A model generated the notes under the pieces. The model had not been told where the DNA came from. It made no database searches and saw only the letters and a program-made list of their open reading frames with translations. A DNA stretch of 62,569 nucleotides, taken from NCBI GenBank assembly GCA_947453625.1, contig CANGHK010000031.1, forward strand, positions 1 through 62,569, read 5' to 3'. The translations under genes were made by a program, and so were the position numbers. The stretch is from Burkholderiales bacterium. Its GTDB lineage: Bacteria; Pseudomonadota; Gammaproteobacteria; Burkholderiales; Burkholderiaceae_C. How positions within the stretch are numbered: the first letter of the stretch is position 1; each line of letters starts with the position of its first letter. This document shows, one piece after another, positions 1-62,569 of the stretch.

Positions 1-183
1 ATGGCGGCAATTGCGCCTCAGAGACGCCATGTGAGTCCGAAATGCCGCAGTCAGTGTTGCGTCTGCGTCATTGCGACTGAGTCAGCAGGATGGATCGCTC
101 AAAAAATCGGGGTTTTCGGCCTGGCACTAGGTAGGTTCGCAGCTTGTGCCTGCGGCGCAAACTGCGTGGCCCTTGCTGCGCAA

Positions 184-205
184 GTGCCGCCGCCTCCGGC
201 GGCAC
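184..205 (-). terminator. Hairpin downstream of rpoD, possible terminator
   Basis: A perfect 9-bp stem (GTGCCGCCG / CGGCGGCAC) with a 4-nt loop lies about 30 bases past the rpoD stop. A second short stem (GACCGC / GCGGTC) overlaps the stop codon itself. No T-tract follows on the minus strand, so intrinsic termination is uncertain. I see no convincing gene in positions 1-236. Confidence 0.4.
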
Positions 206-236
206 GTATCTGGCCGACCTGAGACCGCTAACGCGG

Positions 237-2459
<2,223 letters not shown>

Positions 2460-2530
2460 GCGTCTCCTTGCGCGGACGAACGGCCGTCTCCCGCGCAAGA
2501 CGCCTGGGCCGGCTCTGCTGCGGTCGCTCT

Positions 2531-2556
2531 TGCCGATCAAATCGGCAAAAATTATA
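2531..2556 (-). promoter_or_regulatory. Putative rpoD promoter -10 with adjacent palindrome
   Basis: On the minus strand a perfect TATAAT (2551-2556) lies about 90 bases upstream of the rpoD start. It is followed immediately by an inverted repeat TGCCGAT-TTG-ATCGGCA (2531-2547). The -35 is not recognisable. The palindrome would fall at or just after the start site, where an operator or 5' hairpin could act. This supports rpoD being transcribed separately from the sco/mof genes. Confidence 0.4.
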
Positions 2557-2609
2557 ACTTTGGACACCGCTGCCTACTGCCTGTCGCGTTTCGGGTTGCC
2601 CATGGCAAA

Positions 2610-2642
2610 GGCCGGATCGACTTCATCAAAGTCGATCCGGCC
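2610..2642 (-). terminator. Strong hairpin between sco and rpoD
   Basis: A perfect 14-bp stem (GGCCGGATCGACTT / AAGTCGATCCGGCC) with a 5-nt loop begins 38 bases after the sco stop. Only a short T-run (CCTTTG) follows on the minus strand. It is a good candidate for the 3' end of the mof/sco transcription unit, insulating rpoD, and could act in both directions. Confidence 0.6.
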
Positions 2643-2680
2643 CACCCCGCGCCCAGCCTGCTCCAGTGAGCGCAGCGGCT

Positions 2681-3328
2681 TCAGCGCGACGCTACCGTTG
2701 TCTTGAGTTGTCGGATCAGGTCATCCGGCCTGGCCAGGCCGTCGATGCGCACCCAGGACTGTCCCGACCCCTGGCGCAGGAAGGTTAGCGGCTCATGGTT
2801 CATCTTGTCGCCGCGGTAGACGCCAAAGGCTTTTTGCGCGGCGATGCTGGCGCCCGCCGTGCCGGTGTAGAACTGCCATTGCGGGCCGGCCTGAAAGCGC
2901 TTGGCGTACTCGGCCAGCCGCACCGGGGTGTCGTACTCGGGGTCTATCGAGATCGACACCATGCGCAGCTTGGCGCTGTCGGTGCCCAGGCGGCCTTGCA
3001 CCTCGTAGAAAACCTGGCTCATCACCGGGCAGATCGCCGTGCAGGTGGTGAAGATGAAGTTCAGCAGCAGCGGCCGCGGATCGGCCAGTTCGGTGGCCAG
3101 GTCCACACTGCGGCCATCGGCGCGCAGCAGTGGGATGGCCGGCAGCTTGACCTCGACCTGGCGCGTCGTGGTCGTCGTCGCCGCCTTGCCCACTTCGGCA
3201 TGGTGGTGGTGGTGGGCATGTGGGTCGGGCGCGTCGGCGGCTTGCGCGGCTGGCAGCGCCAGGCAGGCCAGGACGGCCAGGGCGACCGGCAGGGCAAGTA
3301 TCTTGAAAGTCAGATAGGCTGGTTTCAT
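2681..3328 (-). CDS. Sco1/SenC-type copper chaperone
   Basis: Thioredoxin-fold protein of the Sco1/SenC family, which delivers copper to cuproenzymes (classically the CuA site of cytochrome oxidase) on the outer face of the inner membrane. The 215-aa product starts with a signal peptide or anchor (residues 1-30), then a His-rich stretch (DPHAHHHHH) that could bind metal. The Cu-binding CxxxC motif is CTAIC (C96, C100) and a distal histidine lies in NHEPLTF (H178), as the family requires. The ATG at 3328 is preferred because a clear signal peptide begins there; the 66 residues upstream look non-coding. It lies last in the minus-strand run of mof-associated genes, 194 bases after the PEP-CTERM gene, so it may supply copper to the multicopper oxidase encoded in the same run (inference). 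Confidence 0.9.
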   Translation of the reverse strand: MKPAYLTFKILALPVALAVLACLALPAAQAADAPDPHAHHHHHAEVGKAATTTTTRQVEVKLPAIPLLRADGRSVDLATELADPRPLLLNFIFTTCTAICPVMSQVFYEVQGRLGTDSAKLRMVSISIDPEYDTPVRLAEYAKRFQAGPQWQFYTGTAGASIAAQKAFGVYRGDKMNHEPLTFLRQGSGQSWVRIDGLARPDDLIRQLKTTVASR

Positions 3329-3522
3329 GGGCTGCCCTGATGGCGCGGTTTGATTGCGCGGTTTGAATGCGGCCGGTGGCGTCTGCTGAAGCCTGCATCG
3401 ATCGCTGGCACGCAGTCTGAGTCGGCGTGATTTAGCGAAGCTTAAGAAACCAGCCCAACCCGCGGCGGACCGGGTCCAAATCCGGCCTGCAGCGCACGCC
3501 ATCGGCGTTGCCGTGCCGAAGT

Positions 3523-4104
3523 TCACGCCTTGCGGGTGTCACGGCGGCGCCTGAGCGCGAGCAGCATGGCCAGGCCGATGCCCATCAGCGGCCAGGTTGC
3601 GAGTTCGGGCACCGGGCTGGCCAGCGGCACTTCGTTGAAGGTCAGGTTGTCCATCACGAAGCGCTGCTTTGCGTTGTTCAGGACCACCACCTGGTCAACC
3701 GCGCCGTCGTAGCCGCTGGCCACGAAGGTCGGCACGGTGCCGACCTGAAACGCGTCCGAGGTGTGGACCACGGCGCCGCCGAGCTTCAGCTGGTAGCTAA
3801 GTTGCTCGGTGGCATAGCCGGTGAACGCGGCGCCCTGGAACGTGAAGGCGTTGGCGCTGGAGATCTCGTTGCCGTCGCCGAGGTTGGTCAACAAGCGGGT
3901 TTCACCCGAGAACGGGGCGTAAGGCTGGTTGCCCTGGTCGGTGCTGTAGTACTCCCAACCGAACCAGTCCAGGCCGCCGAAGCTGGCGGGCATGGCCGTC
4001 GGACCACCCTTGAGGGTGTCGAAATTCAGCACGGTGGCCGAAGCCATCGGCAGGGTCAGGGTCAGCGCAACGGCGGCAGCAAGGCAGGCAAGGGGGTGTC
4101 GCAT
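3523..4104 (-). CDS. PEP-CTERM-like secreted protein, paralogue of the neighbouring FN3 protein's N-domain
   Basis: 193-aa exported protein of unknown function. Residues 1-23 are a signal peptide ending ASA. The mature domain starts VLNFDTLKG and contains GGLDWFGW, TRLLT and FVASGYDGAVDQVVV. The C-terminus (PVPELATWPLMGIG, a hydrophobic helix, then RRRRDTRK) is a PEP-CTERM sorting signal in which the usual PEP is PEL. Such signals are processed by exosortase in bacteria that make exopolysaccharide. The same N-terminal domain occurs at the start of the next gene upstream (4159-6918), so the two are duplicated paralogues. A good ribosome site (TGGAGAT) precedes the start. Its position 54 bases after the FN3 gene suggests co-transcription. 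Confidence 0.8.
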   Translation of the reverse strand: MRHPLACLAAAVALTLTLPMASATVLNFDTLKGGPTAMPASFGGLDWFGWEYYSTDQGNQPYAPFSGETRLLTNLGDGNEISSANAFTFQGAAFTGYATEQLSYQLKLGGAVVHTSDAFQVGTVPTFVASGYDGAVDQVVVLNNAKQRFVMDNLTFNEVPLASPVPELATWPLMGIGLAMLLALRRRRDTRKA

Positions 4105-4158
4105 GAGGATCTCCAGTGGGTAGGTTTCGGATCACGTTCGGGGAAAGATTGGCACGGA

Positions 4159-6918
4159 TCAAGGTGTGGCGGTCACGGTCGATGAGATGCTGGCAGCCGG
4201 CGCCGACGCCGCCGGGAACAGCGCGTTCACCGTCACCACCCGCCAGGCATAGGTGGTGCCGGTGCTGAGCCCCTTGTCGCTGAAGCTCAGTGCCGTGCCG
4301 CCGGTGGTGGTGCTCTGGGCGCTGGTGCGCGACACCGTCGTGACGGTGCTGAAACTGCTGGTCTTGCCGGCGCTCACCACGGCGCGCTGGAGTGCGAAGC
4401 CGGTCTCGTTGTTCGAGGCATCGATCCACTGGACCGTCACCGAGCTCGACGAAGCCCGCTTGGCAGTGACGCCGGAAGCTGCGGCTGGGCCGGGAATCGC
4501 CGCCACCGAAACGGTGTTGGACGCCGCCGAGGCGCCCCCGGCGTTGCTGGCCGTCACCCGGTACTGGTAGGCGCTGGCGGCCAGGGCAGTAGCGTCGCTG
4601 TAGCTGAAGGCGGTGCCGGTGCTGCTGGTCTGGGCAGCAGTGGGCGTCACGCTGCCGAGCGCTGCCCAGGTGGCGCCGGCGTCCGCGCTGCGTTGCACGG
4701 CAAAGCCGGTCTCGGTGGTCGAGGCGTCGTTCCAGCTCAGCACCACGGTGGCCGAGGTCGAGCGGGCGGCGGCAGCCAGCCCGGTTGGCGCGGCGGGCAC
4801 GGCCACCTGCGGCGTGGCCAGCACCGCGGCCGAGATCGCGGAGGCCGGTGCGCTGGTCACGGGGAACAGCCCATTGGCTGCCACCACGCGCCAGGCGTAG
4901 GCCTGACCGCTGGTCAGCGCGGCGGCACTGAAACTCAGCGCCGTGCCGCCCGTGCCCGTGGTCTGGCTGCCACTGCGGACCACCGTCGAGACGGTGGAAA
5001 AACTGCCGACCACGCCGCCCGTCACCGTCGCTTGCTGCACCACAAAACTGGTCTCGTCTATCGAGGCGTCGGTCCAGACCAGTGTCACGCCGGTGGCTGA
5101 AGCCACCGTGGCGGCGACGCCGGTGGGGGCTGTCGGCGCCGGGACCGCCGACACCGCCACCGTGTTCGACGGCGCCGAGGCGCCGCCGGCATTGCTGGCG
5201 GTCACCCGGTACTGGTAGGCGCTGCCTGGCAGGGCGGTGGTGTCGCTGAAGCTCACCGCCGTGCCGCCAGTGGCAGCAGTCTGCGCGGCGCTGCGGGTCA
5301 GGCTGCCGACCGCCGTCCAGGTGACGCCGGCGTCGGCGCTGCGTTGCACGTTGAAGCCGGTCTCGCTGGTCGAGGCGTCGGTCCAGCTCAGCACCACGGT
5401 GGCCGAGGTCGAGCGGGCGGCGGCGGCCAGGCCGGTCGGCGCGGCAGGCAGAGCTCCCGTCGCCGTGGCCTGCACGATCACCGACGTGGCGGTGGCCGCC
5501 TGTGCGAAAACGGCATTGGCCGCCACCACCCGCCAGGCGTAGGTCTGGCCGGCGCTCAGTCCCGACGCGACATGGCTCAAGGCCGCGCCGCCGGTGGCCG
5601 TGGTTTGCGCCGCCGTTCGGGCATAGGTGGCGACGGTGGCGAAGCCGCCCACCACGCCGCCGGTCACCGGGGCCTGCTGCACGACGAAGCTGGTCTCGTC
5701 GGTCGAGGCGTCGACCCAGCTGACGGTGACCGTTCCCGAGGTGGCGGCCACCGCGCTGAGGCCGGTCGGTGCGGCGGGGCCGGGCATCGCCGGCAGCAGC
5801 AGCGTGTTCGAGGCCGCCGAACTGCCACCGTCGTTGTTGGCCAGCACCTGGTACCAGGATGCCGTGCCGGCCGGCGCCGTGCTGTCGCTGTAGCTTGCCA
5901 CCGTGCCGGTGGACAGGGCCTGCGCCGGCGTGCGGATCACGCTGGCCACCATGTTCCAGCTCAGGCCACCATCGGCGCTGCGGTTGATCGTGAAGCTGGT
6001 CTCGCTGTCCGATTTGTCGGTCCAACTCAGCAGCGCGGTGGCCGAGCTGCTGCGCGCTGCGGCCGCCAATCCGCCGGGCGCGGCGGGCAGCGCCACGGTG
6101 GGCGTGGCCTGCACCACCAGCGAGGTGCTGGCGGGCGAGGCCGACTTGATCGGGAACGCCGCATTCGCGGTCACCACTCGCCAGGCATAGGTCTGGCCCG
6201 TGACCAGGGCGGTGACGGTGCTGGTCAGGGTCGCGCCATAGGCGGCGCTCTCGGCGGCGTTGCGGCTGACCGTGGCGATCGCCGAATACGGGCCGACGAT
6301 GCCGTTGCTCACCGGCGCCTGTTGCAGCACGAAGCTGGTTTCGTCCAATGAGTTGTCGACCCAGCTCAGCGTCACGCTGGTGGGCGATGCCACCGTGGCG
6401 GTGACCCAGGCCGCTGCCTGCGGGGCCGCCGCGCCAGTGCTGGGCTCGCTGTAGCTGAAGTCGTCCAGCACGAAGTAGTTCGGGATGTCGCTGACCACCA
6501 CCACTGAGTCGACCGTACCGTAATAGCCACTGGCCAGGAAGGTGGGCGACGCCGACGGACTGAACACCGCCGAGGTCGATACCAGCACGCCGTTGAACCA
6601 CATCTCGTAGTGCACCATGGCCTCGGCAAAGCCCGAGATGTAGGCGCCCTCGAAGACAAATGGCGTGCGGCGCGAGACCGCGTTGACGTTGCTGGAGGTG
6701 GTCAGCCGGGTGTCGGGCGATGCCGGGTTGTAGGGCATGCCAGCCTGCTGGTAGTCGTAGTGCACCCAGCCCAGCCAGTCGAAGCCGCCATGGGCGCTAC
6801 CCGCCATGTCGGCCGTGCCGGCCAGGTTGTCGAAGTTCAACACCGTGGACGCCGAGGCCGCGGTGGCCGACCAGGCCAGGCAAGCCACCAACGCAAGACG
6901 GGAAAAGGGCAGGGACAT
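4159..6918 (-). CDS. Secreted protein with seven fibronectin type III repeats
   Basis: 919-aa exported protein. After a signal peptide (residues 1-23, ending ASAS) comes a ~140-residue domain clearly paralogous to the adjacent PEP-CTERM protein (VLNFDNLAG, GGFDWLGW, TRLTT, FLASGYYGTVDSVVV, FVLDDFSY). Seven FN3 domains follow in strict alternation. Type A has SWVDASTDETSFVVQQAPV and YAWRVVAANA; type B has LSWTDASTSETGFNVQRSAD and YQYRVTASNAGG. The order is A-B-A-B-A-B-A. The chain ends shortly after the last repeat, without a PEP-CTERM or other visible anchor. The start at 6918 is chosen for the signal peptide; the frame is open to 6984. FN3 arrays commonly mediate carbohydrate or protein contacts in extracellular enzymes. 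A role in the extracellular matrix around MofA is inference. Confidence 0.85.
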   Translation of the reverse strand: MSLPFSRLALVACLAWSATAASASTVLNFDNLAGTADMAGSAHGGFDWLGWVHYDYQQAGMPYNPASPDTRLTTSSNVNAVSRRTPFVFEGAYISGFAEAMVHYEMWFNGVLVSTSAVFSPSASPTFLASGYYGTVDSVVVVSDIPNYFVLDDFSYSEPSTGAAAPQAAAWVTATVASPTSVTLSWVDNSLDETSFVLQQAPVSNGIVGPYSAIATVSRNAAESAAYGATLTSTVTALVTGQTYAWRVVTANAAFPIKSASPASTSLVVQATPTVALPAAPGGLAAAARSSSATALLSWTDKSDSETSFTINRSADGGLSWNMVASVIRTPAQALSTGTVASYSDSTAPAGTASWYQVLANNDGGSSAASNTLLLPAMPGPAAPTGLSAVAATSGTVTVSWVDASTDETSFVVQQAPVTGGVVGGFATVATYARTAAQTTATGGAALSHVASGLSAGQTYAWRVVAANAVFAQAATATSVIVQATATGALPAAPTGLAAAARSTSATVVLSWTDASTSETGFNVQRSADAGVTWTAVGSLTRSAAQTAATGGTAVSFSDTTALPGSAYQYRVTASNAGGASAPSNTVAVSAVPAPTAPTGVAATVASATGVTLVWTDASIDETSFVVQQATVTGGVVGSFSTVSTVVRSGSQTTGTGGTALSFSAAALTSGQAYAWRVVAANGLFPVTSAPASAISAAVLATPQVAVPAAPTGLAAAARSTSATVVLSWNDASTTETGFAVQRSADAGATWAALGSVTPTAAQTSSTGTAFSYSDATALAASAYQYRVTASNAGGASAASNTVSVAAIPGPAAASGVTAKRASSSSVTVQWIDASNNETGFALQRAVVSAGKTSSFSTVTTVSRTSAQSTTTGGTALSFSDKGLSTGTTYAWRVVTVNALFPAASAPAASISSTVTATP

Positions 6919-7011
6919 GGCGGATCCGATGGGCAACCGTTGGCGCAAGTGAGGGACAAGGCAGCGCCTGACCGGGGCAGACAAGCCCGGGCATCGAAGT
7001 CAGGCGGGGTG

Positions 7012-7041
7012 CCGTTCATAGGCCCGCGGGCCGGTGAACGG
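7012..7041 (-). other. Nested inverted repeat between psiF-like and FN3 genes
   Basis: CCGTTCA (7012-7018) and TGAACGG (7035-7041) flank the perfect palindrome GGCCCGCGGGCC (7021-7032), giving a two-part hairpin in a 173-base intergenic gap. No T-tract follows. It may be a processing or attenuation element within the mof-linked operon. Confidence 0.45.
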
Positions 7042-7091
7042 CGATCGGCAGTGGTGGATCGGCAGGCCGGCCGCAGAGGGCCGGCGCCGCG

Positions 7092-7367
7092 TCAGTGGCT
7101 GGCCATGCAACTGGCCAGGAACTGTTGGCGCTCGACCTGCTGCAGGTCCTGATCGGCGGCCTTCTTCTGGCACGCCGACATCAGCGCGCCGCGGGCCTTG
7201 GCCGCGACCAGCTGCGCCTTGGCGTTGACGGCGTCGTGCTGCACCTCGGCGGCCGAGGCCGGTGCCGAGGCAGGCTTGGCGGCCGGTGCGGCGACCGGTT
7301 TGGGGGCAGTGGCCAGGGCACCGAACGACAGGGCCAGGCAGGACAACAGGAGGATGGGCTTGATCAT
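7092..7367 (-). CDS. Small exported PsiF-repeat-like protein
   Basis: 91-aa protein with a signal peptide (residues 1-20, ending ALA) and an Ala/Pro/Lys linker. The C-terminal segment has two conserved cysteines (LMSACQKKAADQDLQQ ... RQQFLASCMASH) that fits the PsiF repeat, a short periplasmic motif named after a phosphate-starvation-inducible E. coli protein of unknown function. It starts 48 bases after the mofC stop on the same strand, so it is probably the fourth gene of the mof operon. The PsiF assignment rests on pattern recognition of the Cys spacing. Confidence 0.7.
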   Translation of the reverse strand: MIKPILLLSCLALSFGALATAPKPVAAPAAKPASAPASAAEVQHDAVNAKAQLVAAKARGALMSACQKKAADQDLQQVERQQFLASCMASH

Positions 7368-7415
7368 GATGGTCTCTTCAGGGTTGGGTGCGGCCGGGGC
7401 CGACGGAGGCGGGTT

Positions 7416-9437
7416 TCAGGGAATGATCCAGCCCGACGCAGCCTTCAGCCTGAGGCTGTCGGCGTCGTCGTGGCGGACGATGTAGGCGCCCTTGCTGGCC
7501 TGGCGCTGGAACTGGCCCAGGCTCAGCCGCGGGTAGGCGCTGGTGCTCAGCGGCGCGCCGCTGGAGACCGAGGTGGCGGTGGCGTCTTCGTCGATCACCG
7601 CGGCAGGGGTCTGCGCGGTGGCGTTGGCGGCGCGTGGCACGGCGCGCGGCAGCATCGGGCGGCTGGCCATCACGCGCAAGGGTTGGGTCTGGGTCTGGGC
7701 GCGCTGGGCGCGCGGCAGCGCCAGGTCGCGGGCCTCGTCCTCGGCGCGGGCGGCCTCGCGCAGGCTGAGCATGCTCTCGCCGCGCTCGATCAGGTAGTCA
7801 CGGTGCAGGTTGTCGAGCATGTCGACCAGCGTGTCGTTGAGGTAGTTCAGCGCGAAGTACACCTCGGACTGCAGCAGCTCGTCTTCCAGTGGCAGGCCGC
7901 GGATGCGCAGCCACTCCTTGAACACTGTCAGGCCGCGCTGGCGCAGCTCGGGCAGTTGGTAGGGGTAGATCAGTTGGGCCCGGGCGCGCCAGGCGGCCGG
8001 CAGCGGCAGTTGGTCGCCGCCGCCCAGCGCGGCCGAGAAATAGATCGACGCCTTGGGCAATGCCAGGCCGTCCAGCGCTTTCAACTGTGCTGGCGTGAGC
8101 CAGAACACCACGCTGTCGGCGGCGCCCAGCGCCTGCAGTTGGCGCGCCAGCGGCGCGGTGTCGGCGCCCAGCCGGTGCTCGGCGGCCGGCGTGGCCGAAT
8201 CGGCCAGGCGCTCGCGCAGCGTGGCCACCGCGGTCTCGGCCACGCCGGCATCGGCGTAGACCTGCAGCACGCGGCCCGGCTTGCCCGACGGTGTGGCTGA
8301 CGGGGTGGCGGACGCTGCGCTGTTCTGCAGGTGCTGGGCCAGCACTTCGGCCTCCATCGACAAGCCGCCCGAGAAATACAGGCTGTAGAACAGTTTGTCG
8401 CTGTCGCGCGGCACCGCGGCCACGCTCGGGAACCAGCAGGGCAGGGCCTGCGCCTCGCAGAACTGCTGCACCGGCGCCCATTGACCCGCACCCAGGCCCG
8501 AGGCCACCGCGAACACCGGTTGCGCGGCCTGCCAGCGGTCGAGCTGGGCGCGCCAGGTGGCGGGCGGGCCCTGCAGCATCCACACCTGCATATCCCAGCT
8601 GCGGTCGGTGCGCAGCACCATCTCGGCGCCGCTCGACATCGTGCGCTGGCCGCCGTGGATGATGTTGCCGTTCTTCTGCGCCACCACGCCCTGCAGCGTG
8701 GCCAGGAAGATGCGCTGGCGCTCGGGGTCGACGTCGGGCGTGATGATGGTGGCCAGGCGCACGGTCTTGTCGGTCACGCCGGGCGACCAGGCGTTGGACA
8801 GGTGGCGCAGGTAGCTGGCCAGCGCGCGCACCTCGCCGTCGTCCAGCGTGTAGCGCGGCATCAGCGGGTCGAGCGCACGGCCGCTCTCGTGCACGCCCTC
8901 GCGCAGCGCCTGGGCCAGCGTGGCCAGCGAATAGGGATCGTGGCGCTGGTTGAAGCTCTTGCGGGTGCGCAGGTTCATGTTGACCACCGCGCGGCGGTCC
9001 TGGTCGAACAGGTAGCGCCCGCTGATAGGCGCCACCTGGCTGGTGCCCTCCACCGCGCCCAGGCCGCTGCGCCGGTGGCATAACGCGCAGGCCGCGCCGG
9101 CCCCGCTGATGGTCACCTGGCCGTCCAGCCGGGTGCCCGTCAGCGGCTGGCCGTTGGCGCGCTGGCCGTCGCGGTAGAGGCGGACACCCTGGGCGATCAG
9201 CGTCGGGTCGTCCGACAGTCCAGGGGTCGGCGCTGCGGTGCCGGCCGACGCCTCGTCGCGCCAGGCGCGTTCCGAGATGCGTTGCCGCTCCAGCCGGTTC
9301 AGCGCGTTGGCTGTCTGGGTCGGGGCCGTCGCCTCGGGTGCCATCGCCACCGACTGCGCAGCGACGAAGGCGCTCGGCAGCCAGGCCGTGGCCAGGGCCA
9401 GCACAGTGCAGCGAATGACGTGGAGAGGGCGTGACAT
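7416..9437 (-). CDS. mofC: MofC-like protein: monohaem cytochrome c fused to a type-1 periplasmic-binding-like domain
   Basis: 673-aa exported protein. A signal peptide occupies residues 1-28. A single haem c site CALCH lies at 117-121, with a likely axial methionine in [19 protein letters not shown] (M193), so residues ~80-215 form a class I cytochrome c. The next ~330 residues ([56 protein letters not shown]) resemble type-1 periplasmic binding proteins of the Leu/Ile/Val family. A low-complexity Ala/Arg/Thr tail follows. In Leptothrix discophora the gene called mofC, downstream of mofA and mofB, encodes a haem-binding protein, and gene order and content match here. Electron transfer from MofA is plausible but unproven. 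The start at 9437 is chosen for its signal peptide; an upstream in-frame start at 9497 would overlap mofB. Confidence 0.85.
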
Positions 9438-9480
9438 CGCGGTTCGCTCGCTGACGGGCTGGATGGCTGTTGGGCTGGAC

Positions 9481-10242
9481 TTACTGAACGACGGCAACCA
9501 GCTCGACGTTGAACACCAGCGTCTCGTTGGGGCCGATGTTGCCGCTGCCGCGGGTGGCGTAGGCCAGGTTCGGCGGCACGACGACCTCCCAGGCGGCGCC
9601 GGCGGGCATGCGCTTGAGCGCCTCGCGCAAGCCGGTGATGGTCTCGGTCAGCTTCATCGTCACCGTCTTGCCCTCGGGCGTGGCGTCGAACTCGGTGCCG
9701 TCTATCAGCTTGCCCTGGTAGCGCACGACCACCGTGCTCAGGTCGGTCGGCTTGTCGCCCTTGGCGTCCTTGATCACGCGCACCATCAGGCCGCCGGGCA
9801 GCGCGGTCACGTCGGGCTGCTTGCGGAAGTCGGCCTGGAAGATCAAGCCGTTCTCGCGGTTGATGCTGGCCTTGACCGAGCGCTCGCTGGCCATCTTGCG
9901 CTGGATATCGGCCTGCATCGACTGCAGCACGATCTTCAGTTCCTTCTCGTCGATGCGGATCGCGCCGCCCGTGATGCCGTCGCGCAGGCCCTGCACCAGC
10001 AGTTCGGCATCGAAGGCCACGCCGTTCTTGGCCAGCGTGCGGGCCGTCATCACGCCGGTGGAGTAGCTCATCTTGTCCTTGAGCGTGGCCAGCGGCGCGC
10101 CGCCCGCCGTCTTCTCGGCGGCGGCTGCGGCGGGCGCTGCGGCGACAGCCGTGCCCTGGGCCGAGGCGGGTGCTGCGAACGCGGCCATCAGGGCCAGCGT
10201 CAGCGCGGTGACGGATGCAGACAGTGAACGATGGGCAGACAT
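9481..10242 (-). CDS. mofB: MofB-like FKBP-type peptidyl-prolyl cis-trans isomerase
   Basis: 253-aa exported prolyl isomerase of the FkpA/Mip type. A signal peptide (ending ASA) is followed by an Ala-rich linker, an FKBP N-terminal dimerisation domain ([33 protein letters not shown]), a long helix and the FKBP catalytic domain ([43 protein letters not shown]). A GGAAGCC ribosome site precedes the ATG at 10242. It lies directly downstream of mofA, matching the Leptothrix mofA-mofB order, and probably helps fold the very large, proline- and valine-rich MofA in the periplasm (inference). Confidence 0.92.
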
Positions 10243-10291
10243 GGTGAGGCTTCCAATGGTGAGAAATCGGTGCGGCTGGGCCGCGTGGGGC

Positions 10292-10313
10292 CAGGCCTGC
10301 TTCGGCAGGCCTG
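10292..10313 (-). other. Intercistronic stem-loop between mofA and mofB
   Basis: A perfect 9-bp stem CAGGCCTGC / GCAGGCCTG closes a 4-nt loop in the 243-base mofA-mofB gap. The gap also holds a wider inverted repeat CTTTCACG (10347-10354) / CGTGAAAG (10379-10386) and the 14-bp palindrome GCGGTGGCCACCGC (10411-10424). No T-tract follows, so partial termination, RNA processing or 3'-end stabilisation of the mofA segment is more likely than full termination. Confidence 0.5.
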
Positions 10314-10485
10314 TCGGTCTGGGTTTGGCGAACTGAGGAGGAGAGGCTTTCACGTCTTCACCCGCTGCCGGGCACAGGCGTGAAAGGCGGTGGCTGCGGC
10401 CCGTTGCCGCGCGGTGGCCACCGCACCCGTCCTTGGGGGCCGCCCCGGAACCCGCGTGCAGCGGGCCCCGGAGCGGCGTGCCGGC

Positions 10486-13400
10486 TTACTTGGTGAAGCT
10501 CATCACCGTGCTGGCGGCGACCACGTTGCCGGCACCGGCGGTGCCGCTGACGGCCAGCACCTGGTAGTTGTAGGTCCGCAGCGTCGGCGTGGTCAGCGCC
10601 ACGCCCGTCAACGACAAGGTGCGCGTCGTCGAGGTCGTGGTGCCCACCGAGGCGTAATTGCAGACCCCGCTCGTCACCAGGCACTGCATCACCCGGTACG
10701 AGCCCACCGTGACACCGGTCGGTGCGTTCCAGCTCAGCGCCACGGTGGTCCGGGTGGCCGTGGTGCTGCTCAAGACCGGCGTGCCGCCGTTGAAGGTCAC
10801 CGCCACCGCCGCAGCCGTCACCGTCGCCGACGCCGTTTGCGCGCCGGCGGCATTGACCGCCACCACCTGGTAGTCGTAGCCGGTCGAGGTGACGGCCGTG
10901 GCGTCGGTGTAGGTCCTGACGTTGGCCGCCAGCGTGGCAACCGTCGCCCAGACGCTGGTGCCCGTCACCTTGCGCTGCACCAGGTAGTTGGTCTCGTTGG
11001 TGGCGTTATCGGTCCAGCCGATGGTGATGCCGCCGGTGCCGACGCGGGTGGCCGTCAGGCCGGTGGCTGCCAGCGGAGGTGCCGCCACCACCGCCGTTGC
11101 CGATGTCGACTCACCGGCCGAGCCCACCGCCACCACCCGGTAGCTGTAGTCGGTGGTGGCCGATGCGGTGGCGTCGCTGTAGACGGTGGCATTGGCCAGC
11201 GCGGTGCCCAGCTTGGTCCAGGTCGTCGTGCCCGCCGTCTGGCGTTCCACCCGGTACTGGTACTCGGTGGTGGCGTTGTCGACCCAGCTCAGGTTGACGT
11301 TGCTGCCGTTGCGGGCTGCGGCCACGGCGGTAGCTGCTGCCGGCACGCCGTCGTTGGCGTGGAAGATGATCGGCCGCATGAAGTCGTTCTCTTCGTGGCC
11401 CAGGATGTGGCAGTGCCAGACATATTCCCAACCGAAGTCCTGGATGGTGTTGGCCATCGGTGCCGGCAGGCCGGTGTTGGGGTCGATCTGGGTGAAGCCG
11501 GTCATCGCGCCTTCAGGCTGGCTCGGGTCGAGCCGGCGCACGCTGTTGGGCAGGCCGAATCCCGGCAGCTTGGGCTTCTTGGCCCGCACCGCGACGATGG
11601 CGTCCTCCAGCGGGCTGACCATGATGGTCTCCTTCCAGCCCAGTTCGTTCGGCTCCGGCGGCGTCACGAAGTTGTCCCAGCCCACCCGGTTGATCAACTG
11701 CACATTGACCAGGTGGAAGTGGATCGGGTGGGTGTCCACGCCGTTGTGGGTGATCTTCCAGATCTGGGTCTCGCCGTCGGAGATCTCCTCGGTCGGCTTG
11801 TCGACGTAGCCCAACGGGATGGTGGTCTGCGTCAACGCGCTGGTGTAGGGAATCTCGATGCCGAAGGTCGCGTTCAGGCGGCCATAGGTCGGGTCGAACA
11901 GCTCCTGTATCGCCTTGGTCTTGACCAGGATGTTGCCCTGTGCCGTGCCGCCGTTGGCGGTGTCGGGCGCTGCGGCCGCCGCCACCTTGGCGATGTTGAG
12001 CGGCGTGTAGTTGGTCGACGTCGACCCGGTGTTGCTCGAGTACACCGGCTCCCTGGACGAGTTGGTGAACGTCACTGTCGGCGCGCTGGTGTAGCCCTTG
12101 CCCGAGTTGGTCAGCGTGACGTCGAACACCTTGCCGATGGCCGCCGCCGTGGCGGTGACGCCGCCGGCGTTGGTCGGCGGGTCGATGCGGATCGTCAGGC
12201 CGGGGGTCAGGTTGTTCGGCTCGGACGCCGCGGTGCTCAAGTCATCCCAGCCGCCGCCGCCCGCCGAATTCGGGTTCTGCGGGTCAGGAATGACCAGATT
12301 CAGCGCATCGATGCTGCCGCTGCTGGTCAGCACCGCACCGCCCGCGCCGGCCACCATCACGCTCGGTGCCACGCTGTAGCCGCCGCCCGGGTTGGTGATG
12401 GTCACGCCGGTGATGGCGCCGGTGGCGCTGACCTGGGCCACGCCGGTGGTGGTGTTGAAGGCCGACACGCCGTTGACCAGGGTCATGGCCTGCGGCTGCG
12501 CGAAGGTCACCGTCGGCATCGCGGCGACCGCCGTGGTGGCGCTGGCGGCCGTGGCTACCGTGCCGCCGACGAAGGTCGGCACCGGGGCCGAGGCATAGCC
12601 CCGGCCGCCGTTGGTGATCGTCAGGCCGGTGACCACACCCGTGGTGCTGTTGAACACCACGGTGGCGGCGGCCGCGGTGCCGCCGGCCGGCGCGGCGAAG
12701 GTGACGGTCGGGGCGACACGGGCCAGCGTCACCGCCGAGGCGGTGGCGTTGACCTTGGCGGTGGTGCCCGAGGCCGACGCGGCGTCGATCGTGATGGCCG
12801 GGGCCGTGGTGTAACCGCTTCCGGGGTTGGTGATCGTGATGCTGTTGATCTTGCGGCTGGTGCCGGTACCGGTCATGGCCGCGGTGGCGGTGGCCTGCAC
12901 ACCCCCTGCCGCTGGCGCGGCGATGGTGACCTTGGGCGTCTGGGTCGCCAGCGGATAGCGGTTGGTGGTGTTGATCGTAATCGCGCTGACGCCCGGCGTG
13001 TAGCTGCCTCCGCTGGTCACGGTGGCGCTGGTGACGCCGCCGGTGCTATAGCCCGAGCCGCCCTTGACCACCTGCACCGCGCCGACATTCAGCGACGAGG
13101 TGGCCGTGGCACCGCTGCCGGTCCCCAGCGAGGTGATGGTGACGATAGGCGCCACCTTGTAGCCCGAGCCGGCGTTGACCACCAGCAACTTGTCGATCTT
13201 CATCGAGGCCACGGCGCTGGCGCCGGTGCCGCCGCCGCCGGTCAGGGTGACGGCGGGGATGCGGGTGTAGCCCGTGCCCTCGGCGCTCATCAGGATCGAG
13301 TTGAACGACGCGCTGGGCGTGCCCGGCACGAAGTTGAAGGTCGGCATCTTGATCGAGCCGTTGAAGATGCTGGCGAAGGCCTTGTTGTCGGTCCAGTTGG

Positions 13401-15777
13401 TGCCGAGCGCGGCGTTGTAGGCCGACTGCGCCACCACCGGGGTCTCCTGCGTCGCCTTGTAGGCGGCCTTGACCTTGGTGTCGAGGTTGGCCGGGTCGAA
13501 CGCGGCCACCGGCGTGCTGGTGGCCGCGGCCACCTTGATCTGCATCAGCGTGCGGGTGTTCGGGCCGTAACCGGCGCGGGTGTCCTCCGAGCCGCCGGTG
13601 GCCGAGTTGTCGCCGTAGCCGGTGAAGTACTCGTTGCGCGGGTCGGCGGCGGGCACCGGGGCGCCCGAGTCGTTGTAGACCAGCAGGGTCTTGCCGGCAT
13701 AGGCCGAGAAGTCGACCACCACGTCGGCGCGCTGGGCGTTGCCCAAGGTCAGGCCCGAGGCACCCCAGTCGACGTTGAGCACCGCGGCGCGGCCCTTGTC
13801 GAGCAGGAAGTTGGTGGGCGTCGGGTCCTTGATCGCCACGCCGGGCAGCAGACCGCCTTCGTTGGCGATCTGGTGCATGCGCGGGCCTTGCGTGGTGGCG
13901 TCGGGCACGCCGCCGTTGTGGCCGTAGACGTCGGTCGACCAGGTGGCCGGCGTGCAGACGCCGTCGGTGCGGGTGGCGGCCGGGTCGGCACAGGCGGTGG
14001 CGCCCCAGGAGTTGACCGGCACCATCTTGACTTCGGTGTTGGTGCGGCCGTCGTCAGTGACGACGCTGTCGTCGGCGACGAACAGGTTGAGCGAGATCGC
14101 CCGGTCATTGGCGGCGTTGAGGATGCGCAGGCGGTAGGGCTTGGGCTCGACCGTCAGTGTGGGGTAGGCCACGCCGTTGACCAGCGGGGTGTCGTTCCAG
14201 GCTTCGGGCGTGGTGGTCACGTCGCCGTAGCCGCCCGACGGCAGGTTGTACAGCGACGGAAACGACGGCCAGAACCACGGGCCCCAGTGCCAGCGGCCGA
14301 CTGAGTTGAAGTTGGTGGCCTGGTTCGGGTCTTGCACCGTCTCGTAGACATGCGGGAACCACATGTCGCCGGGGGCGCCCCAGGCGGTGGTGTTCCAGCG
14401 CGCGTCCTGGAAGGCGATGTCGTCGGGGACGAAGGTCTTGTCCTGCAGGATCAGCGGGATGGTGGCGTCGGCACCCGGCAGCGTGCCGTCGGCGATCAGC
14501 GCCTGCTCGGTGGCGTCGGTCAGCATGTAGGCCGACAGCAGGCCGGCGTAGGCGTTCAGGCGGGTGACGCCCACGGTGTGGTCGTGGTACCACTCCATCC
14601 GGGCCGACTGGCCGTTCGGGTAGTAGTAGGTCATCGCACCCGGGCCGGGGTCGTTCATGTCGGGCACGTTCAGCGCACCCGGGCCGCGCAGGAAGTCGCC
14701 CAGCACGCTGGGGGCGATCGATGCGTCAGCGGCCAGCGACAGCGGGTTGGTCGGGTCGGCTTCGCCGCGCGGGGTGATCCAGGTGTGCGGGCCGCCATCG
14801 CTGATCCACGGCGTGTCGCCGCCGTGCAGGTGGATGTTGGTGCGGTTCTGGGTGTAGGTGGTCAGACCGTCCGGGCCGAAGCCGGCGCCGGTGATCGACG
14901 GGTCGACGGGCAGGAACAGGTCGCCGTTGCGCTTGACCACGTTGACCGAGCCGTCGGCGGCGATGCTGGTCTCGGCGCGGCCGGTGGGCAGCAGGTTGTG
15001 GAACTTGACCCGGGTCGGGGTGTCCTTGGTCGCGTTGATGAACGGGCCCAGGAAATGCGGGTTGTCGAAGGCCTTGGCCTGCACCAGCGCGCCGGTGAGC
15101 TTGCCGTTGGCATCGGTGCCGGCGATCATGATCGCGCTGCCGTCGGGGTAGCTCAGGGCCACGGCCTTGCTGCCCGGCAGCGCGGTGCGGCCGTTACTGG
15201 CCTGGTGGTCGATCTGCACGTAGCCGCGCAGCGTGGTGGCCTTGACCAGGTCGGTGTGCAGGCGGTCCTGGTACTCGACCGCGGCGATCTCGTAGTAGTC
15301 GTCACCGGTGGTCACGCCCTGCGGGTTGACCCACTTGCTGACCTTGGCCACCGGGATGTACTTCTGCGTCACGCCGTCGGCCATGGTCTTGGCGTTGGCC
15401 TCGCCCACCAGCGGCAGCGGGTCGACGAACTTGCGCAGCGCCTTGCCGGTGCCGGGGTAGCCGTTGGGGTAGAACTGCTTGACCTTCGCGTCGTAGGCTT
15501 CACGGTTGGTCGGGTCGTAGCTGTCGGGCGCGAACATCGGCTTGCCGGCCGCGTCGAGCTTGGGCGTGCCGTCGGCGTTGAGGATCGGCGTCCATTGCCG
15601 TGCGCCGGCCGGGCTGCCGGCGAAGTAGCTCTGGATCACGAACGGCACGTTGTTCAGGTCGTAGGCGTCACCGAAGCCCGGTCCGGCCTGCACCATGGGC
15701 GCCAGCGCCGTGAGCGCCGCCAGCGTGACGATGGCGCGGGCGATCGGCCGGCGTTTGAAATCTGAAAACTTCTTCAT
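10486..15777 (-). CDS. mofA: MofA-type giant multicopper oxidase (putative Mn(II) oxidase)
   Basis: 1763-aa exported multicopper oxidase. A signal peptide (residues 1-32, ending VQA) precedes the oxidase. All four copper-ligand motifs are present: HLHGG (H316, H318), WYHDH (H398, H400), HPIHFH (H1350, H1353, H1355) and the T1/T3 motif HCHILGHEENDFM (1455-1467). Residues ~830-1240, between the second and third copper-motif pairs, carry an inserted array of at least seven GxGY-containing repeats (for example GSGYTTAPAITI, GGGYSVAPSVMV, GKGYTSAPTVTF). Three FN3-like domains follow the oxidase (about 1480-1763). Laccase-type oxidases are usually 450-700 aa; MofA of Leptothrix discophora, a putative Mn(II) oxidase, is also very large. 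The ATG at 15777 follows an AAAGG site; the 77 residues upstream look non-coding. The substrate is not proven by sequence. Confidence 0.92.
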   Translation of the reverse strand: MKKFSDFKRRPIARAIVTLAALTALAPMVQAGPGFGDAYDLNNVPFVIQSYFAGSPAGARQWTPILNADGTPKLDAAGKPMFAPDSYDPTNREAYDAKVKQFYPNGYPGTGKALRKFVDPLPLVGEANAKTMADGVTQKYIPVAKVSKWVNPQGVTTGDDYYEIAAVEYQDRLHTDLVKATTLRGYVQIDHQASNGRTALPGSKAVALSYPDGSAIMIAGTDANGKLTGALVQAKAFDNPHFLGPFINATKDTPTRVKFHNLLPTGRAETSIAADGSVNVVKRNGDLFLPVDPSITGAGFGPDGLTTYTQNRTNIHLHGGDTPWISDGGPHTWITPRGEADPTNPLSLAADASIAPSVLGDFLRGPGALNVPDMNDPGPGAMTYYYPNGQSARMEWYHDHTVGVTRLNAYAGLLSAYMLTDATEQALIADGTLPGADATIPLILQDKTFVPDDIAFQDARWNTTAWGAPGDMWFPHVYETVQDPNQATNFNSVGRWHWGPWFWPSFPSLYNLPSGGYGDVTTTPEAWNDTPLVNGVAYPTLTVEPKPYRLRILNAANDRAISLNLFVADDSVVTDDGRTNTEVKMVPVNSWGATACADPAATRTDGVCTPATWSTDVYGHNGGVPDATTQGPRMHQIANEGGLLPGVAIKDPTPTNFLLDKGRAAVLNVDWGASGLTLGNAQRADVVVDFSAYAGKTLLVYNDSGAPVPAADPRNEYFTGYGDNSATGGSEDTRAGYGPNTRTLMQIKVAAATSTPVAAFDPANLDTKVKAAYKATQETPVVAQSAYNAALGTNWTDNKAFASIFNGSIKMPTFNFVPGTPSASFNSILMSAEGTGYTRIPAVTLTGGGGTGASAVASMKIDKLLVVNAGSGYKVAPIVTITSLGTGSGATATSSLNVGAVQVVKGGSGYSTGGVTSATVTSGGSYTPGVSAITINTTNRYPLATQTPKVTIAAPAAGGVQATATAAMTGTGTSRKINSITITNPGSGYTTAPAITIDAASASGTTAKVNATASAVTLARVAPTVTFAAPAGGTAAAATVVFNSTTGVVTGLTITNGGRGYASAPVPTFVGGTVATAASATTAVAAMPTVTFAQPQAMTLVNGVSAFNTTTGVAQVSATGAITGVTITNPGGGYSVAPSVMVAGAGGAVLTSSGSIDALNLVIPDPQNPNSAGGGGWDDLSTAASEPNNLTPGLTIRIDPPTNAGGVTATAAAIGKVFDVTLTNSGKGYTSAPTVTFTNSSREPVYSSNTGSTSTNYTPLNIAKVAAAAAPDTANGGTAQGNILVKTKAIQELFDPTYGRLNATFGIEIPYTSALTQTTIPLGYVDKPTEEISDGETQIWKITHNGVDTHPIHFHLVNVQLINRVGWDNFVTPPEPNELGWKETIMVSPLEDAIVAVRAKKPKLPGFGLPNSVRRLDPSQPEGAMTGFTQIDPNTGLPAPMANTIQDFGWEYVWHCHILGHEENDFMRPIIFHANDGVPAAATAVAAARNGSNVNLSWVDNATTEYQYRVERQTAGTTTWTKLGTALANATVYSDATASATTDYSYRVVAVGSAGESTSATAVVAAPPLAATGLTATRVGTGGITIGWTDNATNETNYLVQRKVTGTSVWATVATLAANVRTYTDATAVTSTGYDYQVVAVNAAGAQTASATVTAAAVAVTFNGGTPVLSSTTATRTTVALSWNAPTGVTVGSYRVMQCLVTSGVCNYASVGTTTSTTRTLSLTGVALTTPTLRTYNYQVLAVSGTAGAGNVVAASTVMSFTK

Positions 15778-15899
15778 ATGAACCTTTTTAGGGTGGGCGG
15801 GACGGACTGTTGAGAGCGGAGGGAATCTGGCGCCTGCTGCAGGCTGCCCCGATCGGCAATGACACCGAAACTTGGGTGGTGACGACCGGCCTGGTGGGC

Positions 15900-15915
15900 G
15901 CAGTATGGATACTGC
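15900..15915 (-). promoter_or_regulatory. Operator-like palindrome in the mofA leader
   Basis: A perfect inverted repeat, GCAGTAT-GG-ATACTGC, lies about 16 bases downstream of the expected start site of the proposed mof promoter and about 123 bases before the mofA ATG. Its size and position suit a repressor site. The regulator is unknown. Confidence 0.45.
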
Positions 15916-15937
15916 TCCGGTATTGAATAGCGCCGGG

Positions 15938-15966
15938 AGTATCGACTGTGAGTTGACATAGGACAA
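15938..15966 (-). promoter_or_regulatory. Putative sigma-70 promoter of the mof operon
   Basis: On the minus strand TTGTCC (15961-15966) and GATACT (15938-15943) are separated by exactly 17 bases, each matching the sigma-70 consensus at 4 of 6 positions. Transcription would start near 15931, leaving a leader of about 150 bases before mofA. Confidence 0.4.
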
Positions 15967-16351
15967 TGGCGTCCAGTCCCGCATTTGCGGTGGGGTCTGC
16001 CCCCGCATCTGGGGTGGGTATGACTACCCGGTATCTTGAATACCAGTGGGCCGCCATCGAGACCCGTGGTGGACTCCCGGTCAGTCTCTGGCGGGCTGCC
16101 GGAGGCGGCCTGTCGAGGCCGCGCCTCACGGAGCAAGGACCGGCCTGCGGTGGTCGACTGCGGCGGGCCTGGAATGATGACGAATTGCGGCTGCGCAGTA
16201 AGGCAGGTTGCCCGCGGGTCGCGGCGGCTCTGGCAGGCACCTGTCTCCAATATCAAGACAAGTTCAAGAAGGTTTTGGCGCTGCGCGACGGCGTAGCGGA
16301 ATGGGTCTGAGAGTGGCGCCGAAGGTTTCGCACTGGGCATGCGGCCAGTAT

Positions 16352-16372
16352 TCGAATTCAATATGAATTCGA
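16352..16372. promoter_or_regulatory. AT-rich 21-bp palindrome, operator-like
   Basis: Arms TCGAATTCA and TGAATTCGA flank a 3-base centre, a perfect dyad in otherwise GC-rich DNA. It is roughly 575 bases upstream of mofA and 295 bases past dnaG. It fits a helix-turn-helix dimer site, but no gene starts close by. Confidence 0.45.
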
Positions 16373-16376
16373 CCTT

Positions 16377-16398
16377 AAAAAACCACCTGCCCTGGGTG
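16377..16398 (-). terminator. Weak candidate terminator downstream of dnaG
   Basis: On the minus strand a 4-bp stem CACC / GGTG with a 7-nt loop is followed one base later by six T residues (16377-16382). The stem is short. A larger C/G stem (CCCCT / AGGGG) lies just upstream. If real, it would separate dnaG transcripts from the mof operon. Confidence 0.3.
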
Positions 16399-16666
16399 CT
16401 TCCTCCCCTTGTTCGAGGGGTGGTGAGAAATCGATGGGCACGGCTTGTCGTGAGTAAATAGACATTCAAGCCGGACGAAACCCGTCAGGCGGCTGGACGC
16501 CTTGCGAGCGCGGGCTGGCCGCGCAGGCTCAGCGCGGCGCGCTCGCCCTCAGGCGGCGACCTGCCGTGCTGGCGGCTCGCTGGCCTGGGTTGATAACCAT
16601 AAAGATGAGCGTCCGAAAGAGAGGCGGTCGGCGGCTTGGCGGCGCGCCGCGCCAGCGCTCAGCGCT

Positions 16667-18664
16667 TCAGTGACGGCCCGAAGGGACGGCGGCGTTCTTC
16701 AGCTCGGCCGTCAGGGCGAACAGCTCATTGCGGCGGGCGATCGCGGCGTCCGACAATTCGCCCGATTCGATCAACCAGTCCAGTTCGTCCTTGACGGCGA
16801 TCTGGCGCAGCCGGCGCAGCACCGACTCGACCAGCAACAACGGGGCCTCTTCGTCCTCGACCTCGTGGAAGCCGGCCAGCCGGTCGAGCAGCGGCGTCAG
16901 GCCGACCGGATCGGCCTCGGCCTCCTCGACGCCCTCGGCCGGTGCCCGGCGCAATTCGGCCAGCAGCGCAGCCATCGTGATCGCGCCATGCTCGTGCAGG
17001 ATGCGCTCGAGCGCGGCGAAGAACGGGCTGTAAGGCGCCGGCTGGGCGATCAGGAATCGATGCGATTCATCCGACAGCTCCAGCCAGACGCCGGCGTGGC
17101 GGGCCAGCAGCCAGGCCATGCGGTCGAGCAGGTTGGCGGCCTGCGGCGGCACGCGCCGGCCGGGCATCGGGTGCATGCGCAGTCGCCCGGCGCTGCCGTC
17201 GCCACGGCCGCCACCCTGGCCCTCGCCGCGGCGCCAGCGCGGGGCCGCTCGGTCGTTGCCCGGCAGGCCCATGTCCTCGGGGTCGTCACGCATGCCGACA
17301 TCGCCAGTTCCACCGCCACCCCCACCACCGGCCTCGGCGGCCGGGCGGGCCCGGCCGCTGGCGCGCCTGGCCCAATGCGCCTGCAGCACCTCGGCCGCCA
17401 TGCCGCCCAGCTTGGCCAACTCCTGCACCACTTGCTCGCGCAACAAACCCTCGGGCAGCAGGTCGACCAGCGGTCCGGCCTGCGTCAGCATGCGCGACCG
17501 GCCCTCGGCCGTGGCCAGGTCGCAGTCGGCGCCGGCCTGGGTGATGAGCTGGGCCGACAGCGGCACGGCCTGCGCGACCGCGCGCTCGAAGGCCTCGGGC
17601 CCGAGTTCGCGGATATACGAGTCGGGGTCGTGCTCGGCCGGCAGGAACAGGAAGCGGATGCTGCGCAGGTCACTGGCGTGCGGCAGCGCGGCCTCCAGCG
17701 CCCGGCCTGCGGCGCGCCGGCCGGCGGCGTCGCCGTCGAAGCTGAAGACCACCGATTCGGTGAAGCGGAACAGCTTGGCCATGTGCTCGGCGGTGCAGGC
17801 CGTGCCCAGCGTGGCCACCGCGTTGGGGTAGCCGCATTGCGCCAGCGCCACCACGTCCATATAGCCCTCGACCACCAGCGCATAGCCCTTGGCGCGCAGG
17901 CCTTGCCTGGCCTCGAACAGGCCGTACAGCTCCTGGCCCTTGTGGAAGACCGGGGTCTCGGGCGAGTTGAGGTACTTGGGCTCGCCGACGTCGAGCACCC
18001 GGCCGCCGAAGCCGATGACGTCGCCGCGTACCGAGCGGATCGGAAACATGATGCGGTCGCGGAAGCGGTCGTAGCGCTTCTGTTCCGCGCCATCCTCGCC
18101 GCTGACGATCACCAGGCCGGCTTCGGCCAGCAGCGGGTCGTCGTAGCGCGGAAACACGCTGGCCAGCGTGCGCCAGCCCTCGGGCGCATAGCCCATGCCG
18201 AATTGCGCCGCGATGGCGCCGGTCAGGCCGCGCTGCTTCAGGTAGGCCACCGCACGCGGGCTGGCCTTGAGCGCGGCGCGGTAATGCTCGCCGGCCTTGG
18301 CCAGCACCTCGCTGAGGGTGGCGCGCTGGGCTTTCTCGGCGTCGGCGCGGGCCCGGTCCTCGGGGCTGTCCTCGCGCTCGGGCACCTTGACGCCGACTTG
18401 CTGCGCCAGATCGCGCACCGCGTCCATGAAGCCCAGGCCATGGTGCTCGACCAGGAAGCGTATCGCGTCGCCATGCACGCCGCAGCCGAAGCAGTGGTAG
18501 GTCTGGCGCGACGGGCTGACGATGAAGCTGGGCGACTTCTCGCCGTGGAAGGGGCACAGGCCCTTGTGGTTGATGCCGGCCTTCTTCAGCTCGACATGGC
18601 GGCCCACCACCTCGACCACATCGACGCGGGACAGCAGATCCTGGATGAAACCTTGGGGCAGCAC
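16667..18664 (-). CDS. dnaG: DNA primase DnaG
   Basis: Replication primase that makes RNA primers on the lagging strand. The 665-aa product has the N-terminal zinc-binding domain (CPFHGEKSPSF ... YHCFGCGVHGDAIRF). The catalytic TOPRIM core follows, with VVEGYMDVVALAQCG and FSFDGDAAGRRAAG, then a Gly/Arg-rich linker (GGGGGGTGD ... RRGEGQGGGRGDG) and a C-terminal helicase-binding region. Length is typical for betaproteobacteria. It lacks its usual direct rpoD neighbour, and no rpsU or yqeY-like gene lies upstream. Confidence 0.97.
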   Translation of the reverse strand: MLPQGFIQDLLSRVDVVEVVGRHVELKKAGINHKGLCPFHGEKSPSFIVSPSRQTYHCFGCGVHGDAIRFLVEHHGLGFMDAVRDLAQQVGVKVPEREDSPEDRARADAEKAQRATLSEVLAKAGEHYRAALKASPRAVAYLKQRGLTGAIAAQFGMGYAPEGWRTLASVFPRYDDPLLAEAGLVIVSGEDGAEQKRYDRFRDRIMFPIRSVRGDVIGFGGRVLDVGEPKYLNSPETPVFHKGQELYGLFEARQGLRAKGYALVVEGYMDVVALAQCGYPNAVATLGTACTAEHMAKLFRFTESVVFSFDGDAAGRRAAGRALEAALPHASDLRSIRFLFLPAEHDPDSYIRELGPEAFERAVAQAVPLSAQLITQAGADCDLATAEGRSRMLTQAGPLVDLLPEGLLREQVVQELAKLGGMAAEVLQAHWARRASGRARPAAEAGGGGGGGTGDVGMRDDPEDMGLPGNDRAAPRWRRGEGQGGGRGDGSAGRLRMHPMPGRRVPPQAANLLDRMAWLLARHAGVWLELSDESHRFLIAQPAPYSPFFAALERILHEHGAITMAALLAELRRAPAEGVEEAEADPVGLTPLLDRLAGFHEVEDEEAPLLLVESVLRRLRQIAVKDELDWLIESGELSDAAIARRNELFALTAELKNAAVPSGRH

Positions 18665-19306
18665 CTGGTGAGTCTACCGAAGCGCCAAGCCGGGTCCGGC
18701 GTCCCACGCCCAACCGGGCGGCCGCGTCCGACCAGAGCGTGTTGGGTGCTGCGCCGTGCACCGATGTCGGCCAGCGAGGCCACCACCCGCGACGCGGCGC
18801 CGGCGGCATCGCGCCCGGCCACGACCATGCGCCGGGCGAAGCAGGACCAACTCGTGCCGCAGGCCAGACACCGGCGCCGGGCCGGCGTCGGCATGTCCTG
18901 GCCCCGGCGCAGCAGTGCCGCCCCCGCGAGGGGCCAGAACGGGCTGGTCGGTGACCAGGGCCGGGGCAATGCCAAGCCGCGTTGGCCGGCGCCGAGACAA
19001 CGCCGTGCGACCCGCGGGCTGCGCATCAGCCACGGCGGTTGGTCTGCCGCCCGTCGTGGTGGTGGCGCGACGGCGGCGGACATGCCCCGAAGGGGGCGGG
19101 TGCGCGTGCAGCGCGAGGGTGGCGGGCGGCGCCATACTGGCCCTCGGCGGCTGGGCGAGCCACCCCCCCCAAAGCCGCAGCGCTGGCCGCAGTCATCACG
19201 ATTGAAACAGCGGGCTGGAAACTGTGCCGCTGAAATGACTGCGGCCCGGTTTCAGCCGGGCCGCAAACATCAAATCGGTGCGCCTCAGGCGCGACCGCAG
19301 GCTGAA
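18665..19306. other. Intergenic region without a recognised gene
   Basis: About 640 bases of very GC-rich DNA between H-NS and dnaG. Both strands stay open in several frames but give Arg/Pro/Ala-rich translations without recognisable domains. The only clear structure is the hairpin at 19240-19265. Confidence 0.5.
19240..19265 (-). terminator. Hairpin terminator after the H-NS gene
   Basis: A perfect 10-bp stem TGCGGCCCGG / CCGGGCCGCA with a 6-nt loop starts about 40 bases past the H-NS stop. The minus-strand tail (GTCATTTC) is only weakly T-rich, but the stem is strong. Confidence 0.6.
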
Positions 19307-19627
19307 TCAGATCGTGAATTCTTCGATTTTGGCGCCGGCTGCCAAGGCGGCCTTGAGCCACTTGGGCTGCAGGCCGCGGCCGGTCCAGGTTTCACCTGTG
19401 GCGCCGTTGCGGTACTTGGGGGCCACCTTGCCACTGGGCTTGACGACACCCGTCGCTCGGGTGACAGGCAATTTGCCGGTAATATCAGCTGCAGTCAGGC
19501 CAAACTCTGCCATCATGGACTTGACCTTGCTGATCGCGTCGCTGCGCTCTTCGCGCTGTACGTCAGCGATCTTCTTTTCGAGTTCGGCCCGTTGGGCCAG
19601 CAGGTCTTGCAGTGAGGACATATTCAT
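19307..19627 (-). CDS. H-NS family histone-like nucleoid-structuring protein
   Basis: Nucleoid-associated DNA-binding protein of the H-NS/BpH3 type that silences AT-rich DNA. The 106-aa product has an N-terminal coiled-coil oligomerisation segment (LQDLLAQRAELEKKIADVQ) and the C-terminal DNA-binding motif (KYRNGATGETWTGRGLQPKWL begins at about residue 70). A GGAG site precedes the start; a second in-frame ATG two codons on is equally possible. It is monocistronic between YggX and a hairpin terminator. Confidence 0.92.
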   Translation of the reverse strand: MNMSSLQDLLAQRAELEKKIADVQREERSDAISKVKSMMAEFGLTAADITGKLPVTRATGVVKPSGKVAPKYRNGATGETWTGRGLQPKWLKAALAAGAKIEEFTI

Positions 19628-19723
19628 TCTCCGGGTGGATTGATCACGTCGCGAGTGTACGACAAATTTTCGTCAACCGCGACTGAATACCTTACCGGCA
19701 AGCGCAACTGTCCCGATCTGAAA

Positions 19724-19996
19724 TCACGGCGCCGGTGGAACGTAGCCCAGGGGCTGGTCGACACCCTCGCCGAAGAAGTAACGCTCCATCTGCCGCGCCA
19801 GATACTGGCGGGCGCGCTGGTCGGCCAGGTTGAGGCGGTTTTCGTTGACCAGCATGGTCTGGTGCTTGAGCCAGCCGGCCCAGGCTTCCTTGCTGACGTT
19901 GGCATAGAGCCGCTTGCCCAACTCCCCGGGGTAGGGGGCGAAAGCCAGGCCTTCGGCCTCTTTCTTCAGATAGACGCATTGCACGGTGCGGGCCAT
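19724..19996 (-). CDS. yggX: Probable Fe(2+)-trafficking protein YggX
   Basis: 90-aa cytoplasmic protein that protects iron-sulfur clusters and is linked to iron trafficking. It matches the family in length and in its N-terminal cysteine ([17 protein letters not shown]), [19 protein letters not shown] and the C-terminal [11 protein letters not shown]. It follows argA on the same strand with a 37-base gap, so co-transcription is likely. Confidence 0.95.
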
Positions 19997-20033
19997 GTGG
20001 AATCTCCTTGGCGGTTTTAGGTGGCTGGCCGGG

Positions 20034-21374
20034 TCAGGCCAGTTTCTTGACCAGGACCTGCGAGCGCCGGTCCCAGTTGTACTTGCGTTTGCGGGCCTCG
20101 GGCAACCAATCGGGGTCGACCGGCACGAAGCCGCGCTTGATGAACCAGTGCATGGTGCGCGTGGTGAGCACGAAGATGCTGTCCAGCCCCTGCGCCCGGG
20201 CGCGCTGCTCGACGCGCTTGAGGATGCGTTCGCCGTCGCCTTGCCCTTGCACGGCGGGCGATATCGTCAGCGCCGCCATTTCGCCGGTGCGGGCTTCCGG
20301 GTAGGGGTAGAGCGCGGCGCAGCCGAATATCACGCCGTCATGCGCGATCACGGTGTAGTTGGCGATGTCGCGCTCGATCTCGTTGCGCTCGCGCCGCACC
20401 AGCGTGCCGTCGCGTTCGAAGGGCTCGATCAGCTGCAGGATGCCGCCGACATCGTCGGCGGTGGCCTCATGCAGGCTTTCGAGCTTTTCGTCGACCACCA
20501 TGGTGCCTATGCCGTCGTGCGTGAAAATCTCCTGCAATATCGCCCCGTCGATTGCGAACGGCAAGATGTGCGAGCGCTCGACACCGCCCTCGCAGGCCTT
20601 GACGCAGTGCTGCAGGTAAAACGCCGGATCGCTGGGCTGTGCCGGCGCGGGCAGTTGGGTCAGCAGCCGCTGGGCATCGACCAGCGCCAGCTCGGTATCG
20701 ATCGCGCTGTCCGGATTGCCGCGGTCCTCGACAATGCCGGGAATCTCGGTCATGAACAGCAGCTTGTCGGCCTGCAGCGCGATGGCGGTGGCGGTGGCCA
20801 CCTCTTCCATCCGCAGATTGAAGGCCTCGCCGGTGGGCGAGAAACCGAACGGGCTGAGCAGCAGCAGCGCGCCAATATCGATGGCGCGGCGCATTGCGCT
20901 GGCGTCGACGCGGCGCACCACACCCGAATGCATGAAATCGACGCCATCGACGATTCCCACCGGGCGTGCGGTCAGGAAATTGCCCGAAACCACGCGCACC
21001 GTGGCGTTGGCCATCGGGGTATTGGGCAAACCCTGCGAGAACGCGGCCTCGATTTCGAAGCGCAGTTGGCCTGCGGCCTCCTGCGCGCAATCGAGCGTCA
21101 CTGCATCGGTGATTCGCGTGCCGTGGCTGTAGCGCGAACTGTGGCCCTTGGCTTGCAGTTGTTCGTCAACCTGGGGCCTGAATCCATGCACCAGCACCAG
21201 TTTGATGCCCATCGCCTGCAGGATGGCCAGATCCTGGACAAAGGCATTGAGTTTGCCGGCCGCGATCAGTTCGCCTGCCATGCCGACGACGAAGGTCTTG
21301 CCCCGGTAAGCGTGAATATAGGGCGCGACGGCGCGAAACCAGGGGATGAAGGTGTGCGGGAAGACCAGGCTCAT
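20034..21374 (-). CDS. argA: Amino-acid N-acetyltransferase (N-acetylglutamate synthase) ArgA
   Basis: First enzyme of arginine biosynthesis: acetyl-CoA plus glutamate gives N-acetylglutamate. The 446-aa product has the ArgA architecture: an N-terminal amino-acid-kinase-like domain (residues ~25-290; [33 protein letters not shown]) that normally carries arginine feedback control. A C-terminal GNAT domain follows (~300-446; [37 protein letters not shown]). Length is normal. It sits upstream of yggX. Confidence 0.95.
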
Positions 21375-21458
21375 GGTGGCGGGGATTGTGCCGCAGCGAC
21401 CCGCCCCGTCCGGACGGGTGGCGCTGCCGAGCCGCCACCTGCCCGGGTGCTTGTCGGG

Positions 21459-22280
21459 TCAGCCCAGCGCCTCGCGCAGCGCTGCCAGCAGGCCGTCGGG
21501 TGCCTCGGCCGGCAGCGAATGCCCCGCTGCCAGCGTGACGATGCGCGCCTCGAGCGCGGCGGCGATGTCGCGCGTGCTGCGCGGCGGCGTCATCTGGTCG
21601 GCAGCGCCCAGCACCATGGTCACCGGGCACGCCACCTGGGCGGCGGCCTGTAGGCCGTTGGCGTAGCGGTCGCAGACGCTGAAGTCGTGGTGGAACAGGT
21701 TGACCTCGCAGCCGGTCGCGTTGGCGCCCGCCAGCACCCGGCGCATCAGCGCCCGGTTGCTGCCGTGCAGCCACATGCCCGGGCCGGGGTACGAGGGCTT
21801 GGCGGCCAGGGTGCTGATCGAGAACGCATTGACCATGTCTATGGCCTGCAGCGGCGCGTCGCGGGCGGTGTCGAGCAGGGCCTGCGACACCTTCATCGGG
21901 TAGGCCGTGCCCACCATCACCAGCTTGGCGATGCGCTCGGGCGCGCGCGCCGCGGCTTCCAGCGCGATCAGCGAGCCCATGCTGTGGCCTACCAGCGTGG
22001 CCTGCGCGGGCTGGCTGACGCCGGCCGCGGTCAGAAGCGCCAGCACCCAGTCGGCCAGCGCCTCCACGCTGCCCAGCACCGGGCCGGCGCTGCGGCCGTG
22101 GCCGGGCAAGTCCAGCGCCAGCACGCCGTAGCCATGGTGGGCGCACCAGCGCGCCAGCAGGGTCCAGCCGCTGTGGTCGTGCAGCGCGCCGTGGATGAAC
22201 ACGACGCAGGGCAGGGCGGGATCCAAGGGCTTGCCGCCGGTGTAGGTGTAGGCCTCGCAGCCATTGACCAGGAGTTTCAT
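21459..22280 (-). CDS. Alpha/beta-fold hydrolase
   Basis: 273-aa hydrolase of the alpha/beta superfamily. The nucleophile elbow is GHSMGS, the oxyanion region is FIHGALHDHSGW, and the acid and histidine are probably in GAADQMTPP and AAGHSLP near the C-terminus. The start ATG at 22280 overlaps the stop of the upstream sulfhydrylase gene (ATGA), indicating translational coupling, so it may hydrolyse an ester or thioester linked to that step. The substrate cannot be told from sequence. Confidence 0.85.
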   Translation of the reverse strand: MKLLVNGCEAYTYTGGKPLDPALPCVVFIHGALHDHSGWTLLARWCAHHGYGVLALDLPGHGRSAGPVLGSVEALADWVLALLTAAGVSQPAQATLVGHSMGSLIALEAAARAPERIAKLVMVGTAYPMKVSQALLDTARDAPLQAIDMVNAFSISTLAAKPSYPGPGMWLHGSNRALMRRVLAGANATGCEVNLFHHDFSVCDRYANGLQAAAQVACPVTMVLGAADQMTPPRSTRDIAAALEARIVTLAAGHSLPAEAPDGLLAALREALG

Positions 22281-23587
22281 GCTGCCCGCGCTCCGAGGTT
22301 TTGCGCCACTTTGAGCGCCCGTTTCAGGTCGTCGATCAGGTCGTCGGCGTCTTCCAGGCCGATGGACAGCCGGATCGTGCCCGGGCCGATGCCGGCACGC
22401 GACAGCGCGGCGTCGTCCATCCGGAAATGCGTGGTCGAGGCCGGGTGGATCACCAGCGAGCGGCAATCGCCGACATTGGCCAGGTGCGAGAAGATCTTCA
22501 GCGCCTCGATGAAGGCCACGCCCTGGGCCCGCGAGCCCTTCAGGTCGAAGCTGAACACCGCGCCGGCGCCGCGTGGCAGCAAGGTCTTGGCCAGCGCATG
22601 GCTGGGATGCGATTCAAGCTCGGGGTAGCCAACGCGCGCGACCGCCGGGTGGCTGGCCAGCATCGCCACCACCTTGCGGGTGTTCTCGATGTGGCGCGCC
22701 ATTCGCAGCGGCAGGGTTTCGATGCCTTGCAGGATCAGCCAGGACGTGTGCGGGCTGATGCAGGCGCCGAAATCGCGCAAGCCTTCGCGGCGCGCGCGCA
22801 GCAGGAAGGCGCCCACCGTGCTCTCCTCGGTGAAGACCATGCCGTGGAAACCGGCGTAGGGCTCGGTCAGTTCGGGGAACTTGCCCGACTTGTCCCAGTC
22901 GAAGTTGCCGCTGTCGACCAGCAGCCCGCCCACCACCGTGCCGTGGCCGGACAGGAACTTGGTGGCCGAATGGAACAGCAGGTCGGCGCCATGCTCGAAG
23001 GGCTTGAGCAGCCAGGGCGGCGTGAAGGTCGAATCGACCAGCAGCGGCAGGCCGGCGTCATGCGCGACCGCGGCCACGGTCGGGATGTCGAGCACGTCCA
23101 GCCCCGGGTTGCCCAGGGTCTCGCCGAACAGCAAGCGGGTTTCCGGACGGATCGCCGCCCGCCAGGCGTCTATGTCGCCCGGCGGCACGAAGGTGGTGGC
23201 GATGCCGAAACGGCGCAGCGTGTAGTCGAGCAGGTTGTGCGAGCCGCCGTAGAGCGCGCTGCTGGCCACGACATGCTGGCCGGCGCCGGCGATCGTGGCG
23301 ATGGCCAGGTGCAGGGCGGCCTGGCCGCTGGCGGTGGCGATCGCCCCGACACCGCCCTCGAGCGCGGCGATGCGCTCTTCCAGCACCGCGGTGGTGGGGT
23401 TGCTGATGCGGCTGTACACATGGCCCGAGCGCTCCATGTTGAACAGCGAGGCGGCATGCTCGCTGCTCTGGAACACGAACGAGGTGCTCAGGTGTATCGG
23501 CACGGCCCGGGCGCCGGTCGCCGGGTCGGGCGTGGCACCCGCATGCAGCGCTAGGGTGTCGAATCCGGGGTCGCTGTAGCCAGGCAT
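22277..23587 (-). CDS. O-acetyl/O-succinylhomoserine sulfhydrylase-type PLP enzyme (first copy)
   Basis: 436-aa Cys/Met-metabolism PLP-dependent enzyme, most like MetY sulfhydrylases, which combine acylated homoserine with sulfide to give homocysteine. Visible features are VYSRISNPTTAVLEERIAALEGG, the PLP-lysine segment SATKFLSGHGTVVGG and the C-terminal SLVIHPASTTH. The start at 23587 gives the family-typical N-terminus (SDPGFDTLALHAG); the open frame runs to 23935 but that extension overlaps the divergent CBS gene. It overlaps the downstream hydrolase gene by 4 bases. A second, distinct homologue lies at 42303. Confidence 0.88.
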   Translation of the reverse strand: MPGYSDPGFDTLALHAGATPDPATGARAVPIHLSTSFVFQSSEHAASLFNMERSGHVYSRISNPTTAVLEERIAALEGGVGAIATASGQAALHLAIATIAGAGQHVVASSALYGGSHNLLDYTLRRFGIATTFVPPGDIDAWRAAIRPETRLLFGETLGNPGLDVLDIPTVAAVAHDAGLPLLVDSTFTPPWLLKPFEHGADLLFHSATKFLSGHGTVVGGLLVDSGNFDWDKSGKFPELTEPYAGFHGMVFTEESTVGAFLLRARREGLRDFGACISPHTSWLILQGIETLPLRMARHIENTRKVVAMLASHPAVARVGYPELESHPSHALAKTLLPRGAGAVFSFDLKGSRAQGVAFIEALKIFSHLANVGDCRSLVIHPASTTHFRMDDAALSRAGIGPGTIRLSIGLEDADDLIDDLKRALKVAQNLGARAA

Positions 23588-23687
23588 GGTTGTTTTGCGA
23601 TCGATTTGAATGGGGATGCCGGGATTGTGTGCTATCTTTTTCGCTGTCGCCTGAGTGCAACAGGGCGACCCACCCGAGGAGATCCCC

Positions 23688-24152
23688 ATGAAAGTCAGCG
23701 ACATCCTTCGCGTCAAGGGCAGCACGCTGTTCACCGTCGCCCCTGGCCAGCCCCTGGCGGTCGCGGTCAAGACCATGGCTGACTGCGACATCGGGTCGCT
23801 GGTGGCTATCGAGTACGGCGATGTGGTGGGCATGCTCACCTTCCGCGAGGTGATCGCCGCGGTGGTGCGCAACGGTGGCGGCGTGGGCACGCTGACGGTG
23901 CGCACGGTGATGGACGACGCGCCGCTGACCTGCACCCCCGAGACCGAGATCGACGAGGTGCGCCGGATGATGCTGGGCCGCCATGCGCGCTACATGCCGG
24001 TGCTAGACGGCAAGACGTTGATGGGCGTGATCTCGTTCTACGACGTGGCCAAGGCGGTGGTGGACGGCCAGGATTTCGAGAACCGGATGCTCAAGGCCTA
24101 CATCCGCGACTGGCCGGTCGAGGAAGCCGGCGCCGACGCGCCCAAGCTCTAG
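23688..24152 (+). CDS. CBS-domain protein
   Basis: 154-aa protein consisting of two CBS domains (residues ~1-60 and ~75-135; SLVAIEYGDVVGMLTFREV, ARYMPVLDGKTLMGVISFYD), an adenosine-nucleotide-sensing Bateman module with no attached catalytic domain. A strong ribosome site (GAGGAG) precedes the ATG. It is transcribed divergently from the sulfhydrylase and ends before a clear terminator, so it is probably monocistronic. Target unknown. Confidence 0.9.
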   Translation: MKVSDILRVKGSTLFTVAPGQPLAVAVKTMADCDIGSLVAIEYGDVVGMLTFREVIAAVVRNGGGVGTLTVRTVMDDAPLTCTPETEIDEVRRMMLGRHARYMPVLDGKTLMGVISFYDVAKAVVDGQDFENRMLKAYIRDWPVEEAGADAPKL

Positions 24153-24192
24153 CGTCCGGGCGCCGGCCGGCGCCGGCTGCGACAATCCTGCA

Positions 24193-24221
24193 AGCCCGGG
24201 GCTGAGCGCGCCGGGCTTTTT
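24193..24221 (+). terminator. Rho-independent terminator after the CBS gene
   Basis: A 7-bp stem AGCCCGG / CCGGGCT with an 11-nt loop is followed directly by a five-T run. It lies about 40 bases past the CBS gene and 20 bases before aroC. Confidence 0.85.
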
Positions 24222-24241
24222 CAATTTGGATCGAGCCCCCC

Positions 24242-25360
24242 ATGTCCGGCAGCACCTTCGGCAGCTTGTTTCGCGTCACCAACTTCGGCGAGAGCCATGG
24301 CCCGGCCATAGGCTGCGTGATCGACGGCTGCCCGCCCGGGCTGGCGCTGGGGGTCGAGGACATCCAGCCCGAGCTCGACCGCCGCCGCCCCGGCACCAGC
24401 CGCCATGTCACCCAGCGCAACGAGCCCGACGCGGTGGAGATCCTGTCCGGCGTCTACGAGGGCCTGACCACCGGCACGCCGATCTGCCTGCTGATCCGCA
24501 ACACCGACCAGCGCAGCAAGGATTACGGCAACCTGCTCGATACCTTCCGCCCCGGCCACGCCGATTACAGCTACTGGCGCAAGTACGGCTTGCGCGACCC
24601 GCGCGGCGGCGGGCGCTCGTCGGCCCGGCTGACCGCGCCGATGGTGGCCGCCGGTGCGGTGGCCAAGAAGTGGCTGCGGCTGCAGCATGGCACGGCTTTC
24701 ACCGGCTGGATGAGCCAGCTGGGCGAGATCGCGATCCCGTTCGAGGACGCGGCGCAGATCCCGCTCAACCCCTTTTACGCCCCCAATGCCGGTATCGTGC
24801 CGAGGCTGGAGGCCTATATGGACGACTTGCGCCGGGCCGGTGACTCCTGCGGCGCCCGCATCGAGGTGCGGGCGACCGGCGTGCCGCCCGGCCTGGGCGA
24901 GCCGCTGTTCGACAAGCTCGACGCCGAGATCGCCTACGCGATGATGGGCATCAATGCGGTCAAGGGCGTGGAGATCGGCGACGGATTCGGCGTCGTGGCG
25001 CAGCGCGGCACGGTGCACGGCGACAACCTGACGCCGGCCGGTTTTGCCAGCAACCATGCCGGCGGCGTGCTGGGCGGCGTCAGCACCGGGCAAGACCTGG
25101 TGGTGGCTATCGCGATCAAGCCCACCAGTTCTATCCGCCAGCCCAAGGCCTCGATAGACCGCGCCGGCCTGCCCACGGTGGTCGAGACCTTTGGCCGCCA
25201 CGACCCCTGCGTGGGCATACGCGCCACGCCCATCGCCGAGGCCATGCTGGCGCTGGTGCTGATGGACCATGCGCTGCGCCAGCGCGCGCAGTGCGGCGAC
25301 GTGGTGCTGCCGGTCGACGCGATCGCCGCTTTGGCGGGACCCGCCGGGCCCGCAGCCTGA
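24242..25360 (+). CDS. aroC: Chorismate synthase AroC
   Basis: Last step of the shikimate pathway: 5-enolpyruvylshikimate-3-phosphate to chorismate, using reduced FMN. The 372-aa length is normal. Family signatures are [18 protein letters not shown], the segment around [15 protein letters not shown], and [18 protein letters not shown] terminator immediately upstream indicates an independent promoter, but I cannot point to one in the short gap. Confidence 0.97.
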
Positions 25361-25563
25361 TCGGTGCTGGCGCGCCTGAAGGCGCCGGGCTGTCGGCCGT
25401 CGGGCAGGTCTGTCGGACGGCCCTGTCGCTGCCGTCCGTCGCGCCTGCTGGCAGTTCGTCGGCGGCCCCGTACGCCTGATCCCCTGGGGGTTTGGCGTCC
25501 GGTCTATCGCTTCTACACTGCGGCTCGCGCCACGGGAGCGGGCACAACGGTGAAGGACGGTTC

Positions 25564-26730
25564 ATGCGCAAGAGCGGGTTGAAGGTGGCGGGTGGCGTGG
25601 TGTTGCTGGTGGCCGCTGCCGGACTGGTCTGGACAGTCCAGCGCGGGCCGCTGTCGGCGGGACTGGCGCAGGCCGCCAAGCTGCCGGGTGCGTCGGCGTC
25701 CGCGCCGCTGGACTTCCGCGCCGACGAGGTGCTGCGCCCGGTGCTAATGTCTCTGCCACAGGCGATCGAGTTCTCGGGCCCGCTGGTCGCGCCGCACACC
25801 GCGGTGCTGCGGGCCAAGGCCTCGGGCACTTTGCTCAGCCTGGACGTGGTCGAAGGCGCCCGGGTGCGCGCCGGCCAGCTGCTGGGCCGCATCGACATGG
25901 CCGACCTGGGCAGCCGCATCGCCGAGCGTGGCGCCAACCTCGAATCGGCGCGTGCCACCGTGCTGCAGGCCGAGCGCGGCCACGCCAGCAACGAGCGGCT
26001 GGCGGCGCAGAACTTCATCTCGGCCACCGCGCTGGACAACTCGCGCGCCACGCTCGACACCGCGCGCGCCGCGTTGTCGGCGGCCCAGGCCGCGCTCGCC
26101 ACCACCCAGGTCGCGCAGCGCGACGCCGTTCTCGTCGCGCCGATTGCTGGCATCGTTGCCAAGCGCCATGTGCTGCCGGGCGAGAAGGTCTCGGTCGAGC
26201 AGCAGGTGCTGACGCTGGTCGACCTGGCCACGCTGGAGCTGGCCGGCAACGTCGGCACGCATGAGGTGGCCCGGTTGGCGCCTGGCATGGCGGTGCAGGT
26301 CCAGGTCGAGGGGCTGGCGCAGCCGCTGGCCGGCCAACTGGCGCGCATCGCGCCGGCGGCCGAGGCTGGCACCCGGTCCATCGGCGTCGCGGTGGTGGTG
26401 GCCAACCCCGACGAGCGCCTGCGCGCCGGCCAGTACGCGCTGGCCCGGGTGGTGTTGCCCGACGGTCTGCAGCGCCTGGTGGTGCCGCTGCAGGCGGTGG
26501 GCTCGACCGGCGGGCAATCGCATGTCTGGTTGATCGCCAACGGCTTGCTGCTGCGCCGCGCCGTCACCTTGGGTCGGCGCGACGAGGCCGGCGGCCGGGT
26601 CGAGGTGCTGGCCGGTCTGGGCGCCCAGGACAGTCTGCTGGCCGCGCGCTTCGACAACCTGCGCGAGGGCGCGCCGGCGCGGGTGCTGGCCGCGGCTTCA
26701 GCGGCTGCCTCCGGCGCCGCGCCGCGCTGA
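25564..26730 (+). CDS. RND efflux periplasmic adaptor (membrane fusion protein)
   Basis: 388-aa HlyD/AcrA-type adaptor linking an RND pump to an outer-membrane channel. It has an N-terminal anchor or signal segment (GVVLLVAAAGLVWTVQ) and a lipoyl half-motif (GTLLSLDVVEGARVRAGQLLGRI). A coiled-coil hairpin rich in Ala/Leu (residues ~115-180) is followed by the second lipoyl half (VLVAPIAGIVAKRHVLPGEKV) and a beta-barrel. A GAAGGA site precedes the chosen ATG. It lies 44 bases before the pump gene; no outer-membrane TolC-like gene is present here. Confidence 0.93.
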   Translation: MRKSGLKVAGGVVLLVAAAGLVWTVQRGPLSAGLAQAAKLPGASASAPLDFRADEVLRPVLMSLPQAIEFSGPLVAPHTAVLRAKASGTLLSLDVVEGARVRAGQLLGRIDMADLGSRIAERGANLESARATVLQAERGHASNERLAAQNFISATALDNSRATLDTARAALSAAQAALATTQVAQRDAVLVAPIAGIVAKRHVLPGEKVSVEQQVLTLVDLATLELAGNVGTHEVARLAPGMAVQVQVEGLAQPLAGQLARIAPAAEAGTRSIGVAVVVANPDERLRAGQYALARVVLPDGLQRLVVPLQAVGSTGGQSHVWLIANGLLLRRAVTLGRRDEAGGRVEVLAGLGAQDSLLAARFDNLREGAPARVLAAASAAASGAAPR

Positions 26731-26774
26731 TCCGGCCGCCCGCACACCCCCGCCGAACGAGAAGAGGTCACTCC

Positions 26775-29700
26775 ATGTGGATCACCCGTGTGTCGGTCAA
26801 CAACCCCGTGTTCGCCGTGATGGTGATGGTGGCGCTGTGCGTGCTGGGCCTGTTCTCCTATGTCCGGCTGGGCGTCGAGCAGATGCCCGATGTCTCGCCG
26901 CCGGGCGCCTACATCGAGGTGGCCTACCCCGGCGCGTCGCCCGAGGCGGTCGAGCGCGAGGTCACCAAGCTGATCGAGACCTCGGTCAACAGCGTGGCCG
27001 GCGTGCGCCGCATCAGCTCGCGCAGCCTGGAGGGCAAGAGCCAGACCAGCGTCGAGTTCTCGCTCAACGCCGACATGGGCCGGGCGATGCAGGAGGTGCG
27101 CGACCGGCTCTCCGCGGTGCAGTCGGCGCTGCCGCGCGACGCCCGGGCGCCGACCGTGGCGCGCTTCAACAACGACAACAGCCAGCCCATCGTCGTGCTG
27201 GCGCTGCTGAGTGCGACCCGCAGCGCGCGCGAGCTGTCGCTGGTGGCCGACCAACTGGTCGACAAGCGGCTGCAGCGCGTCGAGGGCGTGGCGCGCATCG
27301 ACATCTCCGGTCTGGCCACGCGCGAAGTGCGCATCGACCTGGACCCGCTGCGCCTGCGCAGCTACGGCGTCACGCCGGCCGAGGTGGCCACCGCGCTGCG
27401 CGAGGCCAATGCCGACCAGCCGGTCGGGCTGCTGTCCGACCGCAGCACGGATGCGATCCTGCGCGTCGAGGGCCGGGTGCGCGACCCGCGCGACTTCGCG
27501 GCTGTCGTCGTCGCCAGGCGCGGCGGCCTGGCGCTGACGCTGGGCGACCTGGGGTCGCTGGTCGAGCGCGAGCGTGAGCTCGATTCCACCGCCCGCATCA
27601 ACGGCCAGCGCGCGGTCAGCTTCAATGTCTTCAAGCAGCAGGACGCCAACATCGTGGCCACCGGCGACGCCGTCAAGGACGCGATGGCCGAGCTGCGCAA
27701 GTCGCTGCCGCCCGACATGGAGCTGCGCCTGATCTACGCCAACAGCGACTGGGTCAAGCAGTCGCTCGATGGCCTCAAGCGCACCCTGGTCGAGGGCGCG
27801 CTGCTCACCGTCTTGATCGTCTTCCTGTTTCTGCACAGCTGGCGCTCGACCCTCATCACCGGGCTGACGCTGCCGATCGCGGTGATCTCGAGTTTCATCG
27901 CGGTCCATGCCTTCGGCTTCACGCTGAACTTCATGACGATGATGGCGCTGAGCCTGTGCATAGGCCTGCTGATCGACGACGCGATCGTGGTGCGCGAGAA
28001 CATCGTGCGCCATGTGGCATTGGGCAAGGACCACCACCAGGCCGCGCTCGACGGCACCCAGGAGATCGGCCTGGCGGTGATGGCCACCACCTTCGCGCTG
28101 TGCGCGGTGTTCGTGCCGGTGGCCTTCATGGGCGGCATCATCGGCAAGTTCTTCTACCCCTTCGGCGTCACGGTGGCGGTGGCGGTGCTGGTCAGCCTGT
28201 TCGTCAGCTTCACGCTCGACCCTATGCTGTCCTCGGTCTGGCGCGACCCGCCGTCGACCCACCTGAAGAAATTGCCGGTGCTGGGCGCGATGATCCGCGC
28301 CACCGACCGTGGCCTGGACGCCCTGCACGGCGTCTACGAAGCTCTGATCCACTGGGCCTTCTCGGCCCGCCGCTGGCGTTTGCCGCTGCCGGCCTGGGGC
28401 CATGGTTTTGCTGCCGACAGCCAGCGCGACAAGGCCAGCAAGCGGCGCTGGCGGCGCGCCACGGTCACGCCGCGCGGCGTGGTGCTGGGGGTCGGGCTGC
28501 TGAGCTTCGTCGGTGCAATCGCGCTGGCCCCGCTGGTGGGCACCGAGTTCATCCCCGAGGTCGACCAGGGCTTCACGCAGCTCTCGCTGCGCCTGCCCGA
28601 GGGGTCCAGTCTGGAGCGCAGCGACGCCAAGGTGGCCCAGGTCGAGGCCATCGTGCTGGCAATGCCCGAGGTGGCCAGCGTGTCCACTTTCGTCGGCGGC
28701 GCCGGCCAGCGCAACCTGGCGTCGCTCAGCATCGCGCTCAAGCCCCGCTCGGACCGCAGCCGCAGCCAGAAGCAGGTCGAGGAGGCCATCCGCAAGCAGG
28801 TGGCGGTGATCCCCGGCACCGACGCCGCGCTGGGCTTCAACCGGCCGATCTATGTCGCGATCCTCGGCCCCGAGGCCGAAGGCCTGGCCCGGGTGGCGAC
28901 CGACTTCGCCGACAAGGTCAGGAAGATCCCCGGCACGGTCGACGTCGAACTCTCGGTGCGGCCCGGCCTGCCGGCGTTTGCTGTGCGTCTCAAACCCGGC
29001 GCGGTGCGCGAGCTGGGGCTGACCGCGCCGCAGTTGGCGTCCAGTCTGCGCGCCTATGTCAACGGCGAGACGGCCACCTACTGGACCACGCCCGACGGCG
29101 ACCAGGTCGAGGTGGTGCTGCGCCTGAACCAGAGCCAGCGCGAACGCATAGACCAGATGCGCAACCTGCCGGTGGCGTTTGCCAAGGATGCGAATGGCGG
29201 CATGACGCCGATCACGCTGGACAGCGTGGCCACGATCACCCCGGTGTTCAACCCCGAGATCATCCGGCGCCAGAACCTGCAGCGCCGCGAGGCGGTTTTT
29301 GCCGGCGTCAACGGCCGCTCGGCCGGCGAGGTGGGCGACGACGTGCAGAGGCTGGTCAAGGCCACCGTGCTGCCGCCGGGCTACAGCTTCGACATCGGCG
29401 GCCAGACCAAGGACCAGCAAGAGGCTTTCGGCGCGATGCTGGGGGCGATGGGGCTGGCGGTGATCTTCATCTACATCGTGCTGGCCAGCCAGTTCGGCAG
29501 TTTTCTGCAGCCGATCGCGATCATGGCCAGCCTGCCGCTGGCGCTGATCGGCGTGATGGCCGCGCTGCTGCTGTGGCGCAGCACGCTCAACGTGTTCTCG
29601 ATGATCGGGCTGGTGATGCTGATGGGCCTGGTGACCAAGAACGCGATCCTGCTGGTCGACTTTGCCAACCACGCGCGCCGCGCCGGTGCCACCGTTGCTG

Positions 29701-30008
29701 AGGCCTTGCTGGCGGCCGGCCTGACGCGGATGCGGCCGATCATGATGACGACCGCGGCGATGGTCTTCGGCATGCTGCCCTTGGCGCTGGCCCTCGACGA
29801 AGGCGGCGAGATGCAGGCGCCGATGGGCCGGGCCATCATCGGCGGGGTGATCACCAGCACCTTGCTCACCTTGGTGGTCGTGCCGGTGATCTACAGCTAC
29901 CTTGTGCGCGACCGGCGGCCGCGCGCGGTGCCGGCGGCGGTGGGCGCGGCGCACGATGAAGGCCTGGCCGGCAGCCTGCCGCCACTGGCGGCGGCCGACC
30001 GCGACTGA
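26775..30008 (+). CDS. RND family efflux transporter, inner-membrane pump
   Basis: 1077-aa proton-driven pump of the HAE-1 group. The proton-relay aspartates are in LCIGLLIDDAIVVREN (TM4), and the conserved second-half segment is VTKNAILLVDFANHAR. Twelve membrane spans and two large periplasmic loops are expected from the length. Between TM6 and TM7 it has a basic cytoplasmic stretch (DKASKRRWRRATVTPRG). It forms an operon with the adaptor at 25564. Substrate is not predictable; drugs, solvents or biocides are typical for the family. Confidence 0.95.
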   Translation: MWITRVSVNNPVFAVMVMVALCVLGLFSYVRLGVEQMPDVSPPGAYIEVAYPGASPEAVEREVTKLIETSVNSVAGVRRISSRSLEGKSQTSVEFSLNADMGRAMQEVRDRLSAVQSALPRDARAPTVARFNNDNSQPIVVLALLSATRSARELSLVADQLVDKRLQRVEGVARIDISGLATREVRIDLDPLRLRSYGVTPAEVATALREANADQPVGLLSDRSTDAILRVEGRVRDPRDFAAVVVARRGGLALTLGDLGSLVERERELDSTARINGQRAVSFNVFKQQDANIVATGDAVKDAMAELRKSLPPDMELRLIYANSDWVKQSLDGLKRTLVEGALLTVLIVFLFLHSWRSTLITGLTLPIAVISSFIAVHAFGFTLNFMTMMALSLCIGLLIDDAIVVRENIVRHVALGKDHHQAALDGTQEIGLAVMATTFALCAVFVPVAFMGGIIGKFFYPFGVTVAVAVLVSLFVSFTLDPMLSSVWRDPPSTHLKKLPVLGAMIRATDRGLDALHGVYEALIHWAFSARRWRLPLPAWGHGFAADSQRDKASKRRWRRATVTPRGVVLGVGLLSFVGAIALAPLVGTEFIPEVDQGFTQLSLRLPEGSSLERSDAKVAQVEAIVLAMPEVASVSTFVGGAGQRNLASLSIALKPRSDRSRSQKQVEEAIRKQVAVIPGTDAALGFNRPIYVAILGPEAEGLARVATDFADKVRKIPGTVDVELSVRPGLPAFAVRLKPGAVRELGLTAPQLASSLRAYVNGETATYWTTPDGDQVEVVLRLNQSQRERIDQMRNLPVAFAKDANGGMTPITLDSVATITPVFNPEIIRRQNLQRREAVFAGVNGRSAGEVGDDVQRLVKATVLPPGYSFDIGGQTKDQQEAFGAMLGAMGLAVIFIYIVLASQFGSFLQPIAIMASLPLALIGVMAALLLWRSTLNVFSMIGLVMLMGLVTKNAILLVDFANHARRAGATVAEALLAAGLTRMRPIMMTTAAMVFGMLPLALALDEGGEMQAPMGRAIIGGVITSTLLTLVVVPVIYSYLVRDRRPRAVPAAVGAAHDEGLAGSLPPLAAADRD

Positions 30009-30443
30009 GCGCTTTGGCGGCGCCAGACGGAAGGCCGCGCCCACGCGTAGCGCCAGATTCGGCGGCGCTGTCAAAGCTCAACAGCTATCCGCCGCCTCAA
30101 GCGTTCGACACACAGCCGTCGAGGGCCTTGTTCTGGGCACCAAGGGGAAAGAAAGAGGGCGCTTGAAAGCACTGTTCTCCTGCCATCCTGTGCAAGCTCG
30201 GCCACTGTCACCCTCGAGACGGCTTTCCACACTGAGCGCGCCGAGCGTGAGAAGCCCCGGCCGCCCAGACCAGATGGCGCGCCATTTCCGGTCGGGCCTT
30301 CAGCTCGCGGCCTTGCCGCGCGAGGATTGGCTATCCGCTCGAGCGATGAGCCATTGAAGCCTGCGCAATGGCTCAGATCGGCCTGGTCATCGGCTGACGT
30401 CCGCGCGCTGATGATCCGGCCCGTCTCGCGGCACGACCCCTGC
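30009..30443. other. Intergenic region, nothing recognised
   Basis: The 435 bases between the convergent RND and DMT genes hold no recognisable gene, RNA or strong terminator. Confidence 0.5.
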
Positions 30444-31319
30444 TCAAGAACCCCTTCGCTGCTGCCTGATCATGTGCAGGCCGGCGCCTATCAGCAGCGC
30501 GATGCCGCACCAGCCCATTGCGTTGGGCAGCGTGCCCCAGACGAAGTAGCCGATCAGCACGGCCCACAGCAGGCCGACATAGCGAAACGGTGCGATAACC
30601 GTCAGTTCGCCGTGGCGCATCGCCGCGATCAGTGCGTAATAGCCGGTCGACAACAGCAGCGAGGCCAGCGCGAGCCAGCCCAGGTCGCGCCACTGCATCG
30701 GCGTCCAGCCCTGGAAAGCCATCACCAGCCCAGCCATCAGCCAGACCACGCAGGCGGTGGCCAGCGTGACCAGGATCGACGGCGTGGCCGACGAAATCTT
30801 GCGCGTCAGCAGGTCGCGAAACGAGTAGATCAGCGTGGCGAGCAGGCACAGCCAGGCGTAAAGGCTGAAGCCATCGGCGCGCGGCTGCACGACAAGCAGC
30901 ACGCCGGCAAAGCCCAGCCCGATCGCCAGCCAGCGGGCGCGGTCGACGCGCTCGTGCAAAAAAACCTTGGCCAGCACGACGATGAACAGCGGCGACGACA
31001 GGTTGATCGCCGTGATGTTGGCCAAGGGCAGGTGGAACAGCGCGGCCAGGTAGAGCACCGTGCCCAAGCCCTCGCAGCTCGCGCGCAGCAGCACCCAGCC
31101 CCGCGCGACGTCGCGGATGCGGCCTAGCGCACCCATGCGCGCGGCCACCAGCAGGATCACCGCGACCGCCATCACCCCGCGAACGACGATCATCTGCGCA
31201 GCGGGCAGGCGCTCGCCCACCGCCTTCATGATCGCGTCGTTGCCGATGAAGGCCGACATGCCCAGGACCATCCAGGCGATGCCGATGCGGTTGTGGCTGG
31301 CACGGCCGTCTCCGCTCAT
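30444..31319 (-). CDS. DMT superfamily (EamA) permease
   Basis: 291-aa integral membrane protein with about ten hydrophobic helices in two EamA repeats (residues ~12-145 and ~160-285). Typical features are the loop between helices 3 and 4 (EGLGTVLYLAALFHLPLANI) and the C-terminal repeat around GYFVWGTLPNAMGWCGIALL. Family members export amino acids or metabolites, or act as nucleotide-sugar carriers; the substrate is unknown. The upstream gap to the fatty-acid oxidation gene is 127 bases and includes three 9-bp tandem repeats. Confidence 0.9.
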   Translation of the reverse strand: MSGDGRASHNRIGIAWMVLGMSAFIGNDAIMKAVGERLPAAQMIVVRGVMAVAVILLVAARMGALGRIRDVARGWVLLRASCEGLGTVLYLAALFHLPLANITAINLSSPLFIVVLAKVFLHERVDRARWLAIGLGFAGVLLVVQPRADGFSLYAWLCLLATLIYSFRDLLTRKISSATPSILVTLATACVVWLMAGLVMAFQGWTPMQWRDLGWLALASLLLSTGYYALIAAMRHGELTVIAPFRYVGLLWAVLIGYFVWGTLPNAMGWCGIALLIGAGLHMIRQQRRGS

Positions 31320-31424
31320 GCGGCGCGGCTGCTGGCAGCAAGACCGATGCGGCTTGGGCTGCGGCAGGCCGCCTCGCCCCGGCGCGCATCGGCCACCGGG
31401 GTACGCCAGCCCGCCAAGCCGGCC

Positions 31425-31451
31425 CCATTCACGCCATTCACGCCATTCAAG
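31425..31451. repeat. Three tandem copies of a 9-bp unit
   Basis: CCATTCACG, CCATTCACG and CCATTCAAG follow one another across the 3' end of the fatty-acid oxidation gene, whose stop codon lies in the last copy. Copy number could vary by slippage. Confidence 0.8.
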
Positions 31452-33522
31452 CCGTGAACTTCTTGCCTTCGGCCGCCATGCGCTCGAGCAGCGGTGAGAT
31501 CGTGAAGTCCGGCCCCATCAGCGGGCCATAGGCCTTGAGCTTGGCCACGACCTCGGCCAGGCCGATGTGGTCGGCATGGTGCATCGGGCCGCCGCGGTAG
31601 ACCGGCCAGCCGTAACCGTTGACCCAGACCACGTCGATGTCGGAGGCCCGGATCGCGATGCCTTCGTCGAGGATCTTGGCGCCCTCGTTGATCATCGCCA
31701 GCGTGCAGCGCTCGAGGATCTCGGTCTCGCTGATCGCGCGCGGCTGGCGGCCTTGCTGGGCGACGAAGTCGGTGATGATCTGGCGCGTGACCTCGGACGG
31801 CTTGGCATTGCGCGCCTCGTCGTAGTCGTAGAAGCCCGCGCCGGTCTTCTGGCCCCGGCGGTCGCGCTCGCACAGCAACTCACGGATCGTCGAGCTCTTG
31901 CTGGTCTCGCGCGACCAGCCCAGGTCGAGTCCGGCCAGGTCGGACATCGCAAACGGCCCCATCGGCATGCCGAAGTCGTAGAGCACCTTGTCGATGTCCC
32001 AGGGCATCACGCCCTCGAGCAGCATCGCCTGCGTCTGCGCGCCGCGGGCGGCGAGCATGCGGTTGCCGATGAAGCCCGGGCACACACCCGACAGCGCAGC
32101 GACCTTGCCGATCTTCTTGCCGATCTGCATCGCGGTGGCGATCGCGGTCTTGGAGGTCTTGTCGCCGCGCACCACCTCGAGCAGACGCATCACGTTGGCC
32201 GGCGAGAAAAAGTGCATCCCGACCACCGCCTCGGGGCGTAAGACCGCCGTGGCGATCTCGTTGAGGTTCAGCGCCGAGGTGTTGCTGGCCAGCACCGCGC
32301 CTGGTTTGACGATGCGGTCGAGCTTGGCAAAGATGTCTTTCTTGACCGCCATCTCCTCGAACACCGCCTCGATCACCAGGTCGCAGTCGGCCAGCGAGTT
32401 CATGTCGAGCGAGCCGGTCAGCAGGGCGATGCGGCGCTCGGCCTCGGCCATCGTGAAGCGGCCGCGCTTGGCCGAATTCTCGTAGTTGCGCCGCACCACC
32501 GCCAGGCCGCGGTCGAGCGCGGCCTGATTTGTCTCGACCAGCGTGACCGGGATGCCGGCGTTGGCGAAGTTCATCGCGATGCCGCCGCCCATCGTGCCGG
32601 CGCCGATGATGCCGACCTTGGCCACCGCCACCGTCGGCGTGTCGGCCGGCACATCGGGAATCTTCTGGGCCATGCGCTCGGCAAAGAAGCCGTAGCGCTG
32701 GGCGATCGACTGCGCGCCGGTGACGAGTTCCGTGAACAGCCGGCGTTCCTCGCGCTGGCCCGCTTCGAACGGCAGGTTCACCGCCGCCTCGATGCAGCGG
32801 ATGTTGTACTCGGGGGCCAGGAAGCCGCGGAACTTGCGCGCGTTGGCCTTGCGGAATTCGGCAAAGATCTCGGGCTTGCCGCGCGCAGCGGCCAGCTTGT
32901 CGTCGGCGTCGCGCACCTTGCGCAGCGGCCGGCCTTCGGCGAGCACCTTGCGTGCAAATGCGATCGCACCGGCGCGCAGGCCGTCGGCCGGCACCAGCTC
33001 GTCGACCAGCCCCATCGCCAGACATTCGGCCGCGCCGACATGGGTGCCACCGGTGACCATCTCCAGCGCTCTTTCCGCGCCGACGATGCGCGGCAGACGC
33101 TGTGTGCCGCCGGCGCCCGGCAGCAGGCCGAGGTGGACCTCGGGCAGGCCGCATTTGGCGCTGGGCACGGCCACCCGGTAATGGCAGCACAGCGCCACTT
33201 CGAGCCCGCCGCCCAGCGCGGTGCCGTGGATCGCGGCGATCACTGGCTTGGCAGCACCCTCGATTTCGTCCTGGGCCTCGAACAGCGAGGGCGCGCGCGG
33301 CGGCTTGCCGAACTCGGTGATGTCGGCGCCGGCCAGGAAGGTGCGACCCTCGCAGATCAGCACCACGGCCTTGACGGCGGGGTCGGCATTGGCCGCGCGC
33401 ATGCCCTGCACCAAGCCCTCGCGGACGGATTGCGACAAGGCGTTGACGGGCGGGTAGTTGATGCTGAGGATGCCGATGCCGTCTTCGACGACAAGCGAGG
33501 CCACGGTGTTGATCACGGTCAT
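31447..33522 (-). CDS. Bifunctional enoyl-CoA hydratase / 3-hydroxyacyl-CoA dehydrogenase (FadJ/FadB type)
   Basis: 691-aa fatty-acid beta-oxidation enzyme. Residues ~1-190 are the crotonase domain ([35 protein letters not shown]) that hydrates enoyl-CoA. From about 295 comes the NAD-binding hydroxyacyl-CoA dehydrogenase ([54 protein letters not shown]). The C-terminal dehydrogenase halves follow. It is slightly shorter than E. coli FadB/FadJ (~715-730 aa). An AGGAG site lies upstream of the ATG. No thiolase is adjacent. Confidence 0.94.
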
Positions 33523-33785
33523 GGTGGGTTGACTCCTGGGGAAGGTGAAGAAAGGTCGGCCGAGTCATCCGCCTTGCATGCGGGGCGGACCCCGTGAGCC
33601 GGGCAGGGCGTCAACAGACCGATGCACAAAGCTTGGGAATACAGACGCACCGCTCTGTCAGGGGGCATGCCGGGCGCCCACCAGCGCAGCGCCGATGCGG
33701 CGATGATCATGGTCGCCACCTGCTGGGCGGCCATCGAGGCGTCGACCGACCGTATAGATTCTTTGATCATGCCAGAGGCGGCCAC
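33519..33785 (-). pseudogene. Possible remnant of a TetR-type regulator C-terminus
   Basis: A minus-strand frame reads GMIKESIRSVDASMAAQQ, then VATMIIAASALRWWAP. This loosely resembles the C-terminal ligand domain of TetR repressors (IRxVDPxxAAxxIMxA). No helix-turn-helix precedes it. Such regulators are common next to fatty-acid oxidation genes. The similarity is weak and the stretch may be non-coding; the surrounding 488 bases (33523-34010) otherwise hold only a TGGCGCC/GGCGCCA dyad at 33812-33830. Confidence 0.22.
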
Positions 33786-34010
33786 TGGGGCTGATCCCGC
33801 GACCAGGCCCGTGGCGCCATGGCGGCGCCAACGACGGCCGGGCGGGCGGAGAAAGGGGGGCGGGAAGTCGTCATCGTCTTTGTCTCCTGCGGGATTGATA
33901 CCGCGGGAAGCGTCGCTGAAGGTGCCTGGGCGGCCGCAGGTGGTCAGGTGAACACCGTAGACAGCCTACGGGTCTCGTGCCCATCATCGCGGCAACCAAG
34001 GAGACACTTC

Positions 34011-34328
34011 ATGCTCTCCGTGTCCATCACCGCCCTGAGCGGCCTGCTGCTGTGCGCCATGATGGCGCTCGCCGCCTGCGGCCAAATACCGTCCGCGCCC
34101 GCCGCCGCAACCCAGGTGGACGCTATCGGCACGCCGCCGACTTCGTCGATCTACATCGGCAACAACTTCTTCTATTTCAACAACGGCATGACCAGCAACG
34201 TCGGACCGCTGAGGGCGCGCCGGGCCGCCTCGACCATCGCGGTCGACAAGTCGGTGCCCATGATCTGCCAAGACCGCTTGTCCGCGTCCAGGCCCAGCCG
34301 GTCGGCCATCAGCATCGCCGCGCTGTAG
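34011..34328 (+). pseudogene. Truncated lipoprotein ORF fused into antisense cheR sequence
   Basis: The ATG at 34011 follows an excellent AAGGAGA ribosome site. The N-terminus is a lipoprotein signal with lipobox LAAC (ITALSGLLLCAMMALAACGQ), followed by IYIGNNFFYFNNGMTSN. From about 34205 on, the frame is simply the complement of the cheR remnant (RARRAASTIAVDKSV...), so the natural 3' part of the gene seems to have been lost at a deletion or rearrangement junction. The chimera could still be translated (105 aa). Function unknown. Confidence 0.55.
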
Positions 34329-34672
34329 CCCTCCTCGCCGGAGGAACTGGCCGCGCTCCAGACCTTGAACTCCGGTCAAGGCACCATTGCGGCCAGGTGC
34401 CCGGCCAGGTGGTTGAAATGCTGCGGCTCGCGGAAGAAGTAGGTCTCATGGGTGGTCAGCTTGTCCACCAGGCGCGTCATCTCCTGCGCCGGTGCGCCGC
34501 CGCTCAGCAGTTTCTCGACATAGCGGTCGAGGCCGGTCTCACCGGCCTCGGTGGCCAGGCGTTGCAGTCGGCCGTTGACCAGCGCCCGCTTGCTGGCGTT
34601 GAGCCGGATGCCCGAGGCGCTGTGGAACAGCCGGGCCATGGCATCGAAGGCCTGGGGTGACAGGGTTTTCAT
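34172..34672 (-). pseudogene. cheR: Broken chemotaxis methyltransferase cheR
   Basis: CheR methylates chemoreceptors using S-adenosylmethionine. The N-terminal part is intact (FDAMARLFHSASGIRLNASK, DKLTTHETYFFREPQHF), but an in-frame TGA at 34376-34378 interrupts it after 98 codons. The same frame then resumes with the SAM-binding core, FKVWSAASSSGEEGYSAAML and QIMGTDLSTAMVEAARRAL, before homology stops near 34205. About the last 100 residues are missing. No other chemotaxis gene is nearby. The nonsense codon plus the truncation mark this as a pseudogene. Confidence 0.85.
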
Positions 34673-34745
34673 GGCGGCGCCTGCTCGGTCTGGGGCCTGG
34701 CCAGGATGCCACAACCTTGACCCTATTTCGGACGATCGCGCCGAC

Positions 34746-37718
34746 TCATGAGCCCTGGAGCGCCGGTTCCGGGGTCGGTGCCGCCTGGTCAGCGGCGAAA
34801 TCGGCCACCGGCACGCAACTGCAGAACAGGTTGCGGTCGCCCCAGACGTTGTCGACCCGGCCCACCGGCGCCCAGTACTTGCCGCGCCGCAACGCCGCCA
34901 CCGGCCAGGCCGCGTCCTCGCGGCGGTAGGCATGCGGCCAGGCGTCGGCGCAGACGGCCTCGGCCGTGTGCGGTGCGTGCTTGAGCGGGTGGTCGTCTTT
35001 CGGCCATTCGCCGCTTTCCACCTTGGCGATCTCGCCGCGGATCGCGATCATCGCGTCGCAGAAGCGGTCCAGCTCGACCAGTGGCTCGCTCTCAGTCGGC
35101 TCGACCATCAGCGTGCCGGCCACCGGAAAGCTCAGCGTCGGGGCATGGAAGCCGTAGTCGATCAGGCGCTTGGCGACGTCCTCGGCGCTGACGCCCGAGC
35201 TGTCCTTGAGCGGGCGCAGATCCAGGATGCACTCATGCGCCACGCCGCCGCCGCGCAGGCCGGCATGCCCGCCCGAGAAGTGGATGCTGTAATGCCCGGC
35301 CAGTCTGGCCGCGACATAGTTGGCCGACAGGATCGCGCCCTCGGTGGCGGCGGTCAGGCCGTCGGCACCCATCATGCGCATGTACATCCAGCTGATCGGC
35401 AACACGGCGGCGTTGCCCAGAGGGGCGGCGGAGACCGCCCCGACTTGGAAGTTCTTCGCTGCCGAAACCGCCCCGACGCCGCCCGCCACGCCGCCGGTGG
35501 CATGTCCCGGCAGGAAGGGCAGCAGGTCCTCGACCACGCAGACCGGTCCCACGCCCGGGCCCCCGCCGCCATGCGGTATGCAGAAGGTCTTGTGCAGGTT
35601 GAGGTGGCTGACATCGCCGCCGAACTCGCCCGGCGCGGCCACGCCGACCAGCGCGTTCATGTTGGCGCCGTCGACATAGACCCGCCCGCCATGCTGGTGC
35701 ACCAGCGCGCACAAGGCCTTGACCTGGGTGTCGAACACGCCGTAGGTGCTGGGGTAGGTGATCATGATCGCCGCCAGCTGGGTGCTGTGGCGCTCGCACT
35801 TGGCCTGCAGGTCGGCCAGGTCGACATTGCCCTGGGCGTCGCACTTGACCACCACCACCTGCATGCCGGCCATCTGCGCCGACGCCGGGTTGGTGCCATG
35901 GGCCGATTCGGGGATCAGGCAGATCCTGCGCCCGGACTCGCCGCGCGAGGCGTGCCAGCCGCGTATCGCCAGCAGGCCGGCATATTCGCCTTGCGACCCG
36001 GCGTTGGGCTGCAGGCTGATGCCGGCATAGCCGGTGGCCTGGCTGAGCCAGGCGCACAGTTGGTCGTTCAACTCGGCATAGCCGGCGCGCTGGTCGGCCG
36101 GCGCGAAGGGGTGGATGTCGGCGAACTCGGGCCAGGTGATCGGGATCATCTCGCTGGTCGCGTTCAGCTTCATCGTGCAAGAGCCCAGCGGGATCATGCT
36201 GCGGTCCAGCGCCAGGTCCTTGTCCGACAGGCCGCGGATGTAGCGCAGCATCTCGGTCTCGCTGTGGTGGCGGTTGAACACCGGATGGGTCAGGAATTCG
36301 CTGCTGCGGCGCAGCGCGGGCGGGATCAGCGTCGCTATGCCGGCCTCGAACGCGGCCACCGTCGGCAGCGTCTGGCCGGGTGCGGCAAACCACGACCACA
36401 GCGCGGTCAGGTCGGCGCGGGTGGTGGTCTCGTCCAGCGTCACGCCAAGCTGGCTGGCACTGACCCGGCGCAGGTTGGCGCCGCCGGACAGCGCACGCGC
36501 CAGCACCGCGTCGGTGGCGGTGCCGGTCTCGACAGTCAGCGTGTCGAAGGCCTGGGCGTTGATCACCCGGCAGCCCAGGTCGTCCAGCCCGCGCGCCAGG
36601 ATGGCGGTGAAACTGGCCACCCGCAGGGCGATGCGCTTCAGGCCGGCCGGGCCATGGTAGACCGCGTACATGCTGGCCATCACCGCCAGCAGCACCTGGG
36701 CGGTACAGATGTTGGAGGTGGCTTTCTCGCGCCGGATATGCTGCTCGCGGGTCTGCAGCGCCAGCCGGTAGGCGGGCTTGCCGTGTGCGTCGACGCTGAC
36801 TCCCACCAGCCGACCCGGCATCGAGCGCTTGAATTCATCGCGGCACGCCAGGTAGGCGGCATGCGGGCCGCCGTTGCCCATGGGCACGCCCAGGCGCTGG
36901 CTGTTGCCGACGACGATGTCGGCGCCGAATTCGCCTGGCGGCTTGATCAGCGTCAGCGCCAGCAGGTCGGCGGCGACGATGAAGCCGGCCTGCCGGGCAT
37001 GGGCCGCGTCGGCCACCGCCTGCAGGTCCTGGATCCTCCCGGTGCTGGCAGGGTATTGCGCGATCACCGCGAAGCAGTCGTGCGCGGCCAGCAGGCTGGC
37101 CAGGTCGCCGACCAACACCGTCAGGCCGAGTGGCGCGCTTCGGGTCTGGATCACCTCGACAGTCTGCGGATGGCAGTCACCGGAGACGATCACGGTGTCG
37201 GATTTCGACTTGACGCTGCGCTTGGCCAGCGTCATCGCCTCGGCCGCGGCGGTGGCCTCGTCGAGCATCGAGGCGTTGGCGATCGCCATGCCGGTCAGGT
37301 CGCAGACCAGGGTCTGGAAGTTGACCAGCGCCTCCATCCGGCCCTGCGAGATCTCGGCCTGGTAAGGCGTGTAGGCGGTGTACCAGGCCGGGTTCTCGAG
37401 GATGTTGCGCGCGATGACGCCGGGCGTGTGGCTGGCGTGGTAGCCCTGGCCGATGAAGCTCTTGAGCACCCGGTTCTTGGCCGCGATGCCGCGCAACTCG
37501 GCCAGCGCCTGGGCCTCGGTCAGCGCGGTCGGCAGGTCCATCGGCTGCGCGCGGGCGATGCTGCGCGGCACGATGGTCTCGATCAGCGTTCGCCGCGACG
37601 CTGCACCGATCACGCCCAGCATATGGGCCTCGTCGGCCGCGCTGGGCCCGATGTGGCGGGCGATGAACTCGCCGCTGTTTTCCAGATCGGCCAGGGGCGG
37701 GTTGGCGGGCTTGAGCAT
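34746..37718 (-). CDS. gcvP: Glycine dehydrogenase (decarboxylating), P protein
   Basis: PLP-dependent P protein of the glycine cleavage system: decarboxylates glycine and passes the aminomethyl group to the lipoyl arm of GcvH. The 990-aa length fits the single-chain form. The PLP lysine lies in [18 protein letters not shown] (K710), with the Gly-rich loop directly after. It is third in the gcvT-gcvH-gcvP operon, 56 bases after gcvH, and so is under the glycine riboswitch upstream of gcvT. Confidence 0.97.
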
Positions 37719-37774
37719 GGTGGTGTCGCGGTCGGGTGATGTGGGGGCAGGGACTGGAGGCTCGGGCCCGGGGC

Positions 37775-38149
37775 TTACAGCGTCTTGAGCAGGGCATCGT
37801 AGCCCGGCGGGTCCATCAAGGCGTCGAACTGCAGCAGGTCGGCCACCTTGACCTTGAAGAACCAGCCGGCACCCAGGGGGTCGGTGTTGGCGAGGGCCGG
37901 GTCGGCGCGCAAGCCCTCGTTGACCTCCACCACCTCGCCGCTGACCGGCATGTAGATGTCGGCCGCGGCCTTGACCGACTCGACCACGCCAGCCACCTCG
38001 CCCTGGGTGTAACTGCGGCCGACCTCGGGCAGTTCGACGAACACCACGTCACCCAGCGCGTCCTGCGCGTGCAACGTGATGCCGACGACGGCGGCGTCAT
38101 GGTCCTCGATGTTGATCCATTCATGGTCGGCGGTGAATTTGGTGGTCAT
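37775..38149 (-). CDS. gcvH: Glycine cleavage system H protein
   Basis: 124-aa lipoyl carrier that shuttles the aminomethyl group between P, T and L proteins. The lipoylated lysine is K60 in [17 protein letters not shown] near the N-terminus and GAGWFFKVK near the C-terminus are family signatures. An AGGACAG site precedes the ATG at 38149; an upstream in-frame start at 38188 is unlikely. Confidence 0.97.
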
Positions 38150-38283
38150 GGGCTGTCCTGGTTCAGCGGGGTGGGGGGTGACAAGCACCGCGTCGGCGCG
38201 GCCGGGCGGGTGTGAAGGATAGTGCGGCGCTTGATGCGGCGGATCGTGCGCCGGCGTGATGCCTGGGCCGCAGCGACCGGCCG

Positions 38284-39396
38284 CTAGCGGTGGTAGCGGT
38301 TCGGGGTGAAGGGCATCGCGGACACGCGCATCGGCAGGCGCTTGCCGCGCACCTCGGCGTAGACCTCATGCTGCAGGCCGGCGTGGTTGGCGGCCAGGTA
38401 GGCCATCGCCACCGGCGCGTTGACGGTCGGCGCGAGGGTGCCGCTGGTCACACGGCCGAGCGGGCGGCCGTGGCTGTCGACGATGGCCGTGCCCTCGCGC
38501 ACCGGCACCCGCTCCAGCCCGATCAGGCCGACGCGCCTGATCGCCGTGCCCAGGCTCAACTGGCCTTCGATCACGCTGGCGCCGGGGTAGTGGCCGGCGC
38601 GCGCGCCGCCGGGGCGGCGCACCTTCTGGATCGCCCAGGCCAGGCCGGCTTCGATCGGTGAGGTGCGCTGGTCGATGTCGTGGCCGTACAGGCACAGCCC
38701 GGCTTCCAGCCGCAGCGTGTCGCGCGCGCCCAGCCCGGCGGGCTTGACTTCGGGCTGGTTCAGCAGCGCTCGGGCCAGCGTCACGGCCTGGTCGGCCGGC
38801 ACCGAGATCTCGAAACCGTCCTCGCCGGTATAGCCAGAGCGGGTGACGAAGCAGGGCGCGCCGGCCAGTTCGAAATCGCCGCCGGTCATGAAGGTCAGCG
38901 CCGCGACGCCGGCGTCCAGCCGCGACATCGCGACCACGGCCTGCGGCCCCTGCAGCGCCAGCAGCGCGCGGTCGGGCAACGGAGCGACGCTGCAGCGGTG
39001 GCCGATATGCGTGATCAGGTGCTGGATGTCGGCCGCCTTGCAGCCGGCGTTGACGATCAGGAACAGGTGGTCGGCGCGGCGCGTGACCATCAGGTCGTCG
39101 AGCAGGCCGCCGGCGGCCTGGGTGAAGAAGGCGTAGCGCTGCTTGCCCACTGGCAGGTCGATGATGTCCTGCGGCACCAGCGACTCCAGCGCCGCGGCGG
39201 CGTCGGCCCCGCGCAGCTGCAACTGCCCCATGTGCGAGACGTCGAACAGCGCGGCGCTCTCGCGGCACCAGCGGTGCTCGGCCAGGATGCCTGCAGGGTA
39301 TTGCACCGGCATGTCGTAGCCAGCGAAGGGCACCATGCGGGCACCCTGTTCGAGGTGCAGGGCGTGCAGCGGCGTCTGGAGCAGATCAGCGGACAT
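38284..39396 (-). CDS. gcvT: Glycine cleavage system T protein (aminomethyltransferase)
   Basis: 370-aa tetrahydrofolate-dependent aminomethyltransferase releasing ammonia and methylene-THF. Conserved segments include MVPFAGYDMPVQYPAGI, SALFDVSHMGQL-type (here AALFDVSHMGQLQLRG) and GYTGEDGFEISVP. It is first in the gcvTHP operon and directly downstream of a tandem glycine riboswitch. Confidence 0.97.
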   Translation of the reverse strand: MSADLLQTPLHALHLEQGARMVPFAGYDMPVQYPAGILAEHRWCRESAALFDVSHMGQLQLRGADAAAALESLVPQDIIDLPVGKQRYAFFTQAAGGLLDDLMVTRRADHLFLIVNAGCKAADIQHLITHIGHRCSVAPLPDRALLALQGPQAVVAMSRLDAGVAALTFMTGGDFELAGAPCFVTRSGYTGEDGFEISVPADQAVTLARALLNQPEVKPAGLGARDTLRLEAGLCLYGHDIDQRTSPIEAGLAWAIQKVRRPGGARAGHYPGASVIEGQLSLGTAIRRVGLIGLERVPVREGTAIVDSHGRPLGRVTSGTLAPTVNAPVAMAYLAANHAGLQHEVYAEVRGKRLPMRVSAMPFTPNRYHR

Positions 39397-39408
39397 GGGA
39401 ACTCACTT

Positions 39409-39465
39409 GCGAGGGCTTACCAAGCCACCTGCAATCCTTGCCTAGGTGGGGTGAGATGCCCTCGC
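39409..39465 (-). promoter_or_regulatory. Candidate expression platform of the glycine riboswitch
   Basis: GCGAGGGC (39409-39416) and GCCCTCGC (39458-39465) are perfectly complementary. One arm is the 3' edge of the second aptamer and the other ends 13 bases before the gcvT start. The competing hairpin CCACCT / AGGTGG (39425-39449) lies between. Pairing could hide the translation start region when glycine is absent (inference). Confidence 0.5.
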
Positions 39466-39691
39466 TGTCCGCTTTACCTGAGAGATTGGCGAGCCCCGGT
39501 TGGCCGGGTCCCGTTTGCCCCTTCGGTGGGCCGGCTCGCATGCCGGCTGCGCCGTCACACCACCTGCCTCTCTCCAGTGAGGAACGCCTGAGTTTGCAGG
39601 CGCCTTGTCAGTCCTTTTGCCTGAGCGTTCGGGGGGCTGGCCCCTGCGCCTTCGGCGGCACGCCGGGCTGGCCCGTCGCACTCTCTCCTGA
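39459..39691 (-). ncRNA. Tandem glycine riboswitch (gcvT leader)
   Basis: Two glycine aptamers lie end to end on the minus strand. The first (about 39691-39603) shows CAGGAGAGAG, GCCGAAGGCGCAGG and CTCAGGCAAAAGGACTGAC. The second (about 39579-39459) shows CTGGAGAGAGGCAGG, CCACCGAAGGGGCAA and TCTCTCAGGTAAAGCGGACAG. These are the consensus aptamer motifs. In this class glycine binding switches on the glycine cleavage genes downstream. Confidence 0.95.
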
Positions 39692-39823
39692 CATGGTACG
39701 CAGTCTAGCATTGGACTTTCCGGGTGGGAGGGCGGGCTGAGGCCGGCCGATTCTGGGCACCGCGTCGCGGGATTGAATCGCAGGTGATTGACGCCTGCTG
39801 CGATTGCCCTTACACCGGGGCGC

Positions 39824-41713
39824 ATGACCGCACCGACCCGCCGCGCCAACGCCTCCGCCGGCACCTTCCTCCTCCTCGCGCCGCTGCTGCTGGCCGCCTG
39901 CGCGGTCCGGCCCCCTTTGACGGCCGTCGCGCCGCCGGCGCTGGCCTACAGCATCCCGCTGATGCCCGAGGGGCCGTCGGGCCGGGTCGAGAAGCCCGGC
40001 TGGTCGGTGTCGCGCTTTGCCGTGGCCGCCGCCAACCCGCTCGCCACCGATGCTGGCTACCAGGTGCTCAAGGTCGGCGGCAGCGCGGTGGACGCGGCGG
40101 TGGCGGTGCAGATGGTGCTGGCGCTGGTCGAGCCGCAGTCCAGCGGCATCGGCGGCGGGGCCTTTCTGCTGCACTGGGACGGCCACGCGCTGCAGGCCTG
40201 GGACGGCCGCGAGACCGCGCCGGCGGCCGCCGACGAGCGCCTGTTCCTGCAGGCCGACGGCCAGCCCATGCCTTTCCTGCAGGCGCTGGTGGGCGGCCGC
40301 GCGGTGGGCGTGCCGGGTGCGGTGAGGATGCTCGAAGCCGCGCACCGCGCCCAGGGACGGCTGCCCTGGGCCCAACTGATCCAGCCGGCGATCACGCTGG
40401 CCGAGCAGGGCTTCGCGATCAGCCCGCGCCTGCACACCCAGTTGCTGGACGACGCGGCGCTGCGCCGGGACAGCCAGGCCGCCGCCTACTTCTACCGCGC
40501 CGACGGCCAGCCGCATCCGGTAGGCCATCTGCTGCGCAACCCGGCGCTGGCCGAAGTGCTGCGCCGCATCGCGGTCAGCGGCAGCGCGGCGCTGCACGAA
40601 GGCCCGGTGGCGGCCGACATCGCCGCGCGGGTGCAGCAGCATGCGACCAACCCGGGGCGCTTGACGACCGCCGACCTGGCCGGTTACCGCGCCCTGCCGC
40701 GCGAGCCGATCTGCACCGACTGGAAGGCCGTCTACCGGGTCTGCGGCATGCCGCCGCCCTCGTCGGGCCACCTGGCGGTGATGCAAATCCTGGGGTTGCT
40801 CGAGCAGACCGCGCTGCTGACACCGCCCCAGCAGCCCACGACGCCATCGCTGCCACCGCTGCCACCGCTGCCACCGCTGCGTGATGGCCTGCCCGGGCCG
40901 GATTGGCTGCACCAGTACACCGAGGCGGCCCGGCTGGCCTATGCCGACCGGGCCCAGTATGTGGCCGATCCGGATTTCGTCGCGGCGCCAGCCGGCCGCT
41001 GGACCAGCCTGCTGGACCCCGCCTACCTGCGCAGTCGCGCCGCGCTGATCGGCCCCAGCAGCCTGCAGCTGGCCAAGCCCGGTGAGCCCGGCGCGCAGCG
41101 CAGCGCCTGGGCGCCGCAGGCCGAGCAGCCCGAGCATGGCACCAGCCACATCAGCATCGTCGACGGCGAGGGCCGGGCGCTGGCCATGACCACCACCATC
41201 GAGGCGGTCTGGGGCGCGCACCTGATGGCCGACGGCGGCACCGGTCTGCCGGGCGGCTTCCTGCTGAACAACGAGTTGACCGATTTTTCGATGGCGCCCG
41301 CCGATGCCCAGGGCCGGCCGGTGGCCAACCGGGTGCAGCCGGGCAAGCGGCCGCGCTCGAGCATGAGCCCGACGCTGGTGTTCGACCGGCGCGATGGCCG
41401 CTTGCTGATGAGCCTGGGGTCGCCGGGCGGGGCTGCGATCATCCACTTCACCGCCAAGACCTTGATCGGCACGCTGGACTGGGGCCTGAACGCCCAGCAG
41501 GCCATCAACCTGCCCAATTTCGGCAGCTTCAACGGGCCGACGGCGCTGGAGGCCGGGCGCTTTCCGCTGTCCACCGTCGAGGCGCTGAAGGCGCGCGGCC
41601 ACCGCGTCATCGAGACCGACCTGACCAGCGGTCTGCAGGCCATACAGCGCTCGCCCGGCGGCTGGTTTGGTGGCGCGGATCCGCGCCGCGAGGGGGTGGT
41701 GATGGGCGACTGA
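39824..41713 (+). CDS. ggt: Gamma-glutamyltransferase (lipoprotein form)
   Basis: Cleaves gamma-glutamyl bonds of glutathione and related compounds in the periplasm. The 629-aa precursor has a lipobox (LLLAACAV), an FAVAAANPLATDAGYQVL segment, the GGSAVDAAVAVQ and SSGIGGGAFLLHWDG motifs, and the autocatalytic threonine in EHGTSHISIVDGEGRAL (T440), which becomes the nucleophile of the small subunit. The substrate-loop glycines appear in SLGSPGGAAIIHF. A Pro/Leu-rich insert (PLPPLPPLP, about 340-352) comes from 9-bp DNA repeats. The ATG at 39824 gives the best lipoprotein signal. Confidence 0.93.
   Translation: MTAPTRRANASAGTFLLLAPLLLAACAVRPPLTAVAPPALAYSIPLMPEGPSGRVEKPGWSVSRFAVAAANPLATDAGYQVLKVGGSAVDAAVAVQMVLALVEPQSSGIGGGAFLLHWDGHALQAWDGRETAPAAADERLFLQADGQPMPFLQALVGGRAVGVPGAVRMLEAAHRAQGRLPWAQLIQPAITLAEQGFAISPRLHTQLLDDAALRRDSQAAAYFYRADGQPHPVGHLLRNPALAEVLRRIAVSGSAALHEGPVAADIAARVQQHATNPGRLTTADLAGYRALPREPICTDWKAVYRVCGMPPPSSGHLAVMQILGLLEQTALLTPPQQPTTPSLPPLPPLPPLRDGLPGPDWLHQYTEAARLAYADRAQYVADPDFVAAPAGRWTSLLDPAYLRSRAALIGPSSLQLAKPGEPGAQRSAWAPQAEQPEHGTSHISIVDGEGRALAMTTTIEAVWGAHLMADGGTGLPGGFLLNNELTDFSMAPADAQGRPVANRVQPGKRPRSSMSPTLVFDRRDGRLLMSLGSPGGAAIIHFTAKTLIGTLDWGLNAQQAINLPNFGSFNGPTALEAGRFPLSTVEALKARGHRVIETDLTSGLQAIQRSPGGWFGGADPRREGVVMGD
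40844..40879. repeat. Tandem 9-bp repeats inside ggt
   Basis: Three exact copies of CCACCGCTG (40853-40879), preceded by the near copy CCATCGCTG (40844-40852). They encode repeated Pro-Pro-Leu, keep the frame and could vary in number. Confidence 0.85.
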
Positions 41714-41747
41714 GCGGGTGCCCGCAGTCGTTACAGTCGAGCCCAAG

Positions 41748-42215
41748 ATGTCCCACGACGCCCCCACCCTCCGCCGCATCCTCCAGACCTGCCGCAGCAT
41801 CGCCGTGGTGGGGCTGTCCGCCGAATGGCACCGGCCCAGTTTTTTTGCCGCCAAGTACCTGCAGGCCAAGGGCTACCGCATCCTGCCGGTCAACCCGCGC
41901 TATGCCGGCGGCACGGTGCTGGGCATGCCCTGCGTGGCCAGGCTCGAGGACCTGGCCGAGGCTGTGGACATGGTCGACGTGTTCCGCCGCAGCGAGGACG
42001 TGGGCCCGATTGCCGACAGCGCGATCGCGATCGGCGCGAAATGCCTGTGGCAGCAGATCGGCGTGCGCAACCTCGAGGCCGACGCCCGGGCGCGGGCCGC
42101 CGGCCTGGACAGCGTGATGGACCGCTGCGTCAAGATCGAGCATGCCCGGCTGTTCGGCGGGCTGCACTGGGCAGGCGTCAACACCGGGGTGATCTCGGCC
42201 CGGCGGCTGGTCTGA
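41748..42215 (+). CDS. CoA-binding domain protein (YccU type)
   Basis: 155-aa protein with a single Rossmann CoA-binding domain like that of succinyl-CoA synthetase alpha subunits: IAVVGLSAEWHRPSFF, YRILPVNPRYAGGTVLG, and the C-terminal MDRCVKIEH. Stand-alone homologues are widespread and of unknown function. The gene starts 34 bases after ggt. The start at 41748 is preferred over 41718. Confidence 0.9.
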   Translation: MSHDAPTLRRILQTCRSIAVVGLSAEWHRPSFFAAKYLQAKGYRILPVNPRYAGGTVLGMPCVARLEDLAEAVDMVDVFRRSEDVGPIADSAIAIGAKCLWQQIGVRNLEADARARAAGLDSVMDRCVKIEHARLFGGLHWAGVNTGVISARRLV

Positions 42216-42302
42216 GCCCCCGACTGGCGGGCGCCCGCGCGTTTGCGGCCGGTTGACGAAGAATCTGCCCGCCTGCCGGTGGACGAACGCTTGAGGCACA
42301 CC

Positions 42303-43601
42303 ATGAACGACAGAAAATTCCAGCCCGAAACCCTGGCCATCCACGCCGGCCAGATTCCCGACGCCGCCACCGGCGCAAGAGCGCTGCCCATCTACCAGAC
42401 CACCAGCTTCGTCTTCGACTCGGCCGAGCACGCGGCCAACCTGTTCAATCTGCAGACCTTCGGCAATGTCTATTCCCGCCTGAGCAACCCGACCGTGGCG
42501 GCGCTGGAGGAGCGGGTCGCGGCGCTCGAAGGCGGGCGCGCCGCGGTGGCCTCGGCCAGCGGCATGGCCGCCGAGGCGATGGCCTTGATGACGCTGCTGC
42601 AGGCCGGCGACCATGTGGTGGCCGCCGGCGCGCTGTACGGCGGCACGGTGACGATGCTGGCGGTCAGTCTGGCCAAGTTCGGCATCGAGGTGAGCTTCGT
42701 CGACGCCACCCGGCCTGACGTGACCCAAGCCGAGGCCTTTGCCGCGGCGATCCGGCCCAATACCCGCGCGGTCTATGCCGAGAGCCTGGGCAACCCCAGC
42801 CTGGTGGTGCTCGACATCCAGGCGGTGGCCGAGGTGGCCCATGCGCATGGCCTGCCGCTGATCATCGACAACACCGTGCCCAGCCCCTTCCTGTGCAACC
42901 CGCTGGCGCTGGGTGCCGACATCGTCGTGCACTCGGCCACCAAGTACCTGGCCGGCCATGGCACGACGCTGGGCGGCGTGATGGTCGAAGGCGGAAAGTT
43001 TCCCTGGGACAACGGCAAGTTCCCCGGCATGACCGAGCCGTCGGCCGGCTACCACGGGGTGCGCTTCTACGAGACCTTCGGTGACTTCGGTTTCTCGATG
43101 CGGGCCCGGATGGAAACGCTGCGCGTCTATGGCGCGGCGCTCAGCCCGATGAGCGCCTGGCAGATCCTGCAAGGGGTGGAGACGCTGCCGCTGCGCATGG
43201 AGCGGCATTGCCGCAACGCGCTGGCGGTGGCGCAGTTTCTGCAAACGCACCCGCAGGTGGCCTGGGTCAACTACCCCGGCTTGCCCGACCATCCCCAGCA
43301 CGCGCTGCTGCAGCGCCAGATGCGCGGTGCGTCCGGGCTGCTGGCCTTTGGCGTCAAGGGCGGCATCGCACCGGGCGTGAAGTTCATCGAGTCGGCGCGC
43401 TTCATGAGCCACCTGGTCAACATCGGCGACACCCGCACGCTGATCAGCCACCCGGCGTCGACCACCCACCGCCAGCTCGACGAGGCGCAGCAACGCTCAG
43501 CCGGCGTGTTGCCCGACATGGTCAGGATCTCGGTCGGGCTGGAGCATGTCGACGACATCCTCTGGGACATGGACCAGGCGCTGGCGGCAGCCGCCGCCTG
43601 A
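42303..43601 (+). CDS. O-acetylhomoserine sulfhydrylase (MetY-type, second copy)
   Basis: 432-aa PLP enzyme that makes homocysteine from O-acetylhomoserine and sulfide, in methionine synthesis. The MetY hallmarks are NDRKFQPETLAIHAGQ, VYSRLSNPTVAALEERVAALEGG, the PLP-lysine segment SATKYLAGHGTTLGG and a long C-terminal half ending ISVGLEHVDDILWDMDQAL. It aligns well with the enzyme at 22277 but with clear divergence, so they are old paralogues rather than a recent duplication. The ATG at 42303 is preferred over 42243. Confidence 0.92.
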   Translation: MNDRKFQPETLAIHAGQIPDAATGARALPIYQTTSFVFDSAEHAANLFNLQTFGNVYSRLSNPTVAALEERVAALEGGRAAVASASGMAAEAMALMTLLQAGDHVVAAGALYGGTVTMLAVSLAKFGIEVSFVDATRPDVTQAEAFAAAIRPNTRAVYAESLGNPSLVVLDIQAVAEVAHAHGLPLIIDNTVPSPFLCNPLALGADIVVHSATKYLAGHGTTLGGVMVEGGKFPWDNGKFPGMTEPSAGYHGVRFYETFGDFGFSMRARMETLRVYGAALSPMSAWQILQGVETLPLRMERHCRNALAVAQFLQTHPQVAWVNYPGLPDHPQHALLQRQMRGASGLLAFGVKGGIAPGVKFIESARFMSHLVNIGDTRTLISHPASTTHRQLDEAQQRSAGVLPDMVRISVGLEHVDDILWDMDQALAAAAA

Positions 43602-43657
43602 GCCTGTGCCCGACCGGTCAGCCCGGTCCGCCCGGTCCGCGTTTGCGCCTTCAGGCC

Positions 43658-44614
43658 TTATTCGGGGTTCATCCCGGCGTCGCGAAACGCCCGTCCCCAG
43701 GCCACGAGTTGCTCCTGCATGAACACGCTCATCTCGTCGGGCGTCGACCCGGCCAACTCAAACCCGAGCGCGGTGATGCGTTCGCGGATCTCGGGGCGCT
43801 GCATCGCGGCACGCAGTTCGCGGCTCATGCGCTGCACGATCTCGGGCGCCACCTTGGCCGGGGCGAACAGGCCGGCCCAGGTGCCGGCCGTCAGCGGCGG
43901 CAAACCGGCCTCCGCGGCGGTGGGCACGCCCGGCAGCAGCGTCGACCTTGCGGGCAGCAGCACCGCCAGCGCGCGCAGCTTGCCCTCCTTGATGTGGGGC
44001 AGCGTGCTGGCCGGTGTCGCGAAAGTGAACTGCACATGGTTGCCCAGGATGTCGTTGACCGTCGGTCCTTCGCCCTTGTAGGGCACCAGCGTGGTGTCGG
44101 CCTTGGCCCGCTGGAGCTGGGTGTGCATCAGTTGCGTCACGCCGCTGTAGCTGCCGTAGCCCAGCTTGCCCGGGTTGGCCCGCGCGTAGGCGAGCAGCTC
44201 GCCCACGTCCTTGGCCGGCAGCGCCGGCGTGCTGACCATCACGTAGACATAGCGGCCGACCAGCGAGACCGGCGCGAAGCTCTTGATCGGGTCGTAGGGC
44301 GGGTTCTTCTTCAGCAGCGGCACCTGCATCATCGGCGTGTTGCTGGCGAGGAAGAAGGTGTGACCGTCGGGCTCGGACCGGGCGACGAAGTCACCGGCGA
44401 TCGCGCCATCAGCGCCAGGCCGGTTCTCGATCAGTACGGGCTGGCCAAGCGCCGCCGACAAGGGCTGGGCCAGGATGCGGGCCACCGAATCGGTCGAACC
44501 CCCGGGCGGGAACTGCAAGACGATGCGGATCGGCTTGGTCGGCCAGGACTGGGCCAGGGCCGGCAGGCCCACGCAGGACAGCAGCAGGCAAAGCATGGAC
44601 AGGCGGCGATTCAT
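43658..44614 (-). CDS. Bug-family tripartite tricarboxylate transporter substrate-binding protein
   Basis: 318-aa periplasmic binding protein of the Bordetella uptake gene (TctC) family. It has a signal peptide (ending ALAQ) and typical segments WPTKPIRIVLQFPPGGSTDS, PVLIENRPGADGAIAGDFVA and the C-terminal GFELAGSTPDEMSVF. Burkholderiales carry many orphan copies; no TctA/TctB membrane genes are adjacent. Ligands are usually carboxylates. Confidence 0.92.
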   Translation of the reverse strand: MNRRLSMLCLLLSCVGLPALAQSWPTKPIRIVLQFPPGGSTDSVARILAQPLSAALGQPVLIENRPGADGAIAGDFVARSEPDGHTFFLASNTPMMQVPLLKKNPPYDPIKSFAPVSLVGRYVYVMVSTPALPAKDVGELLAYARANPGKLGYGSYSGVTQLMHTQLQRAKADTTLVPYKGEGPTVNDILGNHVQFTFATPASTLPHIKEGKLRALAVLLPARSTLLPGVPTAAEAGLPPLTAGTWAGLFAPAKVAPEIVQRMSRELRAAMQRPEIRERITALGFELAGSTPDEMSVFMQEQLVAWGRAFRDAGMNPE

Positions 44615-44860
44615 CAGGGGATCCTTTTGGACTGTCAGTTGCGGCGTGAGGGCATTCCGTCGTGGGGCAGGCGCGTCGCGCCTTCAGCCGCCTGCGCGGC
44701 TATCTGGGCGCCGTCAAAGCCCTGTACGGCCAAAAACCCTGAGAGCCTTGTTCACGCAGGTGCGCCGCGGGGCCGGGGGCATGGCACGGCCATCGAAGCG
44801 CTGCAGGCGGGTGCAGTCTGGCGCATGGTCAGGGTTCCAGTCGAGAGCGGGGCCCGCAAG

Positions 44861-44885
44861 GATAAACGGGCCCGCATCGCGGGCT
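44861..44885 (-). terminator. Terminator after the second livK-type gene
   Basis: On the minus strand the stem CGAGCCCGC / GCGGGCCCG (one mismatch) with a 3-nt loop is followed by TTTA. It begins about 20 bases past the stop at 44906. Confidence 0.6.
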
Positions 44886-44905
44886 CGTGACACGGACTCT
44901 GTTGC

Positions 44906-46123
44906 TCAGCGGCCGTAGACCTTGCCGAAGAGGATCCAGGTCTTGCCATCGAATTTGGACAACTGCTCGCGTTCGATGGGGTAGAAGTCGTCCGGCCCCG
45001 TCTTGACGTTGACGCCGGGCAGCAGCATGGGCAGGCTGATGTCCAGGTTGGCGGCCTGCTTCATGATGTTCTCGCGTGTCAGGTTGTCGCCCGCCTGTTT
45101 GAGCACCTGCATCAGGCCCTGGGCGGCGGTATAGCCATAGACGTTGTTGGCATCCTTCAGATCGCCGCCCGGATGGTACTTCTTCATCCAGGCCAGCCAG
45201 TCGTCCCATTCCTTGCCCTTCTGGAACTGCGGGTCGGTCGGGTCTTTCAAATAGCTCGCGGTGAAGATACCCACCCCGTTCTCGGGGCCGGCCGGAACCA
45301 TCACCGCGCCGACCGAAGCCGAAACGCTGTTGAGGTAGTGGACCGGCTTCCAGCCAATATCTGAGTTCTTCTTGATCACCATCGCCGCGAACTTGGGCGT
45401 CGTGACGTTGAAGAAGGTGTCGGCACCCGTGGCCTTGAGCGTCAGCAACTGGCTGTCGACGGTCGGGTCCGTCACCTCGTAGGTGAGTTTGGACAGGATC
45501 ATGGTCTTGGCCTTGTCGCCCAGTCCGTCCTCGAATCCTTTGACATAGTCTTTGCCGTAGTCGTCGTTCTGGTACAGGATCGCGACCTTGGCGTTGGGCT
45601 TGGTCTCCAGCAGGTGCGCGGCGAACACTTTGGCCTCGCTCTGGTAGTCGGGCTGCCAGCCCATCGTCCACGGGAAGTTCTTCGGGTCACCCCACTTGGT
45701 GGCGCCGGTGGCCACGAACAATTGCGGCACCTTCTTGGCGTTCATGTACTTGTGGATTGCCGAGTTCGGCGGTGTGCCCAGCGTGTTGAAGATGAAGAGC
45801 ACTTCATCTTCCTCCACCAGTCTGCGCGCCTGCTCGACCGTCTTGGCGGGGTTGTAGCCGTCGTCCAGGCTGATCCACTTGAGCTTGCGGCCATTTAGGC
45901 CGCCCTCGGCGTTGACCTTGTCGAAGTAGGCGCCGATGGCCTTGCCGATCGCACCGTAGGCTGAGGCAGGGCCCGAATAAGGGCTTATGCCGCCGATCTT
46001 GATTTCCTTGTCAGTCGCACCAGGATCGTATTTTTTCTGCGCGAAGGTGGGAGACGCCAGCGCGGCAACTGCCGCACCGATGGCGGCCCATCGGGCTGCG
46101 AACTTGAGTCGGGTCTGCATCAT
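44906..46123 (-). CDS. Branched-chain-type ABC transporter substrate-binding protein (copy 1)
   Basis: 405-aa periplasmic binding protein of the LivJ/LivK (HAAT) family. A signal peptide ends at FAQ; the mature start KKYDPGATDKEIKIGGISPY and AKVAILYQNDDYGKDYVKGF are characteristic. It is the same length as, and highly similar to, the protein at 47563, so the two arose by duplication. It lies downstream of the CoA-transferase gene. The start is the ATGATG at 46123/46120, in the same context (CTGACC-ATGATG) as its paralogue. Confidence 0.93.
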   Translation of the reverse strand: MMQTRLKFAARWAAIGAAVAALASPTFAQKKYDPGATDKEIKIGGISPYSGPASAYGAIGKAIGAYFDKVNAEGGLNGRKLKWISLDDGYNPAKTVEQARRLVEEDEVLFIFNTLGTPPNSAIHKYMNAKKVPQLFVATGATKWGDPKNFPWTMGWQPDYQSEAKVFAAHLLETKPNAKVAILYQNDDYGKDYVKGFEDGLGDKAKTMILSKLTYEVTDPTVDSQLLTLKATGADTFFNVTTPKFAAMVIKKNSDIGWKPVHYLNSVSASVGAVMVPAGPENGVGIFTASYLKDPTDPQFQKGKEWDDWLAWMKKYHPGGDLKDANNVYGYTAAQGLMQVLKQAGDNLTRENIMKQAANLDISLPMLLPGVNVKTGPDDFYPIEREQLSKFDGKTWILFGKVYGR

Positions 46124-46281
46124 GGTCAGTATGGTCCAGGCGGGGTGGAGAGCGAGCTTCAACACAGGCGATCTGCCAATGTTGCCGGTTTGTATCCTGA
46201 TTTGCCGCTGTGTTGGCTAGGGATCAACCCAGTTGAGATCAACCCGCTGGGTGCCAATTCGCCTCCGATTCCAGGGAACTT

Positions 46282-47469
46282 TCAGGGCAGTCGCAACACG
46301 CCGTCGGCGACCAGGGTGGCGATCTCGGCGGCGCCATAGCCCAGTTCGGCCAGCACCTGCGCGCCATGCTCTCCCAGGTGCGCGGCCGGGGTTGGCGCTG
46401 GCATGGTCTGGCCGTCGAAGCGGGCTGCAGCCCGTGCCAGGCGCACCCGGCCCAGATCACCATGTTCGATCTCGACCAGGCTCTGGTTGTGCCGCACCTG
46501 CGGGTCGGCCAGCACCGCGCCGCGCTCATTGATCTGCCCCAGCGGCGCGCCATGGGCGCGGAACGCGGTCTGCAATTCGGCATTGCTGAACTGCGCCATC
46601 AGCGGCTCGAGCAGGGCGCGCAGTTCGAGCGCATTGCGGCTGCGCAGGCGGCTCGATGCAAAGCGTGGGTCGTCGGCGATGTCGGGCCGTCCCAGCGCCC
46701 GGCATTGGCCGGCGAACTCGCCCTGTTGGGGCGCCATCGTCGCGACGAAGCCGTCGGCGGTTCGCCAGGGTTTCTGCGTCCCGCCCAGTTCAGGGAAATG
46801 GGGCAACGGGGCATCGATGAACACATGGTTGTACATCGCGTCCGGCCACTGAAAGGCCAGCGTCGCGTCGAGCATGGCCACGTCCACCCGGCGGCCGCAG
46901 CCGTCGCGCTCGCGGGCGTACAGCGCGGCCGTGACGGCCTGTGCAGCGGTGATCGCGGTGAGCTTGTCGCACAGCAGCGTGGCCACCAGACCCGGGTGCC
47001 CGGTGTGCTGGTCGCGGTGCGATGCGCCCACGCCGGCCACGGCCTGGATCACGGCGTCATAGACCTTGTCGCCCGCCGCTGGACCGTCTTCGCCGTAACC
47101 GCTGATGCTCAGCCGGATCAGGCGCGGGTTCAGGCTGGCCAGCGTGCCATCGTCCAGGCCCAGCCGGTCCATCACGCCGGGTCGAAAATTGCTGACTACC
47201 ACATCGGCGCGGCGCAACAAGACCTGCAGTATGGGTGTGGCTGCTGCTGCCTTGAGGTCGAGGGCGATCGAGCGCTTGCCGCGGTTGACGGCGACATACA
47301 TCGCCGACAGGTCGCCCTTGGCCGGACCGATCAGCCGGCAGGTGTCGCCGTCGACAGACTCGACCTTGATCACTGCAGCACCCTGGTCGGCCAGCAGGGC
47401 CACCGCCATCGGGCCGGAGACGACCGTCGACAGGTCGAGGACATGCAATCCTTGCAGCGGAGGGGTCAT
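46282..47469 (-). CDS. CaiB/BaiF family (class III) CoA-transferase
   Basis: 395-aa enzyme that moves CoA between acyl groups. Family features are the N-terminal LQGLHVLDLSTVVSGP, a Rossmann-like VIKVESVDGDTCR, NRGKRSIALDLK, and the catalytic-region GRRVDVAMLDATLAF. It sits between two homologous livK genes, downstream of a strong terminator, implying its own promoter or read-through. Together with the ligase and hydratase genes it suggests catabolism of an imported acid. The start at 47469 avoids the terminator overlapped by the longer frame. Confidence 0.92.
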   Translation of the reverse strand: MTPPLQGLHVLDLSTVVSGPMAVALLADQGAAVIKVESVDGDTCRLIGPAKGDLSAMYVAVNRGKRSIALDLKAAAATPILQVLLRRADVVVSNFRPGVMDRLGLDDGTLASLNPRLIRLSISGYGEDGPAAGDKVYDAVIQAVAGVGASHRDQHTGHPGLVATLLCDKLTAITAAQAVTAALYARERDGCGRRVDVAMLDATLAFQWPDAMYNHVFIDAPLPHFPELGGTQKPWRTADGFVATMAPQQGEFAGQCRALGRPDIADDPRFASSRLRSRNALELRALLEPLMAQFSNAELQTAFRAHGAPLGQINERGAVLADPQVRHNQSLVEIEHGDLGRVRLARAAARFDGQTMPAPTPAAHLGEHGAQVLAELGYGAAEIATLVADGVLRLP

Positions 47470-47502
47470 CGCAGGGTTCACGGCAAAGGATTCAGGGAAG
47501 GG

Positions 47503-47529
47503 AAAAAAAAGGGCCCGCAAAGCGGGCCC
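47503..47529 (-). terminator. Rho-independent terminator after livK copy 2
   Basis: A perfect 8-bp stem GGGCCCGC / GCGGGCCC with a 3-nt loop is followed by eight T residues on the minus strand, 34 bases past the stop at 47563. This is the clearest terminator in the window. It would limit read-through from the liv genes into caiB. Confidence 0.95.
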
Positions 47530-47562
47530 GGACCATGACGTTCAGGCGCTCAATCGTCGGGC

Positions 47563-48780
47563 TTAGCGGCCGTAGATCTTGCCGAAGCGCACGAAGGTCT
47601 TGCCGTCGAACTTGGCCAACTGCTCGCGCTCGATCGGGTAGAAGTCGTCCGGCCCGGTCTTGATGTTGACGCCCGGCAGCAGCATCGGCAGGATCAGGTC
47701 GAGGCTGGCCGACTGCTTCATGACGTTCTCGCGCGTCAGGTTGTCGCCGCATTGCTTGAGCATCGCCACCAGCGTTTGCGCGACCGAGTAGCCGTAGACC
47801 CCGTTGGCGTCACCCAGGTTGACGCTGGGGTTGTACTTCTTCATGAACTCGACCCAGTCCTTCTTGGCCGGATCGTTGTCCCACTGCGGATCGGTCGGGT
47901 CCTTGGCGTAGGCCGAGGTGATCACGCCCACGCCGTTCTCCAGCCCGGCCGGTGTCATCACCGCGCTGACCGAGGCCGAGACGTTGTTCAGGTAGTGCTG
48001 CGGCTTCCAGCCTATCTCGGCGTTCTTCTTGATCACCATCGCCGCGAACTTTGGCGTGGTGATGTTGAAGAAGGCGTCGGCGCCCGAGGCCTTCAGGCTC
48101 AGCAACTGGCTGTCAACGGTCGGATCCGTCACCTCGTAGGTGAGCTTGGAGACGATCATGGTCTTGCCCTTGTCACCCAGGCCGTCCTCGAAGCCCTTGA
48201 GGTAGTCCTTGCCGTAGTCGTCATTCTGGTAGAGGATCGCGACCTTGGCGTTGGGCTTGGTTTCCAGCAGATGCGCGGCGTAGATCCTGCCCTCGGCCTG
48301 GTAGGTGGGCTGCCAGCCCATGGTCCAGGGGAAGTTCTTCGGGTCACCCCACTTGGTGGCGCCGGTGGCCACGAACAGCTGCGGCACCTTCTTGCCGTTC
48401 ATGTACTTGTGGATCGCCGAGTTCGACGGCGTGCCCAGCGGGTTGAAGACCACCAGCACTTCTTCTTCCTCGACCAGCTTACGCGCCTGCTCCACCGTCT
48501 TGGCCGGGTTGTAGGCGTCGTCGAGCGTGATCAGCTTGATCTTGCGACCGTTGACGCCGCCTTCGGCGTTGACCTTCTCGATATAGCCCGAGATCGTCTT
48601 GCCGATCGCGCCGTAGGCCGATGCCGGGCCCGAATAAGGCCCGATGTGGCCGACCTTGATCTCCTTGTCATCGGCGCCCGTGTCGTACTTCTTCTGCGCG
48701 AGCACGGGGCCCATCAGCGCGGTGCTGGCCAGTGCGATGGTGGCCAGGCGGGCCGCAAACTTCCGTCGGTTGTTCATCAT
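47563..48780 (-). CDS. livK: Branched-chain-type ABC transporter substrate-binding protein (copy 2)
   Basis: 405-aa LivK-type periplasmic binding protein, last of the livGFHMK run and paralogue of the protein at 44906 (shared KKYD, KFAAMVIKKN, ENGVG and KTGPDDFYPIEREQL segments). Signal peptide residues 1-27, ending LAQ. The frame is open far upstream through livM, but the signal peptide and an AGGA site fix the start at the ATGATG of 48780/48777. HAAT-type systems import branched-chain amino acids, but in Burkholderiales many carry aromatic or aliphatic acids or amides. Confidence 0.93.
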   Translation of the reverse strand: MMNNRRKFAARLATIALASTALMGPVLAQKKYDTGADDKEIKVGHIGPYSGPASAYGAIGKTISGYIEKVNAEGGVNGRKIKLITLDDAYNPAKTVEQARKLVEEEEVLVVFNPLGTPSNSAIHKYMNGKKVPQLFVATGATKWGDPKNFPWTMGWQPTYQAEGRIYAAHLLETKPNAKVAILYQNDDYGKDYLKGFEDGLGDKGKTMIVSKLTYEVTDPTVDSQLLSLKASGADAFFNITTPKFAAMVIKKNAEIGWKPQHYLNNVSASVSAVMTPAGLENGVGVITSAYAKDPTDPQWDNDPAKKDWVEFMKKYNPSVNLGDANGVYGYSVAQTLVAMLKQCGDNLTRENVMKQSASLDLILPMLLPGVNIKTGPDDFYPIEREQLAKFDGKTFVRFGKIYGR

Positions 48781-48839
48781 GGTCAGGGATTTCCTATCAG
48801 GTGGGTGGTCAACAGATAACGCGGGGGTGGTCACCGGGA

Positions 48840-49829
48840 CTACAGGGTCAACCCCTTGGCGGCGGGGGCGGGCCTGAATTTGCCCCACAGGGTTTTCAGC
48901 AATCCGATCACGCCGGTGGGCATCAGGTACATCAGGCCGATCAGCACGACGCCGTAGATCGCCCAGGGTGCCGACTTGGAAATCTCCTCGGCCACGTTGG
49001 GAACGAACTGGATGAAGATGGCACCGAAGATCGCGCCCGGGATGGACGCCAGCCCACCGACCACCACGCCCACCAGGAAGGTGATCGACAGGAAGACCGT
49101 GAAGCTGTCGGGCGAGACGAAGGCCACGCAGATCGCTCCCAGCGCACCCGCCACGCCGGTGTAGGCGGCCGACACGCCAAACGCCATCGACTTGTAGAAC
49201 GGCAGGTTGACGCCCATCGCGGTGGCGGCGATGGGATGGTCGCGGATCGCGATCAGCGCCCGGCCGATGCGACCGCGCAACAGGTTCCAGGCCAGCAGGA
49301 ACATCAACGCGGCCACCGCCAGCGTGAAGACGTAGAGCCAGCGGTCGGCGCTGAAGGGCTGGTCGAGGAAGCGGAAGCTGATCGGCGGCTCGGGCTTGGC
49401 CAGCACGATGCCCTGCACCCCGCCGGTCAGACCCTCGATCTTCTTGTACTTCAGCAACTGCGGCACGGCCAGCGCGAAGGCGTAGGTGGCCAGCGCCAGG
49501 TAATGCCCGCCCAAGCGCAGCGCTGGGAACCCCATCAGCCAGCCCACGATGAAGCAAATCACCGCGGCGAAGGGCAGCGTGGCCCAGTAGGGCATGCCCA
49601 CCCGGTCCATCAGGATAGCCGCGGCATAGGCGCCGACCGCGAAGAAGGCGCCGTGGCCCAGCGAGATCTGGCCGTTGTAGCCGGTAAGGATGTTCAGGCC
49701 CAGCACCGCGATGGCGTAGACCAGCACCAGGTTGAACTGGAACACCCGGTAGTTCTTGAACAGGAAGGGCAGCACCAGCAGCGCGATCAGCAGCGCTGCG
49801 CCGAGCAGCCATTTGGCAGGATTTTTCAT
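48840..49829 (-). CDS. livM: Branched-chain-type ABC transporter permease LivM
   Basis: 329-aa inner-membrane permease with about nine helices. Diagnostic segments are LVYAIAVLGLNILTGYNGQISLGHGAFFAVGAY (read here as its conserved GYNGQISLGHGAF core) and the EAA-like GRALIAIRDHPIAATAMGVN. It lies 59 bases upstream of livK and 33 bases after livH. Confidence 0.95.
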   Translation of the reverse strand: MKNPAKWLLGAALLIALLVLPFLFKNYRVFQFNLVLVYAIAVLGLNILTGYNGQISLGHGAFFAVGAYAAAILMDRVGMPYWATLPFAAVICFIVGWLMGFPALRLGGHYLALATYAFALAVPQLLKYKKIEGLTGGVQGIVLAKPEPPISFRFLDQPFSADRWLYVFTLAVAALMFLLAWNLLRGRIGRALIAIRDHPIAATAMGVNLPFYKSMAFGVSAAYTGVAGALGAICVAFVSPDSFTVFLSITFLVGVVVGGLASIPGAIFGAIFIQFVPNVAEEISKSAPWAIYGVVLIGLMYLMPTGVIGLLKTLWGKFRPAPAAKGLTL

Positions 49830-49862
49830 GTTGGTCGGGTTCTCAGAAGGCGCGTCGTGGGT

Positions 49863-50735
49863 CTAGACGCGGGTGACCACTTGCTTGCCGAACAGGCCGT
49901 TGGGCCGCAGCGTGAGCGTGACCACGATCAGCACCAGCGCGACGCTGAGCTTGAGTTCGGTGCCGATCACATAGGCGCCGAGCAGGTTTTCCAGCACACC
50001 GACGATGAAGCCGCCGATCACCGCGCCCACCGGGTTGTCGACGCCGCCCAGCAGGGCTGCGGCAAAACCGTAGAGCAGGATGCCGCCCATCATGTTGGGG
50101 TCGAGGAAGACCACCGGCGCGACCATCATGCCGGCCACTGCGCCGATTGCCGAGGCCAGGCCCCAGCCCACCGCCAACATCCAGCTGACCCGGATGCCCA
50201 CCAGACGGGCCGAGTCCGGGTTCTGCGCCGCCGCCCGCATCGCCAGCCCGATGGGCGTGAACTTGAAGAAGGCGAACAGTGCCAGCAGCACGCAAAGCAT
50301 CACCAGCGCCGAGCCGATCTCGTGGGCCGAGAACCAGGCCGTGGCGAGCATGCCCTTCTGGGCGAAGGGGCTGGGGAAGGACTTGATGGTGTAGTCGAAG
50401 ATCCAGCCCGCCACCGAATTGAATATCACCAATAAACCGATGAATACAATCACGTTGGTAAGGACTGGGGCTTTCTCGACCGGGCGCAGAATGATGCGTT
50501 GAACCAGCATGCCCAGCGCGAAACTGCAGGCCACGGTGACGAAGAAGGCCGCCCAGTAGGGCCAGCCCTGCTGGATCAGCGACCAGGCGATGAAGGTGGA
50601 GAAGGTGGCGAACTCGCCCTGGGCGAAGTTGATGTGGTGGGTGGCCTGGTAGATCATCACCAGCGCCAGCGCGATGCTGCCGTAGATGATGCCGTTGGCG
50701 AGACCCGAGAAGATCTGATGCAGGAAGGCGTCCAT
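49863..50735 (-). CDS. livH: Branched-chain-type ABC transporter permease LivH
   Basis: 290-aa permease with eight or so helices. Typical features are GLANGIIYGSIALALVMIYQ at the N-terminus, HHINFAQGEFATF, the EAA-loop-like region PIGLAMRAAAQNPDSARLVG and the C-terminal LTLRPNGLFG. It pairs with LivM to form the channel and lies 13 bases after livF. Confidence 0.95.
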   Translation of the reverse strand: MDAFLHQIFSGLANGIIYGSIALALVMIYQATHHINFAQGEFATFSTFIAWSLIQQGWPYWAAFFVTVACSFALGMLVQRIILRPVEKAPVLTNVIVFIGLLVIFNSVAGWIFDYTIKSFPSPFAQKGMLATAWFSAHEIGSALVMLCVLLALFAFFKFTPIGLAMRAAAQNPDSARLVGIRVSWMLAVGWGLASAIGAVAGMMVAPVVFLDPNMMGGILLYGFAAALLGGVDNPVGAVIGGFIVGVLENLLGAYVIGTELKLSVALVLIVVTLTLRPNGLFGKQVVTRV

Positions 50736-50748
50736 GTCGTGGGTCCGT

Positions 50749-51474
50749 TCAGTAGCCGAGGTAGGCGCGGCGCACGGATTCGTCGCGCTTGATGTCTTCG
50801 GCCGGGCCCGACAGCGCCACCGTGCCGGTCTCCAGCAGGTAGGCGTGGTGGGCCAGGTCGAGCGCCAGGCTGGCGTTCTGTTCGACCACCAGCATGCTGA
50901 CGCCGTCCTCCTCGTTGATGCGCCGCATGATGCGGAAGATTTCGGCCACGATCAGCGGGGCCAGGCCGAACGAAGGCTCGTCGAGCAGCAACAACTTGGG
51001 ACGCAGCATCAGTGCCCGGCTGATCGCCAGCATCTGCTGCTCACCGCCCGACAGCGTGCCGGCCTGCTGAAGCCTGCGCTCGGCCAGGCGAGGGAATCGC
51101 TGGTAGGCCTTGTCGATGTCGGCTGCCACCTCGGACCGCCCTTGTCGGCCATGCGACCGGACATAGGCGCCGAGCTTGAGGTTGTCCTCCACCGACAGCG
51201 AAGTGAAGGTGCCGCGCCCGTCGGGCACATGGGCCACGCCCAGCCGAACCACGCTCTCGGTGGCCTTGCCCACCAGTTGCACACCGTCGAACTCCAGGCT
51301 GCCCGAGGTGCGCACCATCTGGCAGATGGCGCGCAGCGTGGTCGTCTTGCCTGCGCCGTTGGCGCCCAGGATCGCAGTGATCTGCCCGGGTTCGAGCGAA
51401 AAGTCGATGTCGAACAGCACCTGGGTCGGGCCGTACGATGCGCAGAGCTTGCGCGCTTCCAATAATTTAGCCAT
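50749..51474 (-). CDS. livF: Branched-chain-type ABC transporter ATPase LivF
   Basis: 241-aa ATPase with Walker A GANGAGKTT, signature LSGGEQQMLAISRAL and Walker B KLLLLDEPSFGL. It overlaps the upstream livG by 8 bases, indicating translational coupling. Confidence 0.96.
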   Translation of the reverse strand: MAKLLEARKLCASYGPTQVLFDIDFSLEPGQITAILGANGAGKTTTLRAICQMVRTSGSLEFDGVQLVGKATESVVRLGVAHVPDGRGTFTSLSVEDNLKLGAYVRSHGRQGRSEVAADIDKAYQRFPRLAERRLQQAGTLSGGEQQMLAISRALMLRPKLLLLDEPSFGLAPLIVAEIFRIMRRINEEDGVSMLVVEQNASLALDLAHHAYLLETGTVALSGPAEDIKRDESVRRAYLGY

Positions 51475-52276
51475 GTTGGGCCTCCGCGTGCTTTTCGGTT
51501 GCGGGCGCGCCGAGATAGGCTTCGATCACATCGGGGTGTTGCTGGATATGGGCCGGGTTGCCCTCGGCGATCTTGCGGCCGAAGTTCAGTGCCACGATGT
51601 GGTCGGACACGCTCATCACCAGGCTCATGTGGTGCTCGACCAGCAGCACGGTGATGCCCATCCGGTTGCGCACATCGGTGATCAGCCGGCCGAGTTCGGC
51701 CAGTTCCTCGTGGTTCAGGCCGGCCGCGGGCTCGTCGAGCAGCAGCAGCTTGGGATCGGCGGCCAAGGCCCGGCCCATCTCCACCCGCTTCTGGGTGCCG
51801 AAGGGCAAACTGCCGGCCGGCCGATCGGCCACGCTTTCCAGCCCGAGGTAGGCCATGATCTCGTCGGCGCGTCGGCGCAGCCTGGCTTCCTCGGCGCTGA
51901 CGCTGGGCAGGCGCAGCGCGCTGGCCACGAAGCCCGACGACGAGCGCGAGTGGGCACCGATCATGATGTTGTCGCGCACCGGCAGGCGCTGGAACATCGC
52001 CAGGTTCTGGAAAGTGCGGCCCATGCCGAGCTGGGCGATCTGGTGCGTGGGCAGCGCGGTGATCGACTGGCCCTCGAACAGGATGTCACCGGCCTGGTAG
52101 TTGTAAAGCCTTGACAGGCAGTTGAACAAGGTCGTCTTGCCGGCGCCATTGGGGCCGATCAGACCGCAGACCTGGCCGCGGGCCACGTCGAAGCTCACGC
52201 CGTCGAGCGCGACGATGCCGCCGAAGCGAACTGTCACGCCACGTACGCTGAGCAGGGGGTTTGCTGGTTCACCCAT
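51467..52276 (-). CDS. livG: Branched-chain-type ABC transporter ATPase LivG
   Basis: 269-aa ATPase with Walker A GPNGAGKTT, the LivG-type SLPFGTQKRVEMGRAL signature and Walker B KLLLLDEPAAGLNHEE. It is first in the livGFHMK operon. The ATG at 52276 follows an AGGAC site and lies about 60 bases downstream of a good promoter; the open frame to 52453 crosses that promoter and is not used. Confidence 0.95.
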   Translation of the reverse strand: MGEPANPLLSVRGVTVRFGGIVALDGVSFDVARGQVCGLIGPNGAGKTTLFNCLSRLYNYQAGDILFEGQSITALPTHQIAQLGMGRTFQNLAMFQRLPVRDNIMIGAHSRSSSGFVASALRLPSVSAEEARLRRRADEIMAYLGLESVADRPAGSLPFGTQKRVEMGRALAADPKLLLLDEPAAGLNHEELAELGRLITDVRNRMGITVLLVEHHMSLVMSVSDHIVALNFGRKIAEGNPAHIQQHPDVIEAYLGAPATEKHAEAQHG

Positions 52277-52342
52277 CGTGTTTCTGTCCTGCTCCTGTAG
52301 TGCTGTTTCGGGTGCAAGGGACGAAGTCCTTTGCGGTCCAGG

Positions 52343-52371
52343 TTTATAGGTTGCCCTCGCCGATGCGACAA
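52343..52371 (-). promoter_or_regulatory. Putative sigma-70 promoter of the liv operon
   Basis: On the minus strand TTGTCG (52366-52371), a 17-base spacer and TATAAA (52343-52348) precede livG by about 65 bases. It lies in the 224-base divergent region shared with the acyl-CoA ligase gene. Confidence 0.65.
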
Positions 52372-52500
52372 CGGGGGCTTGCCCTGACACGGCCGCGACA
52401 GCTCGATTTCCGTAAGGGGGGCTTCTTGTGCGACGATGGCCGGCGGGCAGCACGGCGCGGGTATTCTTCGCCGCCCCATGGCCTCATTCGCGGAGTCTTG

Positions 52501-54150
52501 ATGAGCAACATCTACGAGCACGATCTGGCGCGCAACGCGGCCAATTTCGTGGCCTTGTCGCCGGTCAGTTTTGTCGAGCGCAGCGCCGAGGTCTTTGGCG
52601 ACCTGCCCGCGGTGGTGCACGGCGCGCGTCGCTACACCTGGGCCCAGACGCGCGACCGCGCCGCCCGTCTCGCAGCGGCGCTGCGCGCGCTGGGCGTCGG
52701 CCGCGGCAGCACGGTCAGCGTGATGTTGCCCAACAGCCCGGAGATGGTTGAAGCGCATTACGCGGTACCGGCCCTCAACGCAGTTCTCAACACCCTCAAT
52801 ACCCGGCTCGACGCTGCCTTGCTGGCCTGGCAGATGAACCACTGCGAGGTGGCGGTGCTGATCACCGACCGGGAGTTCGCGCCCTTGATCGCGCCGGCGC
52901 TGCAGGCCTTGCGCGAGCAGCATGGCCGCGACCCCGTGGTGATCGACGTCTCCGACAGCGAGTACACCGGCCCCGGCGACTGCCTTGGCAGCCATGGCTA
53001 CGAGACGCTGCTGGCCGCGCACGCGCCGCTCGAGCGGCTGGACGGTCCGGCCGACGAGTGGGACGCGATCGCGGTGAGCTACACCTCGGGCACCACCGGC
53101 GACCCCAAGGGCGTGGTCACCCACCACCGCGGCGCCTACCTGAACGCGGTGTGCAATGCGGCGACCTGGACCCTGCCCAACTTCCCGGTCTACCTCTGGA
53201 CGCTGCCGATGTTCCACTGCAACGGCTGGTGTTTTCCATGGACGGTGGCGATGCTGGGCGGCACCCATGTCTGCCTGCGCCGGGTCGATGCGCGGGCCAT
53301 CCTGGAGGCGATGCGCGAGCACCGCGTCGACCACTACTGCGCCGCGCCCATCGTGCACAGCCTGATCTACAACGCGCCCGCCGAATGGCGCGCCGGCATC
53401 ACGCAGCAGGTTCGCGGCATGGTGGCTGGCGCCGCGCCGCCCGCGGCGATGATCGAGGGCATGGCCGGGATAGGCTTCGACATCACCCATGTCTACGGCC
53501 TGACCGAGGTCTACGGCCCGGCCGCGGTGGCCGTCAAGCGCCCGGCCTGGGCCTGCGAGAGCCTGTCCGAGCAGACCCGGCTGAACGGGCGGCAGGGCGT
53601 GCGATATCCGCTGCAGGAGGGCATGACGGTGCGCCATCCCGAGACCCTGGCCGAGGTGCCGGCCGACGGCCAGACGATGGGCGAGATCATGTTCCGCGGC
53701 AACATCGTGATGAAGGGCTATCTGAAGAACCCCAAGGCCACCGGCGAGGCGTTTGCCGGTGGCTGGTTTCACACCGGCGACCTGGCCGTGCTCGAGCCTG
53801 ACCGCTATGCCAAGATCCGCGACCGCAGCAAGGATGTGATCATCTCCGGCGGCGAGAACATCAGCTCGATCGAGGTCGAGGATGCGCTCTACCGCCACCC
53901 AGCGGTCACCGCCTGCGCGGTGGTGGCCAAGCCCGACGCAAAATGGGGTGAGACCCCGCTCGCCTTCGTCGAGCTCAGGCTGGGCGCGCCGGTCACTGCG
54001 GCCGAGTTGATCGCCCACTGCAAGACCTTGCTGGCGGGCTACAAGGTGCCGCGTGAGATACGCTTCGAGGAGATTCCCAAGACCTCCACCGGCAAGATCC
54101 AGAAATTCCAGCTGCGCGAGCGGGCCAGGTCGTCCGCCGCGATCGAATGA
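52501..54150 (+). CDS. AMP-forming acyl-CoA synthetase
   Basis: 549-aa adenylate-forming ligase: carboxylic acid + CoA + ATP gives acyl-CoA. The P-loop-like motif is YTSGTTGDPKGV, with VYGLTEVYGPAAV, GWFHTGDLAVLEPDRYAKI, RSKDVIISGGENISS and the catalytic-lysine end PKTSTGKIQKF. Subgroup resembles medium-chain or methylmercaptopropionate-type ligases rather than FadD, but the substrate is uncertain. It is divergent from the liv operon and 7 bases upstream of an enoyl-CoA hydratase gene, so an uptake, activation and hydration module is likely. Confidence 0.93.
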   Translation: MSNIYEHDLARNAANFVALSPVSFVERSAEVFGDLPAVVHGARRYTWAQTRDRAARLAAALRALGVGRGSTVSVMLPNSPEMVEAHYAVPALNAVLNTLNTRLDAALLAWQMNHCEVAVLITDREFAPLIAPALQALREQHGRDPVVIDVSDSEYTGPGDCLGSHGYETLLAAHAPLERLDGPADEWDAIAVSYTSGTTGDPKGVVTHHRGAYLNAVCNAATWTLPNFPVYLWTLPMFHCNGWCFPWTVAMLGGTHVCLRRVDARAILEAMREHRVDHYCAAPIVHSLIYNAPAEWRAGITQQVRGMVAGAAPPAAMIEGMAGIGFDITHVYGLTEVYGPAAVAVKRPAWACESLSEQTRLNGRQGVRYPLQEGMTVRHPETLAEVPADGQTMGEIMFRGNIVMKGYLKNPKATGEAFAGGWFHTGDLAVLEPDRYAKIRDRSKDVIISGGENISSIEVEDALYRHPAVTACAVVAKPDAKWGETPLAFVELRLGAPVTAAELIAHCKTLLAGYKVPREIRFEEIPKTSTGKIQKFQLRERARSSAAIE

Positions 54151-54157
54151 GGAGCCC

Positions 54158-54949
54158 ATGACCATGCTGACCACCGATGACCCGCTGCTGTTGCGCAGCC
54201 AGGATGAACGCGGCGTGATCACCCTCACGCTGAACCGGCCGCAGGCCTTCAACGCGCTGTCCGAGGCGATGCTGGTCGCCTTGCAGACCGAGCTCGACGC
54301 GATCGCCGACGACGCCAGTGCCCGGCTGCTGGTGATCGCTTCGTCGGGCCGCGCGTTCTGCGCCGGGCACGACCTGAAGGAGATGCGCGCCGAGCCGTCG
54401 CAGCGCTACTACGAGACGCTGTTCGCGCAGTGCGGCCGGATGATGCTGCGCTTGCAGTCGCTGCCGGTGCCGGTGATCGCCAAGGTGCAAGGCATCGCCA
54501 CCGCCGCCGGTTGCCAGCTGGTGGCGATGTGCGACCTGGCGGTGGCCGACAGCCAGGCCCGGTTTGCGGTCAGCGGGGTCAACCTGGGGCTGTTCTGTGC
54601 CACCCCCAGCGTCGCACTGTCGCGCAACCTGGGCCGCAAGGCGGCGTTCGAGATGCTGGTCACCGGGGCCTTCATCTCGGCCGCCGAGGCCCAGGCCAAA
54701 GGGCTGGTCAACCGGGTGGCGTCGACCGACACGCTCGATGCCGAGGTTGAGGCGCTGGTGGCCGCCATCGTAGGCAAGCCTCGCGTTGCGCTGGCGATGG
54801 GCAAGGCGCTGTTCTACCGCCAACTGGAAGTGGGCATCGAGGCGGCTTATGCCGACGCCAGCGAGACCATGGCCTGCAACATGATGGACCCCAGCGCGCT
54901 CGAGGGTGTCCAGGCCTTCATCGACAAGCGCAAGCCCGACTGGCATTAG
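54158..54949 (+). CDS. Enoyl-CoA hydratase/isomerase family protein
   Basis: 263-aa crotonase-fold enzyme. The CoA-binding and oxyanion motifs are GRAFCAGHDLKEM and QGIATAAGCQLVAMCDLAVAD. The usual catalytic glutamates of hydratases are not obvious in GVNLGLFCATPSVALSR, a pattern common in crotonase homologues of the ECHDC3 type, so true hydratase activity is uncertain. A GAGGAG site precedes the ATG 7 bases after the ligase stop, so the two are co-transcribed. Confidence 0.92.
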   Translation: MTMLTTDDPLLLRSQDERGVITLTLNRPQAFNALSEAMLVALQTELDAIADDASARLLVIASSGRAFCAGHDLKEMRAEPSQRYYETLFAQCGRMMLRLQSLPVPVIAKVQGIATAAGCQLVAMCDLAVADSQARFAVSGVNLGLFCATPSVALSRNLGRKAAFEMLVTGAFISAAEAQAKGLVNRVASTDTLDAEVEALVAAIVGKPRVALAMGKALFYRQLEVGIEAAYADASETMACNMMDPSALEGVQAFIDKRKPDWH

Positions 54950-54951
54950 GA

Positions 54952-55159
54952 TTTCGACGAGATCTTGTGCCGCATCAACCGGCCCTTCTGCGCTGCGCGC
55001 GTCCGATCCGGCAGGGCTTGCGCACTGGCGTTACGACTTTGACGAGATGTTGTGCCTCATCAACCGGCCCTTCTGCGCTGCGCGCGTCCGGTCCGGCAGG
55101 GCTTGCGCACTGGCGTTACGACTTTGACGAGATGTTGTGCCGCATCAACCGGCCCTTCT
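54952..55159. repeat. 85-bp tandem duplication of the smpB 3' end
   Basis: A unit starting GACGAGAT(C/G)TTGTGCC recurs at 54956, 55041 and 55126, exactly 85 bases apart. The first two copies are full length with a few substitutions. The third is partial and runs into the smpB coding end, ending at 55159. The copies fill the gap between the convergent hydratase and smpB genes. Confidence 0.95.
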
Positions 55160-55676
55160 CCCGCTCCCATTCGCGGTCTTTCTCGGTGTTGCGCTTGTCG
55201 TGCTCGGCCTTGCCCTTGGCCAGCGCCAGGTCGAGCTTGATCCGGCCTCCCTTGTAGTGCAGGTTCAAGGGCACCAGGGTGAAGCCCCGCTGCTCGACCT
55301 TGCCCACCAGGCGGCGGATCTCCGACTTGTGCATCAACAACTTCTTGGTGCGGTCGGCTTCCGGGGTGACATGGGTCGAGGCCGAGCGCAGCGCGTTGAT
55401 GCGGCAGCCGATCAGGAAGAGCTCGCCGCCCTTGATCACCACGTAGCCGTCGGTCAACTGCACCTGGCCAGCGCGTATGCCCTTGATCTCCCAGCCCGAC
55501 AGCACCATGCCGGCTTCGTAGCGCTCCTCGATGTGGTAGTCGTAGCGCGCCCGCCGGTTCTCGGCCACCGGAGCCGAGGCGGGCAGGTCTTTGGGCGCGA
55601 CCTTGACATCGTCCTTGTTCGGCGCGCTGCGCGGGGTGGGGCGGGGGACCGGATGGGTGGATTTGGGTGGGGGCAT
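55116..55676 (-). CDS. smpB: SsrA (tmRNA)-binding protein SmpB
   Basis: Trans-translation factor that carries tmRNA to stalled ribosomes. Family features are [26 protein letters not shown] (residues ~40-65), [40 protein letters not shown] and the basic tail [18 protein letters not shown]. An extra ~35-residue Pro/Lys-rich N-terminus is present, as in many Burkholderiales. The 3' end overlaps the 85-bp repeats, so the last few residues and stop come from duplicated DNA. Confidence 0.95.
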
Positions 55677-55741
55677 GGTGACCGGCAAGAGGGGGTCGCC
55701 CGGCGTTGCCAGCGGGCGACCCCTAGAATTCGGGTCATTGT

Positions 55742-56188
55742 ATGAAGCATGTCAAAAAGTCAGTCCTGCTGTGGTACTCGGCCCGCGAGATGTACGCGCT
55801 GGTCACTGCCGTCGAGTCTTACCCTGGATTCCTGCCCTGGTGCGAGAAAGCCGAACTGCTGGACCACAGTGGCCAGGGCATGACCGCGCGGCTGTACCTG
55901 CACTTCGCCGGCCTGCGCCACACCTTCACCACCCGCAACACCCACACCGCCGATGAGTCCGTGGTGATGGCGCTGGTCGATGGCCCGTTCTCCGACCTCG
56001 ACGGCACCTGGCGCTTCCTGCCGATAGGTGCGCCCGGCGCGTCGTCCTGCCGTGTCGAGTTCGAACTGCGTTACGCTTTTTCCAGCCGCGCGCTGGAGGC
56101 CGTGCTCAGCCCCGTGTTCGACCGTGTGGCCAACACCTTTGTCGATTCGTTCGTGCAGCGCGCCGAGCAGGTCTATGGCGCACGCTGA
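55742..56188 (+). CDS. ratA: RatA-family ribosome-association toxin / COQ10-like START protein
   Basis: 148-aa SRPBCC-fold protein: [31 protein letters not shown] is the family N-terminus (here quoted as [10 protein letters not shown] ... YPGFLPWC), with [18 protein letters not shown] at the C-terminus. Homologues were described as RatA, which blocks 70S assembly in E. coli, and as coenzyme-Q-binding Coq10. It stands divergently next to smpB, the usual arrangement, and overlaps rnfH by 14 bases. Confidence 0.93.
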
Positions 56189-56522
56189 ATCCTGCGCCGT
56201 TCCACCCGACGCTGCGTCGTCGATCGCGGTCGAGGTCGTTTTCGGTGCTGCGCCGCGCCAGGTCGATCGCATCGTGCTGCGCCTGCCGATCGGCGCCACC
56301 GCGCTCGATGCCTTGCGCGCCAGTGGTCTGGGCGAACGGCTGGGCACTGCCGTGCTGGACAGCATGCAACTCGGCCTCTGGGGCCGCTGGTGCGCGCCGG
56401 AGACGGTGCTGCGTGACCTCGATCGGCTGGAACTGTTGCGTCCGCTGCTGGCCGATCCGATGGAGGCGCGGCGCCGCCGCCTGCGCCGTGACGGCCTGCG
56501 CAAGGTGGTGCGCCGCGCTTGA
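56175..56522 (+). CDS. rnfH: RnfH family protein (RatB)
   Basis: 115-aa ubiquitin-like-fold protein of unknown role, with SIAVEVVFGAAPRQVDRIVLRL, TALDALRASGL and the C-terminal LLADPMEARRRRLRR. It overlaps ratA by 14 bases, a conserved pairing. Confidence 0.9.
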   Translation: MAHAESCAVPPDAASSIAVEVVFGAAPRQVDRIVLRLPIGATALDALRASGLGERLGTAVLDSMQLGLWGRWCAPETVLRDLDRLELLRPLLADPMEARRRRLRRDGLRKVVRRA

Positions 56523-56582
56523 GCCTGCGGCCCGGGCTTTCGACGCCGCCGTCAGCCCTGTCGCTGACTGCCCCCAGCCGCT

Positions 56583-57104
56583 TCAGCGGCAATCGCTGGC
56601 TATCACCCTTCTGGCGGCCTGGGCCTCCTCGGCCCGCACCGTGTCATCGACCACCATCCGCTCGCCCTTGTCGTCGTGGCGGACCAGGCGCTGCCCGCTG
56701 TCCAGCGAAGCCAGTTGCTGGCGTGCGCGCCGGCAGTTCTCGGCGCGCTGTGCCGCCAGGCGCTCGTCGTCGGCCCGGGCCCGGGCCCGCGCCTCGGTCT
56801 CGGCCAGCTTGCGTCTGGCTTCGAGTTCGGGGTCCGTCGGCGGCTTGGTCAGCAGGTTCGAGCTGCTGGCCGCGCTGGAGGGAGCGGTCATGACCGTGGG
56901 CGGGGCCGGGGTCTGACGGCCGCTGGCCGACGGCCGCTTCAGCAAGTCCTTGTCCGGCACCTCGCGCGGCGGCGGCAGGTCGCTGGCGTGCACCTGGCCC
57001 TGGCTGTCCTTCCAGATGTACTGCGCCGCCACCGGGCCGGCACCCGTCAGCAGCAGCGTGGCCGACAGCCCGGCGGCCAGCAGGGATTTCGAGGCGAGGC
57101 GCAA
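56583..57104 (-). CDS. DUF4124-domain exported protein
   Basis: 173-aa protein with a signal peptide (ending VAAQ) and an N-terminal DUF4124 motif (YIWKDSQGQVHASDLPPP). A Pro/Ser linker and a charged helix rich in Arg/Ala/Glu (residues ~95-135), probably coiled-coil, follow. Function unknown; such proteins are common in betaproteobacteria. It is divergent from guaB. Confidence 0.88.
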   Translation of the reverse strand: MRLASKSLLAAGLSATLLLTGAGPVAAQYIWKDSQGQVHASDLPPPREVPDKDLLKRPSASGRQTPAPPTVMTAPSSAASSSNLLTKPPTDPELEARRKLAETEARARARADDERLAAQRAENCRRARQQLASLDSGQRLVRHDDKGERMVVDDTVRAEEAQAARRVIASDCR

Positions 57105-57230
57105 GGGCGGCTCCGGTGGCGACAGCAGCCGCCAGTTTAGCCATCGGCAGCGGCGCTGGCGTGGGCTGCGCGGGCCGCCGGCCAGCGGGTTGGGGGAGGA
57201 GGTCGAGCCGGCTACTTTTGGCCCTCTCCG

Positions 57231-57236
57231 TATAAT
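57231..57236 (+). promoter_or_regulatory. Putative guaB promoter -10
   Basis: A perfect TATAAT lies 28 bases before the guaB ATG and just ahead of its GAGGAG ribosome site, implying a very short leader. No good -35 is visible 17 bases upstream. Confidence 0.5.
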
Positions 57237-57263
57237 CTGGTTTTGCGTGAGGAGCTTTTCCCA

Positions 57264-58733
<1,470 letters not shown>

Positions 58734-59018
58734 CGGTGCTCGATGCGGCAAGCGGCGGTTGCAAGCCGCCCTTGGCCTTCCTCCCGCTGATGACGCCCCC
58801 GGACCACCGGCTTGGCCTCGACCCGCCTGATGTCTTGCGTCGAGCCAGCGGTGGTCGTGCCGTCGTCCGGCCGGGTTCCGCAGTTGCCGGCCTGTGACCG
58901 GCGAGCCTGACTTGTTTTTTTCCGCCGTGTTGCCGTTGATAGTCACCCTGGTGGCGGTGCGGCCTGTCCGCCACGCTGCAGCCCACACCCCGTTGCCGCC
59001 AGCGCGGCCTGAGACCCC

Positions 59019-60629
59019 ATGCACGACAAGATCCTGATCCTCGATTTCGGCTCCCAAGTCACCCAGTTGATCGCCCGCCGCGTGCGCGAGGCCCAGGTGT
59101 TCTGCGAGATCCATCCCAACGATGTCTCCGACGATTTCATCCGCGACTTCGCGCGGGCAGGGGGCAAGGGCATCATCCTGTCGGGCAGCCACGCCAGCAC
59201 TTACGAAGACCACCAGTTGCGCGCGCCGCAGTCGGTGTGGGACTGCGGCCTGCCGGTGCTGGGCATCTGCTACGGCATGCAGACCATGGCCACCCAACTG
59301 GGCGGAACAGTGGCCTGGAGCGACCACCGCGAGTTCGGTTACGCCGAGGTGCGCGCCCATGGCCACACCCGGCTGCTCGACGGCATCCAGGACTTCGACA
59401 CCGCCGAGGGCTTCGGTATGCTCAAGGTCTGGATGAGCCACGGTGACAAGGTCACGGTGCTGCCGCCGGGCTTCAAGCTGATGGCCAGCACGCCGAGCTG
59501 CCCGATTGCCGGCATGGCCGACGAGGCGCGCGGCTATTACGCGGTGCAGTTCCACCCCGAGGTCACGCACACGCTGCAAGGCCAGGCGATGCTGGAGCGC
59601 TTCGTGCGCGGCATCGCCGGCTGCCGCGGCGACTGGGTGATGGGCAACTATGTCGATGAGGCAGTGGCGCGCATCCGTGAACAGGTGGGCGACGAAGAGG
59701 TCATCCTGGGCTTGTCGGGTGGCGTCGATTCCAGCGTGGCTGCAGCTTTGATCCACCGCGCCATCGGTGACCAGCTGACCTGCGTCTTCGTCGACCACGG
59801 CCTGCTGCGCCTGAACGAGGGCGCGATGGTGATGGAGATGTTCTCCGGACGCCTGCATGCCAAGGTGGTGCATGTGCAGGCGGCCGGGCAGTTCCTGGGC
59901 CACTTGAAGGGCGTGACCGACCCCGAACAGAAGCGCAAGATCATTGGCCGCGAGTTCGTCGAGGTGTTCCAGGCCGAAGCGGCCAAGTTGAAGGGCGACG
60001 GGAGCGCGGTCAAGGGCGCCAAATGGCTGGCCCAGGGCACGATCTACCCCGACGTGGTCGAGAGCGGCGGCACCGCCAGCAAGAAGGCCACGATCAAGAG
60101 CCACCACAACGTGGGCGGCCTGCCGGCCACGCTGGGCCTGAAGTTGCTGGAGCCGCTGCGCGAACTGTTCAAGGACGAGGTGCGCGCGCTCGGCGTCGCG
60201 CTCGGTCTGCCGCACGACATGGTCTACCGCCATCCCTTCCCCGGTCCCGGCCTGGCAGTGCGCATCCTGGGCGAGGTCAAGCCCGAGTTCGCCGACCTGC
60301 TGCGCCGTGCCGACCACATCTTCATCGAGGAATTGCGGCGTGAGGTCGACCCGCATACCGGCAAGACCTGGTACGACCTGACCAGCCAGGCCTTCGTCGT
60401 CTTCCTGCCGGTCAAGAGCGTGGGCGTGATGGGCGACGGCCGCACCTACGACTATGTGGTGGCGCTGCGCGCAGTGCAGACCAGCGACTTCATGACCGCC
60501 GATTGGGCCGAACTGCCCTACGCGTTGCTCAAGCGGGTGTCGGGCCGCATCATCAACGAGGTGCGCGGCATCAACCGGGTGACCTACGACGTGTCGAGCA
60601 AACCGCCGGCGACGATTGAGTGGGAATGA
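59019..60629 (+). CDS. guaA: GMP synthase (glutamine-hydrolysing)
   Basis: Converts XMP to GMP with glutamine and ATP. The 536-aa product has an N-terminal class I glutaminase (C84 in GICYGMQ, histidine in QFHPEVTHT), the ATP-pyrophosphatase P-loop [11 protein letters not shown], and a C-terminal dimerisation domain ending [17 protein letters not shown]. The 3' end of guaA is a known target for integrative elements, and an integrase remnant follows directly. Confidence 0.97.
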
Positions 60630-60925
60630 TTCGGCGTCTTTCGGGGACTATCGGTATCTATCGAAAATAGATGCTAAGTTCCTGTCCCGTATAGAAAAAG
60701 TCTGTCGAGATCTATCGGCATCCATCGGGGGGATGCGCTCCAGTCTGACGGTAAATTTGACGGTAAAAAACAGCGGCCCAAACACCGGGAAATTTTTACC
60801 GTCAAGCGAAAGCGGACTGTGACAGTAAAAAAAGTTGTTTAAAAAGTAAATATAAAAAACGACTTAAAGCATTTGTATAGGTCATTTTTCTTTACGGTAA
60901 AATTCGCACGGACGGAAGTGCGACG
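60630..60925. other. AT-rich region with clustered repeats, probable integrase-arm sites
   Basis: This ~300-base stretch is far more AT-rich than its neighbours. TGACGGTAAA occurs at 60746 and 60758, inverted within 60793-60804 and with mismatches at 60820 (TGACAGTAAA) and 60892 (TTACGGTAAA). Two copies of CTATCGG(T/C)ATC(T/C)ATCG lie at 60648 and 60712. The pattern resembles the attachment-site arm region of a tyrosine-recombinase element next to guaA. Confidence 0.6.
60758..60804. repeat. Perfect 12-bp inverted repeat
   Basis: TGACGGTAAAAA (60758-60769) and TTTTTACCGTCA (60793-60804), with a 23-base spacer, form part of the repeat cluster after guaA. Confidence 0.9.
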
Positions 60926-61186
60926 ATGCTGTCAGATGGGACGTTGAGAGGCCTCGAGCCAGAGGCCAATGCCTACAAGGTTGCCGACCGGGATGGGAGG
61001 TACGTGACAGTCTCGCCCAAGGGCACGATCACGTTTCGGCTGGACTACCGCCTCAATGGCCGGCGCGAGACGCTCACGGTGGGCCGCTACGGTGCCAAGG
61101 ACGGCATCTCGCTGCTGATGGCGCGGGAGCGCTGCATGGAAGCACCGCGCGCTATCGCCGAAGGTCAGTCCCCCAGCCTGAGCTGA
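60926..61186 (+). pseudogene. Truncated tyrosine integrase (N-terminal arm-binding domain only)
   Basis: 86 codons matching the N-terminal DUF4102-type domain of P4-like integrases: LSDGTLRGLEPEANAYKVAD, then VSPKGTITFRLDYRLNGR, LTVGRYGAKDGISL and ARERCMEAPRAIAEGQSP. Intact enzymes are ~400 aa; the catalytic domain is absent and the frame stops right after this domain. It lies about 300 bases past the guaA stop in the same direction, as expected for an element integrated at guaA. It is probably all that remains of the element's recombinase. Confidence 0.78.
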
Positions 61187-61873
61187 TCGCTCACCAAACC
61201 CTCTGCGTCGCGCTTCAGTAGCTAGTCAAACCAGGCAAAAACACCCCAACCCTACAATCTTCCCGACGCAACCCAGCATCCGACCGTAAACCGGTCACGT
61301 TCCCGAAATCACCGGTCACCTTCGCCGAAATACGCACGATGAACAGGTCGCCCAGCGCCATCGCCTCGGGAGGCCCTGCGTGCAAGCCGTCGGCCGACAG
61401 CCCCAGAGGGCGCCGGGTGGCGTCCCGATCCACTTCTCGACGGCGGCGGCTGTCGAGGCGTCAGGCCTTCTACCGTTCACGGGCCGCAGTCCTGCCCTTG
61501 ATCTCAGGGTCGACCCTGATGTGAGCCATGTCGCGGCGACACGGCGAGCAGCGTCACTCCCAACGACGGTTTGAGGGCGCCGCACGTCATCGCAAGGTTG
61601 AACCTCTTTGCAGCGAATTTCTTGCTGATCCGCCAAGTCAAGCAGAGCCGGCCAAGGCCGGAACCCAGGCACGCCAGGCCGCACGGCGTGGCCCCCGCTT
61701 TGGGGGAACCATCGATCTGCGCGGCCACGCCTGCCGCCGAACTGATGTCGGGTTTCTTGATGGGCAAGGCGGCGCGGTCCCGGCCATCATGCGGCCGCTG
61801 GCGTCATCCGCCCGCCCTGGCCCTGGCACCCACGCGACCCGGACGCGCGGCGCGCCTGGGCATACTGCGCCGC
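61187..61873. other. Scar region without a recognised gene
   Basis: About 690 bases with no coding sequence I can support. It includes two direct ~21-bp repeats at 61290-61332 (ACCGGTCACGTTCCCGAAATC and ACCGGTCACCTTCGCCGAAAT), which look like terminal repeats of an IS. The region is likely debris of the mobile element and later insertions. Confidence 0.45.
61290..61332. repeat. Two direct repeats, possible IS end
   Basis: ACCGGTCAC(G/C)TTC(G)CCGAAAT occurs twice back to back. Multiple short terminal repeats of this style are typical of IS21-family ends, but no transposase is present here. Confidence 0.35.
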
Positions 61874-62569
61874 ATGAAACACGATGCCTGGCGCCGCCAA
61901 CCCGAGAACTACCCCTTCAGCGGCGAGATCCTGCCCCGCTACACCGATGTGGACCTGTGGCAGCACCTGAACAACGTCGCGCTCATCAGCCTGCAGATCG
62001 AGTCGGTGCAGCGCCTGCTGCTGGACGTGGTAGGCGACGCCGCCTGGCGCGCCGGGCCGGCCGCGGTCGGGCCCGAGACCACCTCGACCGACTTCATCGC
62101 CGAGGCCTACTACCCCACCCCGCTGACCGCCGCCGCCCGCATCACGCACGTCAACGAGCGCGACATCGGCATCGCCTCAGCCCTGTTCCAGAAGGGCCAC
62201 TGCGTGGGCCTGCACCAATCGCGCGTGGTGAGCTGGGCGCCCGACAGCCAGCCCGTGCCCATGCCGGCCGAACTGCGCGCCGCGTTCGCTCGACGCCTGG
62301 CCGCCCAGCCCCCGCTGCCGCCCGGCGCTGAACCCGAAGCCGGCCACCAGCCCGCACTCGCCCACCCCGGCGACGCGGCAGGCGGCGCCCCGGCCGACAG
62401 CATGCAGGTCCTGCGCCGTCGCCCGGCAGACTTTCCCGCCCACTACCCGCTGGCCAGCCGGTTTGGAGACCACGACGCCACCGGCCGCACCAGCGACCAG
62501 GCGCTGGGCCGCATGGCCGAACAGGGCCGGGTGAACCTGCTGACCGCGCTGATGGGCCCTGAGCGCCTG
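61874..62569 (+). CDS. Hotdog-fold (4HBT-type) acyl-CoA thioesterase-like protein, 3' end beyond the window
   Basis: An open frame of 232 codons runs from the ATG at 61874 to the end of the window with no stop. The N-terminal part has the hotdog signature RYTDVDLWQHLNNVALISL with the conserved Asp/His-Leu-Asn-Asn. A second, related half begins near HYPLASRFGDHDATGRTSDQALG-like sequence at about residue 195 (quoted: SRFGDHDATGRTSDQALG), suggesting a tandem hotdog protein. Acyl-CoA substrate unknown. The coding frame is clear, but the C-terminus cannot be seen. Confidence 0.85.
   Translation, partial: MKHDAWRRQPENYPFSGEILPRYTDVDLWQHLNNVALISLQIESVQRLLLDVVGDAAWRAGPAAVGPETTSTDFIAEAYYPTPLTAAARITHVNERDIGIASALFQKGHCVGLHQSRVVSWAPDSQPVPMPAELRAAFARRLAAQPPLPPGAEPEAGHQPALAHPGDAAGGAPADSMQVLRRRPADFPAHYPLASRFGDHDATGRTSDQALGRMAEQGRVNLLTALMGPERL

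Follow-up and report, generated by a model that had tools for sequence, protein, structure and literature searches.

A seven-gene mof run between dnaG and rpoD in a Burkholderiales bacterium and its possible link to type II secretion

Results

Layout of the gene run

The window analysed here, a stretch of 62,569 nt, contains seven open genes that all lie on the minus strand and fill positions 2681–15777 in the order mofA, mofB, mofC, a PsiF-like gene, an FN3-array gene, a PEP-CTERM-type gene and sco. A preliminary description of this DNA had proposed such a run, which proves to be real, and had portrayed it as a single directional series with folding (MofB), copper-loading (Sco), and surface-display functions, which are plausible roles. 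The run and its flanks comprise the following features (coordinates are ORF limits for the seven genes unless another limit is given):

237–2567, minus strand: rpoD, the downstream neighbour, a flank outside the system; it matches the rpoD that adjoins dnaG in relatives
2610–2642, minus strand: strong hairpin in the sco-rpoD gap (z -4.55 for the 113-nt gap), lacking a T run; limits read by hand from the fold
2681–3328, minus strand: sco, SCO1/SenC copper chaperone; ORF to 3526, likely start an internal ATG at 3328 chosen by eye
3523–4104, minus strand: PEP-CTERM-type protein made of domain X, a C-terminal helix, and an arginine run
3616–4038, minus strand: domain X of the PEP-CTERM protein, a predicted beta-sandwich resembling carbohydrate-binding modules
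4159–6984, minus strand: FN3-array protein (fn3 match) with a signal, domain X, and seven motif-defined FN3 repeats; ATG 6918 is the likely start
6430–6852, minus strand: domain X of the FN3-array protein
7092–7367, minus strand: small exported PsiF-like protein that has a two-cysteine motif and recurs in mof loci
7416–9437, minus strand: mofC, c-type cytochrome containing a single CxxCH; ORF extending to 9497, start set by eye
9481–10242, minus strand: mofB, FKBP-type peptidyl-prolyl isomerase (FKBP_C and FKBP_N); ORF to 10353, likely start an internal ATG at 10242 chosen by eye
10486–15777, minus strand: mofA (mofA1), Leptothrix-type multicopper oxidase of 1763 aa with two to three C-terminal FN3 domains
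16667–18664, minus strand: dnaG, the upstream neighbour, a flank outside the system

Export signals of the run's proteins were judged by eye, without a signal-peptide program. With the likely starts, the intergenic gaps measure 43 to 243 nt. Because a promoter scan of window positions 1–19000 found nothing and terminator-like sites in the same interval were fewer than in shuffles, it is this spacing that suggests co-transcription from mofA to sco; the hairpin between sco and rpoD possibly marks the end of the run. In 22 of 29 loci of relatives, rpoD follows dnaG within about 1.5 kb; in G001, G006, G008, and G013, dnaG is followed by other genes. A plasmid origin of mofA was considered and set aside, no plasmid record matching it at E 1e-50. 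The tetranucleotide correlation with the rest of the window is 0.84–0.91 for this run (mof1) and for three other contigs of the same genome discussed below (C85, C51, and C74), a range that overlaps with the values for a fourth own contig (0.84) and for contigs of other genomes (0.74–0.89), so that this comparison speaks neither for nor against contamination.

Core proteins and comparison with known mof loci

MofA matches Cu-oxidase_2 and fn3 and carries all four multicopper oxidase copper motifs (HLHG, HDH, HPIHFH, and HCHILGHEENDFM). The axial position of its type 1 copper is occupied by Phe, a residue that in laccases goes with high potential. In a quick tree, from which L058 and L056 were dropped by hand and L073 because a motif was missing, mofA1 belongs to a supported group of 13 rows that also holds the MofA of Leptothrix and Rubrivivax sp. 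A210. MofC scores 22.5 bits against Cytochrom_C (cut-off 21.3), and Sco, in which the CxxxC motif and the distal His are present, is assigned to SCO1/SenC with 66.4 bits. The PsiF repeat of the small exported protein scores 14.6 bits, below the Pfam cut-off of 21, so that “PsiF-like” is the right name for it; its two Cys are invariant in seven aligned mof-linked proteins of this kind. We also asked whether an axial Phe marks the presence of mofC, which lies in the available flanks of 21 of 31 F/L-type and none of 49 M-type loci (own mof2 left out and L073 unreadable), and rejected this idea, the association having no statistical weight because the tree needs only two axial changes.

As in Leptothrix-type mof operons, mofA is followed on one strand by mofB and mofC. 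The idea that known mof loci consist of these three genes only, on which the preliminary description had relied, is out of date, since mof loci ordinarily also include sco and the PsiF-like gene. This core of five genes occurs in five other loci, Leptothrix discophora and A210 among them, and the five-gene operon of A210 has already been published (PMC8218464). The L. discophora and A210 operons have mofA, mofB, and mofC in the same order and sco and the PsiF-like gene downstream; the window differs in that psiF precedes sco, in the FN3-array and PEP-CTERM genes inserted between them, and in the placement between dnaG and rpoD. A more distant likeness is found in the OmpB cluster of Geobacter sulfurreducens (GSU1394-1398), which encodes OmpB, a MofA homologue with an FN3 domain, together with a SCO1/SenC chaperone and a protein distantly homologous to MofC (PMC5566968); unlike the run studied here, it has no mofB and is linked to the reduction of metal oxides, not to oxidation.

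The metal that MofA would oxidise may be manganese; a different substrate, either iron or an organic compound such as a phenolic, is a real, if less than even, prospect. The axial Phe speaks against such a different substrate. In its favour, the NCBIfam model that MofA matches best is that of o-aminophenol oxidase, although at 90.8 bits the score remains far below the cut-off of 950. In iron-rich mats, L. ochracea expresses mofA as one of its top genes, and the authors leave the metal open, with iron oxidation possible (PMC11412304). On the other side, strain A210 oxidises manganese and has the same core, even if the enzyme itself was not proven (PMC8218464).

The FN3-array and PEP-CTERM proteins

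The two genes inserted into the core share domain X, whose 141 residues are 39% identical between the FN3-array and PEP-CTERM proteins (phmmer 2e-33). Its fold match to carbohydrate-binding modules is low (TM by query 0.29–0.48). The C-terminal signal of the PEP-CTERM protein reaches 16.9 bits with TIGR02595 (cut-off 16) and 7.3 with Pfam PF07589 (cut-off 20.7). The protein resembles PEP-CTERM/exosortase proteins such as Aquincola PepA in its putative sorting signal at the C-terminus, which scores weakly, and in that the genome encodes exosortases (three matches over cut-off). PepA acts in floc formation in Aquincola (PMC9850573).

The pair is rare. Domain X occurs in two of the 17 other mofA-bearing genomes searched, whose completeness is not stated, and in the own genome its only copies are the two in the window. 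There is a real, if less than even, chance that the functional unit consists of mofA, mofB, mofC, psiF, and sco, and that the FN3 and PEP-CTERM genes, a pair of general matrix genes, came into the run as passengers. That domain X was not found in the other 15 of those genomes agrees with this, as does the lack of a domain X gene in the own second mof copy (see below); moreover, PEP-CTERM proteins with domain X are found in four of 99 relatives, all four without any mofA match. However, in G100 a PEP-CTERM gene with a 63% identical domain X follows mofC-sco-psiF; in G115 the end of an FN3 array adjoins a domain X PEP-CTERM gene, with a recurrent sensor pair beside them; and the closest matches to the FN3 repeats of the window's array are the array of G115 and the tails of MofA proteins from the mofA1 clade. 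The suggestion that the two proteins are matrix components is weakly supported: of the two other mofA-bearing genomes with domain X, one has it beside mof genes and one beside an FN3 gene.

A second mof copy and linked type II secretion genes

The genome contains a second, longer mof copy (mof2) on C85/C51, which holds mofB2, mofC2 (69% identical), sco2, and psiF2, with secretion genes on C51. No match longer than 12 nt was found between the upstream regions of mofA1 and mofA2 in a search for shared elements. Neither this copy nor the linked secretion genes had appeared in the preliminary description.

Type II secretion genes lie within 10 kb of mofA in eight of 80 fetched mofA-homologue loci (L023, L024, L025, L029, L031, L036, L038, and L088), including those of Rubrivivax sp. 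A210 and Rhodoferax lacus IMCC26218, with family matches to T2SSF, T2SSE, PilN, Secretin, N_methyl, and GspG. They are often directly upstream of mofA and sometimes right after sco: a GspG-like ORF begins 4 nt after the sco ORF in L088, and the mof run of L036 is flanked by secretion genes on both sides. A lone secretin is found near mofA in L027 and L028, and the remaining 70 of the 80 loci gave no match to GspF, GspE, or GspD at E 1e-4. Among 25 F/L-type proteobacterial and Geomonas loci, 15 have no secretion gene in the available flank, and in five of them (L026, L034, L037, L040, and L068) this flank covers 9 kb or more to either side. Secretin, ATPase E, inner-membrane F, L/M/N-like proteins, and pseudopilins are encoded together in A210 and in two mof-type sets of the own genome, one on C51 beside mof2 and one on C74. 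The C74 GspE is 82% identical to the mof-linked GspE of L024, whereas identity to the mof-type ATPases is 33–47% for three other own ATPases. A NarL-type gene lies at the end of C74; between the pseudopilins and mofA, no NarL-type regulator was found in L024 or L025, the loci with the ATPases closest to that of C74. The presence of an export machine beside mof runs, in relatives and in the own genome, suggests a route of the enzyme to the outside.

It is unlikely that the secretion genes adjoining mofA serve a pilus-like appendage or other exoproteins, with a regulatory or historical linkage: the secretin and ATPase do score well below the NCBIfam cut-offs of GspD/PilQ and GspE/PilB, and no secretion genes were found in the window beside mof1, the C51 and C74 sets being on other contigs, but on C51 a GspG-like pseudopilin scores above its cut-off (167.7 versus 88.85 bits), and the export of OmpB in Geobacter depends on the Pul type II system together with OxpG (PMC3543383).

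Discussion

In Pseudomonas putida GB-1, a Gsp-related pathway for the Mn-oxidising factor was reportedly described by de Vrind in 2003, a likeness in that manganese oxidation there needs a type II related pathway. The genes important for Mn oxidation in this strain include some of a general secretory pathway (PMC3056050). With a probability of roughly 0.5, we read the run as the catalyst and maturation parts of a surface metal-oxidation system of the MofA/OmpB kind, exported by a mof-type type II system. MofA would cross the inner membrane by Sec and fold in the periplasm with the help of MofB, its copper being supplied through Sco. Once folded, it would be carried across the outer membrane by the mof-type type II secretion system encoded on C74 and C51, a step for which OmpB would be the only precedent. 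The FN3 tails, the FN3-array protein, and the PEP-CTERM protein with its carbohydrate-binding-like domain may tie the oxidase to the extracellular matrix, and MofC could act as a periplasmic electron carrier or redox sensor.

More broadly, and somewhat short of even odds, the mof genes of Betaproteobacteria may make up one metal-oxidation system with a distinct type II set, a sensor kinase/OmpR-type regulator pair, and a regulator of the NarL type, running from signal through maturation and export to matrix display. This genome would then carry the system twice, each version pairing an oxidase with a secretion set, and in one of them the FN3 tail of the oxidase would have split off as a matrix protein with a sugar-binding-like domain.

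As of 2017, experiments had not settled whether MofA needs its neighbours MofB and MofC (PMC5566968). Because a secretion set adjoins mofA in eight records, the route of MofA to the surface is directly testable by gene removal, and the finding would provide a genomic signature by which complete mof systems can be told from isolated multicopper oxidases when environmental sequences are analysed.

Gene content and borders of the mof1 run

The seven genes at window 2681-15777 (mof1) lie on the minus strand, flanked by dnaG and rpoD, in the order dnaG, mofA, mofB, mofC, PsiF-like, FN3 array, PEP-CTERM, sco, rpoD, with intergenic gaps of 43 to 243 nt within the run (start codons picked by eye). Family searches upheld most of the names given in the preliminary description, although the PsiF repeat scored below the Pfam cut-off and, while the PEP-CTERM protein passed an NCBIfam domain model, its signal passes that model only. 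The FN3-array and PEP-CTERM proteins do share a domain, as proposed (domain X, ~140 residues, 39% identity). Between sco and rpoD lies a strong hairpin that lacks a T run. Scanning window 1-19000 gave no sigma-70-like promoter and fewer terminator-like sites (5) than shuffled sequence would lead one to expect (9.7). In this genome the mof run sits between dnaG and rpoD (window 237-18664). Among 29 loci of relatives, 22 have rpoD no more than about 1.5 kb after dnaG; genes other than rpoD come after dnaG in four genomes (G001, G006, G008, and G013). In the four relatives whose DnaG is most similar, the genes after dnaG look by eye like hemH, grpE, and dnaK. Near the contig end, a short ORF (window 60926-61186) resembles, also by eye, the start of a phage-type integrase.

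A wider core gene set and a second copy

Known mof loci had been taken to consist of mofA-mofB-mofC. This proved too narrow: among the best 80 of 504 mofA-homologue loci, several of them trimmed by contig ends, five carry sco and psiF as well, in one stretch and in the order mofA-mofB-mofC-sco-psiF. The wider set is partly published already; PMC5566968 places mofC-like and SCO genes next to ompB/mofA homologues.

Loci with mofA-mofB-mofC-sco-psiF
L026, Rhizobacter MAG
L027, Leptothrix discophora CCM 2812
L028, Sphaerotilus mobilis
L029, Rubrivivax A210
L031, Rubrivivax MAG

A tandem pair of mofB-like genes occurs in a Methylotenera mof locus (L036 15046-16449). Leptothrix-type mofA is absent from all 20 other genomes of the genus, two of which yield weak matches. 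The own genome, an assembly of 127 contigs, holds a second copy, mofA2 (72% identical over query 17-1525), which starts on contig C85 and runs off its end after 2713 residues. At the end of contig C51, 887 residues of FN3 sequence precede mofB2, mofC2 (69%), sco2, and psiF2, and we infer that C85 and C51 hold the two ends of one mofA2 gene. By motif, MofA2 apparently has at least 18 FN3 repeats (10 on C85, 8 on C51), versus 2 to 3 in MofA1.

MofA2 FN3 repeats (gene broken across contigs)
L022 1-8140, own C85
L166 5174-7837, own C51

A quick tree of 79 MofA rows grouped MofA1 with L023, L024, and L025, leaving MofA2 outside (SH-aLRT 88, below the starred level). By eye, the genes divergent from mofA2 (L022 8428-13350, own C85) would encode an outer membrane protein resembling TolC, a protein resembling HlyD, and a giant repeat protein, possibly a type I secreted adhesin, whose gene is cut off by the contig end.

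The FN3-array and PEP-CTERM pair

Both own-genome copies of domain X are inside the mof1 run. The suggested co-occurrence of this pair with mofA is weakly supported: domain X is present in 2 of 17 other mofA-bearing genomes searched (drawn from the best 80 of 504 loci), and also in 4 of 99 other genomes, none of which gave a MofA match. In G100, the genome to which L023 belongs, the genes on contig C193 are the end of mofC, sco, a PsiF-like gene, a domain X PEP-CTERM gene sharing 63% identity with that of the window, an OmpR-type regulator, and a PAS kinase; there is no FN3-array gene at this locus. The mofC end on C193 and the L023 contig overlap (97% over 300 nt). In G115 (genome of L058), a contig starts inside an FN3 array, whose end is followed by a domain X PEP-CTERM gene and an opposite-strand kinase/regulator pair of the same kind as in G100. 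Such pairs of PAS-type sensor kinase and OmpR-type regulator recur, lying next to mof genes, to secretion genes of the mof type, or to the FN3/PEP-CTERM pair.

PAS kinase/OmpR-type regulator pairs
L182 10625-13303
L171 1276-4623
L172 1305-4609
L026 7184-9444

For the PEP-CTERM protein, structure prediction gave a beta-sandwich plus a C-terminal helix (mean pLDDT 75). Three solved structures match this model at E 0.001 or better; among the 50 matches listed, 27 are carbohydrate-binding modules by title (TM-scores by query length 0.29 to 0.48), and others include proteins with jelly-roll folds. The FN3 array has seven repeats of two alternating types. Outside the protein, each is matched best by a MofA tail (that of L024 or L025) or by the G115 array; the window's own MofA tail ranks below these. 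Judging from these repeat similarities, the array would be a MofA-type tail turned into a separate gene.

Type II secretion genes near mofA

Neighbour clustering and a directed search (GspF, GspE, and GspD at E 1e-4) showed that 8 of the best 80 of 504 loci have type II secretion genes close to mofA. They are directly upstream of mofA in L023, L024, L025, L029, L031, and L036, with only pseudopilins and a regulator in L023, whose contig begins there. In L038 and L088 they follow sco, downstream of mofA. Family searches identified T2SSF, T2SSE, PilN, a secretin with N-terminal TPRs, pseudopilins, and a NarL-type regulator in these sets. Leptothrix discophora (L027 19024-20883) and Sphaerotilus mobilis (L028 18812-20704) each have a lone secretin gene facing the mof run, with no other secretion genes in the available flank; none of the other 70 loci matched GspF, GspE, or GspD at E 1e-4. 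Among the 81 MofA-like proteins in which the type 1 copper axial residue can be read, 28 have Phe, 4 have Leu, and 49 have Met. M-type (axial Met) loci make up 49 of the 80 and often come from phyla where, to our knowledge, type II systems are rare or absent, so that the fair base is the 25 F/L-type (Phe/Leu) loci of Proteobacteria and Geomonas. On this base the linkage is 8/25 (10/25 counting lone secretins), many flanks being cut by contig ends. Axial Phe, which in laccases goes with high potential, occurs in MofA1, MofA2, and 21 of these 25 loci.

Type II systems carry out proteins already folded in the periplasm, which fits a run encoding both a foldase and a copper chaperone. According to two papers, secretion of OmpB, the Geobacter MofA homologue, requires the Pul system with OxpG (PMC3543383), and general secretory pathway genes are important in Mn oxidation by P. 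putida GB-1 (PMC3056050). Our literature search, with subscription papers mostly outside it, found no paper whose entry in the results described a mof-linked secretion set or PEP-CTERM protein. By word search, "secretion" is absent from PMC8218464, PMC11412304, and PMC13386937, and occurs once in PMC5566968, where that paper cites the OmpB work.

No type II secretion genes were found in the window, the own sets being on other contigs. Five of eight T2SSE family matches in the own genome are of GspE/PilB type (sorted by score and length). One, on C51, is convergent with mof2 and 69% identical to that of L024; another, on C74, is 82% identical to the L024 one; the remaining three share 33-47% identity with those of the mof type. 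C74 carries an OmpR-type regulator, a kinase, the secretion set, and a NarL-type regulator, ends about 130 nt beyond, and breaks off where L023, L029, L031, and L036 run on into mofA. We infer that mof1 was formerly joined to a secretion set of the C74 kind and is now separated from it, lying between dnaG and rpoD.
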